The notes beneath the pieces were generated by a model that had not been told where the DNA came from, did no database searches, and saw nothing but the letters and a program-made list of their open reading frames with translations. From Deltaproteobacteria bacterium (GTDB taxonomy: Bacteria; Myxococcota_A; JAADFL01), in contig JAADFL010000066.1 in the NCBI GenBank assembly GCA_013152945.1, positions 8,324 through 72,323 on the forward strand: a DNA stretch of 64,000 nt. The letters run 5' to 3'. The position numbers and the translations under genes are program-made. Positions 1 to 64,000 of this stretch are shown one piece after another (the stretch's first letter is position 1; each line of letters starts with the position of its first letter).

Positions 1-4
1 TGGG

Positions 5-304
5 ATGTTGGATTTTAAAATAGACACGGCCCTTGAGCCGTGGCATGTTTTAAAAAGCATGTTGCAGGAAGAAAAAAGGCCTTACTTGCGTGTCGGGGAA
101 AAGGTCTATCATCTCCGGCACCGGGCATGGGGAAACGGCGTGGTGCAGGAGACCATGACATCAATCCTGCCCGGCGGGACCTGCCTTGTGAGAATCAAAT
201 TCGATGACGGTGTAAGCAGGACCTTTGAAAACAATCTAAAAAACCCGGCATGTTGTTATTACTTCGGGCTGCGTGTATCCAGGGAAGTGAACTTCCTCAA
301 ATGA
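5..304 (+). CDS. Small DUF3553-like protein
   Basis: A 99-residue ORF of unknown function. Residues about 30-65 (VGEKVYHLRHRAWGNGVV, then a run of beta-strand-like residues including RIKFDDG) resemble the small SH3-like DUF3553 fold found in stand-alone proteins and at helicase tails. That family match is from pattern memory only. The ATG lies five bases from the window edge, so a longer N-terminus outside the window cannot be excluded. Its TGA overlaps the ATG of the next gene (ATGA), so the two are probably translationally coupled. Confidence 0.6.
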   Translation: MLDFKIDTALEPWHVLKSMLQEEKRPYLRVGEKVYHLRHRAWGNGVVQETMTSILPGGTCLVRIKFDDGVSRTFENNLKNPACCYYFGLRVSREVNFLK

Positions 305-2079
305 GAAAAAAATATTTTTTTAAAACGACGATTCAAGCTCTCTTTCTATTGATGCTCATATCTTTCGGCCGAACCGCTCTTGCCGGGATCCCCGGCGAGC
401 AGGCGGAGGCGGCTGGAAGGAAGAGGCTGTCGAGCCATGACTGTGAGGGCGCAAGGCAGGCATTTAGAGCAGCACTCGATGCCTTCGAGACCAGTTCCAG
501 GCACCTCCTTTTAGCCAGGGCCTTGAAGTGTCTCGATAGGCCACAGGAGGCATACAGGCATGCTTACCTGGCATCCGCGGCCAGGGGCTCGAACGACCGG
601 GAGAGCCTGAAGCTCCTCCTCGACCTGTGCTTGAGACTGGGCAAGAACAAGCAGGCCCGGTCCATCTTGAACCAGTTGAGGGGATTTCCCGGTCTCGCCG
701 GTTTTGTATCAAGGCGGGCGTCTGTCCTGCGGTTTCGCAGTGGTGAAATAAACCGGGCCCTTTCTCTGGCAAGGGCTGCCGTGGGCGACAGGTTCACGAA
801 GTGGGACAGGAGGGCTCTTTGTCTGTACAGCCTGGAGTCAAAAAGAATCAAGGCCGCGCTCGAACACTGCCCCGAGGCTGTCAGGTCCGGTGCACTCGGG
901 GCCGAATGGCTGGCCAGGACATTGGCAAAGGCGGGCCGGCTCGATCTTGCAGCCGGAATATTGTGGCATCACGGGAAAAACGCAAACAAGAAAAAAAACA
1001 GGAACGTACTAGATTCCAGGTACAGGGCCAGGCTGGCCTACCTGTACTTCAAGAGGTACGGCGATCTTTATCATGCTTCAAGAGCACTCGAATATTTTTC
1101 AAGGCTTGGAGGTGATGTTGCGCCGGGTGACTATGCATCGGTGGCGCGCCGGGCAAATATGTCATTCGATTATAGCCGGGGAACGGGAAGAGCAAGACAG
1201 GGCAAATACGATTATTACGGTTATGGCTTGAAGCTCGACGTGGCGGTGCCGATGCCGGGCAGATGGAAGCTTGTTCCCGGTGCCGAGTTGGAGAATCTCG
1301 GGGAAGATGCGACGCTTTCGGGCCCGGGCGAACCTGTACGGCGCTCGTGGCAGGAGGGCAGGGCCGTCATGTCGCTGAAGGCCGAGCTTTACTGGCCTGA
1401 ATTCGGACTTAGGGCCGCGCTTGGCGGAGGCGGCTATTTCTCTTCAGACTCGGCATATCCCTTGTTCGAACTCAATGTCTCGGGCAGGCCCAAGGCCGGG
1501 TGGATCGACCTCGATTTCTCGCTTTCATACGGCCTGGGCAAACGGGCTGCGTCCGCATCCTATTCATGCGGCGGCCTCGAAGCCGAGTTAAGGGCCCTTT
1601 TGCGGGCAGGCCCGGTCCAGGTCCTTGGCGGTTTGCGGAACATGCTATTTGCGTTCGAGCATGGCCGTCCGAGGCAATTGTCCGGCTTCCTGTCTGGCAC
1701 ATGGCCTTTGGGCACGGGTCTTTTTCAGTTTTCACCGGGTTTGGCAATCAGCCTTGATCGATCATGGGATCAGCCTCTGGGCGGCGTGCCCGTGGATCTT
1801 TCTTCCAACCGTGAGGCTTTGTGGCTGGTATTTTCGGTCTCCACGGTCAAGCTCAATTACATCGATTTCAATATGAATGTTTCCTGGGCCCCTGTTTCAA
1901 GGGGATACAGCATGGAGGGCAACGGCCTGGAGCCTTTCGGCAACGGGCCGTGGCGTATCGAATCCCGGCTCCGAATAAGATCCCGGCAACGCGCAGGCCT
2001 TGAGTTGAGAACCTGGTTCGATGATGAATTGCGAAAAAGGAATGTGTTCGCTTATTTCGGCATTTTCATGATTCTCTGA
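301..2079 (+). CDS. TPR-type outer-membrane beta-barrel protein
   Basis: A 592-residue exported protein. I chose ATG 301, which overlaps the upstream stop, because it opens a clean signal peptide (MRKKYFFK, a hydrophobic stretch, then TALAG). The reading frame is open further upstream but that part overlaps the previous gene. Residues about 30-270 are helical with TPR-like spacing of alanines and aromatics. From about 280 on, alternating hydrophobic and polar strands with many Gly, Tyr and Trp suggest an outer-membrane barrel. This layout resembles secretion or assembly proteins with a periplasmic TPR region and a C-terminal barrel; the substrate is unknown. The 3' end overlaps the convergent kinase gene by 14 bp. 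Confidence 0.7.
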   Translation: MRKKYFFKTTIQALFLLMLISFGRTALAGIPGEQAEAAGRKRLSSHDCEGARQAFRAALDAFETSSRHLLLARALKCLDRPQEAYRHAYLASAARGSNDRESLKLLLDLCLRLGKNKQARSILNQLRGFPGLAGFVSRRASVLRFRSGEINRALSLARAAVGDRFTKWDRRALCLYSLESKRIKAALEHCPEAVRSGALGAEWLARTLAKAGRLDLAAGILWHHGKNANKKKNRNVLDSRYRARLAYLYFKRYGDLYHASRALEYFSRLGGDVAPGDYASVARRANMSFDYSRGTGRARQGKYDYYGYGLKLDVAVPMPGRWKLVPGAELENLGEDATLSGPGEPVRRSWQEGRAVMSLKAELYWPEFGLRAALGGGGYFSSDSAYPLFELNVSGRPKAGWIDLDFSLSYGLGKRAASASYSCGGLEAELRALLRAGPVQVLGGLRNMLFAFEHGRPRQLSGFLSGTWPLGTGLFQFSPGLAISLDRSWDQPLGGVPVDLSSNREALWLVFSVSTVKLNYIDFNMNVSWAPVSRGYSMEGNGLEPFGNGPWRIESRLRIRSRQRAGLELRTWFDDELRKRNVFAYFGIFMIL

Positions 2080-3769
2080 TTCTTGCTTTTTTGGGGGCTA
2101 ACTTTTTTCTTTGTCCTGCTTTTCCCCTGATCTTCAGGACCGGTAAAGTATCGGCGTTTTTTTTCACAGCCTTTTTCTTGTTTCCTGCTTTTTCCAGGAC
2201 CATCCTGATCTTGTCCAGCAGCGTGCTCAATGTGGCGGGTTTGGTAATTACGCCGTCACATCCCATGCGCTTTACAATTGCCATGGCTTCTTTTTCAGGA
2301 ATGGCTGTAAGGATTATCGATGGAACAGGTTTGCACTTTTTTTTCATTTTCAGTTTTCTGATAAGCTCGGCTCCGGTCATGTAAGGCAGTGTGAGGTCTA
2401 TAAGGAACAGGTTGAAATCGTTGTCGCATACGACGTCGAGGGCCTCTTCACCCGTGGAAGCGGAAGTCACGTCGCATCCTCTGCTCGTCAATACCAGGTC
2501 CAGGAATTCAACCGTATCCGGATCGTCGTCAACCACAAGGATTTTTGCTCCTTCCAGCGAAGTCAGTGGGATTTGTCCAAGTTTACTTTTTGCATCCTCG
2601 GCGCCGGGCCGGCCTCCGAGCGGAAGTGAAAAGGTTATTGTCGTGCCGCGGCCCTTAATGGAACGTATTGCCAGCTTGGAGCCGTGAGTGTCGAGTATGC
2701 TCTTTACAATGGACAGGCCGAGGCCGGATCCCGGAGAATTTACGTCATTTTTGAAAAACGGCTGTGTTACCTTTTTCCTGACGGTTTCGGTCATCCCGAT
2801 GCCGTTGTCTTGCACCGATATGGTCATGTTTTTCTTTCCGCGCTTCAAGCTTACCTCGATGCGGTTTTGCTTGTCGCCGTACTTGACCGCGTTATCGAGC
2901 AGGTTGTTCAGGACCCGGTGTATCATTTCCTTATCCGCCCGGACCATGTGCGGCTCATCCAGCGTGTTGATTTTTATCATGTCCAGGGGAAACCCGGTCC
3001 TTATGACCAACTCGGCCACACACTCATTGATCAGCTTTGCCGGGTCGAAATCCGTCAGAACAGGCTTATCCCCGAATTCCGGCCTCAACAATGTTTGATA
3101 ATTCAGGATGTCATCCATGAGGTCCGAGAGCCTGGAAAGGTTTCTTGCGGCCACCTGCATAGCGTCTGAAGCTTCTTTCGATATGCGGCCAAGGGAACCT
3201 TCCAGGAGAAGCTCCACATAGCCCAGGCCGGTCACGAGGGGTGTGCGCACTTCGTGACTCAACTTGGCGACGAATTCGTCTTTCATTTTATGGAGCCGTG
3301 CCAGTTTGCGGTTTGCCTCTTCGAGTTCGGCGTTCCTCTCGGCAAGCTCCAATTCGAGTTTTCTACGTTTCGAGACATCCCTGATAATGCCGACCGAGCC
3401 TATGGGTTTGCCGTGTTCATCATAGTAGGCCCTGCCGTCCACGCGGATGAACTTTTCTTCCCCGTCAGGGGTGAATACCCTGAAGTCTTCGCCCCGTGGT
3501 CCCTCCGCATGGAGGGTAGATTGCCATGATGCCTCGACCCTGGGCAGGTCATCAGGATGGATCATGACTTTGTACGGCACTCCGATTACAGCTTCCTTAG
3601 GAAGTCCGGTTAAAGCCTCGAAACCCGGTGATACGTATTTTAGGGTTCCGTTCTCATCCGACACGAACAGGACTTCCGCCAGGTTGTCCAGCAGCAGGCG
3701 CTCCAGCGCGGTTATTTTATTTTTGCCGGGACTATTGTTTATTGTTGCTTTTCGGCTGTTTTTAGCCAT
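2066..3769 (-). CDS. PAS-containing hybrid histidine kinase with C-terminal receiver
   Basis: A 567-residue cytoplasmic signalling protein with no membrane segment. A PAS domain (about 22-140) is followed by a short coiled coil, a HisKA H-box (KLSHEVRTPL, phospho-acceptor His172), and an HATPase domain with N-box NLLDNAVKYG and G-boxes DNGIGM and GSGLGLS. The receiver domain (about 408-530) has the acidic DDD at 415-417, phospho-acceptor Asp458 (LFLIDLT) and Lys510 (ITKP). A basic Lys/Arg-rich tail follows. The ATG sits directly after the stop of the amidotransferase gene, whose last codons supply an AAGGAA ribosome site. The signal it senses and its output partner are not visible here; no DNA-binding response regulator is adjacent. 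Confidence 0.92.
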   Translation of the reverse strand: MAKNSRKATINNSPGKNKITALERLLLDNLAEVLFVSDENGTLKYVSPGFEALTGLPKEAVIGVPYKVMIHPDDLPRVEASWQSTLHAEGPRGEDFRVFTPDGEEKFIRVDGRAYYDEHGKPIGSVGIIRDVSKRRKLELELAERNAELEEANRKLARLHKMKDEFVAKLSHEVRTPLVTGLGYVELLLEGSLGRISKEASDAMQVAARNLSRLSDLMDDILNYQTLLRPEFGDKPVLTDFDPAKLINECVAELVIRTGFPLDMIKINTLDEPHMVRADKEMIHRVLNNLLDNAVKYGDKQNRIEVSLKRGKKNMTISVQDNGIGMTETVRKKVTQPFFKNDVNSPGSGLGLSIVKSILDTHGSKLAIRSIKGRGTTITFSLPLGGRPGAEDAKSKLGQIPLTSLEGAKILVVDDDPDTVEFLDLVLTSRGCDVTSASTGEEALDVVCDNDFNLFLIDLTLPYMTGAELIRKLKMKKKCKPVPSIILTAIPEKEAMAIVKRMGCDGVITKPATLSTLLDKIRMVLEKAGNKKKAVKKNADTLPVLKIRGKAGQRKKLAPKKARIRES

Positions 3770-4513
3770 CTATTCCTTGCCCCCTCTTCTCGCGGCATGT
3801 ACCAGGCTGTCGAACAGGCCCTGGAATGCCGGGCCGAAAGTGCTTTTTTCCTCGGGGTGCCATTGAACACCCAGGTAAAAAGGCTTGGATGGGTCTTCTA
3901 CTGCTTCTATGAAACCATCGCCCGCGACTGCGCATACGTCCAGGCCGCCCGAACTTGTTACGCCCTGGTGGTGCCTGCTGTTGACAGTGTGTTCGCCCGG
4001 GCCCAGCAAGCGTGACAGGAGTGTGCCCTTCCTGACCTTGATATCATGCTCAACGTACACATCAGGTGTTTTGTCTTTGTGAATTATCTTGTTATTTTTA
4101 AGATCGGGAATGTGAGGGAAAATCGAGCCCTTGGCCTGAATAGTCATCAGTTGCATGCCTGCGCATATCCCTAGGACCGGCAGGTCTGTCTGTTGCAACT
4201 CTGCAACCAGGGCCTTGTCGAATTCTTCCCTGGCCCCGGCCACAGGTTCCAGGCTCGGATGTTTTAGTTGTTCGGCGGTAAATGCGCACCTGTAGTCATC
4301 TCCCCCGGTCAGGATGACTGCATCAACCATGGTGAGCAATCTCTTTATGGCGCGGGGGCCGGCATTCGGGCAGAAGGGCAGGGGAATGGCTCCGGCTTTT
4401 AATATTCTGTGCATGTACGAGGATTTCAGCGTACACTTGCCCTTGCTTTCCCGGTCGTCATGGACCTTGTCAAGGTCGCAGTTGAGCCCTACTATAACTT
4501 GTTCGACAGCCAA
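3770..4513 (-). CDS. Class I glutamine amidotransferase (peptidase C26 / PuuD-like)
   Basis: A gamma-glutamyl hydrolase or glutamine-amidotransferase-like enzyme. The nucleophile elbow is GICAGMQ (Cys) and the catalytic His-Glu pair is in QWHPEE, the arrangement of the C26 / gamma-glutamyl-GABA hydrolase family. I prefer the TTG at 4513: it has a GAGGGG ribosome site just upstream and gives the family-like N-terminus VIVGLNCDL. The ATG at 4558 would overlap the upstream gene by 67 bp. Length is then 247 residues, normal for the family. It overlaps the holC-like gene by 22 bp and abuts the kinase gene. The true substrate cannot be read from sequence; PuuD itself works in putrescine catabolism, but no other puu gene is near. 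Confidence 0.8.
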   Translation of the reverse strand: MAVEQVIVGLNCDLDKVHDDRESKGKCTLKSSYMHRILKAGAIPLPFCPNAGPRAIKRLLTMVDAVILTGGDDYRCAFTAEQLKHPSLEPVAGAREEFDKALVAELQQTDLPVLGICAGMQLMTIQAKGSIFPHIPDLKNNKIIHKDKTPDVYVEHDIKVRKGTLLSRLLGPGEHTVNSRHHQGVTSSGGLDVCAVAGDGFIEAVEDPSKPFYLGVQWHPEEKSTFGPAFQGLFDSLVHAARRGGKE

Positions 4514-4944
4514 CCTATCCCCTCGAAAAACACCGGTTCGAAATCCTTGGCGCGCCATGACTTGAACCTTTCCCTGGCTGCTTCGACCAGGCTTGGTGAA
4601 AACGTGGGCGCAAAGTCCACGACCAGGTCGAATTTCATGCAGTGCTCGATTTCCGCCGGACTGGAAAGAACCAGTGCATCAGCCTTGGGCCAGACAATGA
4701 GAGACGAAATGAGCAATGCCTGCTCTGGGTCGCCGGCAGGTGTTTCCTCCGGAGAAACCAGCCTGTGTGCTATGAAAGCCCCCTGGGAGAACGTCCAGAG
4801 CAGGTTGTCGAGGGCTTTGGCCGGTTCTCCGGCCTCAACATGGAGCTGTACCTTTAGCCCTTTTTCAACAAGGGCCTGGACGGATTGGCAGACAGCCTCT
4901 TCCAGCGGGGGGGCCGGCACCTTGACGAAAACTACTTTGGGCAA
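4492..4944 (-). CDS. holC: DNA polymerase III chi subunit-like protein (HolC)
   Basis: A 150-residue protein matching the chi-subunit pattern: an N-terminal Rossmann-like part, LDNLLWTFSQGAFIAHRL (HolC has a similar LDxxLW...FxPH segment), then FDLVVDFAPTF and ARERFKSWR near the C-terminus. HolC links the clamp loader to single-strand binding protein at the replication fork. The start is TTG 4944 with an AGAGG ribosome site. It heads a minus-strand operon with the amidotransferase and the hybrid kinase, an unusual setting; in many Proteobacteria holC follows pepA. Identification rests on remembered motifs and is moderately certain. Confidence 0.72.
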   Translation of the reverse strand: MPKVVFVKVPAPPLEEAVCQSVQALVEKGLKVQLHVEAGEPAKALDNLLWTFSQGAFIAHRLVSPEETPAGDPEQALLISSLIVWPKADALVLSSPAEIEHCMKFDLVVDFAPTFSPSLVEAARERFKSWRAKDFEPVFFEGIGWLSNKL

Positions 4945-4992
4945 CCTGCACCTCTCATGACAAATGATTAAAGGCCTTAAAAGTCGCTATGG

Positions 4993-5004
4993 GTTCCATG
5001 GAAC
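4993..5004. promoter_or_regulatory. Perfect 12-bp palindrome upstream of the leucine leader
   Basis: GTTCCATGGAAC is a perfect inverted repeat in the spacer between the divergent holC-like gene and the leucine operon. Its position fits an operator for a dimeric regulator of either gene. No regulator is identified. Confidence 0.3.
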
Positions 5005-5059
5005 AATGCATTTTAATCTTTTTCAGCCCTTCCATTCAAAGTTATAGGATCCATAGTCC

Positions 5060-5137
5060 ATGCCCCGGCTTTTTTCAATGTTGTTGTTGCTCTTAAAACC
5101 GCCCCAAAAAAATATCCGGATCCGTAATGCGGTTTGA
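5060..5137 (+). CDS. leuL: Candidate leucine-operon leader peptide (attenuator)
   Basis: A 25-codon ORF: ATG CCC CGG CTT TTT TCA ATG, then five consecutive leucine codons (TTG TTG TTG CTC TTA), then a short basic tail ending at TGA 5135-5137. With the CTT codon it has six Leu in twelve codons. It lies 85 bp before leuB on the same strand. AGGA at 5046-5049 is a possible ribosome site for ATG 5060; ATG 5078 is an in-frame alternative. Classic leuL peptides carry a similar Leu run so that ribosome stalling at low charged tRNA-Leu controls the operon. A 7-bp pairing AAACCGC (5096-5102) with GCGGTTT (5129-5135) competes with CCGCC (5099-5103) pairing with GGCGG (5140-5144). I see no U-run terminator, so the mechanism is open. 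Confidence 0.55.
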   Translation: MPRLFSMLLLLLKPPQKNIRIRNAV

Positions 5138-5222
5138 ATGGCGGCCCTTTGTGATTGCCCTTTGTCTGCTCTTGCTATAGCCTGTCATGGTTGAAAGGTA
5201 ATCGGCTGAATCGGAGGACAAG

Positions 5223-6302
5223 GTGCATAAATTGCCACGGCGGGTAGCAGTTGTTCCAGGAGATGGCATTGGTCCGGAAGTGGTGGGGGAATCTGTTTCA
5301 GTTCTAAGGACACTGAACCGGATCTTTTCCCTGGACATGGAGTTCGTGGATTTCCCTTGGGGGGCCGAGCATTACCTCGAGTTCGGCGAAACTCTCCCGG
5401 AAGATGCCGTGGAAATGCTGAATCGCGAGTTCGGCGCAATTTTCATGGGCGCCATGGGCGATCCCAGGGTGCCGGACATGGTTCATGCGCGGGACATAGT
5501 GCTTGGATTGAGGCGCAAGCTGGACCTTTACGTGAACCAGAGGCCGATAAAATTGCTTGACCAACGCCTGACGCCGTTGAAAGACAAGGGAAAAGACGAC
5601 ATCGATTTCGTGATATTGAGAGAGAACACCGAGGGAAGTTATGTCGGTTGCGGCGGATGGTTCAAGAAGGGATCGGCTGACGAAATCGCTATCGAAGAAT
5701 CCATCAACACCAGGAAAGGAGTGGAAAGAATAATAAGGTATGCCTTTTCCATGGCCCGGCAATACGGTTACGAAAAGGTGACCATGGCGGACAAGAGCAA
5801 TGCCATCAGGTTCGGTCACGACCTGTGGTACAGGGTCTTCCAGGAAATTGGTGAAGAGTATCCGGACATAGAGATGCAACACCTGTACATCGACGTGTTG
5901 ACAGCCGAACTCATCAGGGCGCCGGAGCAATTCCAGATAATAGTAACCTGCAATCTTTTCGGCGACATACTGGCGGATCTTTCCGCTCAGCTCATGGGGG
6001 GACTGGGGCTGGCGGCAAGTGCAAACCTGAATCCCGGCAAGGTATCCCTGTTCGAGCCTGTTCACGGCTCGGCTCCGAAACTCGCGGGCAGGGGACTGGC
6101 CGACCCGGTGGCGGCCATTCTCTCCGGCCAGCTTCTGCTCGGCCACTTCGGATTGGCCGAGTACGGCGCCATCATCGAGGAAGCGGTCAGGGATTCATTG
6201 CAGCAGGGCATTACCACGCCCGACCTCGGGGGACACTCGACGACACAGGATGTCGGAGCCTTTATCAGGAAACGAATAGAAGAATTGGCGGATGAGAAAT
6301 AG
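5223..6302 (+). CDS. leuB: 3-isopropylmalate dehydrogenase
   Basis: Oxidatively decarboxylates 3-isopropylmalate to 2-oxoisocaproate with NAD+, the third leucine step. The 359-residue protein has the family N-terminus (VVPGDGIGPEVV), substrate-binding arginines in the LRRKLDLYVNQRP segment, and the metal/NAD signature region NLFGDILADLSAQLMGGLGL near 240-265, followed by EPVHGSAPKLAG. The start is GTG 5223, six bases after a GGAGGA ribosome site. It is the first gene of leuB-leuC-leuD-leuA. Its DFPWGAEHYLEFGE segment is a variant of the family; tartrate or isocitrate dehydrogenase activity is excluded mainly by the leu neighbours. Confidence 0.95.
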   Translation: MHKLPRRVAVVPGDGIGPEVVGESVSVLRTLNRIFSLDMEFVDFPWGAEHYLEFGETLPEDAVEMLNREFGAIFMGAMGDPRVPDMVHARDIVLGLRRKLDLYVNQRPIKLLDQRLTPLKDKGKDDIDFVILRENTEGSYVGCGGWFKKGSADEIAIEESINTRKGVERIIRYAFSMARQYGYEKVTMADKSNAIRFGHDLWYRVFQEIGEEYPDIEMQHLYIDVLTAELIRAPEQFQIIVTCNLFGDILADLSAQLMGGLGLAASANLNPGKVSLFEPVHGSAPKLAGRGLADPVAAILSGQLLLGHFGLAEYGAIIEEAVRDSLQQGITTPDLGGHSTTQDVGAFIRKRIEELADEK

Positions 6303-6320
6303 TTAACGGAGGTACGTGAT

Positions 6321-7589
6321 TTGGCCGGAGCCACTCTTGCGGAAAAGTTGATATCAAGGATAGCAGGCGTTGATCGTGCCAGGGCAGGGGATCACCTGTG
6401 GTGCAAAGTGGATGTCGCTTTGCTGACCGATCCCACAACTCCCCAGGTAGGAGCGGCCATGGCCCGGCTCGGCGCCGAAAAGGTGTTCGATCCCGCCAAG
6501 GTAGTGATTTTCCATGACCACTTCGTGCCTGCAAAAGACGTTAAGTCAGCCGGTCTTGCAAGGGCATCCAAGGAATTTGCGCGTGAGCATGGCATAGAAA
6601 AATTTTTCGAGGTGGGGAGGGCCGGCATTTGCCATGTCGCATTGCCGGAAACAGGGATGGTGGTTCCGGGCGACCTTGTGGTGGGTGCTGACAGCCATAC
6701 AACTACACACGGTGCACTGGGTGCTTTTGCAACCGGCATGGGAGCGACGGATATGGCGGCGGTCCTTGCCACCGGCAAGACATGGCTTATGGTGCCGGAG
6801 ACGATAAGAGTCGATCTGAAGGGTGCCCTGGATAAATATGTCTGTGGTAAGGATGTCGCGCTGGCGCTGCTCAAAGAACTCGGAGTGCGCGGCGCCATAT
6901 ACAAGGCGCTGGAGTTCGGAGGGCCGGGCGCCGGGGACCTCGAATTGGCGGACCGGTTTACAATGTGCAACATGGCGGTGGAGGCAGGTGCGAAGGCCGG
7001 AATATTTAAGGCCGACGAAAAGGTGCTGGACTATGTAGGGTCAAGGACAGACAGGGAACCGGTTGTTTTCGAACCTGATCCGGATGCGGAATACCGGCGC
7101 TGTATCGAAATGGATGTTTCAAAAGTCGAACCCATGGTAGCTGCTCCGCATTCGCCCGACAACGTGAGCCCTGCATCGGTTTTTTCGGATGTGGCGGTGG
7201 ACCAGGTGCTGATAGGTTCGTGCACCAACGGCAGGATCGAGGACTTTAGGGCCTTTGCAGAGATAATGAACGGCAGGAAGGTGCATCCTGATGTCAGGCT
7301 TATTGCACTGCCCGGCTCGCCTTCCGTCCTGGAGCAGATGATAGCCGAAGGCATAGCCGCGAGCTTGGTTCAATCGGGCGGCGTGCTCGGACCTTGCACA
7401 TGCGGGCCGTGTATAGGCTCGCCACCGGGGGTGCTCGGCGAATCCGAAGTCGCGCTGTTCACCACGAACAGGAATTTTCAAGGAAGATCAGGGGCCAGGA
7501 GTTCGAGGGTGTATCTTGCTTCACCGGCGGTTGCGGCGGCGACGGCTATTACGGGCAGGATAACCGATCCAAGAAATCTGGCGGGATGA
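6321..7589 (+). CDS. leuC: 3-isopropylmalate dehydratase large subunit
   Basis: The iron-sulfur subunit of isopropylmalate isomerase, which interconverts 2- and 3-isopropylmalate with LeuD. At 422 residues it belongs to the shorter, archaeal/homoaconitase-like LeuC type. Cluster-ligand cysteines appear in GSCTNGRIEDF (about residue 297) and GPCTCGPCIGSPPG (about 357). The ADSHTTTHGALG segment is the conserved early motif. The start is TTG 6321 after CGGAGGT. The TGA overlaps the ATG of leuD (ATGA), so the two subunits are coupled. The same fold also serves homoaconitase, but the neighbours support the leucine role. Confidence 0.94.
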   Translation: MAGATLAEKLISRIAGVDRARAGDHLWCKVDVALLTDPTTPQVGAAMARLGAEKVFDPAKVVIFHDHFVPAKDVKSAGLARASKEFAREHGIEKFFEVGRAGICHVALPETGMVVPGDLVVGADSHTTTHGALGAFATGMGATDMAAVLATGKTWLMVPETIRVDLKGALDKYVCGKDVALALLKELGVRGAIYKALEFGGPGAGDLELADRFTMCNMAVEAGAKAGIFKADEKVLDYVGSRTDREPVVFEPDPDAEYRRCIEMDVSKVEPMVAAPHSPDNVSPASVFSDVAVDQVLIGSCTNGRIEDFRAFAEIMNGRKVHPDVRLIALPGSPSVLEQMIAEGIAASLVQSGGVLGPCTCGPCIGSPPGVLGESEVALFTTNRNFQGRSGARSSRVYLASPAVAAATAITGRITDPRNLAG

Positions 7590-8167
7590 AAAGTGTGGTG
7601 AAAATGAAACACGAAGCTGAAGAAAGGTGCTCGAATGTGGATAGGGGCCGGGCCTTGCGTATCTCGGGCAGGGTGATAAAACTCGGGCATGACGTGGACA
7701 CGGACAGGATAATACCCGCACGTTATTGTAATTCTTTTGCCCAAGAGGACCTGGCGCCGCACGCGCTCGAAGATTATGATCCGGGTTTGGCGAACAAAAT
7801 CAGGCCCGGTGACGTTATAGTAGCAGGAGAAAATTTCGGGTGTGGAAGTTCGAGGGAGCATGCGCCGGTGGCGTTGCTCGGAGCGGGAATCAGGTGTATC
7901 GTGGCAGTATCGTTTGCAAGGATTTTCTACAGGAACGCGTTGAATCTTGGCTTGCCGGTGCTCGTGTGTGAACATGCTTTCGACGTATTCGAAAACTTCG
8001 AGGAGATTGTGGTAGAGACCGGGGCCGGAAAGATAATCAAGGCTGGAACAGGGGATGTATTACGCGCAAGGCCGTTGTCCAGGATTGCCGGGGACCTGAT
8101 GAGGGCAGGCGGTCTTGCATCACTGGTAAGGGCCATGACCGTGCCGGGCCGAGAACCGGGGGATTAA
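7586..8167 (+). CDS. leuD: 3-isopropylmalate dehydratase small subunit
   Basis: The swivelling small subunit that completes the isomerase active site with LeuC. Hallmarks are the [13 protein letters not shown] segment and [17 protein letters not shown], the substrate-binding loop of aconitase small subunits. I chose ATG 7586, which overlaps the leuC stop. The frame is open further upstream but only inside leuC. This gives 193 residues with a short N-terminal extension before the conserved GRVIKLG start; an internal start nearer to it is possible. Confidence 0.93.
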
Positions 8168-8185
8168 TGGTAATGGAGATGAGAA

Positions 8186-9457
8186 ATGGCAAATTTCCGT
8201 TATAGAGACTACATCTATGACTGGAACAGCGCCACCAAGGTAGCTCCTCTGACCAACAAGAAGATCGAGCTGCACGACGAGACCTTGAGGGACGGCATCC
8301 AGAGCCCATCCGTGGTGGACCCGCCGGTGGAACAAAAGATCGAACTTCTTCATCTCATGGAAGACCTGGCCATCGATACACTTGACGTGGGGATCCCAGG
8401 GGCCGGGCCGTGGCAATACAATGATTCATTAATATTATGCAAGGAAATTTCAAAGAGCTCTTTGCATATAAAACCTACTTGTGCAGCCAGGACCGTGAAG
8501 AGTGATATCGAGAAGATAATCGAGGTCTCACAGCAGGCAGGCATACCGGTCGAGGTAATGGCATTCATCGGTTCCAGCCCGATACGGCAGTACGCGGAAG
8601 AATGGGATTTGGACGGAATGTTGAAGGCCACTGAAATGGCTGTAAGGCTCGGGGTGGAAAACAATCTTCCCGTGACATATGTTACCGAGGATACGACCAG
8701 GTCCAGGCCGGAAACCCTGGACAGGCTGTTCAGGCGCGCTGTCGAAGCAGGCGCGAGCAGACTGTGCCTTTGTGATACGGTAGGGCACGCGACTCCGGAC
8801 GGCATAAGGAACCTGGTGCATTTCACCCAGGCTATTTTGGCCGGTATGGGCGCACATCACATCAAGATCGATTGGCACGGCCACAACGACAGGGCCCTGG
8901 GCGTTATTAACAGCCTGTATGCCATCGAGTTCGGTTGCGACCGTGTGCATGCCACGGCGCTCGGTATCGGAGAGAGGGTGGGTAATGCGGCAATGGAGTT
9001 GATACTTGCAAATCTCAAATTATTGAACGAAATCCACCGTGACCTGTCCCAGCTACAGAATTATTGTAAAAAGGCTTCCGAGATACTTCATTTTCCTATC
9101 AGCATAGACTATCCGCTTGCAGGCAGGGACGCATTCAGAACCGGTACGGGCGTGCACGCGGCGGCGATTATCAAGGCACTGAAAAAAGGGGATACCTACA
9201 TGGCCGATCGCATCTATTCCGGGGTTCCTGCTGGAATGTTCGGCAGGGAACAGGGAATAGAGATCGGCCCCATGAGCGGCGAATCCAATGTAATCTACTG
9301 GTTGGACAAAAGGGGGATAGAACAGGATCGGGGGCTTGTCACGGCCATTCTCGATAAAGCGAAAGAGGCGGACAAGATACTTTCCGAGGAGGAGATTTAC
9401 AGGATTGTCGACGGGTTCGGGGCTGTTTCCGATAAGGACGGGCAAGGGGAAAGTTAG
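8186..9457 (+). CDS. leuA: 2-isopropylmalate synthase, short form without regulatory domain (LeuA2-like)
   Basis: Condenses acetyl-CoA with 2-oxoisovalerate, the entry step to leucine. The 423-residue protein has the DRE-TIM barrel motif HDETLRDGIQSPSV near residue 30 and the metal-binding HGHN in DWHGHNDRALG near residue 234, then GIGERVGNAAME. It is roughly 100 residues shorter than classic LeuA and lacks the C-terminal LeuA dimer (allosteric) domain, so leucine feedback at that site is unlikely. Homocitrate or citramalate synthase share the barrel; placement with leuBCD favours isopropylmalate synthase. It starts 18 bp after leuD. Confidence 0.88.
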   Translation: MANFRYRDYIYDWNSATKVAPLTNKKIELHDETLRDGIQSPSVVDPPVEQKIELLHLMEDLAIDTLDVGIPGAGPWQYNDSLILCKEISKSSLHIKPTCAARTVKSDIEKIIEVSQQAGIPVEVMAFIGSSPIRQYAEEWDLDGMLKATEMAVRLGVENNLPVTYVTEDTTRSRPETLDRLFRRAVEAGASRLCLCDTVGHATPDGIRNLVHFTQAILAGMGAHHIKIDWHGHNDRALGVINSLYAIEFGCDRVHATALGIGERVGNAAMELILANLKLLNEIHRDLSQLQNYCKKASEILHFPISIDYPLAGRDAFRTGTGVHAAAIIKALKKGDTYMADRIYSGVPAGMFGREQGIEIGPMSGESNVIYWLDKRGIEQDRGLVTAILDKAKEADKILSEEEIYRIVDGFGAVSDKDGQGES

Positions 9458-9767
9458 GGCCGTTGCCTGCTGACAAGGAAGTATGAAAACGTTAACATAT
9501 TCCTGTAAGAGATTTTGGCATTTTACTGAAATTTGCAGGCGGAACAACGTAAAACGAACATAAAACGAACGTGAAACAAGAAAAGTTTTCAGAAGATCGA
9601 CGAAACAGGCTGAACAGGGCTATATTTGATTCAATCTTGATTCCTGGATGGGAACACGGAGTTTCAAGATGATTGTAATGAAGTCCGGCGGCTCCGGGCA
9701 CGCTGTTATTTGTATTCCAGGGACCTTCGAGAACTTGCAAAGGGGAGAATCCTGAACCTGTCACGGC
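9458..9767. other. Intergenic spacer between convergent leuA and acyl-CoA dehydrogenase
   Basis: 310 bp without a credible gene. It holds a short direct repeat (AAAACGAAC, twice near 9551-9570). I see no clear terminator. Confidence 0.5.
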
Positions 9768-11657
9768 TCACTTGACCAGGAAGCGTTGCTCCTCGCAGAT
9801 TTTCTCTGCAATCTTGTCCTTTGCAACAGCGCTGTCGAACGGGTAGAACCAGTCCAGTTTTTCCAGGGCCGCCTTGTACACGTTCCATTTTTCCTGGTCG
9901 CCCCCTGAAAGGTCGGCCAGCAGCTTGGATGCAATATTCGTGATCTTCAGGGCTGTTTCATATACAAAGGTCTCAGCCATCAGCTTGGAAAGCCAAGCCT
10001 TTTCCTCGCCTTCTCTTGCAATGATTTTCTTTGCCCTCATGACCGCTGAATCCATGGCGTACAACTCGGCCAGCATGTCCGCCACCGGCTCCAGCACGAA
10101 TTCACCCGGGCCGAACATGGAATGCTTGTTGAGCAGGACTTGGGCCTTTTCCATGAGCGCATTTTGTATGGTATACAGGATCGTATCCCTGCAAAGCTCC
10201 ACGGTTTTGGATTCCCTTGCAAGGGGGCCGTCATAGTCCGGCATTTCAGGCAGCTTGCCTTCTTTAACGGCCTCCAGGACCTTCATGGCGGCATCCGAGA
10301 ATCCTATGTTCCCGGTCATGTTTCGTTTTATCAACTCGCCGGGCAGGAGGATCCTGTTGATCTCGTTCGTACCTTCGAAAATCCTGTTGATCCTGCAATC
10401 CCGGTAAGCGCGGCATTGCATGTATTCTTCGATGAATCCGTAACCGCCGAGTATCTGCACCGACTCGTCTGCTGCAAAACCCAGGGCTTCGGATCCCCAG
10501 AATTTCATTATTGACGATTCTATGGAGAACTCGGACAAGACTTTTCCCGCCTGTTTCGTGAAATCAGGCGCCGAGTGATCCAGGGCTTCGATTGAGTTGT
10601 CGATGAGTCCGGCCGTCCTGTAAGTCATGGAGTCGAGGGCGAATGTCTTGCATGCAATGTCGGCGAATTTCTTGCGAATCATTCCAAGAGTACTTATCGG
10701 TACGCCGAATTGCTTTCGCTCGTTTGCGTATTGCGTGGTGTCTTGAATCAGGTCCTTGCAACCTCCGAGGCTTGCAACCCCCAGCTTGAAACGCCCGATA
10801 TCAAGTATGCCGAGAGCGCTCTTGTGTCCTTTACCGATTTCTCCGAGCACGTTTTCAACCGGAACTTTTACGTCTTCAAGTACCAGTGTCCTGGTTGAAG
10901 ATCCCCTGATTCCCATCTTGTTTTCTTCCGCGCCGGTCGACAGGCCGGGAAAGGATCTCTCCACTATGAATGCAGTGAACTTCTCCCCGTCCACCTTGGC
11001 GTACACTACGAACACGTCGGCAAAGCCTGCATTGGTGATGAACTGCTTTTCACCGTTCAACACGTAATACTTGCCGTCTTCGGACAAGACGGCCTTGGTC
11101 TTGGCTGAAAGCGCGTCCGAGCCGTAACCGGTTTCCGTCAGGGCGTAAGCGGCTATCCATTCACCCGTGGCCAGCTTGGGCAAGTACTTGGCCTTTTGTT
11201 CTTCATTGCCGAAATACACGATCGGCAGGGTGCCTATCCCCGAATGCGCCAGCATTGTGGCCGCAAATGAGGGATGGCGGCTCAATTTTTCGCTTACCAC
11301 CATGCTGGCGGTTACGCCCTTGTCCAGTCCGCCGTACTCCTCTGGTATTTCGACCATGAGCAGGCCTGCCTCGCCAGCCTTTTTCATCAAGTCGATGTTG
11401 GTAGGTATTTTCTTGTCGACCTTGTCAATGCCTTTCAGAGGGAGGCCGTACTTTTCACGCATTTCATCGGTTACTTCTATTTCGATGTGACCTTCGAGAT
11501 CTTCGTCGAACGGCGTGACCTCCTTTTCCACGAAATCAGCGGCAGACTGGGCGAACATGAGAGTCTCTTCGTCAAAATCTTCTGCGCTGAAGATATCCTC
11601 CATACAGGCCGGGTTGACCAGCCATGACATTCCTTTCGATACTTTTTCATCACTCAT
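9768..11657 (-). CDS. Acyl-CoA dehydrogenase, long form
   Basis: A 629-residue FAD enzyme that introduces the alpha-beta double bond into acyl-CoA and passes electrons to ETF. Standard ACAD signatures: ALTETGYGSDA (FAD/substrate region, about 175), an arginine-rich NERKQFG segment, QILGGYGFIEEY, and the catalytic glutamate in FEGTNEINR (about residue 428). Beyond about residue 440 it has an extra helical domain of nearly 190 residues, as in VLCAD/ACAD9-type enzymes, suggesting long-chain substrates or membrane association. The ATG follows GGAGGATAAACC. It is monocistronic here; no ETF genes are adjacent. Confidence 0.93.
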   Translation of the reverse strand: MSDEKVSKGMSWLVNPACMEDIFSAEDFDEETLMFAQSAADFVEKEVTPFDEDLEGHIEIEVTDEMREKYGLPLKGIDKVDKKIPTNIDLMKKAGEAGLLMVEIPEEYGGLDKGVTASMVVSEKLSRHPSFAATMLAHSGIGTLPIVYFGNEEQKAKYLPKLATGEWIAAYALTETGYGSDALSAKTKAVLSEDGKYYVLNGEKQFITNAGFADVFVVYAKVDGEKFTAFIVERSFPGLSTGAEENKMGIRGSSTRTLVLEDVKVPVENVLGEIGKGHKSALGILDIGRFKLGVASLGGCKDLIQDTTQYANERKQFGVPISTLGMIRKKFADIACKTFALDSMTYRTAGLIDNSIEALDHSAPDFTKQAGKVLSEFSIESSIMKFWGSEALGFAADESVQILGGYGFIEEYMQCRAYRDCRINRIFEGTNEINRILLPGELIKRNMTGNIGFSDAAMKVLEAVKEGKLPEMPDYDGPLARESKTVELCRDTILYTIQNALMEKAQVLLNKHSMFGPGEFVLEPVADMLAELYAMDSAVMRAKKIIAREGEEKAWLSKLMAETFVYETALKITNIASKLLADLSGGDQEKWNVYKAALEKLDWFYPFDSAVAKDKIAEKICEEQRFLVK

Positions 11658-11917
11658 GGTTTATCCTCCTTGTTTTCCTCACTTTGCTTTTTTGCCATTA
11701 TATCAATAATTACAATTCGATAGTTATGGCTATATGGCATATTGATTATGTTGTGTCGGTAATGGCACATTGCGTCGAACATCGGCCGGCACACTAGCAC
11801 AGGGTGTCCCGGTCTACAAGAAAAAAATGCCGCATTGCGGCAAGATATAATTTTCGCATGGCTTTCCAGGAACAACGGCGCGTTCCCCATCCCGCGTTCC
11901 CCACCCATCCCGCGTTC

Positions 11918-12053
11918 CCCACCCAGGTTGATTTTCAAGGTGCCCAAAATATGCTGTTATTTCATGAAGTAGGGGCGGTTAGCGAACCGCCTATGCGAGA
12001 TCCAATCCCAATAATTTGTATTTTTGTCTCCTGGACCAGGCCGGCTTTCCACC
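11918..12053 (+). repeat. Dispersed repeat, copy A (inverted copy at 39778-39935)
   Basis: Two blocks match the minus strand of the 39.8-kb region. Block 11918-11971 (CCCACCCAGGTTGATTTTCA onwards) matches 39882-39935 at 44 of 54 positions with no gap. Block 12013-12053 (AATTTGTATT ... GGACCAGG) matches 39778-39818 at 35 of 41. The middle differs in length. Copy A is preceded by tandem CGCGTTCCCC(AC/AT)CC units at about 11879-11924. This looks like a non-coding dispersed element. Confidence 0.7.
11974..11991. repeat. REP-like hairpin inside dispersed repeat A
   Basis: GGCGGTT, loop AGCG, AACCGCC: a perfect 7-bp stem inside repeat A. Short palindromes of this kind are typical of bacterial REP elements. 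Confidence 0.5.
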
Positions 12054-12071
12054 GCCCTCACCCCCTTTTAT

Positions 12072-12100
12072 CCCCCTCTCCCGCAGAGCGGGCGAGGGGG
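12072..12100. repeat. REP-like 13-bp hairpin
   Basis: CCCCCTCTCCCGC, loop AGA, GCGGGCGAGGGGG: a 13-bp stem with a single mismatch. It sits just after repeat A and 120 bp before the antitoxin gene. The CCCTCTCCCGC...GCGGG.GAGGGG pattern is a widespread REP-type palindrome. It could also act as a terminator, but no U-run follows. Confidence 0.55.
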
Positions 12101-12221
12101 ATTGTTTGGTACCAACAATTCGGCTATCACAGGCAATCACACCATGGTTGACAAAGTTGTCAAATATTCTTATCATCAGTATTGAAATTACAGGCATCCA
12201 GCCCTTGAGGAGGAAGGTGAG

Positions 12222-12914
12222 TTGGGATCCAATCTTGATTATTCACCGGACAGCTTGAATTATCACGCTCCACAACAGGAACTGCTGGACATATTCCGGC
12301 GAACCCTGGGGTCTACAAAGGGGCCCAGGGTTGCAATCATGACACGGGCACTCAGGGCTTTCGATGAAATGGTGAGTTCCATGAATGCCAGGGCTATGGA
12401 ACAAGCCCTGGATGAACGTTCCGATATGGCAACGGTCATGCACGTGTTGATGAAGTATACGGCTAGGGATATCAGGCTAGGAAAAAAGGAGCCCCAGAAC
12501 GGTCGTGAAAAGAAAGCGGAGGAGACTCTTGCTCTTCTGCGGGGAGTCAAGTCCGCCAGGAAGATGCTGAATGAAAAAGGAAAGGCCCTGGCTACGAGCG
12601 AGGCGGCGGAATTGCTCCAAGTTAGCCGTCAGGCGGTCAACAAGGCGCGCAACAAGGGCCATCTCTTGGGAGTGCGGATCGGGAACAGGTTCTTATTTCC
12701 TGCATGGCAATTCACCGGAACAGGCAATGTATTACCCGGCCTTGTCGAGGTGCTGCAGGCTTTGGGTGATATCGATCCCTGGATGAAACTCAGGTTTTTT
12801 CTGCGCGGTAACAAGCGCCTGAAGGGGGCCACTGCGCTCGATTACTTGCTCAAGGGGCGGAAGCAGGAAGTGTTGGACGCTGCCAGGCTTGAGGCGGGAC
12901 ATGGGGCGTTCTAG
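12222..12914 (+). CDS. Antitoxin of RES system (ParS/MbcA-type C-terminal domain)
   Basis: A 230-residue protein upstream of and overlapping the RES toxin. The C-terminal ~60 residues (VEVLQALGDIDPWMKLRFF ... GATALDYLLKGRKQEVL) fit the Xre/MbcA/ParS toxin-binding domain, which plugs the RES active site. The DNA-binding part (about 125-165: LATSEAAELLQVSRQAVNKA, then RIGNRFLFPAWQF) reads like an excisionase/MerR-type winged helix rather than a classic Xre HTH. The first ~120 residues are helical and unassigned. The start is TTG 12222 after a strong GAGGAGGAAGG. It presumably represses its own operon. Confidence 0.75.
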   Translation: MGSNLDYSPDSLNYHAPQQELLDIFRRTLGSTKGPRVAIMTRALRAFDEMVSSMNARAMEQALDERSDMATVMHVLMKYTARDIRLGKKEPQNGREKKAEETLALLRGVKSARKMLNEKGKALATSEAAELLQVSRQAVNKARNKGHLLGVRIGNRFLFPAWQFTGTGNVLPGLVEVLQALGDIDPWMKLRFFLRGNKRLKGATALDYLLKGRKQEVLDAARLEAGHGAF

Positions 12915-13512
12915 GATACGGGTTTCTCCCGGTCCGCACCCGAAACCACGGGTGGAATTCTTCAAACATCATCTGCCGATAGTGGATTGTACCAAGGAAT
13001 GGTTTACACTTCAGCCAACAAAGGCGCACTGGCCGTTTTTTTCCAGGAATCAGATTTCTCGTTTCGATGATCCACAGCGTCGATATGGCACTTTCTATGT
13101 CGGTGAGGATATATTCTGTTGTTTTGTCGAGGTTTATGGCAGAGAAGCCGGAACCAACATAGTAACCGAGACCGAGTTGAACAGCAGGGATCTATTTGTC
13201 GTGCGGCCTACTGAACCCATCAGGTTGGTAAATCTCTCTACAGGATACGGCATGAAAAGAGTGGGCGTGGATAATCGCCTGTGTACAGGTGATTACGAGG
13301 TGGCACAACATTGGTCACGCGCTTTTTACGAACACCGGCAGCAACCGGATGGTCTTCGGTACCGTTCACGTTACGATCCATCCAGGGTTTGTGCGGTTGT
13401 CTTTGACCGTGCAAGGGCCAAGCTGGAAGTGAAAAATTTGGGGAAATTGATTGACAATGAACTACTTTTCGATGTTCTGAATTACTATGAGTACGGCTTG
13501 ATAAAGTACTAG
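12901..13512 (+). CDS. RES-domain toxin (NAD+ phosphorylase/glycohydrolase type)
   Basis: A 203-residue RES-family toxin; known members degrade NAD+ and cause stasis. The three eponymous residues are visible: Arg in SRNQISRFDDP, Glu in FCCFVEVYGRE and Ser in LRYRSRYDPS, with the typical YGTFYVGED strand before the Glu. I chose ATG 12901, which has GAGGCGG six bases upstream and overlaps the antitoxin end by 14 bp; TTG 12889 is an alternative. Antitoxin-first order and overlap are standard for RES/Xre modules. No truncation is visible. Confidence 0.85.
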   Translation: MGRSRIRVSPGPHPKPRVEFFKHHLPIVDCTKEWFTLQPTKAHWPFFSRNQISRFDDPQRRYGTFYVGEDIFCCFVEVYGREAGTNIVTETELNSRDLFVVRPTEPIRLVNLSTGYGMKRVGVDNRLCTGDYEVAQHWSRAFYEHRQQPDGLRYRSRYDPSRVCAVVFDRARAKLEVKNLGKLIDNELLFDVLNYYEYGLIKY

Positions 13513-13566
13513 GCTTGGTTGTTTTTTGCAGTATGAAAATGTGCAATAGGAATGCAGGAGAGAAAA

Positions 13567-14646
13567 ATGAACCTAGAGAGTACTATCGAGTTGGCGCGGT
13601 TTCACAGCCCGCTCAAGAACGGGGCCATCGATGAGCAGAGCATGGAGATCAGAACCGATCCCTTGCTCGGACACAAGGCTGTTTTCAATCCCGGTCTGGA
13701 AGACAAGGTGGAAATCCTGTTTCCAAGGACGGACGAGAAATATCTTGTCGAACGTTCCGAGGCCACGAAAAAGTCCTGCTTCCTTTGTAATGGAAGGTGG
13801 CGGACGGCTGCGCCGAGGTACGAAGACTCTTTGGTTCCGGGCGGCAGGATTCAAAAGGGCAGGGCAGTGCTTTTCCCGAACTTGTTTCCTCTTTCATCTA
13901 TTCATGCCGTGGTAATGCTGGGAGATGAGCACTTCAGGAGGTTGAACCAATTCGAGCCGTCACTGCTTGGAGATGGTTTCAAGGTTGCACTTGAACTTGT
14001 CAAAAGGTGCGAAAAGGTCATGCCCGGAATAAAATATTTCACCATAAACGCCAATTACATGCCGCCTGCCGGTGCAAGCGTGATGCATCCCCACCTCCAA
14101 CTGCTCGGCTCTACGCTTCCGGGAACACATCACCAAAAACTCTTGTCACGATCCAGGGCATGGTTCGAAAGGGAAAAGGCGTGCTATTTTCGTGAATTGG
14201 TGGAACAGGAAGAACAGGGCCCGAGAATGATTGCAAGACAGGGTTCCGGTTGCTGGCTCGCAGCCTATGCACCCTTGGGAGGACACGAGATCCAGTGCAT
14301 CTGGCCGGAAAAGGCGAGTTTTCTCGATTTTGAAGATCGCGACGTGGACGACCTGGCTTGCGGCTTGTCGGCCATGCTGTCCACATATCATGATCTTGGA
14401 CTTTCAACGTTCAATTTTTCCATGTTCGGAGCGCGTACAAATTCAGAGGGCAGGGATAAGGGGGGTAACAGTGAAAGCGATTACTTTAAATGTATGTTGA
14501 GACTTGTCAACAGGCAGAACATGGTGCCGGACCACAGGACGGATGATTATTTTTTCCAGAAGTTGCTGGAGAACGAGATAATTTTAAGAAAACCCGGGGA
14601 ATTGGCAGGACTGGCAAGGGAACATTTCAAGGATGCAATGGGGTGA
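13567..14646 (+). CDS. Galactose-1-phosphate uridylyltransferase-like HIT-superfamily enzyme
   Basis: A 359-residue nucleotidyltransferase of the GalT branch of the HIT superfamily. It has a zinc-type CFLC pair (about residue 73) and the active-site histidine motif GASVMHPHLQLLGS (about 180), comparable to the NPHPHGQ of GalT, where a His carries the UMP. A second half with LAAYAPLGGHEIQCIWP resembles the repeated HIT fold. The start at ATG 13567 has AGGAGA just upstream. The HPH variant and lack of other Leloir genes nearby leave the sugar substrate open (hexose-1-phosphate or ADP-sugar). Its end overlaps the next gene (GTGA). Confidence 0.75.
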   Translation: MNLESTIELARFHSPLKNGAIDEQSMEIRTDPLLGHKAVFNPGLEDKVEILFPRTDEKYLVERSEATKKSCFLCNGRWRTAAPRYEDSLVPGGRIQKGRAVLFPNLFPLSSIHAVVMLGDEHFRRLNQFEPSLLGDGFKVALELVKRCEKVMPGIKYFTINANYMPPAGASVMHPHLQLLGSTLPGTHHQKLLSRSRAWFEREKACYFRELVEQEEQGPRMIARQGSGCWLAAYAPLGGHEIQCIWPEKASFLDFEDRDVDDLACGLSAMLSTYHDLGLSTFNFSMFGARTNSEGRDKGGNSESDYFKCMLRLVNRQNMVPDHRTDDYFFQKLLENEIILRKPGELAGLAREHFKDAMG

Positions 14647-15026
14647 GAAGGATGAAATGTCATGAAATTTCTTTAAAGATAAAGGCATGGGTCGAATGCC
14701 GTGGGTTTGCGCTCATCGGTTCGGGCCGTGGCGCATTACTCGATGCGATAGAAGAACATGGCTCGATCTCTGCTGCGGCAAAGAGTCTCGGCCTTTCATA
14801 CGCAACCGCATGGCATAGACTCGATTCCATGAACAAGGCGATGGGAGCTCCCCTTGTGGAGCCAAGGTCGGGAGGCAAGGGCGGTGGTGGAACGAATCTT
14901 ACCGAACGCGGGAGGGCCGTAATCAAGGCATTTGGGTTTATGCAGGAAAGAATCGAGGAATTCAGAATGGAAACAGAAAAGGGAATAAAGGCTATTATCG
15001 CCGACCGCAACGATCAACACGAGTAA
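14643..15026 (+). CDS. ModE-like winged-helix transcriptional regulator
   Basis: A 127-residue protein matching the N-terminal DNA-binding domain of ModE: LLDAIEEHGSISAAAKSLGLSYATAWHRLDSMN (given here as the region about residues 30-63) is the LysR/ModE-type HTH, followed by a glycine-rich wing (SGGKGGGG) and an LTERGRAVI helix. There is no C-terminal molybdate-binding (TOBE) domain, so this is a stand-alone ModE-N protein; molybdate sensing is not implied. GTG 14643 overlaps the upstream stop; ATG 14652 is an alternative. No molybdate transport genes are near. Confidence 0.85.
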   Translation: MRRMKCHEISLKIKAWVECRGFALIGSGRGALLDAIEEHGSISAAAKSLGLSYATAWHRLDSMNKAMGAPLVEPRSGGKGGGGTNLTERGRAVIKAFGFMQERIEEFRMETEKGIKAIIADRNDQHE

Positions 15027-15052
15027 AAAAAAAAGAAAAAGGAGACGGACCC

Positions 15053-17239
15053 ATGAAAGCGGGAAACAAGAAAGAAATTACGGTTTTTGTGCGGCTGGGC
15101 GTGATTCCGGCGGTTCTCATGTTGGTTGGCTGCGCCGGTGCCCAAAAGACACGGGTAAAATCATTCGACTATCCGCCTGCAAAAACAACTGACGTTGCCG
15201 ATGACTATCATGGCGTCAAGGTAAAGGATCCATACAGGTGGCTGGAGGATCAGAACTCCAAAGAAACCAAGGCATGGGTGAAAGCAGAGAACCGGCTGTC
15301 AAGGAAGTTTCTGGATGTGCCTGGCCGGAAGAAACTGGTGGAAGAGCTGAAGGGGCTTTGGACCTACCCCAAGTACCACCTGCCTGTAAAAAGAGGCGGC
15401 AGGTATTTTTTCCTCATGAACAAGGGACTTGCAAATCAACCGAAATTGTATGTCAGGAACCACGGACAGGCGGAAAAGGACGCCCGTGTTCTCGTGGATC
15501 CCAACAAGCTTAGTAAAGACGGAACCACGGCGATTACAGGTTTCGAGCCCAGCCGTGACGGAAAGATGTTGGCCTACCTGCTGTCTAGTAAGGGCTCGGA
15601 TTGGCAGGAACTCAGGATATTGAACGCGGACAACGGCAGGAACCTTGATGAAGTGCTCAAGTGGTGCAAGTTCACTGGCATTTCATGGAAAGCGGATGGT
15701 TCGGGATTTTTTTACAACAGGTTCCCGAATCCAAAGGATGTCAGGCCCGGGGACAGGAACAGGTTTGCAAAGGTTTATTTTCATAAGCCGGGCACGCCGC
15801 AGGAAAGGGATATACTCGTGTACGAAAGGCCTGATGATGGAGAACTCGGGTTTGATCCAAGAGTGACAGAGGATGGTGATTACCTGGTGTTGACCGTGTA
15901 TCGCGGCACCGATCAAAGGACCGGTATCTACTATACGAAGCTCGATGAAAACGGAACGGGCCTGAATGCGTCCGGGCATTGGAGCTTTACCAAGCTTTTC
16001 GATTTCGGCAAGGCAAGGTACGAGTTCCTGGGCAATAAGAAAGACGTGTTCTATGTACTAACCGACCTGGATGCGCCCAGAAGCAGGATTGTCTCGATAA
16101 ATCTGCACGACAACGAAAAGAAACTCGTGGAATTGGTCCCGCAATCCAAAGATGTACTGCATTTTGCCGTCATGGCCGGGCAGAGGATCCTGGCGGTTTA
16201 CATGCGGGATGCCCATCACCTCGTTAAGAGCTTTGACTTGGGCGGGGATGATTCGAAAGATATTCCATTGCCGGGCATGGGAAGCATAAGCGGTATTTCC
16301 GGTAGGCCCGGGGATGACGAGGCATTCTTTTCTTTTACTTCGTTCCTGAGGCCGAACTCTGTTTTCAGGCTGGATGTCTCCGGGAATAAGTCCGAATTAT
16401 TCCTGGGTCCCAAGCCGCCACTCGATCCCGCGGGATTCGTAACAAAGGAGGTCTTCTACAAGTCAAAAGACGGCACAAGGGTCCACATGTTCCTGGTTTA
16501 CAGGAAGGGCATAAAGCCGGACGGTCGAAACCCGGTTTTGCTGTACGGTTACGGTGGATTCGATATCAGCATTACTCCATATTTTTCAGTGTACCGTTTG
16601 CCGTGGCTCGAGGCGGGCGGGATATTTGCCGTGGCGAACCTGCGCGGCGGCGGTGAATACGGCGAGGAATGGCACAAGGCCGGGATGCTGAAGAATAAGC
16701 AGAATGTTTTTGATGACTTTATCTCAGCCGCGGAGTGGTTGATTGCGAATCACTACACGTCCAGGGACAAGCTGGCGATAATGGGCGGCAGCAACGGCGG
16801 GCTTCTTACGGCGGCATGCCTCGTGCAGAGGCCGGATCTTTTCGGTGCTGTGGTGTCCATCGTGCCCGTCATCGACATGCTTCGGTACCAGAAGTTCTCG
16901 GTAGGTCATTTTTGGATTCCCGAGTACGGTGACGCAGAGGCGAGCAGGAGTGACTTCGATGTTCTGATAAAATACTCTCCTCTACACAATATCAAAAAGG
17001 GTGTGGCATACCCTCCGACCCTTATATTGACGGCGGACCACGATGACCGGGTGGTTCCCATGCATGGCAAAAAATTCGCGGCTGCATTGCAGGCTGCGGA
17101 CAAGGGGGGCGGACCGATCCTGCTCTTTGTCGAGACCGCCGCGGGTCATGGAGGCGGAAAGCCTGTTTCCAAGAGGGTGGGCGAGTACGCCGACATTTTG
17201 ATGTTCCTGGCCAGGTTCCTGAAAGTAACTTTCCCATAG
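15053..17239 (+). CDS. Prolyl oligopeptidase family (S9) lipoprotein
   Basis: A 728-residue serine peptidase cleaving after proline in short peptides. The N-terminus is a lipoprotein signal (lipobox LVGC at about residue 27), so it is membrane-anchored in the envelope. An N-terminal segment DYHGVKVKDPYRWLED is the S9A hallmark; a beta-propeller follows (to about 460). The alpha/beta-hydrolase domain has the nucleophile in GGSNGG (Ser580), Asp near 664 (DHDDRV) and His699 (AAGHGGG). All three catalytic residues are present. GGAG lies ten bases before the ATG. It is the last gene of a plus-strand run from 13567. Confidence 0.94.
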   Translation: MKAGNKKEITVFVRLGVIPAVLMLVGCAGAQKTRVKSFDYPPAKTTDVADDYHGVKVKDPYRWLEDQNSKETKAWVKAENRLSRKFLDVPGRKKLVEELKGLWTYPKYHLPVKRGGRYFFLMNKGLANQPKLYVRNHGQAEKDARVLVDPNKLSKDGTTAITGFEPSRDGKMLAYLLSSKGSDWQELRILNADNGRNLDEVLKWCKFTGISWKADGSGFFYNRFPNPKDVRPGDRNRFAKVYFHKPGTPQERDILVYERPDDGELGFDPRVTEDGDYLVLTVYRGTDQRTGIYYTKLDENGTGLNASGHWSFTKLFDFGKARYEFLGNKKDVFYVLTDLDAPRSRIVSINLHDNEKKLVELVPQSKDVLHFAVMAGQRILAVYMRDAHHLVKSFDLGGDDSKDIPLPGMGSISGISGRPGDDEAFFSFTSFLRPNSVFRLDVSGNKSELFLGPKPPLDPAGFVTKEVFYKSKDGTRVHMFLVYRKGIKPDGRNPVLLYGYGGFDISITPYFSVYRLPWLEAGGIFAVANLRGGGEYGEEWHKAGMLKNKQNVFDDFISAAEWLIANHYTSRDKLAIMGGSNGGLLTAACLVQRPDLFGAVVSIVPVIDMLRYQKFSVGHFWIPEYGDAEASRSDFDVLIKYSPLHNIKKGVAYPPTLILTADHDDRVVPMHGKKFAAALQAADKGGGPILLFVETAAGHGGGKPVSKRVGEYADILMFLARFLKVTFP

Positions 17240-17263
17240 GGGAGTGGACGCAACCCGGCTGGA

Positions 17264-17283
17264 TGCGGATAATAGTATCCGCA
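17264..17283. terminator. Short hairpin between convergent genes
   Basis: TGCGGATA, loop ATAG, TATCCGCA: a perfect 8-bp stem in the 50-bp gap between the convergent peptidase and HDOD genes. No U-run follows on either strand, so termination is only inferred from position. Confidence 0.4.
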
Positions 17284-17289
17284 ATGCCT

Positions 17290-18192
17290 CTAGTTATCAT
17301 CTCCTGTTTCCAGATCCTCTTTGACTTTGAAAGAATAATCAATGATCTTCTTTACTTGTTCCGGGTTCATGTTCATAGCATAGAAGATTTTGAGCTTGTC
17401 TTGCGACAGGGAAGTTGCCGGCCGGCCGATTCCGGCATGCACGCTGCACATGTCTGCGATCGCGACTGCCGCAGCCATCTGATTCAGCGAACCCTTTTGG
17501 AAGGGCTCGTGGTGCAGCCTGACCGAGTTGGAGATTATGGGCGGAAGGTCCCATGTTTCCACCACGCCGGCCCCTATGGCTGCATGATTTCTCTCGAGTG
17601 CATAGTACAACAGCTCAGGTTCCGGCAAGGGACGTTTCTTCTTCTTTGCCCAGTCTGCAACAATACCGAATGCTATGGCCTTGCCGACGTCATGCAGAAG
17701 TCCGCACAGGAAAGCCATGTTTTTTTCTATAAAGAGCATGGAGCAAACCTCTCTTGCCAGGATTGCAACCGACCTGGCGTGAGCCATCTCTGCGTTCAAG
17801 ACCGGCTGGTATTCCTTGACTCTGAAAAGTCTCGCCTCGGAAACCACCTGAAAGGAGATGTCTCTGATCCTGACCAGCCCGAGCCTTGCAACGGCAGTCT
17901 TGAGCGAGCGGACCTCGGTGCCCCTGGAAAAAAGAGCGCTGTTGGCGATTTTAACTATCTTTGCCGTCATTGCCTGGTCCATTGAGAGCACTTTTTCAAC
18001 CTGGTTGAAGTTGGTCTTGGGATCATTTGCCAGTCTCATCAGGTCCTGCGCCACCCTCGGCAGCATTGGTGGTTTATAGCCGGGTGATTGAATACTCCGG
18101 ACTATGAGCTGGCGCAACTTGGATTCAACTACCAATTCATCCGGTGCACCATCCGAAACCTTGGCGCCTGCCGTTTCAGTCCTGTCTTTCAT
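17290..18192 (-). CDS. HDOD domain protein
   Basis: A 300-residue regulatory protein of the HDOD family (HD-related output domain). Characteristic segments: LPRVAQDLMRLANDP, SLKTAVARLGLVRIRDI, and LLHDVGKAIAF, with H..HD-like residues but not the full set expected of a c-di-GMP phosphodiesterase. HDOD proteins act as non-enzymatic signalling or scaffold modules, often near chemotaxis or two-component genes. This one is stand-alone with an unassigned N-terminal ~40 residues. It is monocistronic and convergent with the peptidase gene. Confidence 0.88.
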   Translation of the reverse strand: MKDRTETAGAKVSDGAPDELVVESKLRQLIVRSIQSPGYKPPMLPRVAQDLMRLANDPKTNFNQVEKVLSMDQAMTAKIVKIANSALFSRGTEVRSLKTAVARLGLVRIRDISFQVVSEARLFRVKEYQPVLNAEMAHARSVAILAREVCSMLFIEKNMAFLCGLLHDVGKAIAFGIVADWAKKKKRPLPEPELLYYALERNHAAIGAGVVETWDLPPIISNSVRLHHEPFQKGSLNQMAAAVAIADMCSVHAGIGRPATSLSQDKLKIFYAMNMNPEQVKKIIDYSFKVKEDLETGDDN

Positions 18193-18387
18193 TTCTCCAC
18201 CTTGTTCTCTTGTTCGTGTTTCCTGCTTGACGGGCCTTTCGGGTGATTTTTAAAACAGCTATCAAGGAATACCGTTCTTTGCTCTCTTTTCATATTTTTA
18301 TACCTGGTTATCCATATCGGCCGGTTTCGGCATTACTTTAGAGTCGTTGACACCCGGTCCCTGCCTTGGTACCAACGTGTTTGGAGC

Positions 18388-21300
18388 ATGTATCGGATGG
18401 AAGACGTATCACTATCTGTTGCAGCAAGTTACAAGCGCATGCTTGTAAACCTCGATAAGATCAGGCAGAGGCTTGTGGCCGGTCTTGCCGTAACGATTCT
18501 TTCAGACCTGGCGCTGGTTGTATCGGTTTTTGCAATCACCGGCACATTGTTGCACCTGGCCTATAATTTGAATCCTCCCGCGCCTGTGCGGGCGATTCTC
18601 TCTTTTGCCATGGCCTTGTGTTTATTGATCGTATTCGTGTTCGGCCTGAGAAAGGGCTTGGGCAAGAGGCCGGACATGCGGACCGCGGCTGAAGTTGTGG
18701 CGCGAAAGGTCCCGCAGATCGACTCGGACTGCCTTTCCAGCATTGAACTGTTCAGGCAGGACCCGGCGAACCTTTCAGACGATACCAGGATATTCGTAAA
18801 CATGCTGTTCCAGAGGACGGCCCGGGCCTCGGATGAGCTGGATCCCGGGGCACTGGTGCCCTTCGACAAGGTCCGCTTGCATGCAGGTGCGGCGGTCGTT
18901 GCATTATCTTTGTACATCGGCCTTGCATTGCTGTTGAATGTGAACCAGGCATCCATGTGGCATTCCGTCCTGTACCCGTTCAAGGCTGTTGCCGAATCCG
19001 GCCCCGTCGATTTTCAGGGCATGCTTGGGGACATGGAGGCAAGACTGGATTATCCTGATTATACCGGCCTTCCCTCGCGAATCCTAAAGGGCACGGATGG
19101 CAACCTCGTAGTTCCCGTTGGTACGAGAGTGACGCTTTCGGCCCGGACGGCAATTCCATTGAAAAAGGCCGGGCTGATTCTTCCCGGAGGCGACAAGCGG
19201 GCAATATCGATCGACGGTTCGAAACGAGGGCTCAAGGTGTCTTTCGTGGCCTTGAAGCAAGGTAATTACAAGGTGGCGGCCACATCCTACGATGGACGCA
19301 AGATGGTGGAGAGCAGGGGTCACAGGCTGTACCTGGTCCCGGATCGCGTGCCGAACGTGGAAATCCTGAAGCCGCTTTCAGGCAAGGAGGTGCAACAAGA
19401 CGACATGCTTCAGATAGATTTCAGGGCGGACGACGATTACGGCATTTCGCGGGTCGACCTGGTCATGCGGCGCCGGGGGGCTTCGGGGCCGGGCAAGGAA
19501 CAACGTCGCAAGCTGATGGAGTACGAACGCAGGCCCAGGGAGGTGCACAGGAGCCTGGAGTTCGACCTGGCCAAGGTCGAGCTTGAACCCGGAGATGACA
19601 TAGTGTTCTACCTGGAGGTGTTCGACAGTGATTCAGTCAATGGTCCCAAGAGTGGAAGGTCGAACAGCATCGTATTGAAGGTGTACTCTCCAAGAAACCG
19701 GCATGAGCAATACATTACAGACCAGGAAGAATTAAGGGAATTGGCGCTGAAGCTCCTGGCCGGCGTGCTGGAACAGGAACAGGGAATACACGGCAAAAAT
19801 AGGCTGGAAGACCCGACAGGTCCTGCCAGGCTGGTGCAGAGCATTAATGTGCTCACAGACAGGATGGCCCAGGTTATTAGAGATTCTGCAAAGGATCCGC
19901 TCAAGGACGATACCGCCATACAGGTAATAAGGAGGTTTGCAGCCAGGCTGAAAAACAAGGCGACCCTGGGTGCAGCGCTGGCCACGCGCTCGGCGAAATC
20001 GAAGACCCTGGCAGCGGATTACTTCAGGTTTCTTCTTTCCCTCGATCCGGTGGTGGAGAAGGGAATAATCGACATGACGGATTCACTGGACAGGCAGAGG
20101 TACGACCAGGCCCTTGCCTCGGCCGAGGACCTGCGCCATGCAGAGGCGAAGTTGAAGGAATTGTTGAAGCAATACATGGAGAACAAAGATCCTGCGGTAA
20201 AGGCCAGGTTGCGCGCCGAAATAGAAAAGTTGAAGAGGAGGTTGGCGCAGGTCTTGTCTCAACTGGCCAGGACCACCCACCAGGTGGCGGATGAATTCCT
20301 TAACCCGGACGCATTGGAATCCAGGGACATGCTGTCCTTGCTCGGTAAGCTGGACAAAGCATTGAACCAGGGTGACGAGCAGGGCGCGCGCCGGGCCATG
20401 GACGATTTCGAAAGAGAGCTGGAAAACACCCTGGCAATGTTGGAGGCAGGGTCGGCAACTTTGGCTGATGCCAAGTTCAAAGATGCATTTGACAAGATGG
20501 AAGAGATATCTTCCGAATTGGCTGAACTGGAGGGAGGCGAGAGGGAGGTCTCACAAAGACTTGACGACCTTGTCGAGTCGTATAGGAAGAAGGCGTTGCC
20601 CAAGGGACAAGATGCTTGGAAGAAAGAAATGGCAAGGCTCGCTAAGATGGCCGGGAACCTGGTGGAAAAAATCGAAAAATTAGGTTCCCGGGCCGGCGAT
20701 ATCGGTGCATATCCCCTCTATAGTGCGAGGGAAAGGGCCTCGTTGCTGCATACACAAATACGTGTGGGCCAGGTGGTGGATGCCATAAAGACCGCCAGGG
20801 ATACGATGGAGGATATCGAGTTGTTCAGGGAGGCCCTTGGGCAAAAGGGAATGCTGGGGCTTAGGGCTCTTTCAGACACGAACTGGTCTGTGCTGGACAG
20901 GCAAAGCGGTGATGCAGCGGAATTGGCGGAAAAGATCCTTCGTGCACTTGAAAAACTCAAGCCTGCTCCGGCGTCCAAGGTCCTGTCTGCAAAAGAGAAG
21001 TCCATGGCGGGCGAATTAAAAAAAGGCCAGGTTTCGTACAAGAAACGGGCGACAAAATTGAGCAGCGAGATGATGAAGTTGATTTCCAGGCTTCCGGGTA
21101 TAGGCGAGGAACCCCTTGCCCAGCTTTCACAGGCAAGGTACGAGATGTCTTCGGCCCAACGTGAATTGGCTAAACTGGGGTTGAAAGACGCAAGGGACTC
21201 GGTGGAGAGGGTTGTCGACAGGTTGGCCCGGGCCAGGACGGCACTTCAGAATCTCAGGCAGTCCATGCAGATGGGGGTTGCCCGGTCCGGAGGCAGGGTG

Positions 21301-21462
21301 AGACCCGGTTCCGGCCGGTTCGAAAAGGTCAACATCCCGAGGCCCGAGGACTACCGCGTTCCAAAAGAATTCAGGGAAGACCTGCTGGAGGCAATGAAGC
21401 GGCCCGCACCCAAGGAATACAAGGAAATGATAAAGAAATACTATGAGGAGCTCGTGAAGTGA
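18388..21462 (+). CDS. DUF4175-like membrane protein
   Basis: A 1024-residue protein of unknown function, first gene of the MoxR/Bat operon. It has two N-terminal membrane segments (about 33-58 and 67-87), a third near 170-190, then a beta-rich region (about 210-420, ending in PNVEILKPLSG and DDDYGISRVDL) and a long helical, charged, coiled-coil-like part to about 960. This is the layout of DUF4175 proteins, which commonly travel with MoxR and BatA-type genes. ATG 18388 was used; ATG 18397 is possible. Its end overlaps the next gene's GTG. The role is presumably in envelope protein assembly; that is inferred only from neighbours. Confidence 0.75.
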   Translation: MYRMEDVSLSVAASYKRMLVNLDKIRQRLVAGLAVTILSDLALVVSVFAITGTLLHLAYNLNPPAPVRAILSFAMALCLLIVFVFGLRKGLGKRPDMRTAAEVVARKVPQIDSDCLSSIELFRQDPANLSDDTRIFVNMLFQRTARASDELDPGALVPFDKVRLHAGAAVVALSLYIGLALLLNVNQASMWHSVLYPFKAVAESGPVDFQGMLGDMEARLDYPDYTGLPSRILKGTDGNLVVPVGTRVTLSARTAIPLKKAGLILPGGDKRAISIDGSKRGLKVSFVALKQGNYKVAATSYDGRKMVESRGHRLYLVPDRVPNVEILKPLSGKEVQQDDMLQIDFRADDDYGISRVDLVMRRRGASGPGKEQRRKLMEYERRPREVHRSLEFDLAKVELEPGDDIVFYLEVFDSDSVNGPKSGRSNSIVLKVYSPRNRHEQYITDQEELRELALKLLAGVLEQEQGIHGKNRLEDPTGPARLVQSINVLTDRMAQVIRDSAKDPLKDDTAIQVIRRFAARLKNKATLGAALATRSAKSKTLAADYFRFLLSLDPVVEKGIIDMTDSLDRQRYDQALASAEDLRHAEAKLKELLKQYMENKDPAVKARLRAEIEKLKRRLAQVLSQLARTTHQVADEFLNPDALESRDMLSLLGKLDKALNQGDEQGARRAMDDFERELENTLAMLEAGSATLADAKFKDAFDKMEEISSELAELEGGEREVSQRLDDLVESYRKKALPKGQDAWKKEMARLAKMAGNLVEKIEKLGSRAGDIGAYPLYSARERASLLHTQIRVGQVVDAIKTARDTMEDIELFREALGQKGMLGLRALSDTNWSVLDRQSGDAAELAEKILRALEKLKPAPASKVLSAKEKSMAGELKKGQVSYKKRATKLSSEMMKLISRLPGIGEEPLAQLSQARYEMSSAQRELAKLGLKDARDSVERVVDRLARARTALQNLRQSMQMGVARSGGRVRPGSGRFEKVNIPRPEDYRVPKEFREDLLEAMKRPAPKEYKEMIKKYYEELVK

Positions 21463-23054
21463 AGGCAGGATACGGCGTTGCTTTTTGCCTGGCTCTTTGG
21501 TCATGGATTTGTCCTTCGGGTGTTGTCACACCTGCCGCGGGTTCGGCGCCGGAACATCAATTCTCCGCACTGAACAAGCTGTTGGATCAATGGCAGGTTG
21601 AAGAAGCGGATCACCTGATACGAAGGTTCCTTAAAAATAAAAGATCCGGCAAGCAGGCCCGGTATCTGGCCGCCAGGCTGTTCTTCCTGGAGGGGGACTA
21701 CGAGAAGTCTCTGTCGTACCTGAAGAGAGCGGGGCTGAAAAATTCGGACCGTTTCTACAAGCTGGTTTCCGGCACGCTGGATGAAACAAGAGGCATGGAA
21801 CCGGTCGAGTCGGAACGATACAGGTTTCTCGTGAAGTCCGGGTCGCCCGACAGTATCCTGGTTCCTTATGCCGTACAGGCCTTGGACGCGCAGGTAAAGG
21901 CCTTGTCCCTGGACCTTGGCTGGACCCCGCCCAAGATAATCAGAATTGAAATAGCGGAAAACCTGGAGGGACTTTCAAGGTTGACCGGTCTATCCGTGCA
22001 GGCCATCAAGACATCCGGAACCATTGCCGTCGCAAAGTACAACAAGCTTATGGTCACCACACCCAGGGCTTTGCTCAAGGGTTACAGGTGGGTGCGTACT
22101 GTGTGCCATGAATTGACCCACATGGCCTTGAGCCAGGTGAGCCTCAACAAGGCGCCTCTCTGGTTGCAGGAGGGCCTTGCAAAGACATTGGAGGGCAGGT
22201 ACAGGCGGCATGTGAAGGACCTTCTGAAACTGGACAGGTACTCCGAGCATGTCTTGGCACTGGCATTGAGTTCAGGTAAATTACTGTCTTTCTCCAAGTT
22301 GAGGCCTTCTTTTGCCTACCTGCCGAGCCGGGAATCCATGATGCTTGCGTTTGCACAGGTCAAGACCCTGGTGGGCATGTTGATCAGGGACAAGGGAATG
22401 GCGGGAATCAGGGAGTTCCTGTCCATGCTTGCATCGGGTGTTGGAGAAGACAGCGCACTCGTCAAGGTGTACAAGGCGGACTTCAATGGCCTTTTAAACA
22501 GGTGGAAGACATACGTCAACGGGCTTGGGCTGAAGACGGTGCCGGGCCTTGTGCAGGATTTCGCCCTGGAGTTTGCAAAAAAGGGCGTTGACCCGGACAA
22601 GCACGAACAATCAATGATTTCGGAAAAAAGAGTCAAGAACCATCTTTTGCTCGGAGACATGCTTTTCAAGAGAGAGAGGGTTGTGGCTGCGGCGGTTGAG
22701 TACGAGAGAGCCGACAAGGCAAGCAACAGGATTTACCCCCTTGTCAAAAGAAGGCTGGCAAGAGCCCTGGCCGAGTCGGACAGAATATCCAGGGCCGTGA
22801 AGTTGCTGGACCAGGGGCTCGAGTTTTCTCCCCATGATCCTTCATTGCTTGTAGACAGGGGATTGCTGGCATTGCAGCAAGGAGATGATCGAACCGCGGC
22901 AAGGCTCATGGAATCCGCGGTCAGGGTCAGCCCGTTCGACCCGGTTCCTCATCGAGCATTGATGGGAATATACTCCCGTGCAGGTGATATCGCCAGGAGA
23001 GACAGGGAAAGACATGTGCTTGGCATTTTGGTTTCCAGGCTGGAGGAAAGATGA
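21459..23054 (+). CDS. Exported zinc metallopeptidase (gluzincin, peptidase-MA-like) with TPR tail
   Basis: A 531-residue protein with a signal peptide. The catalytic zinc motif HELTH sits at about residue 219 and the downstream glutamate in LQEGLAKTLEG at about 238, the gluzincin pattern seen in the 'peptidase MA' group. N-terminal helical repeats (about 35-110) and C-terminal TPR-like repeats (about 395-520) flank it. GTG 21459 overlaps the DUF4175 stop and its TGA overlaps the ATG of moxR, so it is embedded in the operon. A metallopeptidase in this position is not part of the textbook Bat operon. Substrate unknown. Confidence 0.82.
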   Translation: MKAGYGVAFCLALWSWICPSGVVTPAAGSAPEHQFSALNKLLDQWQVEEADHLIRRFLKNKRSGKQARYLAARLFFLEGDYEKSLSYLKRAGLKNSDRFYKLVSGTLDETRGMEPVESERYRFLVKSGSPDSILVPYAVQALDAQVKALSLDLGWTPPKIIRIEIAENLEGLSRLTGLSVQAIKTSGTIAVAKYNKLMVTTPRALLKGYRWVRTVCHELTHMALSQVSLNKAPLWLQEGLAKTLEGRYRRHVKDLLKLDRYSEHVLALALSSGKLLSFSKLRPSFAYLPSRESMMLAFAQVKTLVGMLIRDKGMAGIREFLSMLASGVGEDSALVKVYKADFNGLLNRWKTYVNGLGLKTVPGLVQDFALEFAKKGVDPDKHEQSMISEKRVKNHLLLGDMLFKRERVVAAAVEYERADKASNRIYPLVKRRLARALAESDRISRAVKLLDQGLEFSPHDPSLLVDRGLLALQQGDDRTAARLMESAVRVSPFDPVPHRALMGIYSRAGDIARRDRERHVLGILVSRLEER

Positions 23055-24082
23055 GTAATGACGATCATGGATCGATGGCCGGCGAAAGAGCTGATGAGCT
23101 TGTGGGCAAAGACACCGTGGAGCAGGCCGCCAGGGCGGCTGAGCAGATCAAGGCCGAGGTGGGCAAGAAGATAGTGGGTCAAGACAAGGTAATCGAACAC
23201 CTTCTGATAGCCTTGTTGGCAAAGGGGCATTGCCTTTTTGTCGGCGTGCCCGGGCTTGCCAAGACAATGCTCGTGGAGACATTGGCAAAGGTGTTGGACC
23301 TCACGTTTCAGAGGATACAGTTCACACCCGACCTGATGCCGGGCGATATTACGGGCGCAGAGGTCCTGGAGGAAGACAAGGACACCGGCCGAAGACGATT
23401 CAGGTTCCTGAAGGGACCGGTGTTCTGTCACCTCCTGCTTGCCGACGAAGTGAACAGGACTCCGCCCAAGACGCAAGCCGCATTGTTGCAATCCATGCAG
23501 GAATACAGGGTGACCGCAGGTGGACGGACCTATGACCTTCCCATGCCTTTTCACGTGTTCGCCACGCAGAATCCGATCGAGCAGGAAGGCACATATCCTT
23601 TGCCCGAGGCCCAACTGGACAGGTTTATGCTGATGATCGGAGTGGATTATCCGGACATGGAGGAAGAAATCGAAATAGTGAAGCGAACCACTGCTGCACG
23701 GGAACCGGAATTGAAGTCAGTGCTTGGTCCTGAACGAATAATGGAATTACAAAGTCTTGTGAGAGAAATTCCTGCCGCGGAAAACGTTGTCAGGTACGCG
23801 GTGGAGCTGGTCAGGGCGTCCAGGCCGGGCGAACAATCCGCGCCCCAGGCTGTGAAGGACTATCTTACCTGGGGAGCAGGGCCGAGGGCCTCACAGTTCC
23901 TGATCCTTGCTGCAAAGGCAAGAGCTCTTTTGAAAGGCAGAACCGCTGCAAGGAGGGAGGACATCAGGAGTCTTTTGGGTCCGGTTTTGAGGCACAGGCT
24001 GATAACCAACTTCCAGGCCGAGGCCAAGGGAATCTCACCCATGGATGTGATCAACCGGTTGGTGGAATCCGTCGGAGGATAG
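23051..24082 (+). CDS. MoxR family AAA+ ATPase
   Basis: A 343-residue chaperone-like ATPase. Walker A is GVPGLAKTM (about residue 65), Walker B LLLADEVNRTPPKTQ (about 132), sensor 1 FATQNPIEQEGTYPLPEAQLD region (about 178), and a C-terminal lid. MoxR ATPases work with VWA-domain proteins, here the next two genes, to mature enzymes or envelope complexes. It overlaps the upstream gene by four bases and is two bases from the next. An N-terminal ~25-residue extension precedes the conserved core. Confidence 0.95.
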   Translation: MSNDDHGSMAGERADELVGKDTVEQAARAAEQIKAEVGKKIVGQDKVIEHLLIALLAKGHCLFVGVPGLAKTMLVETLAKVLDLTFQRIQFTPDLMPGDITGAEVLEEDKDTGRRRFRFLKGPVFCHLLLADEVNRTPPKTQAALLQSMQEYRVTAGGRTYDLPMPFHVFATQNPIEQEGTYPLPEAQLDRFMLMIGVDYPDMEEEIEIVKRTTAAREPELKSVLGPERIMELQSLVREIPAAENVVRYAVELVRASRPGEQSAPQAVKDYLTWGAGPRASQFLILAAKARALLKGRTAARREDIRSLLGPVLRHRLITNFQAEAKGISPMDVINRLVESVGG

Positions 24083-24084
24083 GG

Positions 24085-25023
24085 ATGACCCTGGATGCGT
24101 TCAGCACACATGGCCTGCTCGATGCGGATACTATTGCCAAGATTTCCGGTTTCGAGTTGAAGGTCAAGGCGGTTGTAGACGGAACCTTGTCCGGAATTCA
24201 CAAGAGCCCTCACAGGGGGCAGAGCGTCGAGTTTGCCGAACACAAGGAGTATTCACCCGGTGACGATGTAAAGACCTTGGACTGGAAGGTTTTTGCAAGA
24301 TCGGACAGGTTTTTTGTAAAGGAGTTCGAGGCTGAAACCAACTTGAGGGCGTACCTGCTCATGGACGTGAGCGGGTCCATGGGCTTCGGCACCGGTTCCA
24401 TGACAAAGCTCGAGTACTCGAGCCTGCTTGCCGCATCCTTAAGTTACCTGTTGTTGAAACAGGGCGATGCGGTCATGTTGGCGACTTTTTCCAGGGGTAT
24501 TACATCGCACACGGCCTGCAGGACCGGCGGCGCCCACTTGCAGAGCTTGCTTTCAGCCATTGCGTCGCTCAAGGCCGGGGGAGGGACATCCCTGCCGGAC
24601 GCAGTGGCCCAGGTGTTCGAATTGGCCCGCAGGCGCAGCCTGGTGGTCATGATATCCGACATGCTGGATTCGGATGAAACCTGGCTGGACGGCCTGGCCG
24701 GACTGAAGGCGAAAGGGCACAATCTTGCAGCCATCCAGGTTCTCGACCCGGCGGAACTGGATTTTCCTTACAACGGTCCGAGGATGTTCGAGGATCCGGA
24801 AGGCCGGACCCGGGTAACGGCCGATGCGGATGCAGTCAGGGAGGGCTACCTGGAAGAGCTGGACATGTACCTTGCAAGGATAGGCAGGAGGTGCAGTGAC
24901 CTTGGTGCAGAGCATATTGTCGCGGTCACGAATTCACCACCGGCAGGGGTGCTGCTGGACTTATTGTCAAGGGCCGAGGCCGGGCGGGGCAGGCCGGGTA
25001 CTTCGCACCGGAGTGTGCGATGA
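24085..25023 (+). CDS. DUF58 domain protein (VWA-like)
   Basis: A 312-residue cytoplasmic protein that typically partners MoxR. The DUF58 core GDDVKTLDWKVFARSDRFFVKEF region is clear at about 50-80, followed by a VWA-type fold with the metal-site motif DVSGSMGFG (about 93-101). A conserved late segment (LLDLLSRAEA) closes the domain. It overlaps the BatA-like gene by four bases (ATGA). The MIDAS DxSxS motif is intact, so metal-dependent partner binding is plausible. The client is unknown. Confidence 0.92.
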   Translation: MTLDAFSTHGLLDADTIAKISGFELKVKAVVDGTLSGIHKSPHRGQSVEFAEHKEYSPGDDVKTLDWKVFARSDRFFVKEFEAETNLRAYLLMDVSGSMGFGTGSMTKLEYSSLLAASLSYLLLKQGDAVMLATFSRGITSHTACRTGGAHLQSLLSAIASLKAGGGTSLPDAVAQVFELARRRSLVVMISDMLDSDETWLDGLAGLKAKGHNLAAIQVLDPAELDFPYNGPRMFEDPEGRTRVTADADAVREGYLEELDMYLARIGRRCSDLGAEHIVAVTNSPPAGVLLDLLSRAEAGRGRPGTSHRSVR

Positions 25024-27185
25024 TGCCGGCTTTTACCCATCCGTGGCTGGCATGGGCTGCACTGGGGGCTGCGGCGATACCGGTTGTCATACACCTTTTG
25101 CACAGACATAAAGTCGTGTCGACGTTGTTTCCTCCGGCCTTTCTACTACTGTCCGCGCTTGAAAAGAAGGCGAGAAGGGATAGGCTGAAAAACCTGATCA
25201 TCCTGCTTTCAAGAATTGTTTTGGCGGCTTCGATCTTCCTTGCCGTGTCCATGCCGTACTTAAAAGCCCGGGATGATGTTGTATCAGTCGAATCGAAAAG
25301 GCCCGAGGCCGTTGCCATAGTGCTGGACGATTCGGCCAGCATGAGAACCTTGTCGCACGGAAAAACCATGTTCGAACGGGCGAAACAGGCTTTGAAACAG
25401 CGCTTATCCCTGCTTAATGATGTGGACGAGGCAGCGCTCGTATTGGCTTCCAGGCCGAAAAGCAGCAGCATCGGGGCTTTCAAACCGGCGGCAAATATCA
25501 TGGATGAATTGAATGATGCGGAACCGGGTTACAGCCGTGTGCTGCTCAACCCGGGTCTCGAGACTGCGGCAGCCATGCTGCAACAGGAGAACAAGAGCAG
25601 GATAAAGGTCTTGATACTGGTTACGGACCGGGCCGCCAATGCCCTGGACCTTGAGAATCCGCCATGGCAGGGTGAGTTGAGACCTGACAGGGTGGAAGTT
25701 ATTACGCTCGAAGATCCCGATATCATCGACAACATGGCCGTTGTTGGAGCAGAGGTGCGAAAGAACGGGGAATCGGGTCCGGCCGGTTTCGAGGTCCTTG
25801 CAAGGGTGTCTTGCTTTTGCAGGAGCCCGCGTAAGGAAGTGCCGGTCAGGCTGCTTGTTGACGGTAGGGTCGAGGCCACGAGTTTTGTAGATCTTGATCC
25901 CGGCGGTATGGCGCAAGCCAGGTTCACGGTGAACCTGGACTCGCCGGGATTTCACAGTGGTGAAGTAAGAGTGGATTCGCACGATCCGTTCGAAGATGAT
26001 GATTCCATGCCTGTTGTGTTACAGGCCGGTAAACGGGCCAGGCTGCTCGTGGTGGACGGCGCACCCAGCTCGATACCTTTCCTGGACGAGGTATTCTACC
26101 TGGAAAGGGCACTTGATCCCACGAGGGGGGGAAATCAAAAACTATCCATAAAGGTGATCGATCCCGAGGACCTGGCCGGTCAGGACATGTCCGCGTACGA
26201 TGTGTTGTTTCTGTGTAACATGCCGGCAGAGACCCTGGCTTTGGCCCTGGAACAGGTCGAAGGGTTCCTGGAAGAAGGAAACGGGGTTTTCCTTTCTGTG
26301 GGAGACAAGGTAGTTCCAAAGGATTATGCACGTCTCCTGGCAGGAATTCTTCCGGGTGAGCCCGTTGCCGTGTCCGGTACAGGCTCCCCGCAATCAGGCC
26401 TTGGTATCCGTGCAAAATTCCCGGGCGGCCCCATACTTGGTCCTGTGGAATCCGAGGCAGGTGAATCCCTGGCAAAGGCAAGGGTTTGGAAGTGGCTTTC
26501 CATGAAACCGGGCCGTGACACAAGGACCGTGCTCACCCTGTCGAACGGCGCGCCCCTCTTGATAATTGCATACAAGGGCCGCGGCAGGGTGCTGTTTTTA
26601 ACAACGAGCATTGACAGGAACTGGACTGATTTCCCCATTTCTCCGGTATACTTGCCCGTGTTGCAAAGGTCTGCCTATTTCCTGGCCAAAGACCTGGTGT
26701 GGGGTGGAAAGAACCAGGTCGAGGTCGGCCAAAAAAGAAAAATCAAGGTAATTGGCAGACCGGGAAAGGTCGAGGTAAGCGTAAAGGGGCCGTCAGGGCG
26801 TGTCTTCAAACTCGGTAAACCTGCAGGCCCGGGTAATGCCCGTTTTGTTTTCAGTGAAATAAAGCGTCCGGGGATTTTCCATGTCATGGTAAATAATGAC
26901 GTGGTGGATGCATTTGCAGCAGTAATGAACCCGGCCGAGTCAGACCTGACAAGGTTGCCGGCCCCGGCCCTGGAAAAGTTTTTAACCAGCAAGACCGGCA
27001 GATACGTGGAAGTGCCCGAATCAGGAGCAGGGAAAGACAAGCCTCTTTGGGCCTGGTTCCTGTTGATTGCCGTCATGGCTGCGTTGCTGGAGAGTTTGTT
27101 GAGGGCGGGCCCGATCAAGGCCAGTTGGCGTGCACGTAGTAGGATACGGCAAGCACGCTGGACAAGAGGAGCCAGCCCACGGTGA
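25020..27185 (+). CDS. BatA-type membrane protein with VWA domain
   Basis: A 721-residue inner-membrane protein. The first 80 residues are the BatA/aerotolerance N-terminal unit: HPWLAWAALGAAAIPVVIHLLHR, a RRDRLKNLIIL segment and a second membrane helix (about 60-83). A VWA domain follows (DDSASM at about 104). The middle (about 330-560) resembles the glutamine-amidotransferase-like region of related proteins (DVLFLCNMPAETL), and a final membrane helix lies near 680-695. It is the last gene of the operon. Its final 24 codons overlap the convergent membrane gene by 71 bp, so the natural C-terminus may be shorter or the overlap genuine. Confidence 0.87.
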   Translation: MMPAFTHPWLAWAALGAAAIPVVIHLLHRHKVVSTLFPPAFLLLSALEKKARRDRLKNLIILLSRIVLAASIFLAVSMPYLKARDDVVSVESKRPEAVAIVLDDSASMRTLSHGKTMFERAKQALKQRLSLLNDVDEAALVLASRPKSSSIGAFKPAANIMDELNDAEPGYSRVLLNPGLETAAAMLQQENKSRIKVLILVTDRAANALDLENPPWQGELRPDRVEVITLEDPDIIDNMAVVGAEVRKNGESGPAGFEVLARVSCFCRSPRKEVPVRLLVDGRVEATSFVDLDPGGMAQARFTVNLDSPGFHSGEVRVDSHDPFEDDDSMPVVLQAGKRARLLVVDGAPSSIPFLDEVFYLERALDPTRGGNQKLSIKVIDPEDLAGQDMSAYDVLFLCNMPAETLALALEQVEGFLEEGNGVFLSVGDKVVPKDYARLLAGILPGEPVAVSGTGSPQSGLGIRAKFPGGPILGPVESEAGESLAKARVWKWLSMKPGRDTRTVLTLSNGAPLLIIAYKGRGRVLFLTTSIDRNWTDFPISPVYLPVLQRSAYFLAKDLVWGGKNQVEVGQKRKIKVIGRPGKVEVSVKGPSGRVFKLGKPAGPGNARFVFSEIKRPGIFHVMVNNDVVDAFAAVMNPAESDLTRLPAPALEKFLTSKTGRYVEVPESGAGKDKPLWAWFLLIAVMAALLESLLRAGPIKASWRARSRIRQARWTRGASPR

Positions 27186-27444
27186 AATGAACGGCCTTAT
27201 TGTTCCAGATCCGTGCAGGCAACAGCACGACCAACAGAGATGCAAGAAGCGCGGCTATGGAGCTCCACAGGATTTGACCGTAGTACATCATGGGAACAGT
27301 GCCGCCCACGGCGGTCAACTTCCATGCCCTGTCCAGCGGGTTGTACCTGAGCACAGGTAAACGCATGGCGTTTACCATGATCATGGCCAGGTTGAAGAAA
27401 ACAGCGCCGAGGAGGGCTGCAGGCAGCTTTTTCGAACCTTCCAT
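27115..27444 (-). CDS. Small membrane protein, three predicted helices
   Basis: A 109-residue protein of unknown function. I chose ATG 27444, whose A lies on the last base of the upstream TGA; the frame is open further upstream but that part reads through the previous gene. Three hydrophobic segments are visible at about 7-25, 49-70 and 80-102, separated by RYNPLDRAWKLTAVGG. It forms a pair with the upstream four-helix protein and was probably acquired or kept with it. Its 3' end overlaps the BatA-like gene on the other strand by 71 bp. Confidence 0.6.
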   Translation of the reverse strand: MEGSKKLPAALLGAVFFNLAMIMVNAMRLPVLRYNPLDRAWKLTAVGGTVPMMYYGQILWSSIAALLASLLVVLLPARIWNNKAVHFTVGWLLLSSVLAVSYYVHANWP

Positions 27445-27941
27445 CACGCTACTCCAAGCGATTTCACGGTGGTGGTGTACCAACCGATGATCGCCACAGA
27501 CCAGATGAGGAAAAACCAGAGATAGAGGGAAGCAAGGTAGAGCAAACCGAATACCTTGTCCCGGGCCTTGCAAAACCGCTTGACTCCGGCAAACAGGAAA
27601 ACGCTTAAAGGAAGTGTGAAGACTGCAAGGTACTCTTTGATGTCGAAGAGTTTTCCGACACCAGGCGCTGTATTGTTGATGAAAGCTACGCGGATATTTG
27701 CTTTGTATTCGGGATAGATCAGAAATCCGAGGGCGAGCACGACAAGACCTACGCAAAGGGAGATGGTTACGAACCTTTCGAGTCTGCAGTGTCCTGTTTG
27801 GCCGGACAGGTGTCTTCTGGTGGCCGACAGCAGGACATGCGCGGATATCCCGGCAAAGGCGACTCCGGCGACTGCATGGAAGAAGAAGAGGGGCCTTGCG
27901 GCGAAATGAAGGAAGACATTGGGATCAATATTCGCTTGCAT
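27444..27941 (-). CDS. Four-helix membrane protein with histidine-rich first helices
   Basis: A 165-residue protein of unknown function with four membrane segments (about 18-38, 57-77, 98-118, 132-155). Histidines at about positions 12, 22 and 35 lie in or next to the first helix, and an aromatic-rich fourth helix (LYLWFFLIWSVAIIGW) follows. The histidine spacing could bind haem, which is speculation. ATG 27941 has an AGAGG ribosome site. It is one base-overlapped with the next membrane gene, so the two likely form one complex. Confidence 0.65.
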   Translation of the reverse strand: MQANIDPNVFLHFAARPLFFFHAVAGVAFAGISAHVLLSATRRHLSGQTGHCRLERFVTISLCVGLVVLALGFLIYPEYKANIRVAFINNTAPGVGKLFDIKEYLAVFTLPLSVFLFAGVKRFCKARDKVFGLLYLASLYLWFFLIWSVAIIGWYTTTVKSLGVA

Positions 27942-28013
27942 GCAGGCCTCTATTCATTGAAATCAATGGGTACAGGTTGTGCCTGGCATTGTCAAGACTG
28001 ATTGGCATTGTGT

Positions 28014-28077
28014 GATAGCCGAATTAAAATATCAGGCATACTGCCGGGTGAAAATGTCAACCGGAAGGGGATGTGTC
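28014..28077 (+). repeat. Dispersed 64-bp repeat, copy 1 (second copy 38103-38166)
   Basis: GATAGCCGAATTAAAATATC and what follows aligns without gaps to 38103-38166 at 51 of 64 positions. Both contain spaced ATGTCA and TGAAAATGTCA motifs. Repeated TGTCA-type motifs are reminiscent of IS21-like element ends, but no transposase gene lies by either copy. The rest of the 27942-28250 spacer holds the small ORF listed next. Confidence 0.65.
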
Positions 28078-28119
28078 AGTGCCGGATCTTCGCAGATTCA
28101 TTCAACCAAATGGAGGTGA

Positions 28120-28254
28120 ATGACCAACCTTGACAAGCCAATGATGCGCAGTATATCCAGTCCTGGAAACGAGGAAAGCCCGGGAAGAAGTGATCAGGGG
28201 AATCAACAGGGGGGTAGTGCACTGCCTATGTATTCGAAAGGGATGATAAAATGA
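28120..28254 (+). CDS. Small 44-residue ORF coupled to the downstream membrane protein
   Basis: Not recognised. ATG 28120 follows GGAGGTGA, a full complement of the 16S rRNA tail (close spacing). The ORF ends in TGA 28252-28254, overlapping the ATG of the next gene as ATGA. Strong ribosome site plus four-base overlap suggest that it is translated, perhaps mainly to load ribosomes onto the next gene. The peptide is polar with no membrane segment and ends in MYSKGMIK. Confidence 0.45.
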   Translation: MTNLDKPMMRSISSPGNEESPGRSDQGNQQGGSALPMYSKGMIK

Positions 28255-29414
28255 GCCCATATACATTCAAAGAGGATAGCGCAACAGACAATGCACCAGT
28301 GAAAGCGGCTGCAGCGGGCGTGGGCATCTTCATTTTGGGCATTGTGCTCCTCTTTACCGTTGGTCGGCCCATGGGTTGGCCCCTAGGTTGGTGGTTCAAC
28401 AGTATTTTCATAGGTATGGGCGCAATGTTTTTCGGCTTTGCCATGGTTGACGTGTTCAGGGACCCTGCTCGGACACCTTCAGCAGATGACATAGACATCC
28501 CCGGTGCGGGACCGAACACCAGTATAGCCTTTCTGATCTTGGGGCCGGCCATCCTGCTTTTGGCAGTATTCATGGGTGCGGTTTTCCCAGTGCCTCAAAT
28601 AGATCAGAAGACCACGGATAATTTAATCGGAGGCCCGCCCGCAGTTCGGGTCTGCCAGGCCGCGCCTTTCCGTGGGTGCCTGGACAAGGGGCGGTTCATG
28701 GGACGGTTCGAAGGCTTGTACTTGGCCTCACTTGAGACCTCGGGCCGTGTGAGTGACGTGAAGTTCCAGAGCAACCTCTCCCAAGGCGCGCTCCAATGCC
28801 TGGAGAACAAGATTCTGGCCTTGCAGGTAAAAGACTATCATGGTGACCGCATGGCTGTGATGTGCCAGTTCATTGGCTCCTCCATGCCGGCCGTGTTCAA
28901 GATCAGCCTGAATCCAGGGTACCGGCGCCTCGAAGCAGGTGAGCCCCTGATGCGGCCGGGTCCCGGCGGCACGGACACCCGGACCGGGACGGAAACAGCA
29001 GGTCAGGCGCAACCCGGGAGCCTGCCGGTTGAACATCCCAATGTCCAAGCGCACTGGAGCGGTTTGCTTGCCACGCCGAACTGCACCTTCTGGAGTGGTC
29101 CGGAGCACTTGGGCCGAGACGACATCCTGGGCACCGGCGCAGTGCTTACGCAGGAGAAAGGGCGGGCGACCCTGCTCTTCGGCGGGTCCATCGCCTTCTC
29201 GGGACGCTGGGATGACGGCGCCCTGACCTTACGGCGCAAGAGCCGGCATCAAGGGGGGAGATGGGAGGTCACCGAGACCTTGACCCTGCGTAAAAAAGGA
29301 CGTCGTGTCCTGGCGGGTGAATACCTGTACACCGAGTGCGATCATGCCGGCAAGGAAGGCTGTCCGGGCCCATGCCGGATTCAAGCCGCAGTGGAGATCC
29401 GACCGGAGCCGTAA
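28251..29414 (+). CDS. Membrane protein of unknown function with large exported domain
   Basis: A 387-residue protein I do not recognise. Three hydrophobic segments lie at about 22-40, 46-66 and 90-112; the remaining ~270 residues are probably outside the cytoplasm. That part contains several cysteines (RVCQAAPFRGCL, QCLENK, MCQF, PNCTFW, ECDHAGKEGCPGPC) which could form disulfides, and a beta-rich end. A Gly/Thr/Pro-rich linker (about 237-260) separates two subdomains. It may be one functional group with the membrane protein at 29767, which also has short N-terminal helices. Confidence 0.65.
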   Translation: MSPYTFKEDSATDNAPVKAAAAGVGIFILGIVLLFTVGRPMGWPLGWWFNSIFIGMGAMFFGFAMVDVFRDPARTPSADDIDIPGAGPNTSIAFLILGPAILLLAVFMGAVFPVPQIDQKTTDNLIGGPPAVRVCQAAPFRGCLDKGRFMGRFEGLYLASLETSGRVSDVKFQSNLSQGALQCLENKILALQVKDYHGDRMAVMCQFIGSSMPAVFKISLNPGYRRLEAGEPLMRPGPGGTDTRTGTETAGQAQPGSLPVEHPNVQAHWSGLLATPNCTFWSGPEHLGRDDILGTGAVLTQEKGRATLLFGGSIAFSGRWDDGALTLRRKSRHQGGRWEVTETLTLRKKGRRVLAGEYLYTECDHAGKEGCPGPCRIQAAVEIRPEP

Positions 29415-29504
29415 TCCATGCATTTCGAGCCGTGGCCATGGGTTTTCGAATCTGCGAGTTGGTCACTGTTTTGGAATACCTTGGTTTTCCAAAAAACGGG
29501 AACG

Positions 29505-29542
29505 GACGGGAACGGGGACGGAGGGAACTGGTCCTGTGAAAA
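29505..29542. repeat. G-rich repeat fragment sharing motifs with other spacers
   Basis: GGGAACGGGGACGGAGG followed by CTGGTCCTGTGAAAA (29528-29542). The GGGGACGGAGG core recurs at 57363-57373 and, inverted, at 32466-32476. The CTGGTCC.GT.AAAA end recurs at 39792 in repeat copy B. The rest of the 29415-29766 spacer holds only a doubtful short ORF. Confidence 0.5.
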
Positions 29543-29543
29543 T

Positions 29544-29744
29544 ATGGATGATTTGAATATCCTTGGTGCCCGGAGTCCGCAGGAACGTGCGCAAAGCCTG
29601 TCCTTGGCAGAGGCTGCTTTCGGCTCGAGGCGACTCGACGGCTTTCCCTTGTTCTTAGCCAGGCAGGCGACTATAATGCGTCACGTCAACTCGATAGTCA
29701 GTGATCGCGCCTGCGCTTGCATAGAAGCTTTGGATTACCTCTAG
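29544..29744 (+). CDS. Doubtful 66-residue ORF
   Basis: ATG 29544 opens a 66-residue frame ending 22 bp before the next gene. It reads like a soluble helical peptide (SLAEAAFGSRRLDGFPLFLA) but has no clear ribosome site and starts at the edge of a repeat fragment. It may be a gene remnant. No family is recognised. Confidence 0.25.
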   Translation: MDDLNILGARSPQERAQSLSLAEAAFGSRRLDGFPLFLARQATIMRHVNSIVSDRACACIEALDYL

Positions 29745-29766
29745 GTAGGCCGGGAAAGGAAGTGGA

Positions 29767-30585
29767 ATGAAATCAGAGCAGAGACTTCGGGATTTCACTC
29801 TTCGTTTCATCCAGATTCTCGTTTGGTTCGAGATACTATGGGCAGCAGTGTTTCTCGCGGGCCTGGTATTCCAATGGTCCGGGCTTACCGACCAGCTCGC
29901 GTCAGCATTCTTCGGCAGTGGCTTCTGCGCCGTCCTGGTCCTCTTGGCCCTTGTGCTGCTTAACGTTGTTACCAACTTGAACATCATCTCCAAGGTCCAG
30001 GTCCAGAGGATGACCGGAGCCGATGTGGAGGAGTCGAAGCCCGGCTCTTTCATCAAGACCATTGGCATAGCAGGAGGTCTCATCGGCCTCGTGATCCTGT
30101 CCCTTTGGTTCGCCGAGTGGCGGCTCTACCAGGCCAAGGTTTCCCAGAGTGAGACAAAGATCGAGTCCCTCGTGGGCACGGATCTCCTGGATGAAGCCCT
30201 CGACCTGGTCAAGCAGGATGGTCCCGCATCAGAACTCGCAAAGGTGCGCGAGGCCCTGGCCACGTCTGTACAGAGCGGGGCGCGCCTGTCATTCATCTTA
30301 CCCCGCAAGGTTAAAGACGTGACCGTGTACTACGAGTCCACGGCCTGGTGGTACGGGCAGAAAGACCAGGACAAGAAGATCTCCGAGGTAAGCCTGCCCA
30401 GGTTCGTGCCCATCAACTCGGAGCGCGACAAGTGGGAGGAGATGATCAAGGGTGAAATAAAGGGTTTTTCGGTTTCGTCCGGCGAAAACTTGAGGACGTT
30501 CCGAAGGATCGTTAAGGATGGCCAGGAGCTAATCCTCCTTATCGACACGGGACGCCGCTCCGACTACAAAAGGAGCAGCTTCTGA
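29767..30585 (+). CDS. Membrane protein of unknown function
   Basis: A 272-residue protein not recognised. Hydrophobic segments lie at about 20-37, 46-67 and 98-117; the C-terminal ~150 residues look soluble, with a helical part (KIESLVGTDLLDEALDLVKQ) and a beta/alpha part. AAAGGAAG stands just upstream of the ATG. It follows the membrane protein at 28251 on the same strand. Charged-rich ends and lack of motifs give no function. Confidence 0.65.
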   Translation: MKSEQRLRDFTLRFIQILVWFEILWAAVFLAGLVFQWSGLTDQLASAFFGSGFCAVLVLLALVLLNVVTNLNIISKVQVQRMTGADVEESKPGSFIKTIGIAGGLIGLVILSLWFAEWRLYQAKVSQSETKIESLVGTDLLDEALDLVKQDGPASELAKVREALATSVQSGARLSFILPRKVKDVTVYYESTAWWYGQKDQDKKISEVSLPRFVPINSERDKWEEMIKGEIKGFSVSSGENLRTFRRIVKDGQELILLIDTGRRSDYKRSSF

Positions 30586-30623
30586 GGAATCTGGCCGTAC
30601 GCTGGTTATGAAGTGCTCCAAAT

Positions 30624-30680
30624 AAAAGCCTTTGTCCCCGCCCCGCCCCGTCCCCGATTCCCGGTTCCCCCACCCCCGTT
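30624..30680. repeat. C-rich repeat fragment (AAGCCT..GTCCCC family)
   Basis: AAGCCTTTGTCCCC at 30626-30639 runs into CGCCCCGCCCCGTCCCC and CCCGGTTCCCCC. The same head, AAGCCTCCGTCCCC, occurs at 32463-32476, and in inverted orientation at 57363-57376. Confidence 0.5.
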
Positions 30681-30767
30681 TGCTACCTCCCCGGGTATTT
30701 CCTCCGTGTCAGATAGTTGCCTTATACTTTGTCATGTATGTGAGAGAAGAAATTCGGAGGAAGTCCT

Positions 30768-32258
30768 ATGGATGAAAATAATAACAAAAAAGTGCATGGC
30801 CGGAAAGACGGCCTGGTCGGAGTTCTTCGCACGAGATTGGCCGGAAACAGTTATTATGCCCCGGTGACGATACGGGATTTTTTCACGTTCGAAAGGGATC
30901 CGTCGAATCCGCATGACAGTAACGCCGTGATGGTCATGAAGAACGGTTCCCGGGTTGCAGGACACCTGCCCGCCAGGGTGGTGTCGTGGCTCTCCGAGTT
31001 GCTGGACAATGACGTGGTGAGACTGTCAGGTGGAAGGATCGACCGTGAATACAGCGAGTACAAGCATGCGCCGTACTTGTCCATCGACGTTATTGCCGGC
31101 GAATCGTGGGAAGACGTGTCAAGACCATTCGAAGGACCTGTAAACGAATTCGAGTCACTGCATAACCTGGTGTTGGCCGCGTACGACGGGGCGTCCAAAT
31201 CCCCTGGATTCTCCAGAGATCTATATCGCAGAATCAAGCACTTGAAACAGGGTGACCTGCTGCCGGGTACCATGTTGTTGCTCAAGCTCATTCCATCCAT
31301 GGAACGTGTGGCGTCTTGGGGCAAGCGTATGGGTGAGGTTCGTGCGGCTGCAGACAGGTTGGAGCAGGTGGCTGTGTCAGAGGCTGTTCATGCAGGCTGG
31401 TTCACGATTTTCCCTTTACATGGAGATGGCAGGAACCACGTGCCTTACGTGTTACTGTCCGATGCCGTGACATCGGGTGCGGCCTCGGTGCATGAAAAGG
31501 ACGGGCACGGCTTCGTGCCCGAGATCGTCCTGCACAACAACCTTGGCGTACCAATCCTTATCAACGAGGGAGAATTGCTGGTGGGAGCCAAGCAGGATCG
31601 GACTATAAATGTCACTATAATGGCTCCGGCCGAATCCGAATTCGTGGTGCCTGTAAGCTGTGTTGAGGCAGGCAGGTGGCACCACACGTCTGAAGGATTC
31701 TCGGCCGAGAGCGTTGCACCGAGAAAGGTAAGACACACGAAGCTGAAGTCGGTAATCCATTCCGTGATGGCAGGCGGCGCCGCGCGAAGTGACCAGGAAG
31801 GAGTGTGGGAGAGCGTGTCCAGCCTTCTGAATGAAGCAGACACCCGGTCCCGAACCTCGTGCGTGACCGATGCCATACGCCATGAAAGAGAGAATAACGA
31901 ACTTCTTGACCATAAGCCGGATTTGCCGGGAGATACGAGAGGGGTGGTCGTGACCCTTGGAGATAAGCTTCTTGGCATCGAACTCTTCGATTCTCCGGGA
32001 ACTTTCGGCAAGCTATGGAAGAGGATCTGGGAGTCGTACGTGGTCGGTACCCCGCCCAAACAGGAACAGGAAGCAAAGGGCCCCGAGCCCGATCCTGAAT
32101 TTGCAAAGAAACTGGTCCAAGAGATTACAACCAGGCTCGAGCCGTCTCCCGTGTCTCTCGGCGAGGGGGTCGAGGTAGTGGTGAAAACCGGGGACATGGT
32201 TGGATCCGGCGTGGTATACGATGGTGTGCTCTGTGCGCTTTCAGTGCTTTCAGGTTGA
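30768..32258 (+). CDS. HIRAN domain fused to an ARPP-1-like domain
   Basis: A 496-residue protein. Residues about 17-85 fit HIRAN: LRTRLAGNSYYAP, then FERDPSNPHDSNAVMVMKNG and RVAGHLPARVVSWL; HIRAN binds DNA 3' ends in HLTF-type helicases and occurs alone in bacteria. From about 200 to 400 the pattern matches the ARPP-1/DUF6569 group (YVLLSDAVTSGAASVHEKDG, ILINEGELLVGAKQDRT, VPVSCVEAGRWHHTS). ARPP-1 proteins have been linked by others to ADP-ribose/NAD biology, without a settled activity. No helicase or nuclease domain is present. The ATG has CGGAGGAAG upstream. It is monocistronic between repeat-bearing spacers. Confidence 0.75.
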   Translation: MDENNNKKVHGRKDGLVGVLRTRLAGNSYYAPVTIRDFFTFERDPSNPHDSNAVMVMKNGSRVAGHLPARVVSWLSELLDNDVVRLSGGRIDREYSEYKHAPYLSIDVIAGESWEDVSRPFEGPVNEFESLHNLVLAAYDGASKSPGFSRDLYRRIKHLKQGDLLPGTMLLLKLIPSMERVASWGKRMGEVRAAADRLEQVAVSEAVHAGWFTIFPLHGDGRNHVPYVLLSDAVTSGAASVHEKDGHGFVPEIVLHNNLGVPILINEGELLVGAKQDRTINVTIMAPAESEFVVPVSCVEAGRWHHTSEGFSAESVAPRKVRHTKLKSVIHSVMAGGAARSDQEGVWESVSSLLNEADTRSRTSCVTDAIRHERENNELLDHKPDLPGDTRGVVVTLGDKLLGIELFDSPGTFGKLWKRIWESYVVGTPPKQEQEAKGPEPDPEFAKKLVQEITTRLEPSPVSLGEGVEVVVKTGDMVGSGVVYDGVLCALSVLSG

Positions 32259-32462
32259 TGCCCATCTCGTAAAGGTGGCATAGCCGCTGCCAATAAAATT
32301 TTTCCCGTTAAATACTGGAAAAGGCTAATGGCAATGGTTCAAAAAACGGAGCTCGTATTTCGCAACCAAAGATGACCGGGCGCCGATGGCCGGTATTACC
32401 TCGCAGCTTTCACCAAAACCGGCCGCCGCTACCTTGAATCGCTAATGATATCAAGAAATAAA

Positions 32463-32500
32463 AAGCCTCCGTCCCCGGTTGCCGCGTCCGGTTGCCGTCC
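32463..32500. repeat. Repeat fragment AAGCCTCCGTCCCC
   Basis: The 14-mer at 32463-32476 is the exact reverse complement of 57363-57376 (GGGGACGGAGGCTT). It is followed by GGTTGCCGCGTCCGGTTGCCGTCC, a short GGTTGCCG duplication. The rest of 32259-32540 shows nothing else. Confidence 0.5.
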
Positions 32501-32540
32501 AAAAATAGGAATAAATAGGTAAACGAAACAACTCGGTGCA

Positions 32541-33146
32541 TTAAACGTCGTAACCTGAGCATGGTATGCACACGTGGCGGTCACCGACCACCCGAAGGTA
32601 CGGAGCGGCCACCAGTTCACCGCACTCGGCGCAAGGATGCAATCCCATTATCTCCCCGAATTCCTCCCAGGGATGAATCTTGACCTCACCAATGCTCACA
32701 ACCTCTTCTTCAGGCGCCTCCCAAAGCACGTTAACCATTTCCCATGCCTCTTCTTCAGGTATTTGCGTCGGCGGGATGCCTGCGGCACGCTTTTTCATGA
32801 ATGATGATCCGGCCACCTGCTTGTGCCTCGTGGGCTTGTACGAGACTCGAACCGACTTCTCGTTCTTCTTGTCTATCAACGTGAACGCCAGTTTTCCCCA
32901 TCCTGTCTTTTCTATACAGTACTTGCCAAGGGTACATCCTGTGGCGTACTGGACTCCATCGGCAAAGCACTGCGCACCATGGTTGTCGCCTATCTCGAGT
33001 ATACAATGAAGTTCACCTGCAGAGCCGGCCCTCTTGACGCCCAGGGCTCTCATAGCAACCAACGCAGTTCTGACGCCCACCGTACTGGCCCAGCACTTGT
33101 GACCGTGAAACCTGAATGCCTCCAAAAGCACTTCCTTGTCAGACAT
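32541..33146 (-). CDS. FmdE-like protein with C-terminal zinc ribbon
   Basis: A 201-residue protein of the FmdE family (named after a molybdenum formylmethanofuran dehydrogenase-associated protein). The family core is clear: FRFHGHKCWAS (residues 12-22), then DNHGAQCFADGVQYATGCTLGK. Cys and His here are likely metal ligands. The C-terminus is a treble-clef/TraR-like zinc ribbon with Cys172, Cys175, Cys193 and Cys196. GGAG lies six bases before the ATG. Methanofuran chemistry is unlikely in this context; the protein may handle formate, molybdenum or another metal cofactor. Confidence 0.85.
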   Translation of the reverse strand: MSDKEVLLEAFRFHGHKCWASTVGVRTALVAMRALGVKRAGSAGELHCILEIGDNHGAQCFADGVQYATGCTLGKYCIEKTGWGKLAFTLIDKKNEKSVRVSYKPTRHKQVAGSSFMKKRAAGIPPTQIPEEEAWEMVNVLWEAPEEEVVSIGEVKIHPWEEFGEIMGLHPCAECGELVAAPYLRVVGDRHVCIPCSGYDV

Positions 33147-33224
33147 TTTAAACTCCTTTCTTTCCTCTTCTGTTTTCCATCGTGATCTTTCTTGTTTTGT
33201 TGTCTCTTATCCTCTTGTCCTCAA

Positions 33225-33482
33225 TCAGGACCCGTCCGGCCGGCACCTGCATGGACCAATTACTCCTCTCGTCGCGCTCTTGAGTATTCCCGCCGTAACA
33301 AGGCCTATGACCACGGTGAACACACCAACGCCAAGGGCACGCGCTATACGGCTATCTCTATTCCGAGTGTCCTTGCAGGCAAAGAGACTTGCATTACATT
33401 GATAGCTGGTCCCATGTACAGGAACGCACTTACCGGTCCAAGCCATGCCGACTTTTTCCAATCTTTCATTCAGCGGCAACAT
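33225..33482 (-). CDS. Doubtful small membrane protein
   Basis: A possible 85-residue ORF from ATG 33482 (TTG 33497 is also in frame). It has one hydrophobic segment (GVGVFTVVIGLVTAGIL) after a basic stretch and several cysteines. GGAAG lies eight bases upstream. No family is recognised and the opposite strand is also open, so it could be chance. The spacer 33147-33611 holds nothing else that I can support. Confidence 0.3.
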   Translation of the reverse strand: MLPLNERLEKVGMAWTGKCVPVHGTSYQCNASLFACKDTRNRDSRIARALGVGVFTVVIGLVTAGILKSATRGVIGPCRCRPDGS

Positions 33483-33611
33483 CCTTTGAGCTTCCAATTA
33501 CCCGCGGAAATATTTATTATGGTATTTTGGCCATATTGTCAATATAAAAAGCAAAAGGTTTACCCGGATGATCCGTGCCTGATCGGCCATATCAGAACTT
33601 ATCTTTCAATG

Positions 33612-36320
33612 TCATACTTTCCGGTCCAGCAAGCGCTTGATCTTGGTTGCGAGTTCCATTGTTGTGAAAGGCTTTTGAACAAAAGAGTCACCGCCTGCAA
33701 TGACTCCCCTGTCAGCGACCGCGGTTTCAGTGTACCCGGACATGAACAGGCATTTCAGGTCCGGACGGATCTTCCTGATTTCCCCGGAAAGCTCCTTGCC
33801 GTCCATTTCTTTCATTATCACGTCTGTCAGCAACATCGACAGCTCGTCCTTGTGCTCCCTGGCGAGTTTCAAGGCCTGCTCTGTGGTTCCGGCTTCAATT
33901 ACTCGATAGCCCATGGCAGTTACGAGTGATTTTGCCATTTTCAACAGGTAGGGCTCGTCGTCCACGATCAGTATCAACTCGTTGTTTCCCCTGGGAAATT
34001 TATTGGGTTTCTTTTCCTGCCAGTCATCGAGTCTTTCCTTTGTACGCGGAAGGTAAATCTTGATAGTTGTGCCGCTGCCCGGCTCACTGTAAACATTTAT
34101 GAAGCCGCCGGCCTGCTTGATTATGCCGTACACAGTGGCCAATCCAAGGCCGGTCCCCTTATCCGTTCCCTTGGTCGTGAAAAAGGGATCGAACATGTTT
34201 TCCCGGGTCTTCTCGTCCATCCCGCTGCCGTTGTCGCTGACCGCCAGCATCACGTACTCACCCTGCGTGAATCCCGAATGACCGTTACAGTACTCCTGGT
34301 CTATCACCACGTTGCCGGTTTCGATAATTATCCTTCCGTTGCGGTCTATCGCATCCTTGGAGTTTATGCAGAGGTTTATCAGCACCTGATCAATCTGGTG
34401 TGGATCGATCATCAGGCGCCATAGGTCTTCACGCAAGGAGCAGGACAGTTCTATGTTCTCTCCCAGGAGTCTTCTCAATATGTTGAGCAGGCTGCGGATG
34501 CTGACGTTCAGGTCAATCACCTTGGGTAGCACCTGCTGCTTGCGGGCGAACGACAGCAACTGCCTGGTGGTGTTTTCGGCCCTCTCGACGGCATTCAGGA
34601 TCTCAATGAGGTCCTGGTACAGTGGCTCCGTGGCAGACACCCTTGACATGGCCAACTCGGCATTTCCCAGTATTGCTCCCAGGATGTTGTTGAAGTCATG
34701 GGCGACTCCGCCTGCAAGCCGGCCTATTGCCTCGAGCTTATTGGCCTGGTTGAGTTGGGCCTCCAACTTTTTCTTTTCTTCTTCTGCCTTGACCCTCTCG
34801 GTCACGTCCCTTGCGACGGATAATATCGATACCACCTCGCCGGCCTTGGCAATAGGCTTGCTGCTGATTTCCGCCCATTTGACCTTGCCTTCCTTGGTCT
34901 TCAGCTTGTACACGGAAAAGAAAGGTTTATTGTTTTGAATAACCCATCGGGTATTCCTCGCCGCTGCGTCCAGGTCCTCGTCGGCCAGTATGCCCAGTTC
35001 CAAAAAAGGCTTGCCGAGCAGTTCCCCGGGTTCGTATCCCAGGGCATCCCTTACGGAAGGGGAAATGTCCTTTAATTGGAGATCGGTTCCCATGGAGAAT
35101 ATGACGTCGGACACGTTCTCGAAGTGCAGCCTGTATCGTGCCTCGCTGTTCCTAAGCGCCAGCTCGGCCAATTTTCTTTCAGTCATGTCCCTGGCGACCG
35201 ACAGGATGACAGGCGTTCCGTTTAATTCAAATATGCCGGAGCTGATTTCCATCGGTATCCTGGTCCCGTCTTTTGCAATGAACGTGGCTTCGAACGACTT
35301 TCTTCCATTGCGTTTCAATATTTCCCTGAACTCGCGGCTGCCCCTTTTCTCTACATCCTCTCTTGTACTGATCTCCCTGGGGGACATGGCCAACAACTCA
35401 TCGTGGGAATATCCAAGCAGGGAGCATGCGGCGCTGTTCACCTCGATGAAATCGTCGAAGCCGCTCTCCTTGTACGGGTGGACGAAAACCGGGTCGGTCA
35501 CGCTGTCGAACAAGGCTTGGTACTTTTCCTTGGTTGCTTTTAACGCTTGTTCCATTTCTTTTTGTTCGGTTATGTCCTGAATGGTGTGAACAGAGGTTTT
35601 GAGCGTTCCGTCCTTGTCAAGAACAGGGTCGACAACGACTTTCAACCAAGTGCCGCCTTCCTTGAATTCTATTGTCTCGCGTTTCTTGGTGGTTTTCATC
35701 CTGACGTTTGGGCAACCCGGAAACGGCTTGTCAAGGCCGTGGACCACTTGCCAGCAATACTTTCCAACGATGCTCCGGCCTTCTGCGGCAAACATCCTTT
35801 CACTGGCTGCGTTGACGCGAGTTATCTTGTTCTTGTTGTTGATTATGAAAATGGCGTCACGAGTTGCGTTAAAGGTGGCTTCCCACTCCCTGGCCAGCCT
35901 TGCCAGCTCGTCTTCCCGGTGGACCTGCTCGGTAATGTCCCTTATTTCAGTCAATCTCACGGTCCTTCCGTTATGCTCCACGGCCTGTCCCCACATCTCG
36001 ACAACGATCTCTTTCCCATCCTTTCTAAGCGCCCTGTGCCTGTACGGTTCGGAACAATCTCTTTCCAACATGGTGGAGACCAGTTCATGGCCGGCAGGCG
36101 CCACGAAATCCTGGATAGGTTTTCCGATGATTTCCTCTCTTTCACATCCAAGGATGCGCGCGAGTTGTTTATTTAGGTCCGTCACTATCCCTTTTTCCGA
36201 AAGACAAATGCCCTCGGAGGCGCGCTTTACGAGGAGTCGAAAGCTGTCCTCGCTATCGATGAGCGAATCTTTTTTCATTTTCTTGTTCTTGTTACTCTTC
36301 TTCTGTCTACTGCCTGCCAT
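33612..36320 (-). CDS. Four-PAS hybrid histidine kinase with receiver domain
   Basis: A 902-residue soluble sensor kinase. Four PAS/PAC units occupy about 20-510 (each ending in a DITEQ, DMTER or DVTER motif). Next come HisKA with H-box GGVAHDFNNILGAILG (His near 540), HATPase_c with DNGSGMDEKTR and GTGLGLATVYG, and a receiver (about 785-900) with VDDEPYLL, LLTDVIM and KPFT. This is the layout of NtrB/FixL-like hybrid kinases. I chose ATG 36320 (MAGSRQKK), with GGAG upstream; ATG 36338 lacks a ribosome site. It overlaps the upstream secreted-protein gene by 14 bp. No cognate regulator is adjacent. Confidence 0.93.
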   Translation of the reverse strand: MAGSRQKKSNKNKKMKKDSLIDSEDSFRLLVKRASEGICLSEKGIVTDLNKQLARILGCEREEIIGKPIQDFVAPAGHELVSTMLERDCSEPYRHRALRKDGKEIVVEMWGQAVEHNGRTVRLTEIRDITEQVHREDELARLAREWEATFNATRDAIFIINNKNKITRVNAASERMFAAEGRSIVGKYCWQVVHGLDKPFPGCPNVRMKTTKKRETIEFKEGGTWLKVVVDPVLDKDGTLKTSVHTIQDITEQKEMEQALKATKEKYQALFDSVTDPVFVHPYKESGFDDFIEVNSAACSLLGYSHDELLAMSPREISTREDVEKRGSREFREILKRNGRKSFEATFIAKDGTRIPMEISSGIFELNGTPVILSVARDMTERKLAELALRNSEARYRLHFENVSDVIFSMGTDLQLKDISPSVRDALGYEPGELLGKPFLELGILADEDLDAAARNTRWVIQNNKPFFSVYKLKTKEGKVKWAEISSKPIAKAGEVVSILSVARDVTERVKAEEEKKKLEAQLNQANKLEAIGRLAGGVAHDFNNILGAILGNAELAMSRVSATEPLYQDLIEILNAVERAENTTRQLLSFARKQQVLPKVIDLNVSIRSLLNILRRLLGENIELSCSLREDLWRLMIDPHQIDQVLINLCINSKDAIDRNGRIIIETGNVVIDQEYCNGHSGFTQGEYVMLAVSDNGSGMDEKTRENMFDPFFTTKGTDKGTGLGLATVYGIIKQAGGFINVYSEPGSGTTIKIYLPRTKERLDDWQEKKPNKFPRGNNELILIVDDEPYLLKMAKSLVTAMGYRVIEAGTTEQALKLAREHKDELSMLLTDVIMKEMDGKELSGEIRKIRPDLKCLFMSGYTETAVADRGVIAGGDSFVQKPFTTMELATKIKRLLDRKV

Positions 36321-37968
36321 TCTTTCTTCTCCCAGCATACGCGGTCAACGCGAACACAAGAATAAGTGTCATTGATGTAACTGGTGCTTTTCCGCCGGAC
36401 CAAGCGCAACCGCAACCCGCATCGCTGGTAGTGTCATGTGTATTAATGTCAGTGTCAGTATCATTGTCGGTGTCGATATCTATATCGCTATCATTGTCAA
36501 TGTCGCTATCAATGTCGGTATCGCTATCAGTGTCGGTATCGCTATCAGTGTCGGTATCGCTATCAGTGTCGGTATCGCTATCAGTGTCAGTATCTCCATT
36601 TGATGCGTGGTATTCATATGCCCCTATATCGTACCCATCTCCTTGGGGCCGCGTAATGCCTTCTATATCCTCCGAAGGAGCAGAGTCCGGGCTGCCCGAG
36701 TCTATGGCAGGGCTGCCTTTTTTCAGGTGCAGGTCATAGTTTCCAGGGTCTATGAAAAACTTGTCCGGGTCGTCTATAACCATGTTGTGGTCCACCTCGA
36801 CTCCGTCACCTGCCTGCGTGTTCATCTTGGAAACCAGGTTGTTTCTCACGATGCAGCCCGTGGAAGGGGTTCCGTTTTTATGGTCCCCAATCATGATCCA
36901 TGCAGGCCCGGGGCTCTGGTCGTCCGGATCAAGGACCGTGTTGTTTACGATCCTGCAATTCCCGGCTCCGAGAAGGGTTATTCCATGGTAATGATCCACT
37001 ATGATGATGTTGTTTTCCACCACCCAGTCCACGAACATGCCGTCAAAGCAGCCGATACCCTGCAAGGGACCGCGTAACGGCTGTTTCGGGTCCTCGTAAT
37101 TGATGATCATGTTGCCGCGAAGCACGATACCCTTAACCTCGCCGGTCCCGACACCGTCTTTTCCCACAGACCAGCTTTGGAACCCGTCGTCATGGTTGTC
37201 ATTCACGTCGTAGCAGTTCTTTACTATGTTGAACTGGAATACCGTGTAGTCACCGAGTCCCCGCATGCCGTCTCCTGCAAAATTCTCGATGGTATTGTGA
37301 TCGATCAACGAGTGACTCGCATTCACGCTTATGCCAAAGTTTACGTTTCTCAATATATTGCCGCGAATGGTCATGTTGGTGCCGTCGACTGTTATGCCGT
37401 TACAGCTCAGGTCGTTCCAGTCCTGCTTGGACCAGGACGAACTGTCCCCCGTGGATTCGATCACGCAGTCCTCGATCGTTATATCGTGTATGGGTCCCCT
37501 GAAGTTGTGGTAGTCCAGATCTACCAATGTCCCGGGCTTGTCACCATTTCCGAATTCGGGGTCAACGTGAAGTCCGCGCAATGTCCAGTTGGAACTCGAC
37601 CTGATGAGTACCTTCCTGAATCGTGCATCCGCTCCCTGTATCGCTGCTATGATTATCAGGCCCTTATTGTAATAGTTGGTAATATTGAGTTCACCGTAGT
37701 ACCCTGTCCGAAGCCAGATCGTATCACCTGCCTTGACCGGAGCCCCGGGATTCTTGTCCACCAGTTTCTTTCCGGGTTCGTACGGAAGCGATTCCCACTC
37801 CCGGCTTTCGATTAGCCCGGAGTCCACCACCTGCTGAAGGCTCTTCCAGGGTGAGACAATGCTGCCGTCACCGGACGGGCTGCCGTGTGCAGGATCCACG
37901 TAATAATCCGCGGCGTTTGCAACAAACGCCGGTAGGAGCAACCAAAATGTCAGGATGAAGTATTTCAT
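36307..37968 (-). CDS. Secreted right-handed beta-helix protein with DTD linker and MYXO-CTERM-like anchor
   Basis: A 553-residue exported protein. ATG 37968 follows GAGG and begins a signal peptide (MKYFILTFWLLLPAFVANAA). The body (about 25-460) has the repeated strands of a parallel beta-helix (pectate-lyase/NosD-like), e.g. IRGNILRNVNFGISVN and HGITLLGAGNCRIVNNTV, and ends in the DUF1565-like phrase SPAIDSGS, then DIGAYEYHA. An Asp-Thr-Asp-Ser linker follows (about 463-520). The tail GCGCAWSGG, a hydrophobic helix and RRKNGRQ fit the MYXO-CTERM sorting signal. It may bind or cleave polysaccharide at the cell surface; catalytic residues cannot be assigned. Confidence 0.85.
   Translation of the reverse strand: MKYFILTFWLLLPAFVANAADYYVDPAHGSPSGDGSIVSPWKSLQQVVDSGLIESREWESLPYEPGKKLVDKNPGAPVKAGDTIWLRTGYYGELNITNYYNKGLIIIAAIQGADARFRKVLIRSSSNWTLRGLHVDPEFGNGDKPGTLVDLDYHNFRGPIHDITIEDCVIESTGDSSSWSKQDWNDLSCNGITVDGTNMTIRGNILRNVNFGISVNASHSLIDHNTIENFAGDGMRGLGDYTVFQFNIVKNCYDVNDNHDDGFQSWSVGKDGVGTGEVKGIVLRGNMIINYEDPKQPLRGPLQGIGCFDGMFVDWVVENNIIIVDHYHGITLLGAGNCRIVNNTVLDPDDQSPGPAWIMIGDHKNGTPSTGCIVRNNLVSKMNTQAGDGVEVDHNMVIDDPDKFFIDPGNYDLHLKKGSPAIDSGSPDSAPSEDIEGITRPQGDGYDIGAYEYHASNGDTDTDSDTDTDSDTDTDSDTDTDSDTDIDSDIDNDSDIDIDTDNDTDTDINTHDTTSDAGCGCAWSGGKAPVTSMTLILVFALTAYAGRRKNGRQ
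36443..36596 (-). repeat. Tandem 18-bp coding repeat (Asp-Thr-Asp-Ser linker)
   Basis: Tandem units of GTCGGTATCGCTATCAGT (plus-strand reading), near-perfect from about 36508 to 36596 and degenerate before. It encodes the acidic DTDSDT linker of the beta-helix protein. Exact tandem units make it liable to slippage. Confidence 0.9.
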
Positions 37969-38102
37969 GCAATCAACCTCCACCACTTGATGGCGCAATT
38001 TGATTGGCGTGCCTGGGCTCAAGATGTCCGTATTTATCGTATTCCCTCTTAATAGCCTATGCAGACTCTGTTACCTCTTGTCAACCCCGACTTTTCGAGT
38101 GT

Positions 38103-38166
38103 GGTAGCCGAATTGAAATGTCAGTGGTACTGCCGAGTGAAAATGTCAGTAGGAAGGGGATTCGTC
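38103..38166 (+). repeat. Dispersed 64-bp repeat, copy 2
   Basis: Matches 28014-28077 in the same orientation at 51 of 64 positions without gaps. It lies at the border where GC-rich sequence gives way to the AT-rich island, 24 bp before a perfect 15-bp hairpin. Confidence 0.65.
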
Positions 38167-38189
38167 CCATACGGATTCAGGCTGTTCGC

Positions 38190-38222
38190 AACGATTCCAG
38201 GGGCAACGCCCCTGGAATCGTT
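38190..38222. repeat. Perfect 15-bp hairpin
   Basis: AACGATTCCAGGGGC, loop AAC, GCCCCTGGAATCGTT. It lies downstream of the methyltransferase-like gene (minus strand) and could be its terminator or a mobile palindrome. No long U-run follows on the minus strand. The remaining 37969-38273 spacer holds only repeat copy 2. Confidence 0.6.
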
Positions 38223-38273
38223 GTTTCTGTTATTGGGTATTGGTTTTATTGGGTGCAATAATTCTTCAATTTG

Positions 38274-38837
38274 CTAATATAATTTTGGAATTATCTTGTA
38301 AGTTTTCTTCATATAGTCTTTATAAATTTCACCAAATTCTTTTATTAAAGTATTTTCTTCTATTTTTATTCGATAGATTATTGCAAGTAAAATTGGAATA
38401 GTAATCACAATTAATGAGATCATACTGTTCATCGAGATTGAAAGTCCCAAACAAATTAGTAATAATCCCAAATAACTAGGATGTCTAAGGTTTTTATACA
38501 TTCCATCTGTCTTCAAATTGTGGTTTGTTGTGATTGTCACATTAACTGTAAACTCTTTATTTAATTGAATTATTGAAATCCACCGGATAATAATTCCTAT
38601 CATAAAAATACTTAAGCCAAATATTGCTATCGAATAATTTAATATATTCCATTCTTGACGATTTGCTGTGAGAAATCCTATTGTTAAACTCAAAGGTATA
38701 GTAATCCAAAATAATACCAATGATTTTTTGTCGTTTTTTGTTTTTGTCCCATTCTTTTTTGACCGTTTTGCAATCATTAAGGCCAGTTCCGATAAGAAAA
38801 ACAAGACGGAAAAAAATGTAATTGTTTTTATGGTCAT
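38274..38837 (-). CDS. Isoprenylcysteine carboxyl methyltransferase-like membrane protein
   Basis: A 187-residue membrane protein of the ICMT/phospholipid-methyltransferase fold. Hydrophobic segments lie at about 4-20, 42-58, 68-88 and 125-152. The AdoMet-binding end is recognisable: GMYKNLRHPSYLGLLL (about 112-127) and a late EENTLIKEFGEIYKDYMK. Such bacterial proteins methylate small substrates of unknown identity. Base use is strikingly AT-rich (many Ile, Asn and Lys codons) compared with the neighbours, a sign of recent transfer. It starts 18 bp after the attC-like site, with the GNAT gene upstream in the same orientation. Confidence 0.82.
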   Translation of the reverse strand: MTIKTITFFSVLFFLSELALMIAKRSKKNGTKTKNDKKSLVLFWITIPLSLTIGFLTANRQEWNILNYSIAIFGLSIFMIGIIIRWISIIQLNKEFTVNVTITTNHNLKTDGMYKNLRHPSYLGLLLICLGLSISMNSMISLIVITIPILLAIIYRIKIEENTLIKEFGEIYKDYMKKTYKIIPKLY

Positions 38838-38854
38838 CTTTTTTACCCTTTATT

Positions 38855-38925
38855 GCACATAACAACCAAGCTCAGCGACTGGGAACGCGCCAGCGGCACC
38901 AGTTCGCTGTAGCACATTGTCAGCC
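38855..38925 (-). other. Candidate integron attC recombination site
   Basis: Read on the minus strand this 71-bp stretch folds like an attC site. The outer boxes are GGCTGACAA and TTGTTATGTGC (GACAA pairs with TTGTT). An unpaired spacer follows (TGTG against CTTGG). The inner arms CTACAGCGAACTGG and CCAGTCGCTGAG pair except for two protruding A residues, and the loop is about 16 nt. It lies at the 3' end of the GNAT gene (overlapping its stop) and just before the next AT-rich gene, as in cassette arrays. GTTATGT is close to but not a perfect GTTRRRY core. No integrase is in the window. Confidence 0.55.
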
Positions 38926-39387
38926 AAGTCGTTCATCCAGATCCATTTCCAGCAATACCGCATCCTCTTCAAACCCACATTTTTGGTAAAACTCTCTTGC
39001 TCTGGTATTGCTTTTCTCCGTACTGACTTCGACTTCACTACACCCAAGTTCTCGACATGTATTCATGGCCGCTGAGATTAGCTGCTTGCCGATTCCTCGA
39101 CCTCGATAGCTTTTGGAAACAATTAACTCGTCAACAAGTCCGGAGGGTCGTAGATGCACTATCGTTTTTCTCATTGTGAAGCTTATAAAGCCTACTATCA
39201 CATCTTTGTCTTTCGCCACAAGCATATGATGGTCAGGATCTTTGATAAGGATACAGCAGTTCTTAAAGGATTGTTCTACGTCAATACCTTCTGTGTTGGC
39301 CATTACATCCATCAGTTCCGAGAGTAATGGCTTAATCGATGGCAAGTCGCCTTCTGTTGAAGGAACAATCCTAATATTGTCTGACAT
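38920..39387 (-). CDS. GNAT family N-acetyltransferase
   Basis: A 155-residue acetyltransferase that moves acetyl from acetyl-CoA to an unknown amine. The CoA-binding motif A is intact: VDELIVSKSYRGRGIGKQLI (about residues 84-103, with R-G-R-G-I-G), followed by NTRAREFYQKCGFEED (motif B). ATG 39387 (MSDNIRIV) has AAGGAAG seven bases upstream; the frame is open 16 codons earlier. It is less GC-rich than the chromosomal genes around it. Its stop lies inside the attC-like site, so it may be a gene cassette; GNAT genes are common integron cassettes. Confidence 0.88.
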   Translation of the reverse strand: MSDNIRIVPSTEGDLPSIKPLLSELMDVMANTEGIDVEQSFKNCCILIKDPDHHMLVAKDKDVIVGFISFTMRKTIVHLRPSGLVDELIVSKSYRGRGIGKQLISAAMNTCRELGCSEVEVSTEKSNTRAREFYQKCGFEEDAVLLEMDLDERLG

Positions 39388-40141
39388 GAGGATCTTCCTT
39401 CTTTTTTCGTTTGGCCGACTTCTTCTTCTACCCAATCTCTGTTACCCCGTAGTAATTCAACCCATTTGGCTTTTTACTATAGAGTTGTAACCGGGGCTTG
39501 TCAAAAAAACAATTAACGAATAACCCCTGATTACGCACGTCCATTGATTAATTTAACCACAATATCTAAGGTGTTTTGTAAATTGTGTTTAATCCAGCGA
39601 CTTGACATCAATCGCGATGAAAAATTGCCGGATCTTCTCTTCGACAAGTCCTTGAGTGCTTGGTTTTCCCAAGGCCGGATATGGCTGTTATGTCAATAAG
39701 ATATAAGGAGTGAAAAATCGGGATCATGCACGATATTAGTGTCCGGCGTAACGGTCGGGGTTTTTGGGGCCGCTTTAGGTGGAAAGCTGACCTGGTCCAG
39801 TAAAACAAAATACAAATTGTTTGGCTTGAGCATGGTATGGGTTGCCAGTTTTTGCGCGTCAATGAATTTTTTGCTGATGTGAAACTTCATGAAATGACAT
39901 CAAGTTTTTGATGCCCTGAAAATCAACCTGGGTGGGGGGACCTGGGGGGACCTGCGGTTGGGTGAGGGACCTGTGCGGTTATCTTCGGGGCTGTCAATTC
40001 CCTATTTTGAACCGGGCTTGCTATTTTTTTTGTATTGAACTTGTATCAATGGAACCAATATGCAAGTTCATACGTCTATTGGGCGATGAGGACATGGTTG
40101 ACTTTGAAAAAAACATGCCCCGGCATGGAAAGGGGTCTTCA
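39388..40141. other. Long spacer with dispersed repeats
   Basis: About 750 bp with no credible gene. 39388-39650 is AT-rich with no recognised feature. 39677-39700 (GGATATGGCTGTTATGTCAA) is similar to 63876-63899. 39778-39935 is repeat copy B, followed by G-rich tandem (GGGGGGACCT) units to about 39975. 40000-40141 precedes the macroglobulin gene. Confidence 0.6.
39778..39935 (-). repeat. Dispersed repeat, copy B (inverted relative to 11918-12053)
   Basis: Its minus strand matches copy A in two ungapped blocks: 39882-39935 (44 of 54) and 39778-39818 (35 of 41). The intervening part is 63 bp here and 41 bp in copy A. Its CTGGTCCAGTAAAA also resembles 29528-29542. Likely a MITE- or REP-type non-coding element. 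Confidence 0.7.
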
Positions 40142-43100
40142 ATGAGAAGGGAAAGGGCGTTGAAAAAACTGAAAGTGTTTGGTTATACCCTTGTTTTTTT
40201 TATTGTATGGTCTGCAAGCAGCGGATGTTTACCCGGAGAACACAAAGGGGCTGATGCACGGCCTGAAAGGAGTGCCGACATGCCGGGAGCCGGGAAAGGA
40301 GATCCCAAAATAAAGAAAATAAAGCCTCTTCCTGTCGCGGACTGGAACCAAGGCCTCTCCAAAGACTGGGCTGAAGTGAAAAAGCTGGAAGACGAGCAAA
40401 AACTGCAAGCCGCACAAAAGGTCATATTAAGCATACTGGACCGCGCCCGGGCCGAAAAGAACAGCGAGGAGTGGGTAAAGGCATTGATAACAGCAGTCCA
40501 GCTCAAGAGCGCTTTGCACGAGTACGAGACAGCGGTTCGTTTTTTCAAGGAGCAGCCCTGGCCCGATGACCTGCTCGGACAGGTCACCTGCAATCTCTAC
40601 TATGCGCAAATGCTCGTGTGGTACGCCCGAAACTACAGGTGGGAAATACAAAGGCGCGAGCGGGTCGATACCAAGGGCAAGGTCGATCTCAAGGCATGGA
40701 CATTGGAGCAGATATTTGCCGAGGCTGGAAGGGCCTACCTTTTCCTGTGGAGGCATAAGCAAGAGCTGGCAAACCTCGATGCCAGGAAGCTGGCGGCATA
40801 CATCGAGGTGGGCGATTACCCGCACGAGGTCAGACCCGGCTTGCTCGATGTGCTCACGTACTTTTGGACGAACCTCCTGGCCGATCGTGACGGCTGGCGG
40901 CCAAGGCAACGAAACGAGGTGTTTGCCCTGGACCTGGGAAAGTTGCTCGGTACTGCAAGGCCCATGTCCGCCCGCTTCAAACTCGATGATCCGAACATCC
41001 ACCCGCTTGTAAAGCTTTCCGCTCTCCTGGCCGACCTGGAGTACGAGCACTCGAAAAAAGGACTAAGGGAGGCGGCCCTGGAGGCATATATCGAGCGATC
41101 GAGACAGTTATGGAATGCATTCAGCCAGGAGCAGGACAAAACAGAGATAGAGAAAAAAATGGCGGCAAGGCTCGCCCACGAGCGTGGCATATCCTGGTGG
41201 TCGGTAGGCATTGCGCAAATGGCGCAGTGGGTACGCCAAAAACGGGATCCCCATGCACTTGTACAGGCTCATGAGCTGGCACAAAAAGGGTGGAAGAAAT
41301 ACCCGGACAGTATTGGCGGAAAGCAGTGCAGGAGTATAGTCGAGTCAATCGAACAACCGGGATATGCACTCCAGGGAATGGCAACCGATGCGCCCGGCAA
41401 GAAGTCGATCCTGGTGCGGCACAAGAATCTCAAAGAGATATTCTTCCGCGCCTACAAGCTTGACTTGTTGAAAATTGTCCGCAAGGCCGACGATTACGAC
41501 ATATTCCCACGATGGGAAGAGATCAGAAAAATAATGAAGAGAGAACCGGCTGCGTCATGGCGCAAGGCATTACCGAAAACCCCTGACTTCAGGATGCACA
41601 AGACCTTTGTGACTCCCCCCATGAAGAAACCCGGGTATTACCTGGTTATAGCCTCTGCAAAAAAGGACTTTGGGCCTGACGACAACTACATGACAGCCTT
41701 GAACGTGATAATATCCGACTTGGTCCTTGTCGAAGAAATCCATGACTCCGGCGTAGAGGTAACCGCCGTGTCCGGCGCAACCGGGCGGCCCGTCCCTGGT
41801 GTAAAGATATCCTTGTACAAGTATGATTGGACCGAAGGCCATCACGTCGTTCAAACAAAGACAACATCCGGGAACGGCGTTGTTGGTTTCACGAGCTATG
41901 GGGGCGACTATTTTCTCCTGGCCCGCAAAGGCGAACAGATTGTAATGGATCCGAATTACCTTAACATATACGCCAACAGATTTCCGGAGAGTCACACGGG
42001 GTCGCTCGTGTACACGGACCGAAGCGTGTACAGGCCCGGGCAGAAGCTGCATTTCAAAATCGTGGTATACTCGGGCCGCCGAAAAAAGGCGGATTACCAT
42101 ACTATTGCAGGCCGAAGGGTGAGGGTGTGGCTCGAGGACGCCAATCGCAGGACCGTGGCGGACGCGACTTACCACACCAATGAAAACGGCACTGTCTCAG
42201 GGTCGTTCGATATTCCGCCGGGTCGACTTTTGGGCCAATGGCACCTGTACACCTCTCCCGAAGGATCGGCCCCGGTCAGGGTCGAGGAGTACAAGCGGCC
42301 CACATTCGAGGTAAAGATAGACGATCCCAAGACTCCCTTGAGGCTGAACAAGCCGGCTGTACTCGAGGGCCGGGCCGATTACTACTTCGGCCTGCCTGTT
42401 ACAAGCGGCAAGGTGCTGTGGCGGGTAGTACGGAGTCCCCGTTACCCATGGTGGTGGTCCTGGTGGTACGGCAACAGGGGAAGCGCTTCCCAGGTCGTGG
42501 CCACAGGCACGGCAAAGCTTGCCGGTGAGGGCAAATTCAAGGTTTCCTTTACTCCAAAGGCGGATGAACGCACTGCAAAGGCAGGTGTTACTTATGTGTA
42601 CGAACTGGAAGCCGATGTGACGGACGAAGGAGGTGAGACCAGGTCCGCCAAGAGGTCCTTCAGGCTTGGTTTCGTGGCGGTCGAGGCAACAATAGGAATG
42701 GATGAAGAATTCGTGTTCGAGAACAAGCCGTCAATGGTGAAACTGACGCGCACAAACCTGGACGGAGTCGCGGCCCCGGGAACGGGCAAATGGCGGCTGT
42801 TGAAGATAGTTCAACCGGGACAGACCCTGGCCCCTGCAGACCAGCCCTTGCCTGAAGCTTTGCCGGGTGTGCAGGGAACCAAGGGTTATCAGACCGCCGG
42901 GGACCGGCAAAGAGCCAGGTGGCAACCGGGATACAATCCCATGGAAATTATGCGGCAATGGAAAGACGGGTCCCGTGTCGCTGGGGGCGAGGTTGTACAC
43001 GACAAGCAGGGAAGGGCGAAGATAAAAATGCCGCCCCTGCCTGCAGGGGCCTATCGGCTTCGCTATGAAACAAAAGATGCCTTTGGCAAGGTGTTCAGCA

Positions 43101-46100
43101 CGTCACGGGACATAATCGTTGCGGCCCGGAACGTCGACATCCGTCTACCCTTGCTTTTCAGAGTCGAAAAACCAACCGTGCACGTCGGTGAAACCGCCCG
43201 CATACTGGTGCATTCCGGCTTTAAGGACCAGTTGCTTTTCCTCGAGACGTTCCGGGATGGAAAACGCCAGAGCTGCAAGAGGATTGTTGCCGGGGAAGAT
43301 CCTGCGATCGTGGAGATACCGGTTACGGAGGATTTGCGCGGAGGTTTGGGACTGGTCTTGTGGGCCGTGCGGGATCACCAGTTCATGCAAATTACACGGA
43401 CCCTGTTTGTTCCATGGGACAACCACGAACTCAAGGTTTCCTTCTCAAGGTTCAGGGACAAGTTGAAGCCGGGTCAAAAAGAAACCTGGACCGTGAAGGT
43501 TGAAGGCCCGGACGGCTCGAAATCGGCTGTAAAGGGAGCCGAGGTTCTGGCCTACATGTACGACCGCAGCCTTGACATGTTCGCTTCGCACAACCCGCCG
43601 TCACCCATATCGATATTTCCGACCAGATACGACATTGCGTACACACGACCGAGCCTCTATGCAGCGAGAGCCAGTTGGCTTTCGTGTTCCGGGTTCAAAA
43701 ATCCCGCAGGATATCCGGATCTGCGGCCGGCCTCCTTGAAGTTCATCTCCGGTTATGGAATCGGCGGCATGGGCTATGGCGGCGGAGGGGGAGTACTGGC
43801 ACTGAGAGCGGCACCGGGAAGGAAGAGCGTTGCCATGCCCACCAGAGGCAGGAAAAGAAGAGCAATGAAGATGAAGACAATGGATAAAGAAATGGAGGAT
43901 GCTTTAAGTGAACAGGATAGAAGCGGCGTGGCCGGACTTGGAGAGGTGACGGTTGCGGGTGCACTGGAAAAACCTGCCGAAAACAAACTCGAGTCCGGTG
44001 GGGAAGCTCCGCAAAGGCCGCAACCCGTGATACCCAGGACCGACTTTTCGGAAACAGCCTTCTTCCTGCCGGAGTTGCTCACATCCGGTGACGGGTCGGT
44101 CAGTTTCACCTTCAAGGTGCCCGAGTCCGTAACATCATGGAATGTTTGGGCCCATGCCATCACAAGGGATTTATCCAGCGGTTCGAAAAAGGAGGAAGCC
44201 CGCACGATAAAGGATCTCATGGTCAGGCCGTATTTACCTCGCTTCCTGCGGGAGGGCGATATTGCCGACTTGAAGGTGGTGGTGAACAACGCTTCAGACA
44301 AGTCCATGCAGGGTGAGCTGGAATTCGATATTCAGGATCCGAAGACAAAGCAGAGCATGATCGACAAGTTCGGCTTGTCAAAAGAAAAGACAAAGCGTCG
44401 TTTCACTGTAAAGGCAAAGGGCGGCACCAGCCTGGTATTTAAAATCCGGGTGCCTGCGAAGCTGGGCCTGGTGGCTGTCCAGGCGATTGCAAGGTCGGGC
44501 GACATTTCCGATGGTGAAAGACGGGCCTTGCCGGTTCTTCCCGGGAGGATGCATCTCATACAGTCCAGGTTCGTGACACTGGACGGCAAGTCGAGGCGCA
44601 CGTTGCATTTCGCCGACATGGAAAAGAACGATGATCCGACCAGGATAGACGAGCAACTCGTAGTAACCCTGGATGCGCAGCTTTTCTATTCCGTGCTTGC
44701 CGCTGTGCCGTACCTGGTCAAGTATCCGTACGAGTGCAGTGAACAACTCCTGAACCGCTTCTTGTCCGCCGGAATACTTGCATCCATGTACAAGGACTAC
44801 CCGGCGGTGGCGAAGATGGCAAAGAAGCTCTCGGTGAGGAAGACCAGGCTGGAGCGCTTCGATCAACCCGATCCGAACAGGAAGATGGCTCTCGAGGAAA
44901 CCCCGTGGCTGGTGCAGGCCGGGGGTGGAGATAATGGATACGAAAAAGAAAACGGACTTGTGAACGTGCTCGATCCAAGGCTTGCCGAGTCACACAAGAG
45001 GGTGGCACTGGGCAAGCTCAAGAAGGCCCAGACTTTGTCCGGGGGCTTCCCCTGGTTCCCGGGCGGACCACCCAGCCCGTACATAACCTTGTACTTGCTC
45101 TACGGGTTTTCAAAGGGACTGGAGTTCGGCGTGCAAGTGCCAAGGGACATGGTACAGCGGGCCTGGCAGTACGAGAAGCGCCACTATATCGATCGAATGG
45201 TGCCCGACTGCATGAGCCTGGATGCCTGCTGGGAGGAGATTACTTTTTTGAACTACGTAATATCGAGCTACAAGGATGAAACCTGGACCGGCGGGGTGTT
45301 CAGCGGGAAGGACAGGAAAACCATGTTGGACTTTTCCTTCAAACACTGGAAGCAGCATTCTCCGTTGCTCAAGGCCTACCTCGCCCTGACCCTGAACCGT
45401 ATGGGCAGGCACAAGGATGCACGACTCGTGTGGGATAGTGTCATGGACTCTGCAAAGACAGATCCGGACCTGGGAACCTACTGGGCGCCCGAGGATCGAT
45501 CATGGCTCTGGTACAATGACACCATCGAGACACATGCATTTGCATTGCGGACGGAATTGGAACTCGCTCCCAACGACAAGAGGATTAAAGGCCTGGTCCA
45601 GTGGCTGCTGTTGAACAAGAAGATGAATCACTGGAAGTCCACCAAGGCCACTGCCGAGGTCGTGTATTCCCTGGCCGAGTACATGAAGAAGACCAGGCAG
45701 CTCGAAGCAGGGCAGTCGGCCCGGATCGTGGTGGGTGACGTGCATAAGAACTTCGTGTTCAAACCTGACGAGTACACCGGAAAGTCAAACCACCTGGTAT
45801 TGTCGGGCAAGGAACTGGACCCGGAGAAATGCTCGACCATAGAGGCTGAAAACCATTCAAAGGGTATGATGTTCGTTTCCGCCACGTGGCATTTCTCTAC
45901 CGAGAGGTTGCCGGGGAGCGCCAAGGGGGACCTCTTGAAGGTGAAGCGTGAGTACTTCCGAAGGGTGAAGACGGGCAGCCAGACGGTTCTCAAGCCGCTC
46001 GTGGACGGGGAACCTATAGAAGTGGGCGATGAGATCGAGGTGCACATCTCTCTTACATCGGGACATCCCGTAGGTTACGTGCACCTCCGGGACCCCAGGC

Positions 46101-46360
46101 CTGCAGGTTGCGAACCCGTGTCGTTCCGCTCCAGGTATAGGTGGGAACTGGGAATCTACTGGTACGAAGAGGTGCGGGACAGCGGAATGAACTTTTTCTT
46201 CGAGCAGTTGCCCCAAGGTGAATACCCGCTGATCCACCGTATGCGGGCGGCGGTTGCAGGTACTTTCAAGGTGGCCCCGGCAATCGTCCAGCCCATGTAT
46301 GCTCCGGAGTTCGCGGCGTATTCGGCCGGCAATGTCGTTGAGATTCGGCCTTCCAGGTAA
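40142..46360 (+). CDS. Alpha-2-macroglobulin family lipoprotein with thioester
   Basis: A 2072-residue periplasmic protease trap. ATG 40142 (after AAAGGGG) opens a lipoprotein signal with lipobox SSGC at about residue 29; the frame is open further upstream but without a signal. Helical repeats (about 70-400) precede the macroglobulin domains, with MG2 hallmark YTDRSVYRPGQKLHFKI (near 620). A Gly-rich, then Lys/Arg/Met-rich bait-like region lies at about 1200-1270. The thioester motif CSEQ is intact (Cys1532, in KYPYECSEQLLNRF). A C-terminal receptor-like domain ends the protein. In bacteria it usually pairs with penicillin-binding protein PbpC; none is here. It probably defends the envelope against foreign proteases. 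Confidence 0.93.
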   Translation: MRRERALKKLKVFGYTLVFFIVWSASSGCLPGEHKGADARPERSADMPGAGKGDPKIKKIKPLPVADWNQGLSKDWAEVKKLEDEQKLQAAQKVILSILDRARAEKNSEEWVKALITAVQLKSALHEYETAVRFFKEQPWPDDLLGQVTCNLYYAQMLVWYARNYRWEIQRRERVDTKGKVDLKAWTLEQIFAEAGRAYLFLWRHKQELANLDARKLAAYIEVGDYPHEVRPGLLDVLTYFWTNLLADRDGWRPRQRNEVFALDLGKLLGTARPMSARFKLDDPNIHPLVKLSALLADLEYEHSKKGLREAALEAYIERSRQLWNAFSQEQDKTEIEKKMAARLAHERGISWWSVGIAQMAQWVRQKRDPHALVQAHELAQKGWKKYPDSIGGKQCRSIVESIEQPGYALQGMATDAPGKKSILVRHKNLKEIFFRAYKLDLLKIVRKADDYDIFPRWEEIRKIMKREPAASWRKALPKTPDFRMHKTFVTPPMKKPGYYLVIASAKKDFGPDDNYMTALNVIISDLVLVEEIHDSGVEVTAVSGATGRPVPGVKISLYKYDWTEGHHVVQTKTTSGNGVVGFTSYGGDYFLLARKGEQIVMDPNYLNIYANRFPESHTGSLVYTDRSVYRPGQKLHFKIVVYSGRRKKADYHTIAGRRVRVWLEDANRRTVADATYHTNENGTVSGSFDIPPGRLLGQWHLYTSPEGSAPVRVEEYKRPTFEVKIDDPKTPLRLNKPAVLEGRADYYFGLPVTSGKVLWRVVRSPRYPWWWSWWYGNRGSASQVVATGTAKLAGEGKFKVSFTPKADERTAKAGVTYVYELEADVTDEGGETRSAKRSFRLGFVAVEATIGMDEEFVFENKPSMVKLTRTNLDGVAAPGTGKWRLLKIVQPGQTLAPADQPLPEALPGVQGTKGYQTAGDRQRARWQPGYNPMEIMRQWKDGSRVAGGEVVHDKQGRAKIKMPPLPAGAYRLRYETKDAFGKVFSTSRDIIVAARNVDIRLPLLFRVEKPTVHVGETARILVHSGFKDQLLFLETFRDGKRQSCKRIVAGEDPAIVEIPVTEDLRGGLGLVLWAVRDHQFMQITRTLFVPWDNHELKVSFSRFRDKLKPGQKETWTVKVEGPDGSKSAVKGAEVLAYMYDRSLDMFASHNPPSPISIFPTRYDIAYTRPSLYAARASWLSCSGFKNPAGYPDLRPASLKFISGYGIGGMGYGGGGGVLALRAAPGRKSVAMPTRGRKRRAMKMKTMDKEMEDALSEQDRSGVAGLGEVTVAGALEKPAENKLESGGEAPQRPQPVIPRTDFSETAFFLPELLTSGDGSVSFTFKVPESVTSWNVWAHAITRDLSSGSKKEEARTIKDLMVRPYLPRFLREGDIADLKVVVNNASDKSMQGELEFDIQDPKTKQSMIDKFGLSKEKTKRRFTVKAKGGTSLVFKIRVPAKLGLVAVQAIARSGDISDGERRALPVLPGRMHLIQSRFVTLDGKSRRTLHFADMEKNDDPTRIDEQLVVTLDAQLFYSVLAAVPYLVKYPYECSEQLLNRFLSAGILASMYKDYPAVAKMAKKLSVRKTRLERFDQPDPNRKMALEETPWLVQAGGGDNGYEKENGLVNVLDPRLAESHKRVALGKLKKAQTLSGGFPWFPGGPPSPYITLYLLYGFSKGLEFGVQVPRDMVQRAWQYEKRHYIDRMVPDCMSLDACWEEITFLNYVISSYKDETWTGGVFSGKDRKTMLDFSFKHWKQHSPLLKAYLALTLNRMGRHKDARLVWDSVMDSAKTDPDLGTYWAPEDRSWLWYNDTIETHAFALRTELELAPNDKRIKGLVQWLLLNKKMNHWKSTKATAEVVYSLAEYMKKTRQLEAGQSARIVVGDVHKNFVFKPDEYTGKSNHLVLSGKELDPEKCSTIEAENHSKGMMFVSATWHFSTERLPGSAKGDLLKVKREYFRRVKTGSQTVLKPLVDGEPIEVGDEIEVHISLTSGHPVGYVHLRDPRPAGCEPVSFRSRYRWELGIYWYEEVRDSGMNFFFEQLPQGEYPLIHRMRAAVAGTFKVAPAIVQPMYAPEFAAYSAGNVVEIRPSR

Positions 46361-46595
46361 TCTTCAGCTCCTGTTCTGCATCCTTTTACCTCTTGAAGCG
46401 CCTGGCTGCATTGCTTTTCTCCAAAGTTCCCGGCCCTTATTCCCGGGTGACATTACCGGCATTGACAGCAAAACCGGCCGCATGTAGTCTTGTTTCACGT
46501 GGTAATAGAAGAATATCTTGAAAAATAGAAAAGTAAGTGTGACACCTGGGAGAAGAAAGAGGAAACAAGCAAGACTTTTTTGGAAGGGACGGAAT

Positions 46596-47060
46596 ATGAA
46601 AGAAAAAATGAGCGCGCTTTCGGAAACTTTTTTGTTCAAGGATGTGCCGGAGGAAAAACTTGAAGAAGTAGCCAAAATAGCAGAGGAGAAATTAGTAATC
46701 CCTGGTGATGTAATAATCCGCGAAGGGGATTTCGGTGACTCGATATACGTGGTGGTTTCGGGCTCGGTAAAGATCGAGAAGCGCGTCGAAGGCGAACTTA
46801 AGGAGATAGCCGAGCTTGGCCGGGGCGAGATATTCGGTGAGGTTTCCATGGTGGACGAGGAACCAAGGTTGGCTACTGTAAGACCGGTCGAGGCGACCAC
46901 GTTGCTCAAGATGAACATCGATGACCTTGAAATCCTCTTTGTCGATTATCCGGAATTGACCGCACCTGTCTTCAGGGCCCTTGCAAAAGTGCTTGCCGCA
47001 AGGTTACGTCAGACCACCAAGGACATGACATTCCTACGTTCAATGGCCGGTAAGAATTAG
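46596..47060 (+). CDS. Stand-alone cyclic nucleotide-binding domain protein
   Basis: A 154-residue cNMP-binding (CAP_ED) domain with no DNA-binding or enzyme domain. The beta-roll (IPGDVIIREGDFGDSIYVV) and phosphate-binding cassette FGEVSMVDEEPRLATV are clear, with the Glu and Arg that contact the cyclic nucleotide present. A final helix ARLRQTTKDMTFL resembles that of the PP2C fusion at 54677 (SSRLRQTNEELTIL), so both sensors come from one subfamily. ATG 46596 was chosen over TTG 46518 because GGAAGGG lies upstream and the domain starts here. Confidence 0.9.
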   Translation: MKEKMSALSETFLFKDVPEEKLEEVAKIAEEKLVIPGDVIIREGDFGDSIYVVVSGSVKIEKRVEGELKEIAELGRGEIFGEVSMVDEEPRLATVRPVEATTLLKMNIDDLEILFVDYPELTAPVFRALAKVLAARLRQTTKDMTFLRSMAGKN

Positions 47061-47240
47061 TGCTATATTTCAAAAATGAGTGGAGAAACATGATCGTCAC
47101 GTGATTTTTGAGAGTATAACAAGCTTGAAGCGCCGGGTAGCAAGGATTTTTCGGATACAAGCCTGCTGTTGTGATACGGAGCGCTTGAAGATTGAAGGTG
47201 TTATGACGTATTTTTGCCAGGTGTGCACTGAGGGAGCAAA

Positions 47241-50200
47241 GTGAAACCGGTTGAATTGGAACGCATGCTTCGTGAAACAGGCAGGTGGCCCGAGCTTGCC
47301 GAACTATATGAAAAAATGTCTTCCAGGGCGCCTGATCCGGCAAGAGGGGGACAGTTGTTGGAGCAGGCTGCCCGCTTGTTCGAGCAGAAAGTAGGAGATC
47401 CGGCAAAGGCTGAAAATTGTCGCGTGCGGGCCTTGAAATTGGATCCCACCAACAGGGACGCATTCCGGGCACTTGCAGCTAGATACGAGCAGAGGGAGGA
47501 ATTCAGGAAGCTGGCCGATCTATTTTCTCTCCAGGCTGCTGTTTCGACAGAGCCTATTACTCGATCCGAGTATTTTTTCAACCTGGCCAAGATTGAAGAG
47601 GAGAAGTTGGTCAGGTCGTTGAGGGCGCTCATCGAATACAGGAGGGCATGGAACGCGTACCCGGGAAACAGTGAAGCCCTGAATGCAGCCAAGTCACTGG
47701 CAGCCAGGTTGGGTCTCAACTCGTTGCTGGTGGACTTGTTGTATGAACAGCTCAAGCTTGACATACAGCGCAAGGATGCGGCGGGCGAATTGCTCGAATT
47801 GGCAACAGACCTGGAGGAAAGCGATCCCCTGGCAGGTGAATTGGCGGACAGGTGCAGGGAATTGGCTCTAGAGGCCGACCCGGACAGCGAGCAAGCCAGG
47901 CAGGCCATGGAAGATCAACACAAGCGAAAGCTGAAGGCCGGCAAGGGTTGGAAGAAGGTATTCAAGAAAGAACTTTCAGAAGCAAGGAGATCTCCTCCGC
48001 AAAAGGCAAGGAGGGCCGCGTACGCTGCGCTTCGCATGGCCGTCGCGAATGGGGACGAAGGCAGGAATGAGGCCCTGGAGGCTGCAAAGGAAATATTGAG
48101 AAGGAGCCCGGGTGACGAGGTAGCCCTGGAGACGGCAAGGCGCATGCTTTCACGGGAGGACTATGTTGTGCTGCTGTGGGACCAGCTCGGGGCCACCAAG
48201 AGAAGGAGCAGGAAGCTGGAATTGTGCTACGAGTTGCTTCCGCTGGTAAGAGCCGGGGACCAGGATACAAAGAGATACGAGGCGCTTTTGGAGCGGGGAT
48301 TGGAGATAGACAGGTCCGCGTTGCCGTGCAGGATACTCCTCAAGGAATTTTTTGAGGAAAAAGGTGATTTCGCCTCTATCACGAGATTGCTCGAAGAAGA
48401 GTTGTCCGAGATAGAAGACCCATCCAAGAAAGTCCATGCCCTGATGGAACTCGCCGGGCTCCAAGAGGAAAAAGTCCTGGATATTCCGGCGGCGGCCGCG
48501 TACTGGGAAAAGGTCCTGGATATTGATCCGGCGAACAGGGAAGCGGGAGACAGCCTGGTTCGGCTCATGCGGGAACAGGATGACAGGCAAGGGTTGGCTA
48601 AGGCCCTTGACATTGTTGCGGGACAAGTGGAGACGCCCAAGGAGAAACTTGCCGCCTTGAAAGAGGCTGCGTCTATAAAAGAGGAACTGCAGGAACCCGA
48701 GCTTGCCTTTGCAGCCTGGTGCAGGGCTTTCAGGGAGGATCCATCCGATATCGAGTGCATTCAGGGCATGGAGAGAAGTGCGGAGGCGGCCCGGGCCTTC
48801 GAGGAACTCGCGGCGGTATATCAGGAAGAGTTGAACAAGGTGGCGGTGGCCAGGTCGACGGCTTTCGCCTTGCGGGCCGCCGAGCTGTGGATGGAAAAAA
48901 TACAAGACAAGGCTTCGGCCATTGCTTGCTATCAACACGTGTTGCTCGCCGATCCCGCCAAGTTTGCAGGGGCGAGATTGAAGGCGTGCGATGCCCTGGA
49001 AATATTGCACGAGGAAGATGGTGATTACCGGTCTGCATTGGAAGTGCTGGAAAAGGCACTGGAGATACCTGTACAGGAAAAAGGACTTTCCCTGTCCGAT
49101 AAACGCAGGCTCCTGGTCAAGGTAGGGCGGGCAAAGAGGCGGCTTGGCGACCTTGCCGGCTCGGATGCTGCCTTGAGATCGGCATTGGATATTGACGGGC
49201 AGGACAAGGATGCATTGAGAGAGCTGGCGCTGACACTGGAGGAGGCGGGAGATTTACCCGGACTTTCCGGTATACTGGATAAGCTTGTTTCCATGTCCGA
49301 CGGTGATGATAAGACGATTGCCCTTTGTATGTCCGCCAGGGTCAAAGTGAATAAGACCGGAGATCTTTTCGGTGGCTTCGATGACATTGCAGAGGCAATG
49401 AATATTTCGCCGGGACATCCCTGTATTATTGAGTCCCTGAAAAAGTTTCGTGAAAAGGGTGGAGAGGCCGGCGGACGCGCGTTTGAATTGATGGCAAAGA
49501 TTTACGAAGAGACGAAAGAGTGGAGGAAATTGGCCGACCTTCTCGAGGAAGAGTTGGGGAGCGCCGATGGCGTGGATAAGAGGCTCCCCCTGCTCTCGAG
49601 GATCGGTGATCTACAGGAGAAGTGGCTTGACCAGCCGGAGATGGCCTTCATCACCTGGTGCAGGGCTCTTCGTGAAGCGCCGCAAAGCGAATCCACGTAC
49701 AATGCATTGTTCAGATTGGCTGAAACTGTAGACCAGGGTTTCAACGAGATAGTCGCGTTGTGCGAAGAGATTGCGGATACGGAAAAAGATAGTTCATCAG
49801 CCGGACTGGCGGCATTGAAGGCTGCGGAAGTGTACGAAAAACAACTGGAAAAACCTGAAGAGGCAAAGGGACTTTACAAGAAGGCATTCAAGCTGACGGG
49901 TGGGATGGATGACGATCTGGCCGAGGCGGCCCTGGATTCGTTGGAGCGATTGGCCTCGAAGGCAGGCGACGACAGGGAGTTGGCAAGAGCTCTTGCATTC
50001 AGGATCCAGTTCAATGTTGGGGTAGCGGATGACCTTGAACGGGCGTTGCTTCTGAAGCGGTTGGGTTTTTTAAGGGCCGAAAAGCTGGCCGATCCGGAAG
50101 GCGCAATAGGGCCTCTTGAGGAATCGCTGTTACTGAACCCGGAAGATGTAGAGACATCCCGTTTTCTTACAAAGGTATTCGAGGAGACCGGTTCCTTTGA

Positions 50201-53200
50201 AAAGTTGGCCGGTTTGCTGGAACAGTCTCTGGAAAAGACCGAAGAATTCGAATCCAGGAAGAGCCTGGCCCTCAAGTTGTTCGATGTGTTGTCCAACAGG
50301 CTCGATAGGAATAGTGAAGCTGCAGAGGTTTTGGCAAGGTTACTTGTCGAGCAGCCTGGAGACGGTGACCTGGTCGAGGCACTGGAACAAATTCAGGGTG
50401 ATGTGGAATCAAGGTTGACCGCAGGCAAGGCGCTTGCCCCTCATTATCGCGAGACCGGCCAGTGGAACAAGTTGGCTGAAGCCTTGGAAGCCATATTGGA
50501 TTCCGATCAGGGAGACCGCGGTGAAGTTTTTGCGGAACTTGCGGATATCTACCAGGAGAATCTTTCAAGACCCGACCTGGCTTTCCTGACTGCATGCAGG
50601 TGGCATGCAGATGTTCCCGGAGACGAGCAGGCAAAGAAAAGATTGGAGGGCCTGGCTGCGGTGACCGGCTCCTGGGAAGAGGCGGTCCGGGCACTGGAAG
50701 AGGAAATTGAGAAGGCTGTCGATCCGGTCAATGCGGCAAGAACCAGGCTTCGCGTTGCAGGGCTCCATCTCGAAAGATTGGAGAGACCGGACAGGGCGAT
50801 AGATCATCTAAAGGCAGTGCTCGACGATCCCAATCCTGATGTTGTCCCCATCAAGGTTAGGGCCGCGGATATGCTGGCGGACTTGTACAGGTCCCAGTCT
50901 GCATGGGCGGATCTGGCCGATATCCTCGAAAATAGGCTCGGTTGGCTCGAGCGCCGGAGCGACAAGGCCGAGGCTCTCCGTGAGCTGGCGGAAGTCTACA
51001 AGGACAAGTTGGATGATCCGGAACGCGCCTTTAGTGCTGCATGCCGCAGTGTGAGACAGGATCCGGGCTCGCGTGCGACTCTTGCCGTGGCCGAGGAACT
51101 CGCAGATTCCAGGGGTTACTTGGATGAAATGGCGGCCCTGTATGAAGACCTGGCCGAAGAGGCGGAAATACCGACCTTGTCGGCATCATACTATTTCAGA
51201 CTCGGTGAATTGCTTGAAAACAAGTTGAAAAAAAAGGAGAAGGCAAGAGCAGCGTATCGTAATGCCCTGGAAATAAGGCCCGATGACCTGGATGCCTTGA
51301 AAAATCTCGAAGCATTGGCTGAAAGGGCTGGGGACTTTGAGGAAGCTGTGGATCTCCTGAAACGCCAGGCTGCGATTTTGGAAGAGGAGGCAGGTATAAA
51401 GGTCAGGCTCAAGCTGGCAAAGATGCTCGAGCAGGAATTAGGGGAAGTCGAAGGCGCTTATGAACAGTACAAGCATGTGGTGAGGGCCGATCCGAAATGC
51501 CTGGAAGCCCTGGAGGCCCTCGAATCCATTCTGGAGAAGAAGGGCGCCAAGCCTTCGGCCAGGCTGGGTGTTATGCAGCTTATGTTGAGGGCGTTGCACG
51601 AAAGTGAACATGCACCGATCCTGAAACGCATGGCCCGAATCGCCATGAAAGACCTGGATAGGCCCAGAGATGCTTTGAAATATCTCAAAAGGGCAAAGGA
51701 ACTATCTCCCGACGATGGCGAAATTCAGGATTTGTTTATTGAAACATACGAAGCCATGGGTGATACCAAGGCCCTGGTGAAGCTCTATGGCAGCCAGGCG
51801 ATGGCATCTGTGGGCGAGGAGAGGGTGCAGTGGTTGCGAAAGGCTGCCGCCTTGCTTGAAAAGGGTGAAGGCTTGGACAGGGATTCGGCCAAGCGGGCAT
51901 GGCAGGCGGTGCTTTCAGCCGAGCCCGAGGATCCTACGGCCCTTCAGGCCATGCTCAATTACCACAAAGAAGATGAGAAGTGGGACCTCGTGGTGGACGT
52001 ACTTAAAAAGTTGATCCCGCTTCAACACGATCCGAACATGGCCAGGGGCCTTTTCCTGGATTTGGCATCGGTACTGGCGGAGAAACTGGGTAATCTGGGG
52101 GATGCGGTCGAAGCCGCGACCAAGGCCATGGAATTGGTACCGCTGGAACTCGATGACCTGGAAAAGGCTGAAAAGGTCCTGGTTCATTGTAGTGCCTGGC
52201 CCGAGTATGCGGAGTTGTTGGCCAACCGTGCCGAGCTGGTGCCCACTCCCGAAGAAGCAGCCGAAGTACACAAGACCAGAGGACGGTTGATATTGAACAG
52301 GCTTCACAATCCCGCCGGGGCCGCCGATGCTTTCCGCCGGGCTTTGGAATTGGTACCGGGCGATGAAGAAGCCAGGTCGGCGGTGCAGGAACTGTACGAG
52401 ACTACCGGAGAGTGGGAGTCGCTGGCCGACATGGTCCAGGCCGAGCTCCTGGCCAGGCCTCCCAGACGCAGGCGAAACGAGCTTTTGAGGGAGTTGAGTG
52501 ACATATACGAAAACCGAATGGATGCCAGAGAACAGGCATTGAGGGTTTACTTCAGGGCTTTCAGGGAGGACCCTTCGGACGAGGAGGTTCAACAGGAACT
52601 GGAAAGAATTGCAAGGGATGCAGGCAAACTTGATGCCATGGTCCAGATATACAAGGATACGGCCGAGGCTCTGGGCGACCGTGGACTAGCGGCGAAAATG
52701 TTCGTAAAGATGGCTACCATACTGGAGAAGGAACTCGACAGGGCTGATGAGGCTGCGGACAGCTACAGGATGGTATTGGCGCTCGAACCGGCAAGGACAG
52801 AGGCAAGGGAAGCGTTGATTCGGCTTTTGTCCAGGCAGGGAAGGTTCGATGAACTTGCCGGGGCATTGAGGGCCCAGGCTGAGGCGGAACCGGACCCGAA
52901 TCAACGGGTTCAGTTGTTACGTCAGGCTGCAGCGGTATACGAGGAAAAGCTTTCCGATTCCAAGGAGGCATCTTCTTGCCTTGCGCTCGCTGCTGATGCG
53001 GATCCAAGGAACAAGGATGTAATCGAAGACTTGGTACGTGTTCTCGGCGACCAGGAACGTTGGGACCAGGCGGTCAGCGTGTTGGAAAAGACTGCGGCCG
53101 CCCAGGTAAACCAGCGCGAGGCAAAGGCATTGAAGCTCCGGATAGCCGACTTGCTGGATAAGAAGATGGGCGATTTCGAGGGTGCTATTTCAATATACAG

Positions 53201-54680
53201 AGATTTCCTGAAGGAGAGTCCCAACGATAACGAGGTATTGGACTCGCTGGCCAGGATTTATACAAAGACAGGTAAATGGGAAGATCTCCTGGAGGTTTTT
53301 GCGCGCAGGGCAGGCGCGACTCAAGATGCGAAGAAGAGAGCCGCCCTTTACAGGCAGATGGCTTCGATAGCGGATGAGGAATTCGGAGATGCCGCCAGGG
53401 CTGCGCGGTACCTGAAGAGAGCATTGGAACTGGAGCCGGATGATCCTTCTTCGCTGGCCTCCCTTGAAGCTGCATTGAGAAGGGCTGAAGAATGGGACGA
53501 ACTCGTCGAAGTGTTGAAGAAGCGAAGGGACATGGAAGACGATCCATCGACCGCGGCGGCCTTGTGCTTTGATAGAGGCGAGGCGCTCGAAAACAAGTTG
53601 TTTGAAATCGACGATGCTGCGGAATGCTACCGCGAGGCATTGGAATTGGATCCGGCATTCACTCCGGCTTCAGCCGCGCTGGCCGGGATCTACCAGAGTA
53701 TGAAAGACTGGCAGAGCTGCCTCGATGTATTGGAACTGCAGGTCGCTCAAATGGACGAAGGCAGGGAAGCGGCTGACTTGTTCCTGAGGATGGGGAAAAT
53801 ATGCCAGGAGCAGCTCGATGACTCGGCCAGGGCCAGGGAACACTATCAGAAGGCATTGGAACTGGATTCTTCGAATACTGATGCGGTAGTGGCGTTAAAG
53901 GGCCTTTCCATGTCTCTCAATGATTGGCCTGCATACCTGTCTTTGTTGTCCAGGGAGGCGGACCTGGCAGTGGAACCGGATAGAAAAGCGGCTTTGTACA
54001 CGGAAATGGGAAACATTTGGTACAAGCAATTGAAAGACAGCAGCCAGGCGATTGGTTACTATGAAAGTGCATTAAACGCGGTTTCAGGCTTCCCTGAAGC
54101 TGCATTGCCCCTGGGCTCGATCATGTTCGACCAAGGCAGGTGGGATTATGCAGAGGAGTTGCTTTCGTCGGTGGTGGCCAGGAGTTACCGGGGCGGAGAG
54201 GAGGCGGCTCCGAACGAATTGATATACAAATTGGGATTTGCCGCAGAGAAGCAGGGCAAGGAAAAGATAGCCTTTCAAAGGTACAAGGAAGCCTATGAGT
54301 TGGACGCGGTTCATTTGCCGACACTGGAGGGCTTGGCTAGGCTGGCCCAAAAGAGGAGGGAAGATGAACTTGCATTGAAGGCGCTCAAGACTATATTGTT
54401 CCACCACAGGAACCAGAAGGAACCGTCAGAGATCCTGGACATATACTGCAGGCTGGGAGAATTGCACATTGAAAGGGGTGAAGAGGACCAGGCATCCAGG
54501 ATGTTTGAAAAGGCGCTGGTAGTGGACGGTAATTGTATTATAGCCTTGAACAGGATGGCCGAAATCTTGGAAAATCGCGGCGACAAAGGAAGGTCACAGG
54601 CGTTCAGACTTAGACTCAAGGCTGCCAAGAGGAAAAAGGAAAGTCAGTCAGAGGGAGGTTCGAAGGGAGGTTCAAAATGA
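47241..54680 (+). CDS. Giant TPR-repeat protein (2479 residues)
   Basis: An all-helical cytoplasmic-looking protein with no signal peptide. It is built of repeating modules of about 72 residues of the form W..L..LLE..L......A..L..LA.....L.D...A...Y..AL..DP....A (e.g. EKVLDIPAAAAYWEKVLDID), giving roughly thirty copies. Such arrays serve as scaffolds. No enzyme domain is visible. The C-terminus is a short charged tail (SQSEGGSKGGSK). GTG 47241 has GAGGGAG upstream. The TGA overlaps the ATG of the PP2C gene. It lies between two cyclic-nucleotide sensors, suggesting a signalling platform. Internal repeats make recombination or assembly errors possible, though the frame is intact. Confidence 0.88.
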   Translation: MKPVELERMLRETGRWPELAELYEKMSSRAPDPARGGQLLEQAARLFEQKVGDPAKAENCRVRALKLDPTNRDAFRALAARYEQREEFRKLADLFSLQAAVSTEPITRSEYFFNLAKIEEEKLVRSLRALIEYRRAWNAYPGNSEALNAAKSLAARLGLNSLLVDLLYEQLKLDIQRKDAAGELLELATDLEESDPLAGELADRCRELALEADPDSEQARQAMEDQHKRKLKAGKGWKKVFKKELSEARRSPPQKARRAAYAALRMAVANGDEGRNEALEAAKEILRRSPGDEVALETARRMLSREDYVVLLWDQLGATKRRSRKLELCYELLPLVRAGDQDTKRYEALLERGLEIDRSALPCRILLKEFFEEKGDFASITRLLEEELSEIEDPSKKVHALMELAGLQEEKVLDIPAAAAYWEKVLDIDPANREAGDSLVRLMREQDDRQGLAKALDIVAGQVETPKEKLAALKEAASIKEELQEPELAFAAWCRAFREDPSDIECIQGMERSAEAARAFEELAAVYQEELNKVAVARSTAFALRAAELWMEKIQDKASAIACYQHVLLADPAKFAGARLKACDALEILHEEDGDYRSALEVLEKALEIPVQEKGLSLSDKRRLLVKVGRAKRRLGDLAGSDAALRSALDIDGQDKDALRELALTLEEAGDLPGLSGILDKLVSMSDGDDKTIALCMSARVKVNKTGDLFGGFDDIAEAMNISPGHPCIIESLKKFREKGGEAGGRAFELMAKIYEETKEWRKLADLLEEELGSADGVDKRLPLLSRIGDLQEKWLDQPEMAFITWCRALREAPQSESTYNALFRLAETVDQGFNEIVALCEEIADTEKDSSSAGLAALKAAEVYEKQLEKPEEAKGLYKKAFKLTGGMDDDLAEAALDSLERLASKAGDDRELARALAFRIQFNVGVADDLERALLLKRLGFLRAEKLADPEGAIGPLEESLLLNPEDVETSRFLTKVFEETGSFEKLAGLLEQSLEKTEEFESRKSLALKLFDVLSNRLDRNSEAAEVLARLLVEQPGDGDLVEALEQIQGDVESRLTAGKALAPHYRETGQWNKLAEALEAILDSDQGDRGEVFAELADIYQENLSRPDLAFLTACRWHADVPGDEQAKKRLEGLAAVTGSWEEAVRALEEEIEKAVDPVNAARTRLRVAGLHLERLERPDRAIDHLKAVLDDPNPDVVPIKVRAADMLADLYRSQSAWADLADILENRLGWLERRSDKAEALRELAEVYKDKLDDPERAFSAACRSVRQDPGSRATLAVAEELADSRGYLDEMAALYEDLAEEAEIPTLSASYYFRLGELLENKLKKKEKARAAYRNALEIRPDDLDALKNLEALAERAGDFEEAVDLLKRQAAILEEEAGIKVRLKLAKMLEQELGEVEGAYEQYKHVVRADPKCLEALEALESILEKKGAKPSARLGVMQLMLRALHESEHAPILKRMARIAMKDLDRPRDALKYLKRAKELSPDDGEIQDLFIETYEAMGDTKALVKLYGSQAMASVGEERVQWLRKAAALLEKGEGLDRDSAKRAWQAVLSAEPEDPTALQAMLNYHKEDEKWDLVVDVLKKLIPLQHDPNMARGLFLDLASVLAEKLGNLGDAVEAATKAMELVPLELDDLEKAEKVLVHCSAWPEYAELLANRAELVPTPEEAAEVHKTRGRLILNRLHNPAGAADAFRRALELVPGDEEARSAVQELYETTGEWESLADMVQAELLARPPRRRRNELLRELSDIYENRMDAREQALRVYFRAFREDPSDEEVQQELERIARDAGKLDAMVQIYKDTAEALGDRGLAAKMFVKMATILEKELDRADEAADSYRMVLALEPARTEAREALIRLLSRQGRFDELAGALRAQAEAEPDPNQRVQLLRQAAAVYEEKLSDSKEASSCLALAADADPRNKDVIEDLVRVLGDQERWDQAVSVLEKTAAAQVNQREAKALKLRIADLLDKKMGDFEGAISIYRDFLKESPNDNEVLDSLARIYTKTGKWEDLLEVFARRAGATQDAKKRAALYRQMASIADEEFGDAARAARYLKRALELEPDDPSSLASLEAALRRAEEWDELVEVLKKRRDMEDDPSTAAALCFDRGEALENKLFEIDDAAECYREALELDPAFTPASAALAGIYQSMKDWQSCLDVLELQVAQMDEGREAADLFLRMGKICQEQLDDSARAREHYQKALELDSSNTDAVVALKGLSMSLNDWPAYLSLLSREADLAVEPDRKAALYTEMGNIWYKQLKDSSQAIGYYESALNAVSGFPEAALPLGSIMFDQGRWDYAEELLSSVVARSYRGGEEAAPNELIYKLGFAAEKQGKEKIAFQRYKEAYELDAVHLPTLEGLARLAQKRREDELALKALKTILFHHRNQKEPSEILDIYCRLGELHIERGEEDQASRMFEKALVVDGNCIIALNRMAEILENRGDKGRSQAFRLRLKAAKRKKESQSEGGSKGGSK

Positions 54681-55924
54681 ATGCGATTCGTTCCTGGGGA
54701 CTTACAGATGTAGGTAAACGCAGGGATCACAATGAGGACAGTTTTTTCGTAGACGAAGATTTGAAACTCTATGTGGTTGCGGATGGTATGGGCGGACATG
54801 CAGCCGGTGAGGTTGCGAGCCGGATGGCTCAGGAGCATATTCACAAAAAAGTGAAAGAGGGGAAGGAAGCAATTGACAGGCTGGCACAGGAGGACTCTCC
54901 CATCAACAGGGAAGCCGTTTTAAAGTTACTCGAGGCCGGAGTGCAGGACGGGTGCAAGGCGATTCATGACCTGTCTGAAAAGGAGCCAGAGAGAAAGGGT
55001 ATGGGCACTACCACGGTATGCTTATTGCTGGTAGGCGAGCATGGCTTTTTTGCACATGTCGGTGATTCGAGGCTCTACCTCATTAGGGGTGGGAACGAGT
55101 ACCAGTTGACCACGGATCATTCTCTTGTAAACGAGCAGATCAGGCAGGGTAAGCTGGATCCGGCCAAGGCCGACAAGGTTCCCTATGCGAATGTAATTAC
55201 CAGGGCCGTTGGCGTGTACGAGTCCGTGGAAGTTGATACCCAACGATTTGAAGTCGCACCTGGTGACCGGTTCCTGTTATGCAGTGACGGCTTGCATGGT
55301 TACTTGAGACCGGGCGAGGCGGCCAAGATTGTGCTCGAGAAGGGCGCGGAGGCAAGTAAGACTTTTATCGACATGGCGAATGACAGGGGAGGCAAGGACA
55401 ATATTACGGCCATAGTCGTCGAGGTCGGCGAAAAGCCGCCCGAGATGCCTACAGAGACTACTCTGAAGATAGAGGTATTGAGGCATGCCCCACTGTTCAA
55501 GCACCTGGATTACCAGGAATTGGTCAAGGTCTTGAACATTACCATACTCGATACCTACAAGGAGGACGAGGTCCTGATAGAGGAGGGCCAGAGCGGCGAC
55601 GAGTTCTACGTGATATTGAACGGGCAGGTCGAGGTGAGCAAGGAGGGAGTGACATTAACACATCTGTCCGATGGCGACCATGTCGGTGAATTGGCCTTGA
55701 TAGAAAGGGTCCCGAGGACAGCGACGGTCAAGGCTGTCATGGACACCAAGGTGCTGGCCATACACAGGGCGGATTTCTATGACTTAATTCGCAAAGAACC
55801 TATATTGGCCGTAAAGCTGCTTTGGATTTTCCTGAAGGAATTATCATCGAGGTTGAGGCAAACCAATGAAGAGTTGACCATTCTTCTGACCGGTGATCTC
55901 GATGAGGGCAAGCCAAAAGAATAG
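54677..55924 (+). CDS. PP2C phosphatase fused to a cyclic nucleotide-binding domain
   Basis: A 415-residue protein. Residues 1-250 are a PP2C (PPM) Ser/Thr phosphatase: RDHNEDSF, ADGMGGHAAGEVAS, FFAHVGDSRLYL, LCSDGLHGYL and GGKDNITAIVV, so the metal-binding aspartates are present. A linker (about 250-270) leads to a CAP_ED domain (about 275-395) with VGELALIERVPRTATV, including the ligand Glu and Arg. The phosphatase is thus probably gated by cAMP or cGMP. It is coupled to the giant TPR gene by an ATGA overlap. The opposing kinase is not in the window. Confidence 0.94.
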   Translation: MNAIRSWGLTDVGKRRDHNEDSFFVDEDLKLYVVADGMGGHAAGEVASRMAQEHIHKKVKEGKEAIDRLAQEDSPINREAVLKLLEAGVQDGCKAIHDLSEKEPERKGMGTTTVCLLLVGEHGFFAHVGDSRLYLIRGGNEYQLTTDHSLVNEQIRQGKLDPAKADKVPYANVITRAVGVYESVEVDTQRFEVAPGDRFLLCSDGLHGYLRPGEAAKIVLEKGAEASKTFIDMANDRGGKDNITAIVVEVGEKPPEMPTETTLKIEVLRHAPLFKHLDYQELVKVLNITILDTYKEDEVLIEEGQSGDEFYVILNGQVEVSKEGVTLTHLSDGDHVGELALIERVPRTATVKAVMDTKVLAIHRADFYDLIRKEPILAVKLLWIFLKELSSRLRQTNEELTILLTGDLDEGKPKE

Positions 55925-56102
55925 GGCGGCTCCAGCGCGGCTTTGCCGGCCGGGATCCGTAACTAACTGTTCGGGCGGGAGTTTTTTGCAATTACGCAGA
56001 TAACCTGAATTGCAAGGTATATGGAGAGACCGGGCCCTTTGCGGGAAAAGTTGATTCTTGTCCCCGGACATGCTTTTGGAAAATCAACCACGGAGGGGAC
56101 GA

Positions 56103-56261
56103 ATGAATGAATCCACGGGGGGGATTAATCCTACCAGGCACCTTCCTGCTGACATTTTGATTCGGCTGCCACACAGGAAACGAATCGCCTTGCCCCCAGG
56201 GTGGGAAGAGTGTACACGAATCAAAGAAGCGCAATGGATCTCCAGGAGGTTACAGCCGTGA
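56103..56261 (+). CDS. Small 52-residue ORF coupled to the next gene
   Basis: Not recognised. ATG 56103 has GGAGGGG five bases upstream, a strong ribosome site. The TGA (56259-56261) overlaps GTG 56258 of the next gene. The peptide is basic and polar (RLPHRKRIALPPGWEECTRI). A strong ribosome site and four-base overlap argue that it is translated. The preceding 55925-56102 shows nothing else. Confidence 0.5.
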   Translation: MNESTGGINPTRHLPADILIRLPHRKRIALPPGWEECTRIKEAQWISRRLQP

Positions 56262-57289
56262 TACCAGACGGAAGGGGTCGTCTGCTTCGGTGTGGGATGA
56301 AGAGAGGACGATACCTTGCTCTGTTGAAGCCGTACCCTTTCGATCTACAAAAGCTGCTGTGTGGTAGTTCCAGGTGTGTTGGATACCCTGCCTTCCTGGC
56401 GTTCGTCCTGATGGTAGCTGGGTTCGCCGGATGTCTCGCGAAGCTGCGGCTTTCCTCCAGGGAGGATACTCCCATTGCGACAGCCGCTCACAGCTCTCGG
56501 ATGAACTCCGGCAAGCCCGATCCCGGGCCACATCCCACAGTCCGCTTCGTGGTCGACCCAGGGTATGATGCATCCCGTATCTTCGGGCTGCTGTCCTCAT
56601 GGGACCCGGCAGGGCTGGACTCCCGGGCGGCAGACATGGGAATCGATATTGAAACGGCCAAGAAGATTCGTGCCGCGCATTCCTTGGGTGATGCTCGATC
56701 TGTACTCGCTCCCATCGTGGACGAGCGATACCAGGTCCTGGGGGAGAGAATCAAGCGCTCGAAAGAGGAGCTGGAGACTGATTGGAGTAAGCTTGCACCC
56801 ATTTTCTGGCCCTTGGTGTTCGGGTTAACCGAGCATAGGTGGCTGCATTCCGAGTACAACGTCGTGGTCTCGGCATTCCACCGCGGGCTGAGCGACTGGG
56901 AAGGAAGCCGGGTCGCCGTGGGTGCCACGCTCGATCGATGCTGGCGGCTGAGGATCGCTGCCCACGAAATCGTGCTTTCTCACGTCGTGCAGATCCTGCG
57001 GGCCCGCTACCCAAGAGACGTGGTGCCGGATACCATCGCCTGGGCTTTTGCGGAAAACACCACGGTGTTCATCCTGGACGATCCAAGGCTACGCGGCTTC
57101 TGGCCATCCGTGCCGCCTGCAGGCTCATACTTCAAGGAGTCGAACTACCCCCAGCTCGAGCCGCTCGAACCCGGGTTGCTCTCGTGCTGGACAAGACGCA
57201 CCAGCTTCCAAGCCTACATGGACAAAGCGATCAAGATTCTCGAAAAAGGCCTGCGATCCAATCAGGCAAACCCGCGCGACAGCGACTAA
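56258..57289 (+). CDS. Anchored protein of unknown function
   Basis: A 343-residue protein not recognised. I chose GTG 56258, which overlaps the upstream TGA and has AGGAGG eight bases upstream; the frame is also open from 56201. A hydrophobic segment at about 44-60 ends in FAGC, either a membrane anchor or a late lipobox. The rest is soluble. A segment near residues 234-246 (AAHEIVLSHVVQIL) has a His-Glu...His arrangement, too loose to call a peptidase. It ends just before a tandem repeat. Confidence 0.55.
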   Translation: MIPDGRGRLLRCGMKRGRYLALLKPYPFDLQKLLCGSSRCVGYPAFLAFVLMVAGFAGCLAKLRLSSREDTPIATAAHSSRMNSGKPDPGPHPTVRFVVDPGYDASRIFGLLSSWDPAGLDSRAADMGIDIETAKKIRAAHSLGDARSVLAPIVDERYQVLGERIKRSKEELETDWSKLAPIFWPLVFGLTEHRWLHSEYNVVVSAFHRGLSDWEGSRVAVGATLDRCWRLRIAAHEIVLSHVVQILRARYPRDVVPDTIAWAFAENTTVFILDDPRLRGFWPSVPPAGSYFKESNYPQLEPLEPGLLSCWTRRTSFQAYMDKAIKILEKGLRSNQANPRDSD

Positions 57290-57311
57290 GTGGAGATCAA
57301 GAGCTGGGGTC

Positions 57312-57376
57312 GCCAAGTGCGGACGGCCCCAAGTGGGGCCCCAAGTGGGGACGGCCCCAAGTGGGGACGGAGGCTT
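57312..57376. repeat. Tandem palindromic repeat CCCCAAGTGGGG(ACGG)
   Basis: Three copies of CCCCAAGTGGGG, the last two followed by ACGG, preceded by a degenerate unit GCCAAGTGCGGACGG. Each unit can form a small stem. The end GGGGACGGAGGCTT is the reverse complement of 32463-32476. It lies between two convergent genes. Confidence 0.7.
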
Positions 57377-57523
57377 GATTCCGCTGCAATAATATGCACT
57401 TGACATGAAGTGATTACTTGTGCCACCCGTAACCGCCGATTCAATGCCAACCTGAAAAAATCCTTCACCCTGTCAAATACCGGGAGAGAAGATTCGTTTA
57501 ACAGCCTTGCGAACCGCTTTATC

Positions 57524-58804
57524 TTACCGCTTGGAGATTTTATTGATCGCTGTTGTGGCCTGAACCCCGATGGTGGTTCCGGGAAATCCGAATTGATCGA
57601 GCGGTATATCGTCTTCAATGTGGGCTTGTAATTTAGGGATGGAATCCCTTGAGCCGAATTCGCCCAGGGCCCTGACTGAAATAATGCATGCGGGAACATT
57701 CTTTTTGCACTTCTTCAAGGAAGAAAGCAGGGCGGGCTGCGAGGATTTGCCAAGTTTCGCTATGGATGACACGAGGTCGTTTATTTCATTCTTGTCAAGC
57801 TTCCAATCAGGTTTTACGTATTTGGAAAGCATCTGGTCCAAGGCCTGGGTTCCTCCGAATCGTAATGCCAGGTCCCATGCCTTGTCTCTTAAGTCCGGAT
57901 CTGAAAGTGCCTTGAGTACGGCTGACAGGGCTTCGGGCCCGCCAACCTTCCCCAGGAGTTCCAATGCCTTTCTTCGCAGGTCGAATTGTGCCGAGCTGTC
58001 TGAAACAATGGAGCGCGCCGTCTCCAGGGAGCTTTTGTCCGCCAGTTTCAGCAGTTCGTCCATTGCCTTGAGCCTGTCCCATGCACCGGCGGTTTTATTG
58101 TTTGCTGCAAGCTTGTTGAGGTAGTCCAATGCCTTGGGACCGCCCAGGGTTCCAAGTGCGAGGATCTTTGGTTCGGAGTTCTCCATGATGTTTTTTTCCA
58201 GGCTGTCAATGACCATCTGCGTGGCCTGTTCCACGGCTTGAGGGGCTTCAAGGGCCTTTAGTATCCTGGATGCACGCACGGTATCTTTTCCGCTGCGGAT
58301 CAAGGCAAGCATGTGAGGAACCGCCCTGGCGCCTATCTTTGTCAGTATTTTTCCCGTATCAAACCTGCCGAATTTGAAGCGCAAAGTGAACTTTTCGGTC
58401 GTCCATCGGATCAGCAGGTCCTCCACCTCTGTTTTCTTGTCTCCTGACAGGTACGGAAGCGTCAAGTATAGTGCGTCTTTGGCGGTTATCTGTTTCTGCT
58501 GGTTCGCACTCTGTAATGCCTTCTCAGCGGTTTCCACGATAGCCGAAACCACTTCGGGCTTGCCTTGTTGGGGCATGGACTTCAATCCTTCTTCGAGTTC
58601 AGCCAAGGCACGCATACCAAAGAGTTCGAGAGCGGCTACCCGTTTGAGTTTCGTCGAGTACTCGGGTTCGGTCATGACAACGAAAAGCTTGGACTTCCCA
58701 TTGGAGTAACGTGAGTATGAACGGACTTCGTCTTCAGTTACGTTGCATGACGATAATACCGCCGCAGCCAGGAGCCACGAAAGAACGACAGAACTTGTTC
58801 TCAT
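57524..58804 (-). CDS. HEAT-repeat lipoprotein
   Basis: A 426-residue lipoprotein (lipobox LSSC at about residue 20). The mature part is helical with HEAT-like hairpins such as KALELLGKVGGPEALSAVLK and AWDLALRFGGTQALDQML, typical of protein-binding scaffolds. No catalytic motif. GGAGGATAG stands upstream of the ATG at 58804. It is monocistronic and divergent from the outer-membrane gene at 59023. Function unknown. Confidence 0.85.
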   Translation of the reverse strand: MRTSSVVLSWLLAAAVLSSCNVTEDEVRSYSRYSNGKSKLFVVMTEPEYSTKLKRVAALELFGMRALAELEEGLKSMPQQGKPEVVSAIVETAEKALQSANQQKQITAKDALYLTLPYLSGDKKTEVEDLLIRWTTEKFTLRFKFGRFDTGKILTKIGARAVPHMLALIRSGKDTVRASRILKALEAPQAVEQATQMVIDSLEKNIMENSEPKILALGTLGGPKALDYLNKLAANNKTAGAWDRLKAMDELLKLADKSSLETARSIVSDSSAQFDLRRKALELLGKVGGPEALSAVLKALSDPDLRDKAWDLALRFGGTQALDQMLSKYVKPDWKLDKNEINDLVSSIAKLGKSSQPALLSSLKKCKKNVPACIISVRALGEFGSRDSIPKLQAHIEDDIPLDQFGFPGTTIGVQATTAINKISKR

Positions 58805-59022
58805 GGTCTATCCTCCCGCTTCCACTTGGGATATATTATAGACAAACTAGACTCGTGAGGGGAACAAGTCAAGAACCCATATTCTCCGCCTATTGCATTC
58901 TTTGTAAAAATACACTTTTGATACTTGACTTACACCATATCACTGTTCTAGCATCCACCGAACATGATGATCCTGTGCTGAAGGAGTTGTAATATTTAGT
59001 TAAAGGAAGTCGAGGGTAAAAG

Positions 59023-59985
59023 ATGGCTAGATCCTCCGCATTGATAGTTTTTTTGGTGACTTTGCTCCCTGCCGGTTTGCAGGCCAAGGTGCCGGATTTC
59101 AATCCGAACAATTTCAGTCTCCATGGCGCCGAGACACTTGGCATGGGAGGTTTCGGTTTTGAATTCGGTTATGGCGTGCCCAATCTGGACTTTACGGCCG
59201 GTGTGGGAATATTCGATGTCGAGGGAATCGGAGGTTTTTTTGCTCCTGCTCTCGATGTTACCGCGCAGATCCGCTCCACCTATTTCCTTTCAACCGAGGT
59301 GGGTGGAAGGTTGCGTTTCCGCTTGCTCAAGGTCAACAACGAGGGGGCCAGGCATGCCCTGGCAATTACTGTCGGAGGCGGTTACGTCTTGAAACAAAGC
59401 GTATCTCCCACTGATGACCAGACTTCGAAGTACCAGGAGTTCGATAACAATACATTGGTTAGCAAGACGGTTGCCTTCAGGGCCAAGAAGCCTTTTTCGT
59501 GGCCTTACGATTACAGGGATACAGGCAGGATGAGTGTGGGTCTTCTTTATAGTGTAAGGGGTGGTGGAAGCACGGGTTTCTTCGAGGCTGCCGCCGACTA
59601 TTGGATGCCGCCCGACCTGAAAGTATTCGGCAAGCTGGTTGCCCCTGAAACAAATTCCGATAAGCCTTACTTGCCCGGTTATGTACTGGAGCGCGATCCC
59701 TTCTGGAGCGGTAGATTTACAGCAGGGCTCGAATTCAATCTTTCGATCAACCTGAATTTCTATCTTGCAGCAACATTTATATACGGCAGGGATCCGAACA
59801 GCGGCAAAGGCACGCTTAGGCAGAAAATGAACGGGAATACTCCAAAAACCCGCACAGCTATGCAATATTACAACCCGTTCACCGGGCAAAACGAACCTTT
59901 GTCTGTACCGGTCGTAGAGTACCCTGAATCAGCCAATAAAGTCACGGGCCAGGTCATGGCCGGTTTGTTGCTTTTCTTCAACTAG
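59023..59985 (+). CDS. Outer-membrane beta-barrel protein
   Basis: A 320-residue exported protein. A signal peptide (MARSSALIVFLVTLLPAGLQA) is followed by amphipathic strands rich in Gly, Phe and Tyr, e.g. GFGFEFGYGVPNLDFTAGVGIF, listed here as about residues 44-65, and ending RVxGxV-type strands GQVMAGLLLFFN. This fits an outer-membrane barrel of unknown function. The last residue is Asn rather than the usual Phe. AAAGGAAG is upstream. Confidence 0.75.
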   Translation: MARSSALIVFLVTLLPAGLQAKVPDFNPNNFSLHGAETLGMGGFGFEFGYGVPNLDFTAGVGIFDVEGIGGFFAPALDVTAQIRSTYFLSTEVGGRLRFRLLKVNNEGARHALAITVGGGYVLKQSVSPTDDQTSKYQEFDNNTLVSKTVAFRAKKPFSWPYDYRDTGRMSVGLLYSVRGGGSTGFFEAAADYWMPPDLKVFGKLVAPETNSDKPYLPGYVLERDPFWSGRFTAGLEFNLSINLNFYLAATFIYGRDPNSGKGTLRQKMNGNTPKTRTAMQYYNPFTGQNEPLSVPVVEYPESANKVTGQVMAGLLLFFN

Positions 59986-60218
59986 GATAATATTTATATT
60001 ATTACAGGCTATTAAAGCTCCAGCGTTTTGGTGTCGGCCCGGGTGGTGGCGCGTGTCTTGCCTGTAGGTTCCTTGTTACCTTGTCAAGCTTTGCTTGCGG
60101 ATCAAAGTAATCAACCCGGCTTGTCACTTTGAATATACAGTAGTAATCTTTTTTCAATATTGGAAGCAATTTGGTTTTCCAATCGTGTATTTGGCATGGG
60201 AAGCCTGGAGGTTGAAAC

Positions 60219-60581
60219 ATGAATTATTTACTGTCAAGACGCAATCAAGCTTTAGGTGAAGCAATCACCTATGACACATTAATTGTTGTTTTATATTTTC
60301 TGGCGCTGTTGCCTGGCTGCAAGGGAAACAGCAAAGATAATGCCTGTAAATTAGACTCAGATTGTCCGAACGAAAAGATATGTGCACAAAAAGGTCCAGT
60401 AGCCGGAACTTGTGTTGGGTGTGAGAAGACTTCGCAGTGTCCTGATGGGTATGTTTGTAATTATGAATTCAGGTGCGTGAATAGTGGAGATACGGATACT
60501 GACACGGACACGGATACTGACACGGACACGGATACTGACACGGACACGGATACTGACACGGACACGGATACTGACAACTGA
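60219..60581 (+). CDS. DTD-repeat lipoprotein, 5' part (frameshifted)
   Basis: A 120-residue N-terminal portion: lipoprotein signal with lipobox LPGC (about residue 34), then a Cys-rich domain (DNACKLDSDCPNEKICAQ, GTCVGCEKTSQCPDGYVC) of the disulfide-knot type frequent in myxobacterial surface proteins, then an Asp-Thr repeat. The frame stops at TGA 60579-60581 because the tandem repeat loses five bases (CGGAT expected) near 60575. The next frame continues the same repeat, so this and the following entry are one gene (60219-61896), broken or phase-variable. GGAGG precedes the ATG. Confidence 0.75.
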   Translation: MNYLLSRRNQALGEAITYDTLIVVLYFLALLPGCKGNSKDNACKLDSDCPNEKICAQKGPVAGTCVGCEKTSQCPDGYVCNYEFRCVNSGDTDTDTDTDTDTDTDTDTDTDTDTDTDTDN

Positions 60582-61896
60582 CACGGACACGGATACTGAC
60601 ACGGACACGGATACTGACACGGATATGGATACTGACACGGATATGGATACTGACACGGATATGGATACTGACACGGATATGGATACTGACACGGATGTGG
60701 ATACTGACACGGACACGGATACTGACACGGACACAGCCATGTGCGGCAGTGATTACAGGTACCAGTTACCACCAATCATCAACAATATCGGCAGAGATCC
60801 CGGTTACTCCATCTTTGACCGGCCTCGGCGGCTTCAGCAGTTTACATGGGGCGGCAAGCCGTACCTTATGATCGACGCAGGCGTTGATGTCTTGATTTAC
60901 GATCCGGTGACAGCCACCCTGGTCACGAAGGGAAACTACAAATTTGGAAACCCGCCCGGCCAGCATGGCGAAGCTGACCAGGTTGTTGGGATCACAGTGT
61001 GCGATGAGTGCCGGTACGGGGTTTTGAGCACGGTCCTGAACGGGGTGCGTATTTTCGATCTCGGACAGGGAACGGCCCCGCAGATCAACCAGGACTGGAG
61101 CTATGCGGGCACCACGGACACGGGAGGTGCATACACGGTCAACGGCCAGCAGTACGTGCTTCTCAAGGGCGGTTACGGTTCGCGGTTTAACGGGAAATGC
61201 AGAGGTCGGGCATTCGGGGTCTATACCATCCAGGAAGCCCTGAAACAGGATCCCACGCCGGTGGCGTGCCTTGCTTCCTCCTTCCAGCCGGATTTTGGAG
61301 TTGAGTTCTACACGACGGATACATCGGGTGCGCAACTGCCTTTCTATATCTATCACGATGTGGTAGCCAATGCGACAAACATCGTGGCGCTGGCGCCCCA
61401 GAAAGGCCATGTACCCGGGATACCGGTGCTGCCGCCGCTCGCCAACTGGCAGGTCAGCTCCAAAGGCCCGAATGGTCGCATCAACCTGGATTTCAGGCAC
61501 CTGCAGGACGCCACCAACCCGCACGGGTATATCCTGGTCTGCAACTCTGCAGCGGATCCGGCAGCGACGTTGTACAAGGTCACACCCGGCACCGACACGA
61601 CCCTGGGGATCACGGCTGTTCAGACATTCTCTGGCGGGAGCTGGTTTACCGGCGCGGTGCAATACCCGTATGTCTTCCTGATGGAATATGGCTCGTCGAG
61701 CGCCAAGAAGGCCTTCTACGACCTGACCTCCGGGCAGCCGGTGGAGCAGGATCCGGATTACTGGAACAACCCGGATGCGGACTTCAACGCCGGGAACCCT
61801 CCCGTCTTTGAGTACGATGCGATTTTCTCGCCCGATAGCCAGTGGCTGTACTGGGCCCGGTACCTCGAATTGATACGTTTTTCGTGCAAAAAATAG
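60484..61896 (+). CDS. DTD-repeat lipoprotein, 3' part (frameshifted)
   Basis: The continuation of the preceding gene in the +1 frame. Only from about 60577 is it in the Asp-Thr frame; upstream the frame gives a meaningless Arg-Ile-Leu-Thr repeat, so 60484 is not a true start. After the linker (ending TDTDTAMCGSDY) comes a ~390-residue domain of repeated beta-strands (WGGKPYLMIDAG, VLIYDP, GVRIFDLGQG, YVLLKGGYGS, FSPDSQWLYWARY) like a LVIVD/YncE-type beta-propeller. It would sit on the cell surface. There is no C-terminal anchor. Confidence 0.7.
   Translation: MEIRILTRTRILTRTRILTRTRILTRTRILTTDTDTDTDTDTDTDTDMDTDTDMDTDTDMDTDTDMDTDTDVDTDTDTDTDTDTAMCGSDYRYQLPPIINNIGRDPGYSIFDRPRRLQQFTWGGKPYLMIDAGVDVLIYDPVTATLVTKGNYKFGNPPGQHGEADQVVGITVCDECRYGVLSTVLNGVRIFDLGQGTAPQINQDWSYAGTTDTGGAYTVNGQQYVLLKGGYGSRFNGKCRGRAFGVYTIQEALKQDPTPVACLASSFQPDFGVEFYTTDTSGAQLPFYIYHDVVANATNIVALAPQKGHVPGIPVLPPLANWQVSSKGPNGRINLDFRHLQDATNPHGYILVCNSAADPAATLYKVTPGTDTTLGITAVQTFSGGSWFTGAVQYPYVFLMEYGSSSAKKAFYDLTSGQPVEQDPDYWNNPDADFNAGNPPVFEYDAIFSPDSQWLYWARYLELIRFSCKK
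60489..60735 (+). repeat. Tandem 18-bp coding repeat (Asp-Thr linker) with frame break
   Basis: Units of GACACGGACACGGATACT and the variant GACACGGATATGGATACT. At 60571-60580 the unit is shortened (GACAACTG), shifting the frame by a net one base. Slippage in this array could restore the frame. Confidence 0.9.
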
Positions 61897-62012
61897 AGCT
61901 TGTTTAAAGACGATCCCCATTCGGCGGCCTCCCTATTCGACGCCATTGGGAAAGATATTATTAGGGGCGACCTAAAACAGTCGGAATGCAGATCCCCTGG
62001 TTCCGGAAGAAG

Positions 62013-62624
62013 CTATTCTTTTTCCTCCAGCACAAGCAGTTCTTCTCTCGATGCAAGGGTAGGACTCGGCCATGGTGGAGGTTTGGGTAATATTATCCAT
62101 GTTTTTTTACGAGATCGGTTAAGTGCCCTTTGCATGCGTTCCCTTGCCAGGATTTCCTTTTCCCTTTCGCTCATGGGTGAACCGAACCAACCATATATGA
62201 AAGTGTCTTCCAGGTTCAGGTACACTGACAGGATTTCACCTGTTTGCAACTCCTCGGAGAAATCTTTTGTTATCAGCTGCGGGGAAACTCCGAGCAGGAT
62301 GTCCAGATGAAACCGCTTGTAATGAAGCTCGAAGACTTCGAACTTGTACACCATGTGCAAGGCGTAATCCGCACCTTTTACTATGTCAAGCTTCTCTTGG
62401 CCGGTAAGCGTTGCCTGCATATTCAGGCATGCGGAAATATAAGCGGCCATGAGGATTGTTAGGGTGATAAAGATATGTCTGACTTTGTCATCGATATGCT
62501 CTTTGAACTCGTATCTATGAAAATAGTAAGATAGTCGTTCTCTTGTCGATGCCGGCCAGGCATGCAAACAAAACAGCTTTACCACGACAGTTTTCCCGGT
62601 TGGTTTCAATGAAGTATGAAACAA
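62013..62624 (-). CDS. Hypothetical membrane-anchored protein
   Basis: A 203-residue protein not recognised, five bases after the LysM gene on the same strand and so in its operon. A single hydrophobic segment (about 51-66, IFITLTILMAAYISAC) would anchor it. The exported part is rich in charged and aromatic residues, with LNLEDTFIYGWFGSPMSER and a proline-rich end (LPKPPPWPSP). TTG 62624 is the only start near the upstream stop; a shorter version is possible. Confidence 0.6.
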   Translation of the reverse strand: MFHTSLKPTGKTVVVKLFCLHAWPASTRERLSYYFHRYEFKEHIDDKVRHIFITLTILMAAYISACLNMQATLTGQEKLDIVKGADYALHMVYKFEVFELHYKRFHLDILLGVSPQLITKDFSEELQTGEILSVYLNLEDTFIYGWFGSPMSEREKEILARERMQRALNRSRKKTWIILPKPPPWPSPTLASREELLVLEEKE

Positions 62625-62629
62625 CGCCT

Positions 62630-63688
62630 TTAAAAGTCGTATTTCTTGTTATCGGGATCGAAATCTTTGGCCGTGAGTCCTACGTTGATTTTCAATTGCC
62701 TGTGCTCGTAATTTTCGTACAACTTGCCATGGTGATCATATATCAAGGCCTTGATTGGGAGCATCAATTCCTTGTCGATCCACAGGATTATCTTGCTTGC
62801 ATAGTATCTTGGAACAAATACCTTGTCACCGGCGTCCGGATCATCCGGCTCATCCCAGCCCTTGTCTGCATTGTGATGCAGTATCTGGTACATGGATGTC
62901 TTGAACTTCTTTGCAACATCCCAGAGGGTTTCTCCCTTTTTCATAGTATAGAAGACTCCACCTTTTGGGGCCGTCAGTTCAAGCTTGTAGGCGTTCCTTC
63001 CAAAAATTTTCTCTTCTCCCAAGAACTTGACTGAACCCTCCTTGCGTTTTTGGGCCAGGCTGACGTTATTCCATAGAAGCCTTGTGAAATTAACGAGGCT
63101 GGCCTCATCTACCGGGTGGTGATTGTTTTTCATGGCCATGGAACCATGCGGGTCCAGGTGAACAGTGATATCGGGAAAGCTTCCCGGATGTGCGGTCAAC
63201 TCATTGTTATGCCTTCCGAGTACGAACAAGACCTCGCGGTCCTTGTATGGCTCCTTGATATTTTTCAAGTAAAGCTTGTGGGGCCTTGCCCATTTGATTT
63301 GCAGTGTTTCCATGGGCGCCATCTTTTTACCGAAGAGTTCCTGCTTCTTCATGATCATGGTGTAGTCCCTGAGCGCCTCTCCTGCCTTCTTGACCTTTCC
63401 AATAAGTTCCAGGGCGAATTTGTCCGGATTTGTTTTTTCGAGTGATTCCTTGGTTGGCTCGGCATTGTCTTTTGGTTTCTCTCCTTCTGCCAACACCATG
63501 GACGGGATTAGAAGGGCCAAGGCTGCCAGCGGCATCAGGTAACGGGCACGGACACAATTGATAACGGTATCGTAGAAATTTGATAGTGCTTCATGGAAGA
63601 GCAATTTTTGATATTTTTTGCAGTTTTCTTGTACAAAGTCGTGTAACCCACAAAGCATGTTCCGGCTTTTTTCAAGACTGTTTTTCAT
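62630..63688 (-). CDS. DUF1571-like exported protein with internal LysM domain
   Basis: A 352-residue protein. ATG 63688 has GGAGGAATACC just upstream. A hydrophobic helix (about 52-70) is a late signal or anchor. The body resembles DUF1571 (ALRDYTMIMKKQELFGKKM, QIKWARPHKLYLK, and a late IILWIDKELMLPIKALIYD). A LysM module interrupts it at about 243-290: YTMKKGETLWDVAKKFKTSM, then AGDKVFVP. LysM binds peptidoglycan, so the protein probably acts at the cell wall. It heads a two-gene operon. Confidence 0.82.
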   Translation of the reverse strand: MKNSLEKSRNMLCGLHDFVQENCKKYQKLLFHEALSNFYDTVINCVRARYLMPLAALALLIPSMVLAEGEKPKDNAEPTKESLEKTNPDKFALELIGKVKKAGEALRDYTMIMKKQELFGKKMAPMETLQIKWARPHKLYLKNIKEPYKDREVLFVLGRHNNELTAHPGSFPDITVHLDPHGSMAMKNNHHPVDEASLVNFTRLLWNNVSLAQKRKEGSVKFLGEEKIFGRNAYKLELTAPKGGVFYTMKKGETLWDVAKKFKTSMYQILHHNADKGWDEPDDPDAGDKVFVPRYYASKIILWIDKELMLPIKALIYDHHGKLYENYEHRQLKINVGLTAKDFDPDNKKYDF

Positions 63689-64000
63689 GGTATTCCTCCA
63701 ATATTTTCTTTTGGACGTTCCTTGCAAAGTAAGTATTTGAAATAAATTTTCTTCCTTTCGCTTGAGAAAATCTACTGCATATCAACGACAACGTCCAGGC
63801 CTATTCCTTAACTATGCAATATGAGATCTGCCCTACCACAATCGGGCCTAGTGTGTTTAATTTTCCGGGGACTTGGGATATGGCCGTGATATCAACAATG
63901 GTGGGGCGATGCCCCATAAGCGCTAAATTGTTTTAAAATCATTATTTATAAATAAAGTAGTGTGATAACTGTGAGTTACGTTTACGAGGACGTTCAGAAA
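63689..64000. other. Spacer at the window end
   Basis: No complete gene. 63876-63899 resembles 39677-39700. A small palindrome TGGGGC-GAT-GCCCCA lies at 63902-63916. GTG 63972 opens a frame to the window edge, but no ribosome site is seen. Confidence 0.5.

Follow-up and report, generated by a model that had tools for sequence, protein, structure and literature searches.

The stretch of DNA analysed here (64,000 nucleotides, the window) carries three open reading frames on the + strand at 46596-55924. Their coordinates and domains were confirmed by ORF translation and Pfam, which bore out the three-gene layout (cNMP protein, 2479-residue TPR protein and PP2C-cNMP fusion) described in an earlier note on this DNA. 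The first gene (46596..47060) encodes a stand-alone cyclic-nucleotide-binding (cNMP) domain protein of 154 aa (PF00027, E=2.7e-20), which keeps the pocket Glu and Arg in the motif FGEVSMVDEEPRLATV. The second gene (47241..54680) encodes a TPR protein of 2479 aa with no other domains, recognised by the Pfam TPR families and by a 72-residue spacing. The third gene (54677..55924) encodes a 415-aa fusion of a PP2C domain of the Stp1/IreP type (residues ~8-250) and a PKA/PKG-like cNMP-binding domain (~264-400). The TPR stop codon and the PP2C start codon share a 4-bp ATGA overlap (54677..54680, + strand), which is a sign of translational coupling. This overlap is preceded by a good ribosome-binding site of the GGGAGG type, and the proposal that the last two genes are coupled thus held. 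Co-translation suggests a physical or dosage link between the TPR protein and the PP2C-cNMP protein in this lineage. Between the stand-alone cNMP gene and the TPR gene there is a gap of 180 bp, in which no terminator-like site was found on the + strand; because of this gap, we only infer that the two genes belong to the same operon. Just upstream, on the same strand, lies a gene for a bacterial alpha-2-macroglobulin of ~2100 aa with a CSEQ thioester-type motif (39932-46360), and elsewhere in the window a HIRAN domain is fused to ARPP-1 (30768-32258).

Conservation of the fusion and of its gene neighbourhood

Beyond the window genome, 281 genomes of the phylum were compared, and fusions spanning both domains turned up in more than 100 of them, at ~38-53% identity; these orthologues occupy many different neighbourhoods. 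In the neighbourhood survey that had been named beforehand as the check on the trio, the trio was found in 0 of 80 neighbourhoods of the phylum, 69 of which had at least 8 kb upstream; a TPR protein of the window type upstream of the fusion orthologue was likewise found in 0/80. The earlier note had named lack of joint conservation of the trio as a refuting result, and on this count the scaffold proposal fails at the level of the phylum. The class is represented by one genome, since the window genome (a 4.84-Mb assembly, 94% complete) is its sole member among the compared genomes. The TPR repeat profile used for the neighbourhoods was sensitive, recovering giant TPR proteins of other loci with E down to 1e-202. 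Of the 80, one neighbourhood has a distant large TPR pair ~1.6 kb downstream of the fusion orthologue and another has a short TPR ORF at 5 kb on that side; in a third, a multi-cNMP protein lies 6 kb upstream. The large pair, at locus L222, consists of tandem TPR genes on the reverse strand (2915-7852 and 7849-14481; 1645 and 2210 aa, with a 4-bp overlap). This pair was rejected as an echo of the trio: it lies on the opposite side, its similarity is weak (E ~1e-10 with the repeat profile), and a rough estimate puts the number of such coincidences in 80 loci at about one.

It is quite possible that the gene order in the window is incidental. The phosphatase would then be of a general PP2C-cNMP kind, the TPR protein would be specific to the lineage and have a role of its own (in envelope or motility machinery, for example), and these two and the small cNMP protein would be neighbours by chance. 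The scatter of fusion orthologues over many neighbourhoods across the phylum agrees with this explanation, as does the presence of large TPR genes near 1 orthologue only, which is roughly the chance level; however, the ATGA overlap suggests that at least the last two genes are under selection to be translated together.

Catalytic and ligand-binding residues of the fusion

Pfam detected both a PP2C_2 domain (E=9e-17) and a cNMP domain (PF00027, E=9.7e-21) in the fusion. In addition, the NCBIfam model NF033484 (Stp1/IreP PP2C) gave a score of 237.2 bits, above its 230-bit cut-off, and the fusion of one cNMP sensor to a PP2C phosphatase was thereby confirmed. The PP2C motifs NED, DGMGGH, GDSR, DG and GGKDN are present, and the cNMP pocket has the motif VGELALIERVPRTATV with its Gly-Glu and Arg. 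To these sequences we applied an alignment of 50 proteins, consisting of the window fusion and 49 orthologues or close paralogues that are 40-50% identical to it. The residues of the PP2C metal/phosphate site (E20, D21, D36, D130, D204 and D241) were invariant in 50/50 aligned sequences, and the pocket residues G337, E338 and R347 were kept in 50, 49 and 48 of the 50, respectively. The earlier statement that the ligand Glu and Arg and the phosphatase metal residues are all present was thus verified, with 48-50 of the 50 sequences keeping them. The closest solved structures to the cNMP domain were apicomplexan PKG and eukaryotic PKA regulatory subunits, and those to the catalytic domain were the bacterial PP2Cs 5iti and 2j82; a single-sequence structure prediction of the fusion had a mean pLDDT of 40.7 and was discarded. 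No match covering 80% of the fusion was found in plasmid records.

Cyclic-nucleotide binding is not universal among cNMP domains with an intact motif. The near-invariance of the pocket Glu and Arg nevertheless points to phosphate-ribose binding, and judged from these residues, cyclic-nucleotide gating of the PP2C-cNMP phosphatase is likely. It seems unlikely that the cNMP domain plays no part in gating the phosphatase and instead serves targeting or dimerisation, or binds some other ligand. The PP2C domain of Arabidopsis PP2C19 alone suffices for function, without its cNMP domains (PMC11775391, PMC11638329), and a fused cNMP domain therefore need not control the biological role; but in the 50 aligned sequences the pocket Glu and Arg stay nearly invariant while other positions vary. 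An anti-phage (Pycsar) reading was rejected: the cNMP domains match PycTIR models across the cNMP part only, and neither a TIR domain nor a Pycsar cyclase was found in the cNMP and fusion proteins.

The stand-alone cNMP protein and the giant TPR protein

The closest solved relatives of the 154-aa protein are cNMP domains of the PKA/PKG type. The residue after the pocket Arg is Leu in this protein and Ser or Thr in the fusion orthologues. An Ala or a Thr at this position separates PKA from PKG, and the Leu makes the ligand of the 154-aa protein less certain. A tree that combined the cNMP domains of the genome with 12 orthologous fusions placed the fusion's own domain with its phylum orthologues (support 99/99) and gave no supported place to the 154-aa protein. 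The latter is 38% identical to a protein on contig C78 of the same genome, compared with 33% to the cNMP domain of the fusion, and when the fusion was searched against its own genome, five other cNMP places outscored the 154-aa protein. Judged by these comparisons, the two cNMP domains of the window are not each other's nearest relatives, and the description of them as two sensors of one subfamily has to be given up. On contig C78 (locus 1523-6513), ExbB/ExbD-like and GltG-like genes are followed by the small cNMP protein that is nearest to the 154-aa protein.

The 2479-aa protein matched TPR families with E down to 9.2e-32 and is built of ~34 units of 72 residues, each with two TPR motifs. 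When its first 800 residues were compared with 263 other genomes (E<=1e-25), no orthologue was found, and there was one partial, weak match of 27% identity. Distant TPR relatives of ~3300-4600 aa in the phylum sit beside GltG-like FHA-TonB genes of the gliding-motility type, and no cNMP or PP2C genes were present near them in the stretches read. GltG-like genes are also present in the window genome, in which a TPR protein on contig C25 occupies the GltI-like place next to them; no gltG/gltJ-type genes lie beside the window TPR gene. At locus L098, a gap of 60 bp separates a GltI-like giant TPR gene (6720-17198) from the gene for a Ser/Thr kinase that comes after it (17259-19229). GltI/AgmK of the Myxococcus gliding machinery (4132 aa), which shares a gene cluster with GltG, is like the window protein a giant TPR protein without a signal peptide (PMC3169522). 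In contrast, the window protein has 2479 aa, is 25-30% identical over parts and lacks Glt neighbours. It is probably cytoplasmic and probably an adaptor, the partners of which may include the PP2C-cNMP phosphatase, and its role in this sense is a guess.

TPR repeats usually bind proteins, and with the adjacency of the three genes on one strand, the ATGA coupling of the last two and the 180-bp gap in which no terminator-like site was found on the + strand, this general property is what speaks for a dedicated module, in which the TPR protein would hold phosphoprotein clients along with the PP2C-cNMP phosphatase and would also bear, as a second sensor, the small cNMP protein. We consider such a module doubtful, however, in view of the absence of the trio from the 80 orthologue neighbourhoods, the lack of an orthologue of the TPR N-terminal part in 263 genomes, the separate placement of the two cNMP domains in the tree and the position of the phylum's giant TPR relatives beside gliding-motility-type genes instead. 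About as doubtful is its fullest form, a bacterial counterpart of the anchored PKA-phosphatase complexes of eukaryotes: in this class, translation of a giant TPR protein would be coupled to that of a cNMP-gated PP2C, which the TPR protein would anchor, and the second cNMP protein would sit on the scaffold too. Of the proposed cNMP-gated dephosphorylation of proteins on a scaffold, the gated PP2C is thus retained, with its conserved pocket and catalytic residues, and the scaffold with matched sensors, which derives from local gene order only, is not.

Candidate signalling partners and known systems

Taken together, the domain, residue and gene-order data suggest that the fusion is probably a Ser/Thr phosphatase of the Mxan4398 type that is gated by cAMP or cGMP and, in this lineage, coupled to a giant TPR gene. 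The metal-dependent phosphatase domain would oppose the Hanks-type kinases of the cell, and binding of cAMP or cGMP in the conserved C-terminal pocket would switch the phosphatase up or down. The fusion gene would be produced in translational coupling with the giant TPR gene, near a small separate cNMP gene. If the gating is true, cAMP/cGMP would be linked directly to bacterial Ser/Thr phosphorylation without transcription.

As the earlier note had supposed, candidates for the kinase and the cyclase are present elsewhere in the genome, which has 5 class III cyclases, 26-27 kinase domains and 21 cNMP domains; a separate scan of the genome contigs found only one distant cNMP domain. There are two PP2C_2 proteins, the second being a stand-alone relative (44%) on contig C121, so that the fusion is one of only two PP2C_2 enzymes amid 26-27 kinase domains. 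On contig C148, the gene for a protein with two cNMP domains precedes that for a Hanks-type kinase by 9 bp (locus 1568-3013 / 3023-4249). The two resemble a PKA split into its regulatory and catalytic parts; the pocket motif is intact in the first cNMP domain, and the Arg is replaced in the second. A single chain encoded on contig C210 (locus 1028-3382, - strand) has a Ser/Thr kinase at its N terminus and also a cyclase domain of class III, and on the - strand of contig C144 (locus 3915-4568 / 4685-7480) a CRP-like cNMP protein adjoins a membrane class III adenylate/guanylate cyclase.

The fusion is a member of a described myxobacterial family. A 2010 survey of myxobacterial phosphatases reported Mxan4398, sce2855 and sce6950 with a C-terminal cNMP domain, a combination with PP2C that was not then found outside Myxococcales, and it proposed, as a suggestion, regulation by cAMP or cGMP (PMC2887360). 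The earlier view that the design was not known as a described system is superseded for the phosphatase part, as both the fusion and the idea of its regulation were published in that survey. No test of this idea was found in the literature searched. The window fusion has the domain order, the PP2C residues and the Gly-Glu and Arg pocket of the Mxan4398 type. It is likened to the three proteins by domain order and shares the proposed regulation, and, to judge in part from the GltG-like genes of the window genome, they appear to belong to the same phylum; the accessible part of the survey (PMC2887360) mentions neither a TPR nor a small cNMP partner for them, and the window fusion has both as neighbours. 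What is new here is the phylum-wide conservation of the pocket in PP2C-cNMP fusions; the scaffold module is little supported.

Plant PKG and Arabidopsis PP2C19 are single chains with a PP2C domain, a pair of cNMP domains and a kinase, and the phosphatase of the rice PP2C-cNMP-kinase protein is inhibited by cGMP (PMC11775391, PMC11638329). By analogy, this would suggest inhibition as the direction for the window fusion, in which the cNMP domain also follows the PP2C domain. The window fusion differs from the plant proteins in having a single cNMP domain and in lacking a kinase. Its catalytic domain passes the family cut-off of the Stp1/IreP-type bacterial PP2Cs, from which it differs in carrying an extra cNMP domain.
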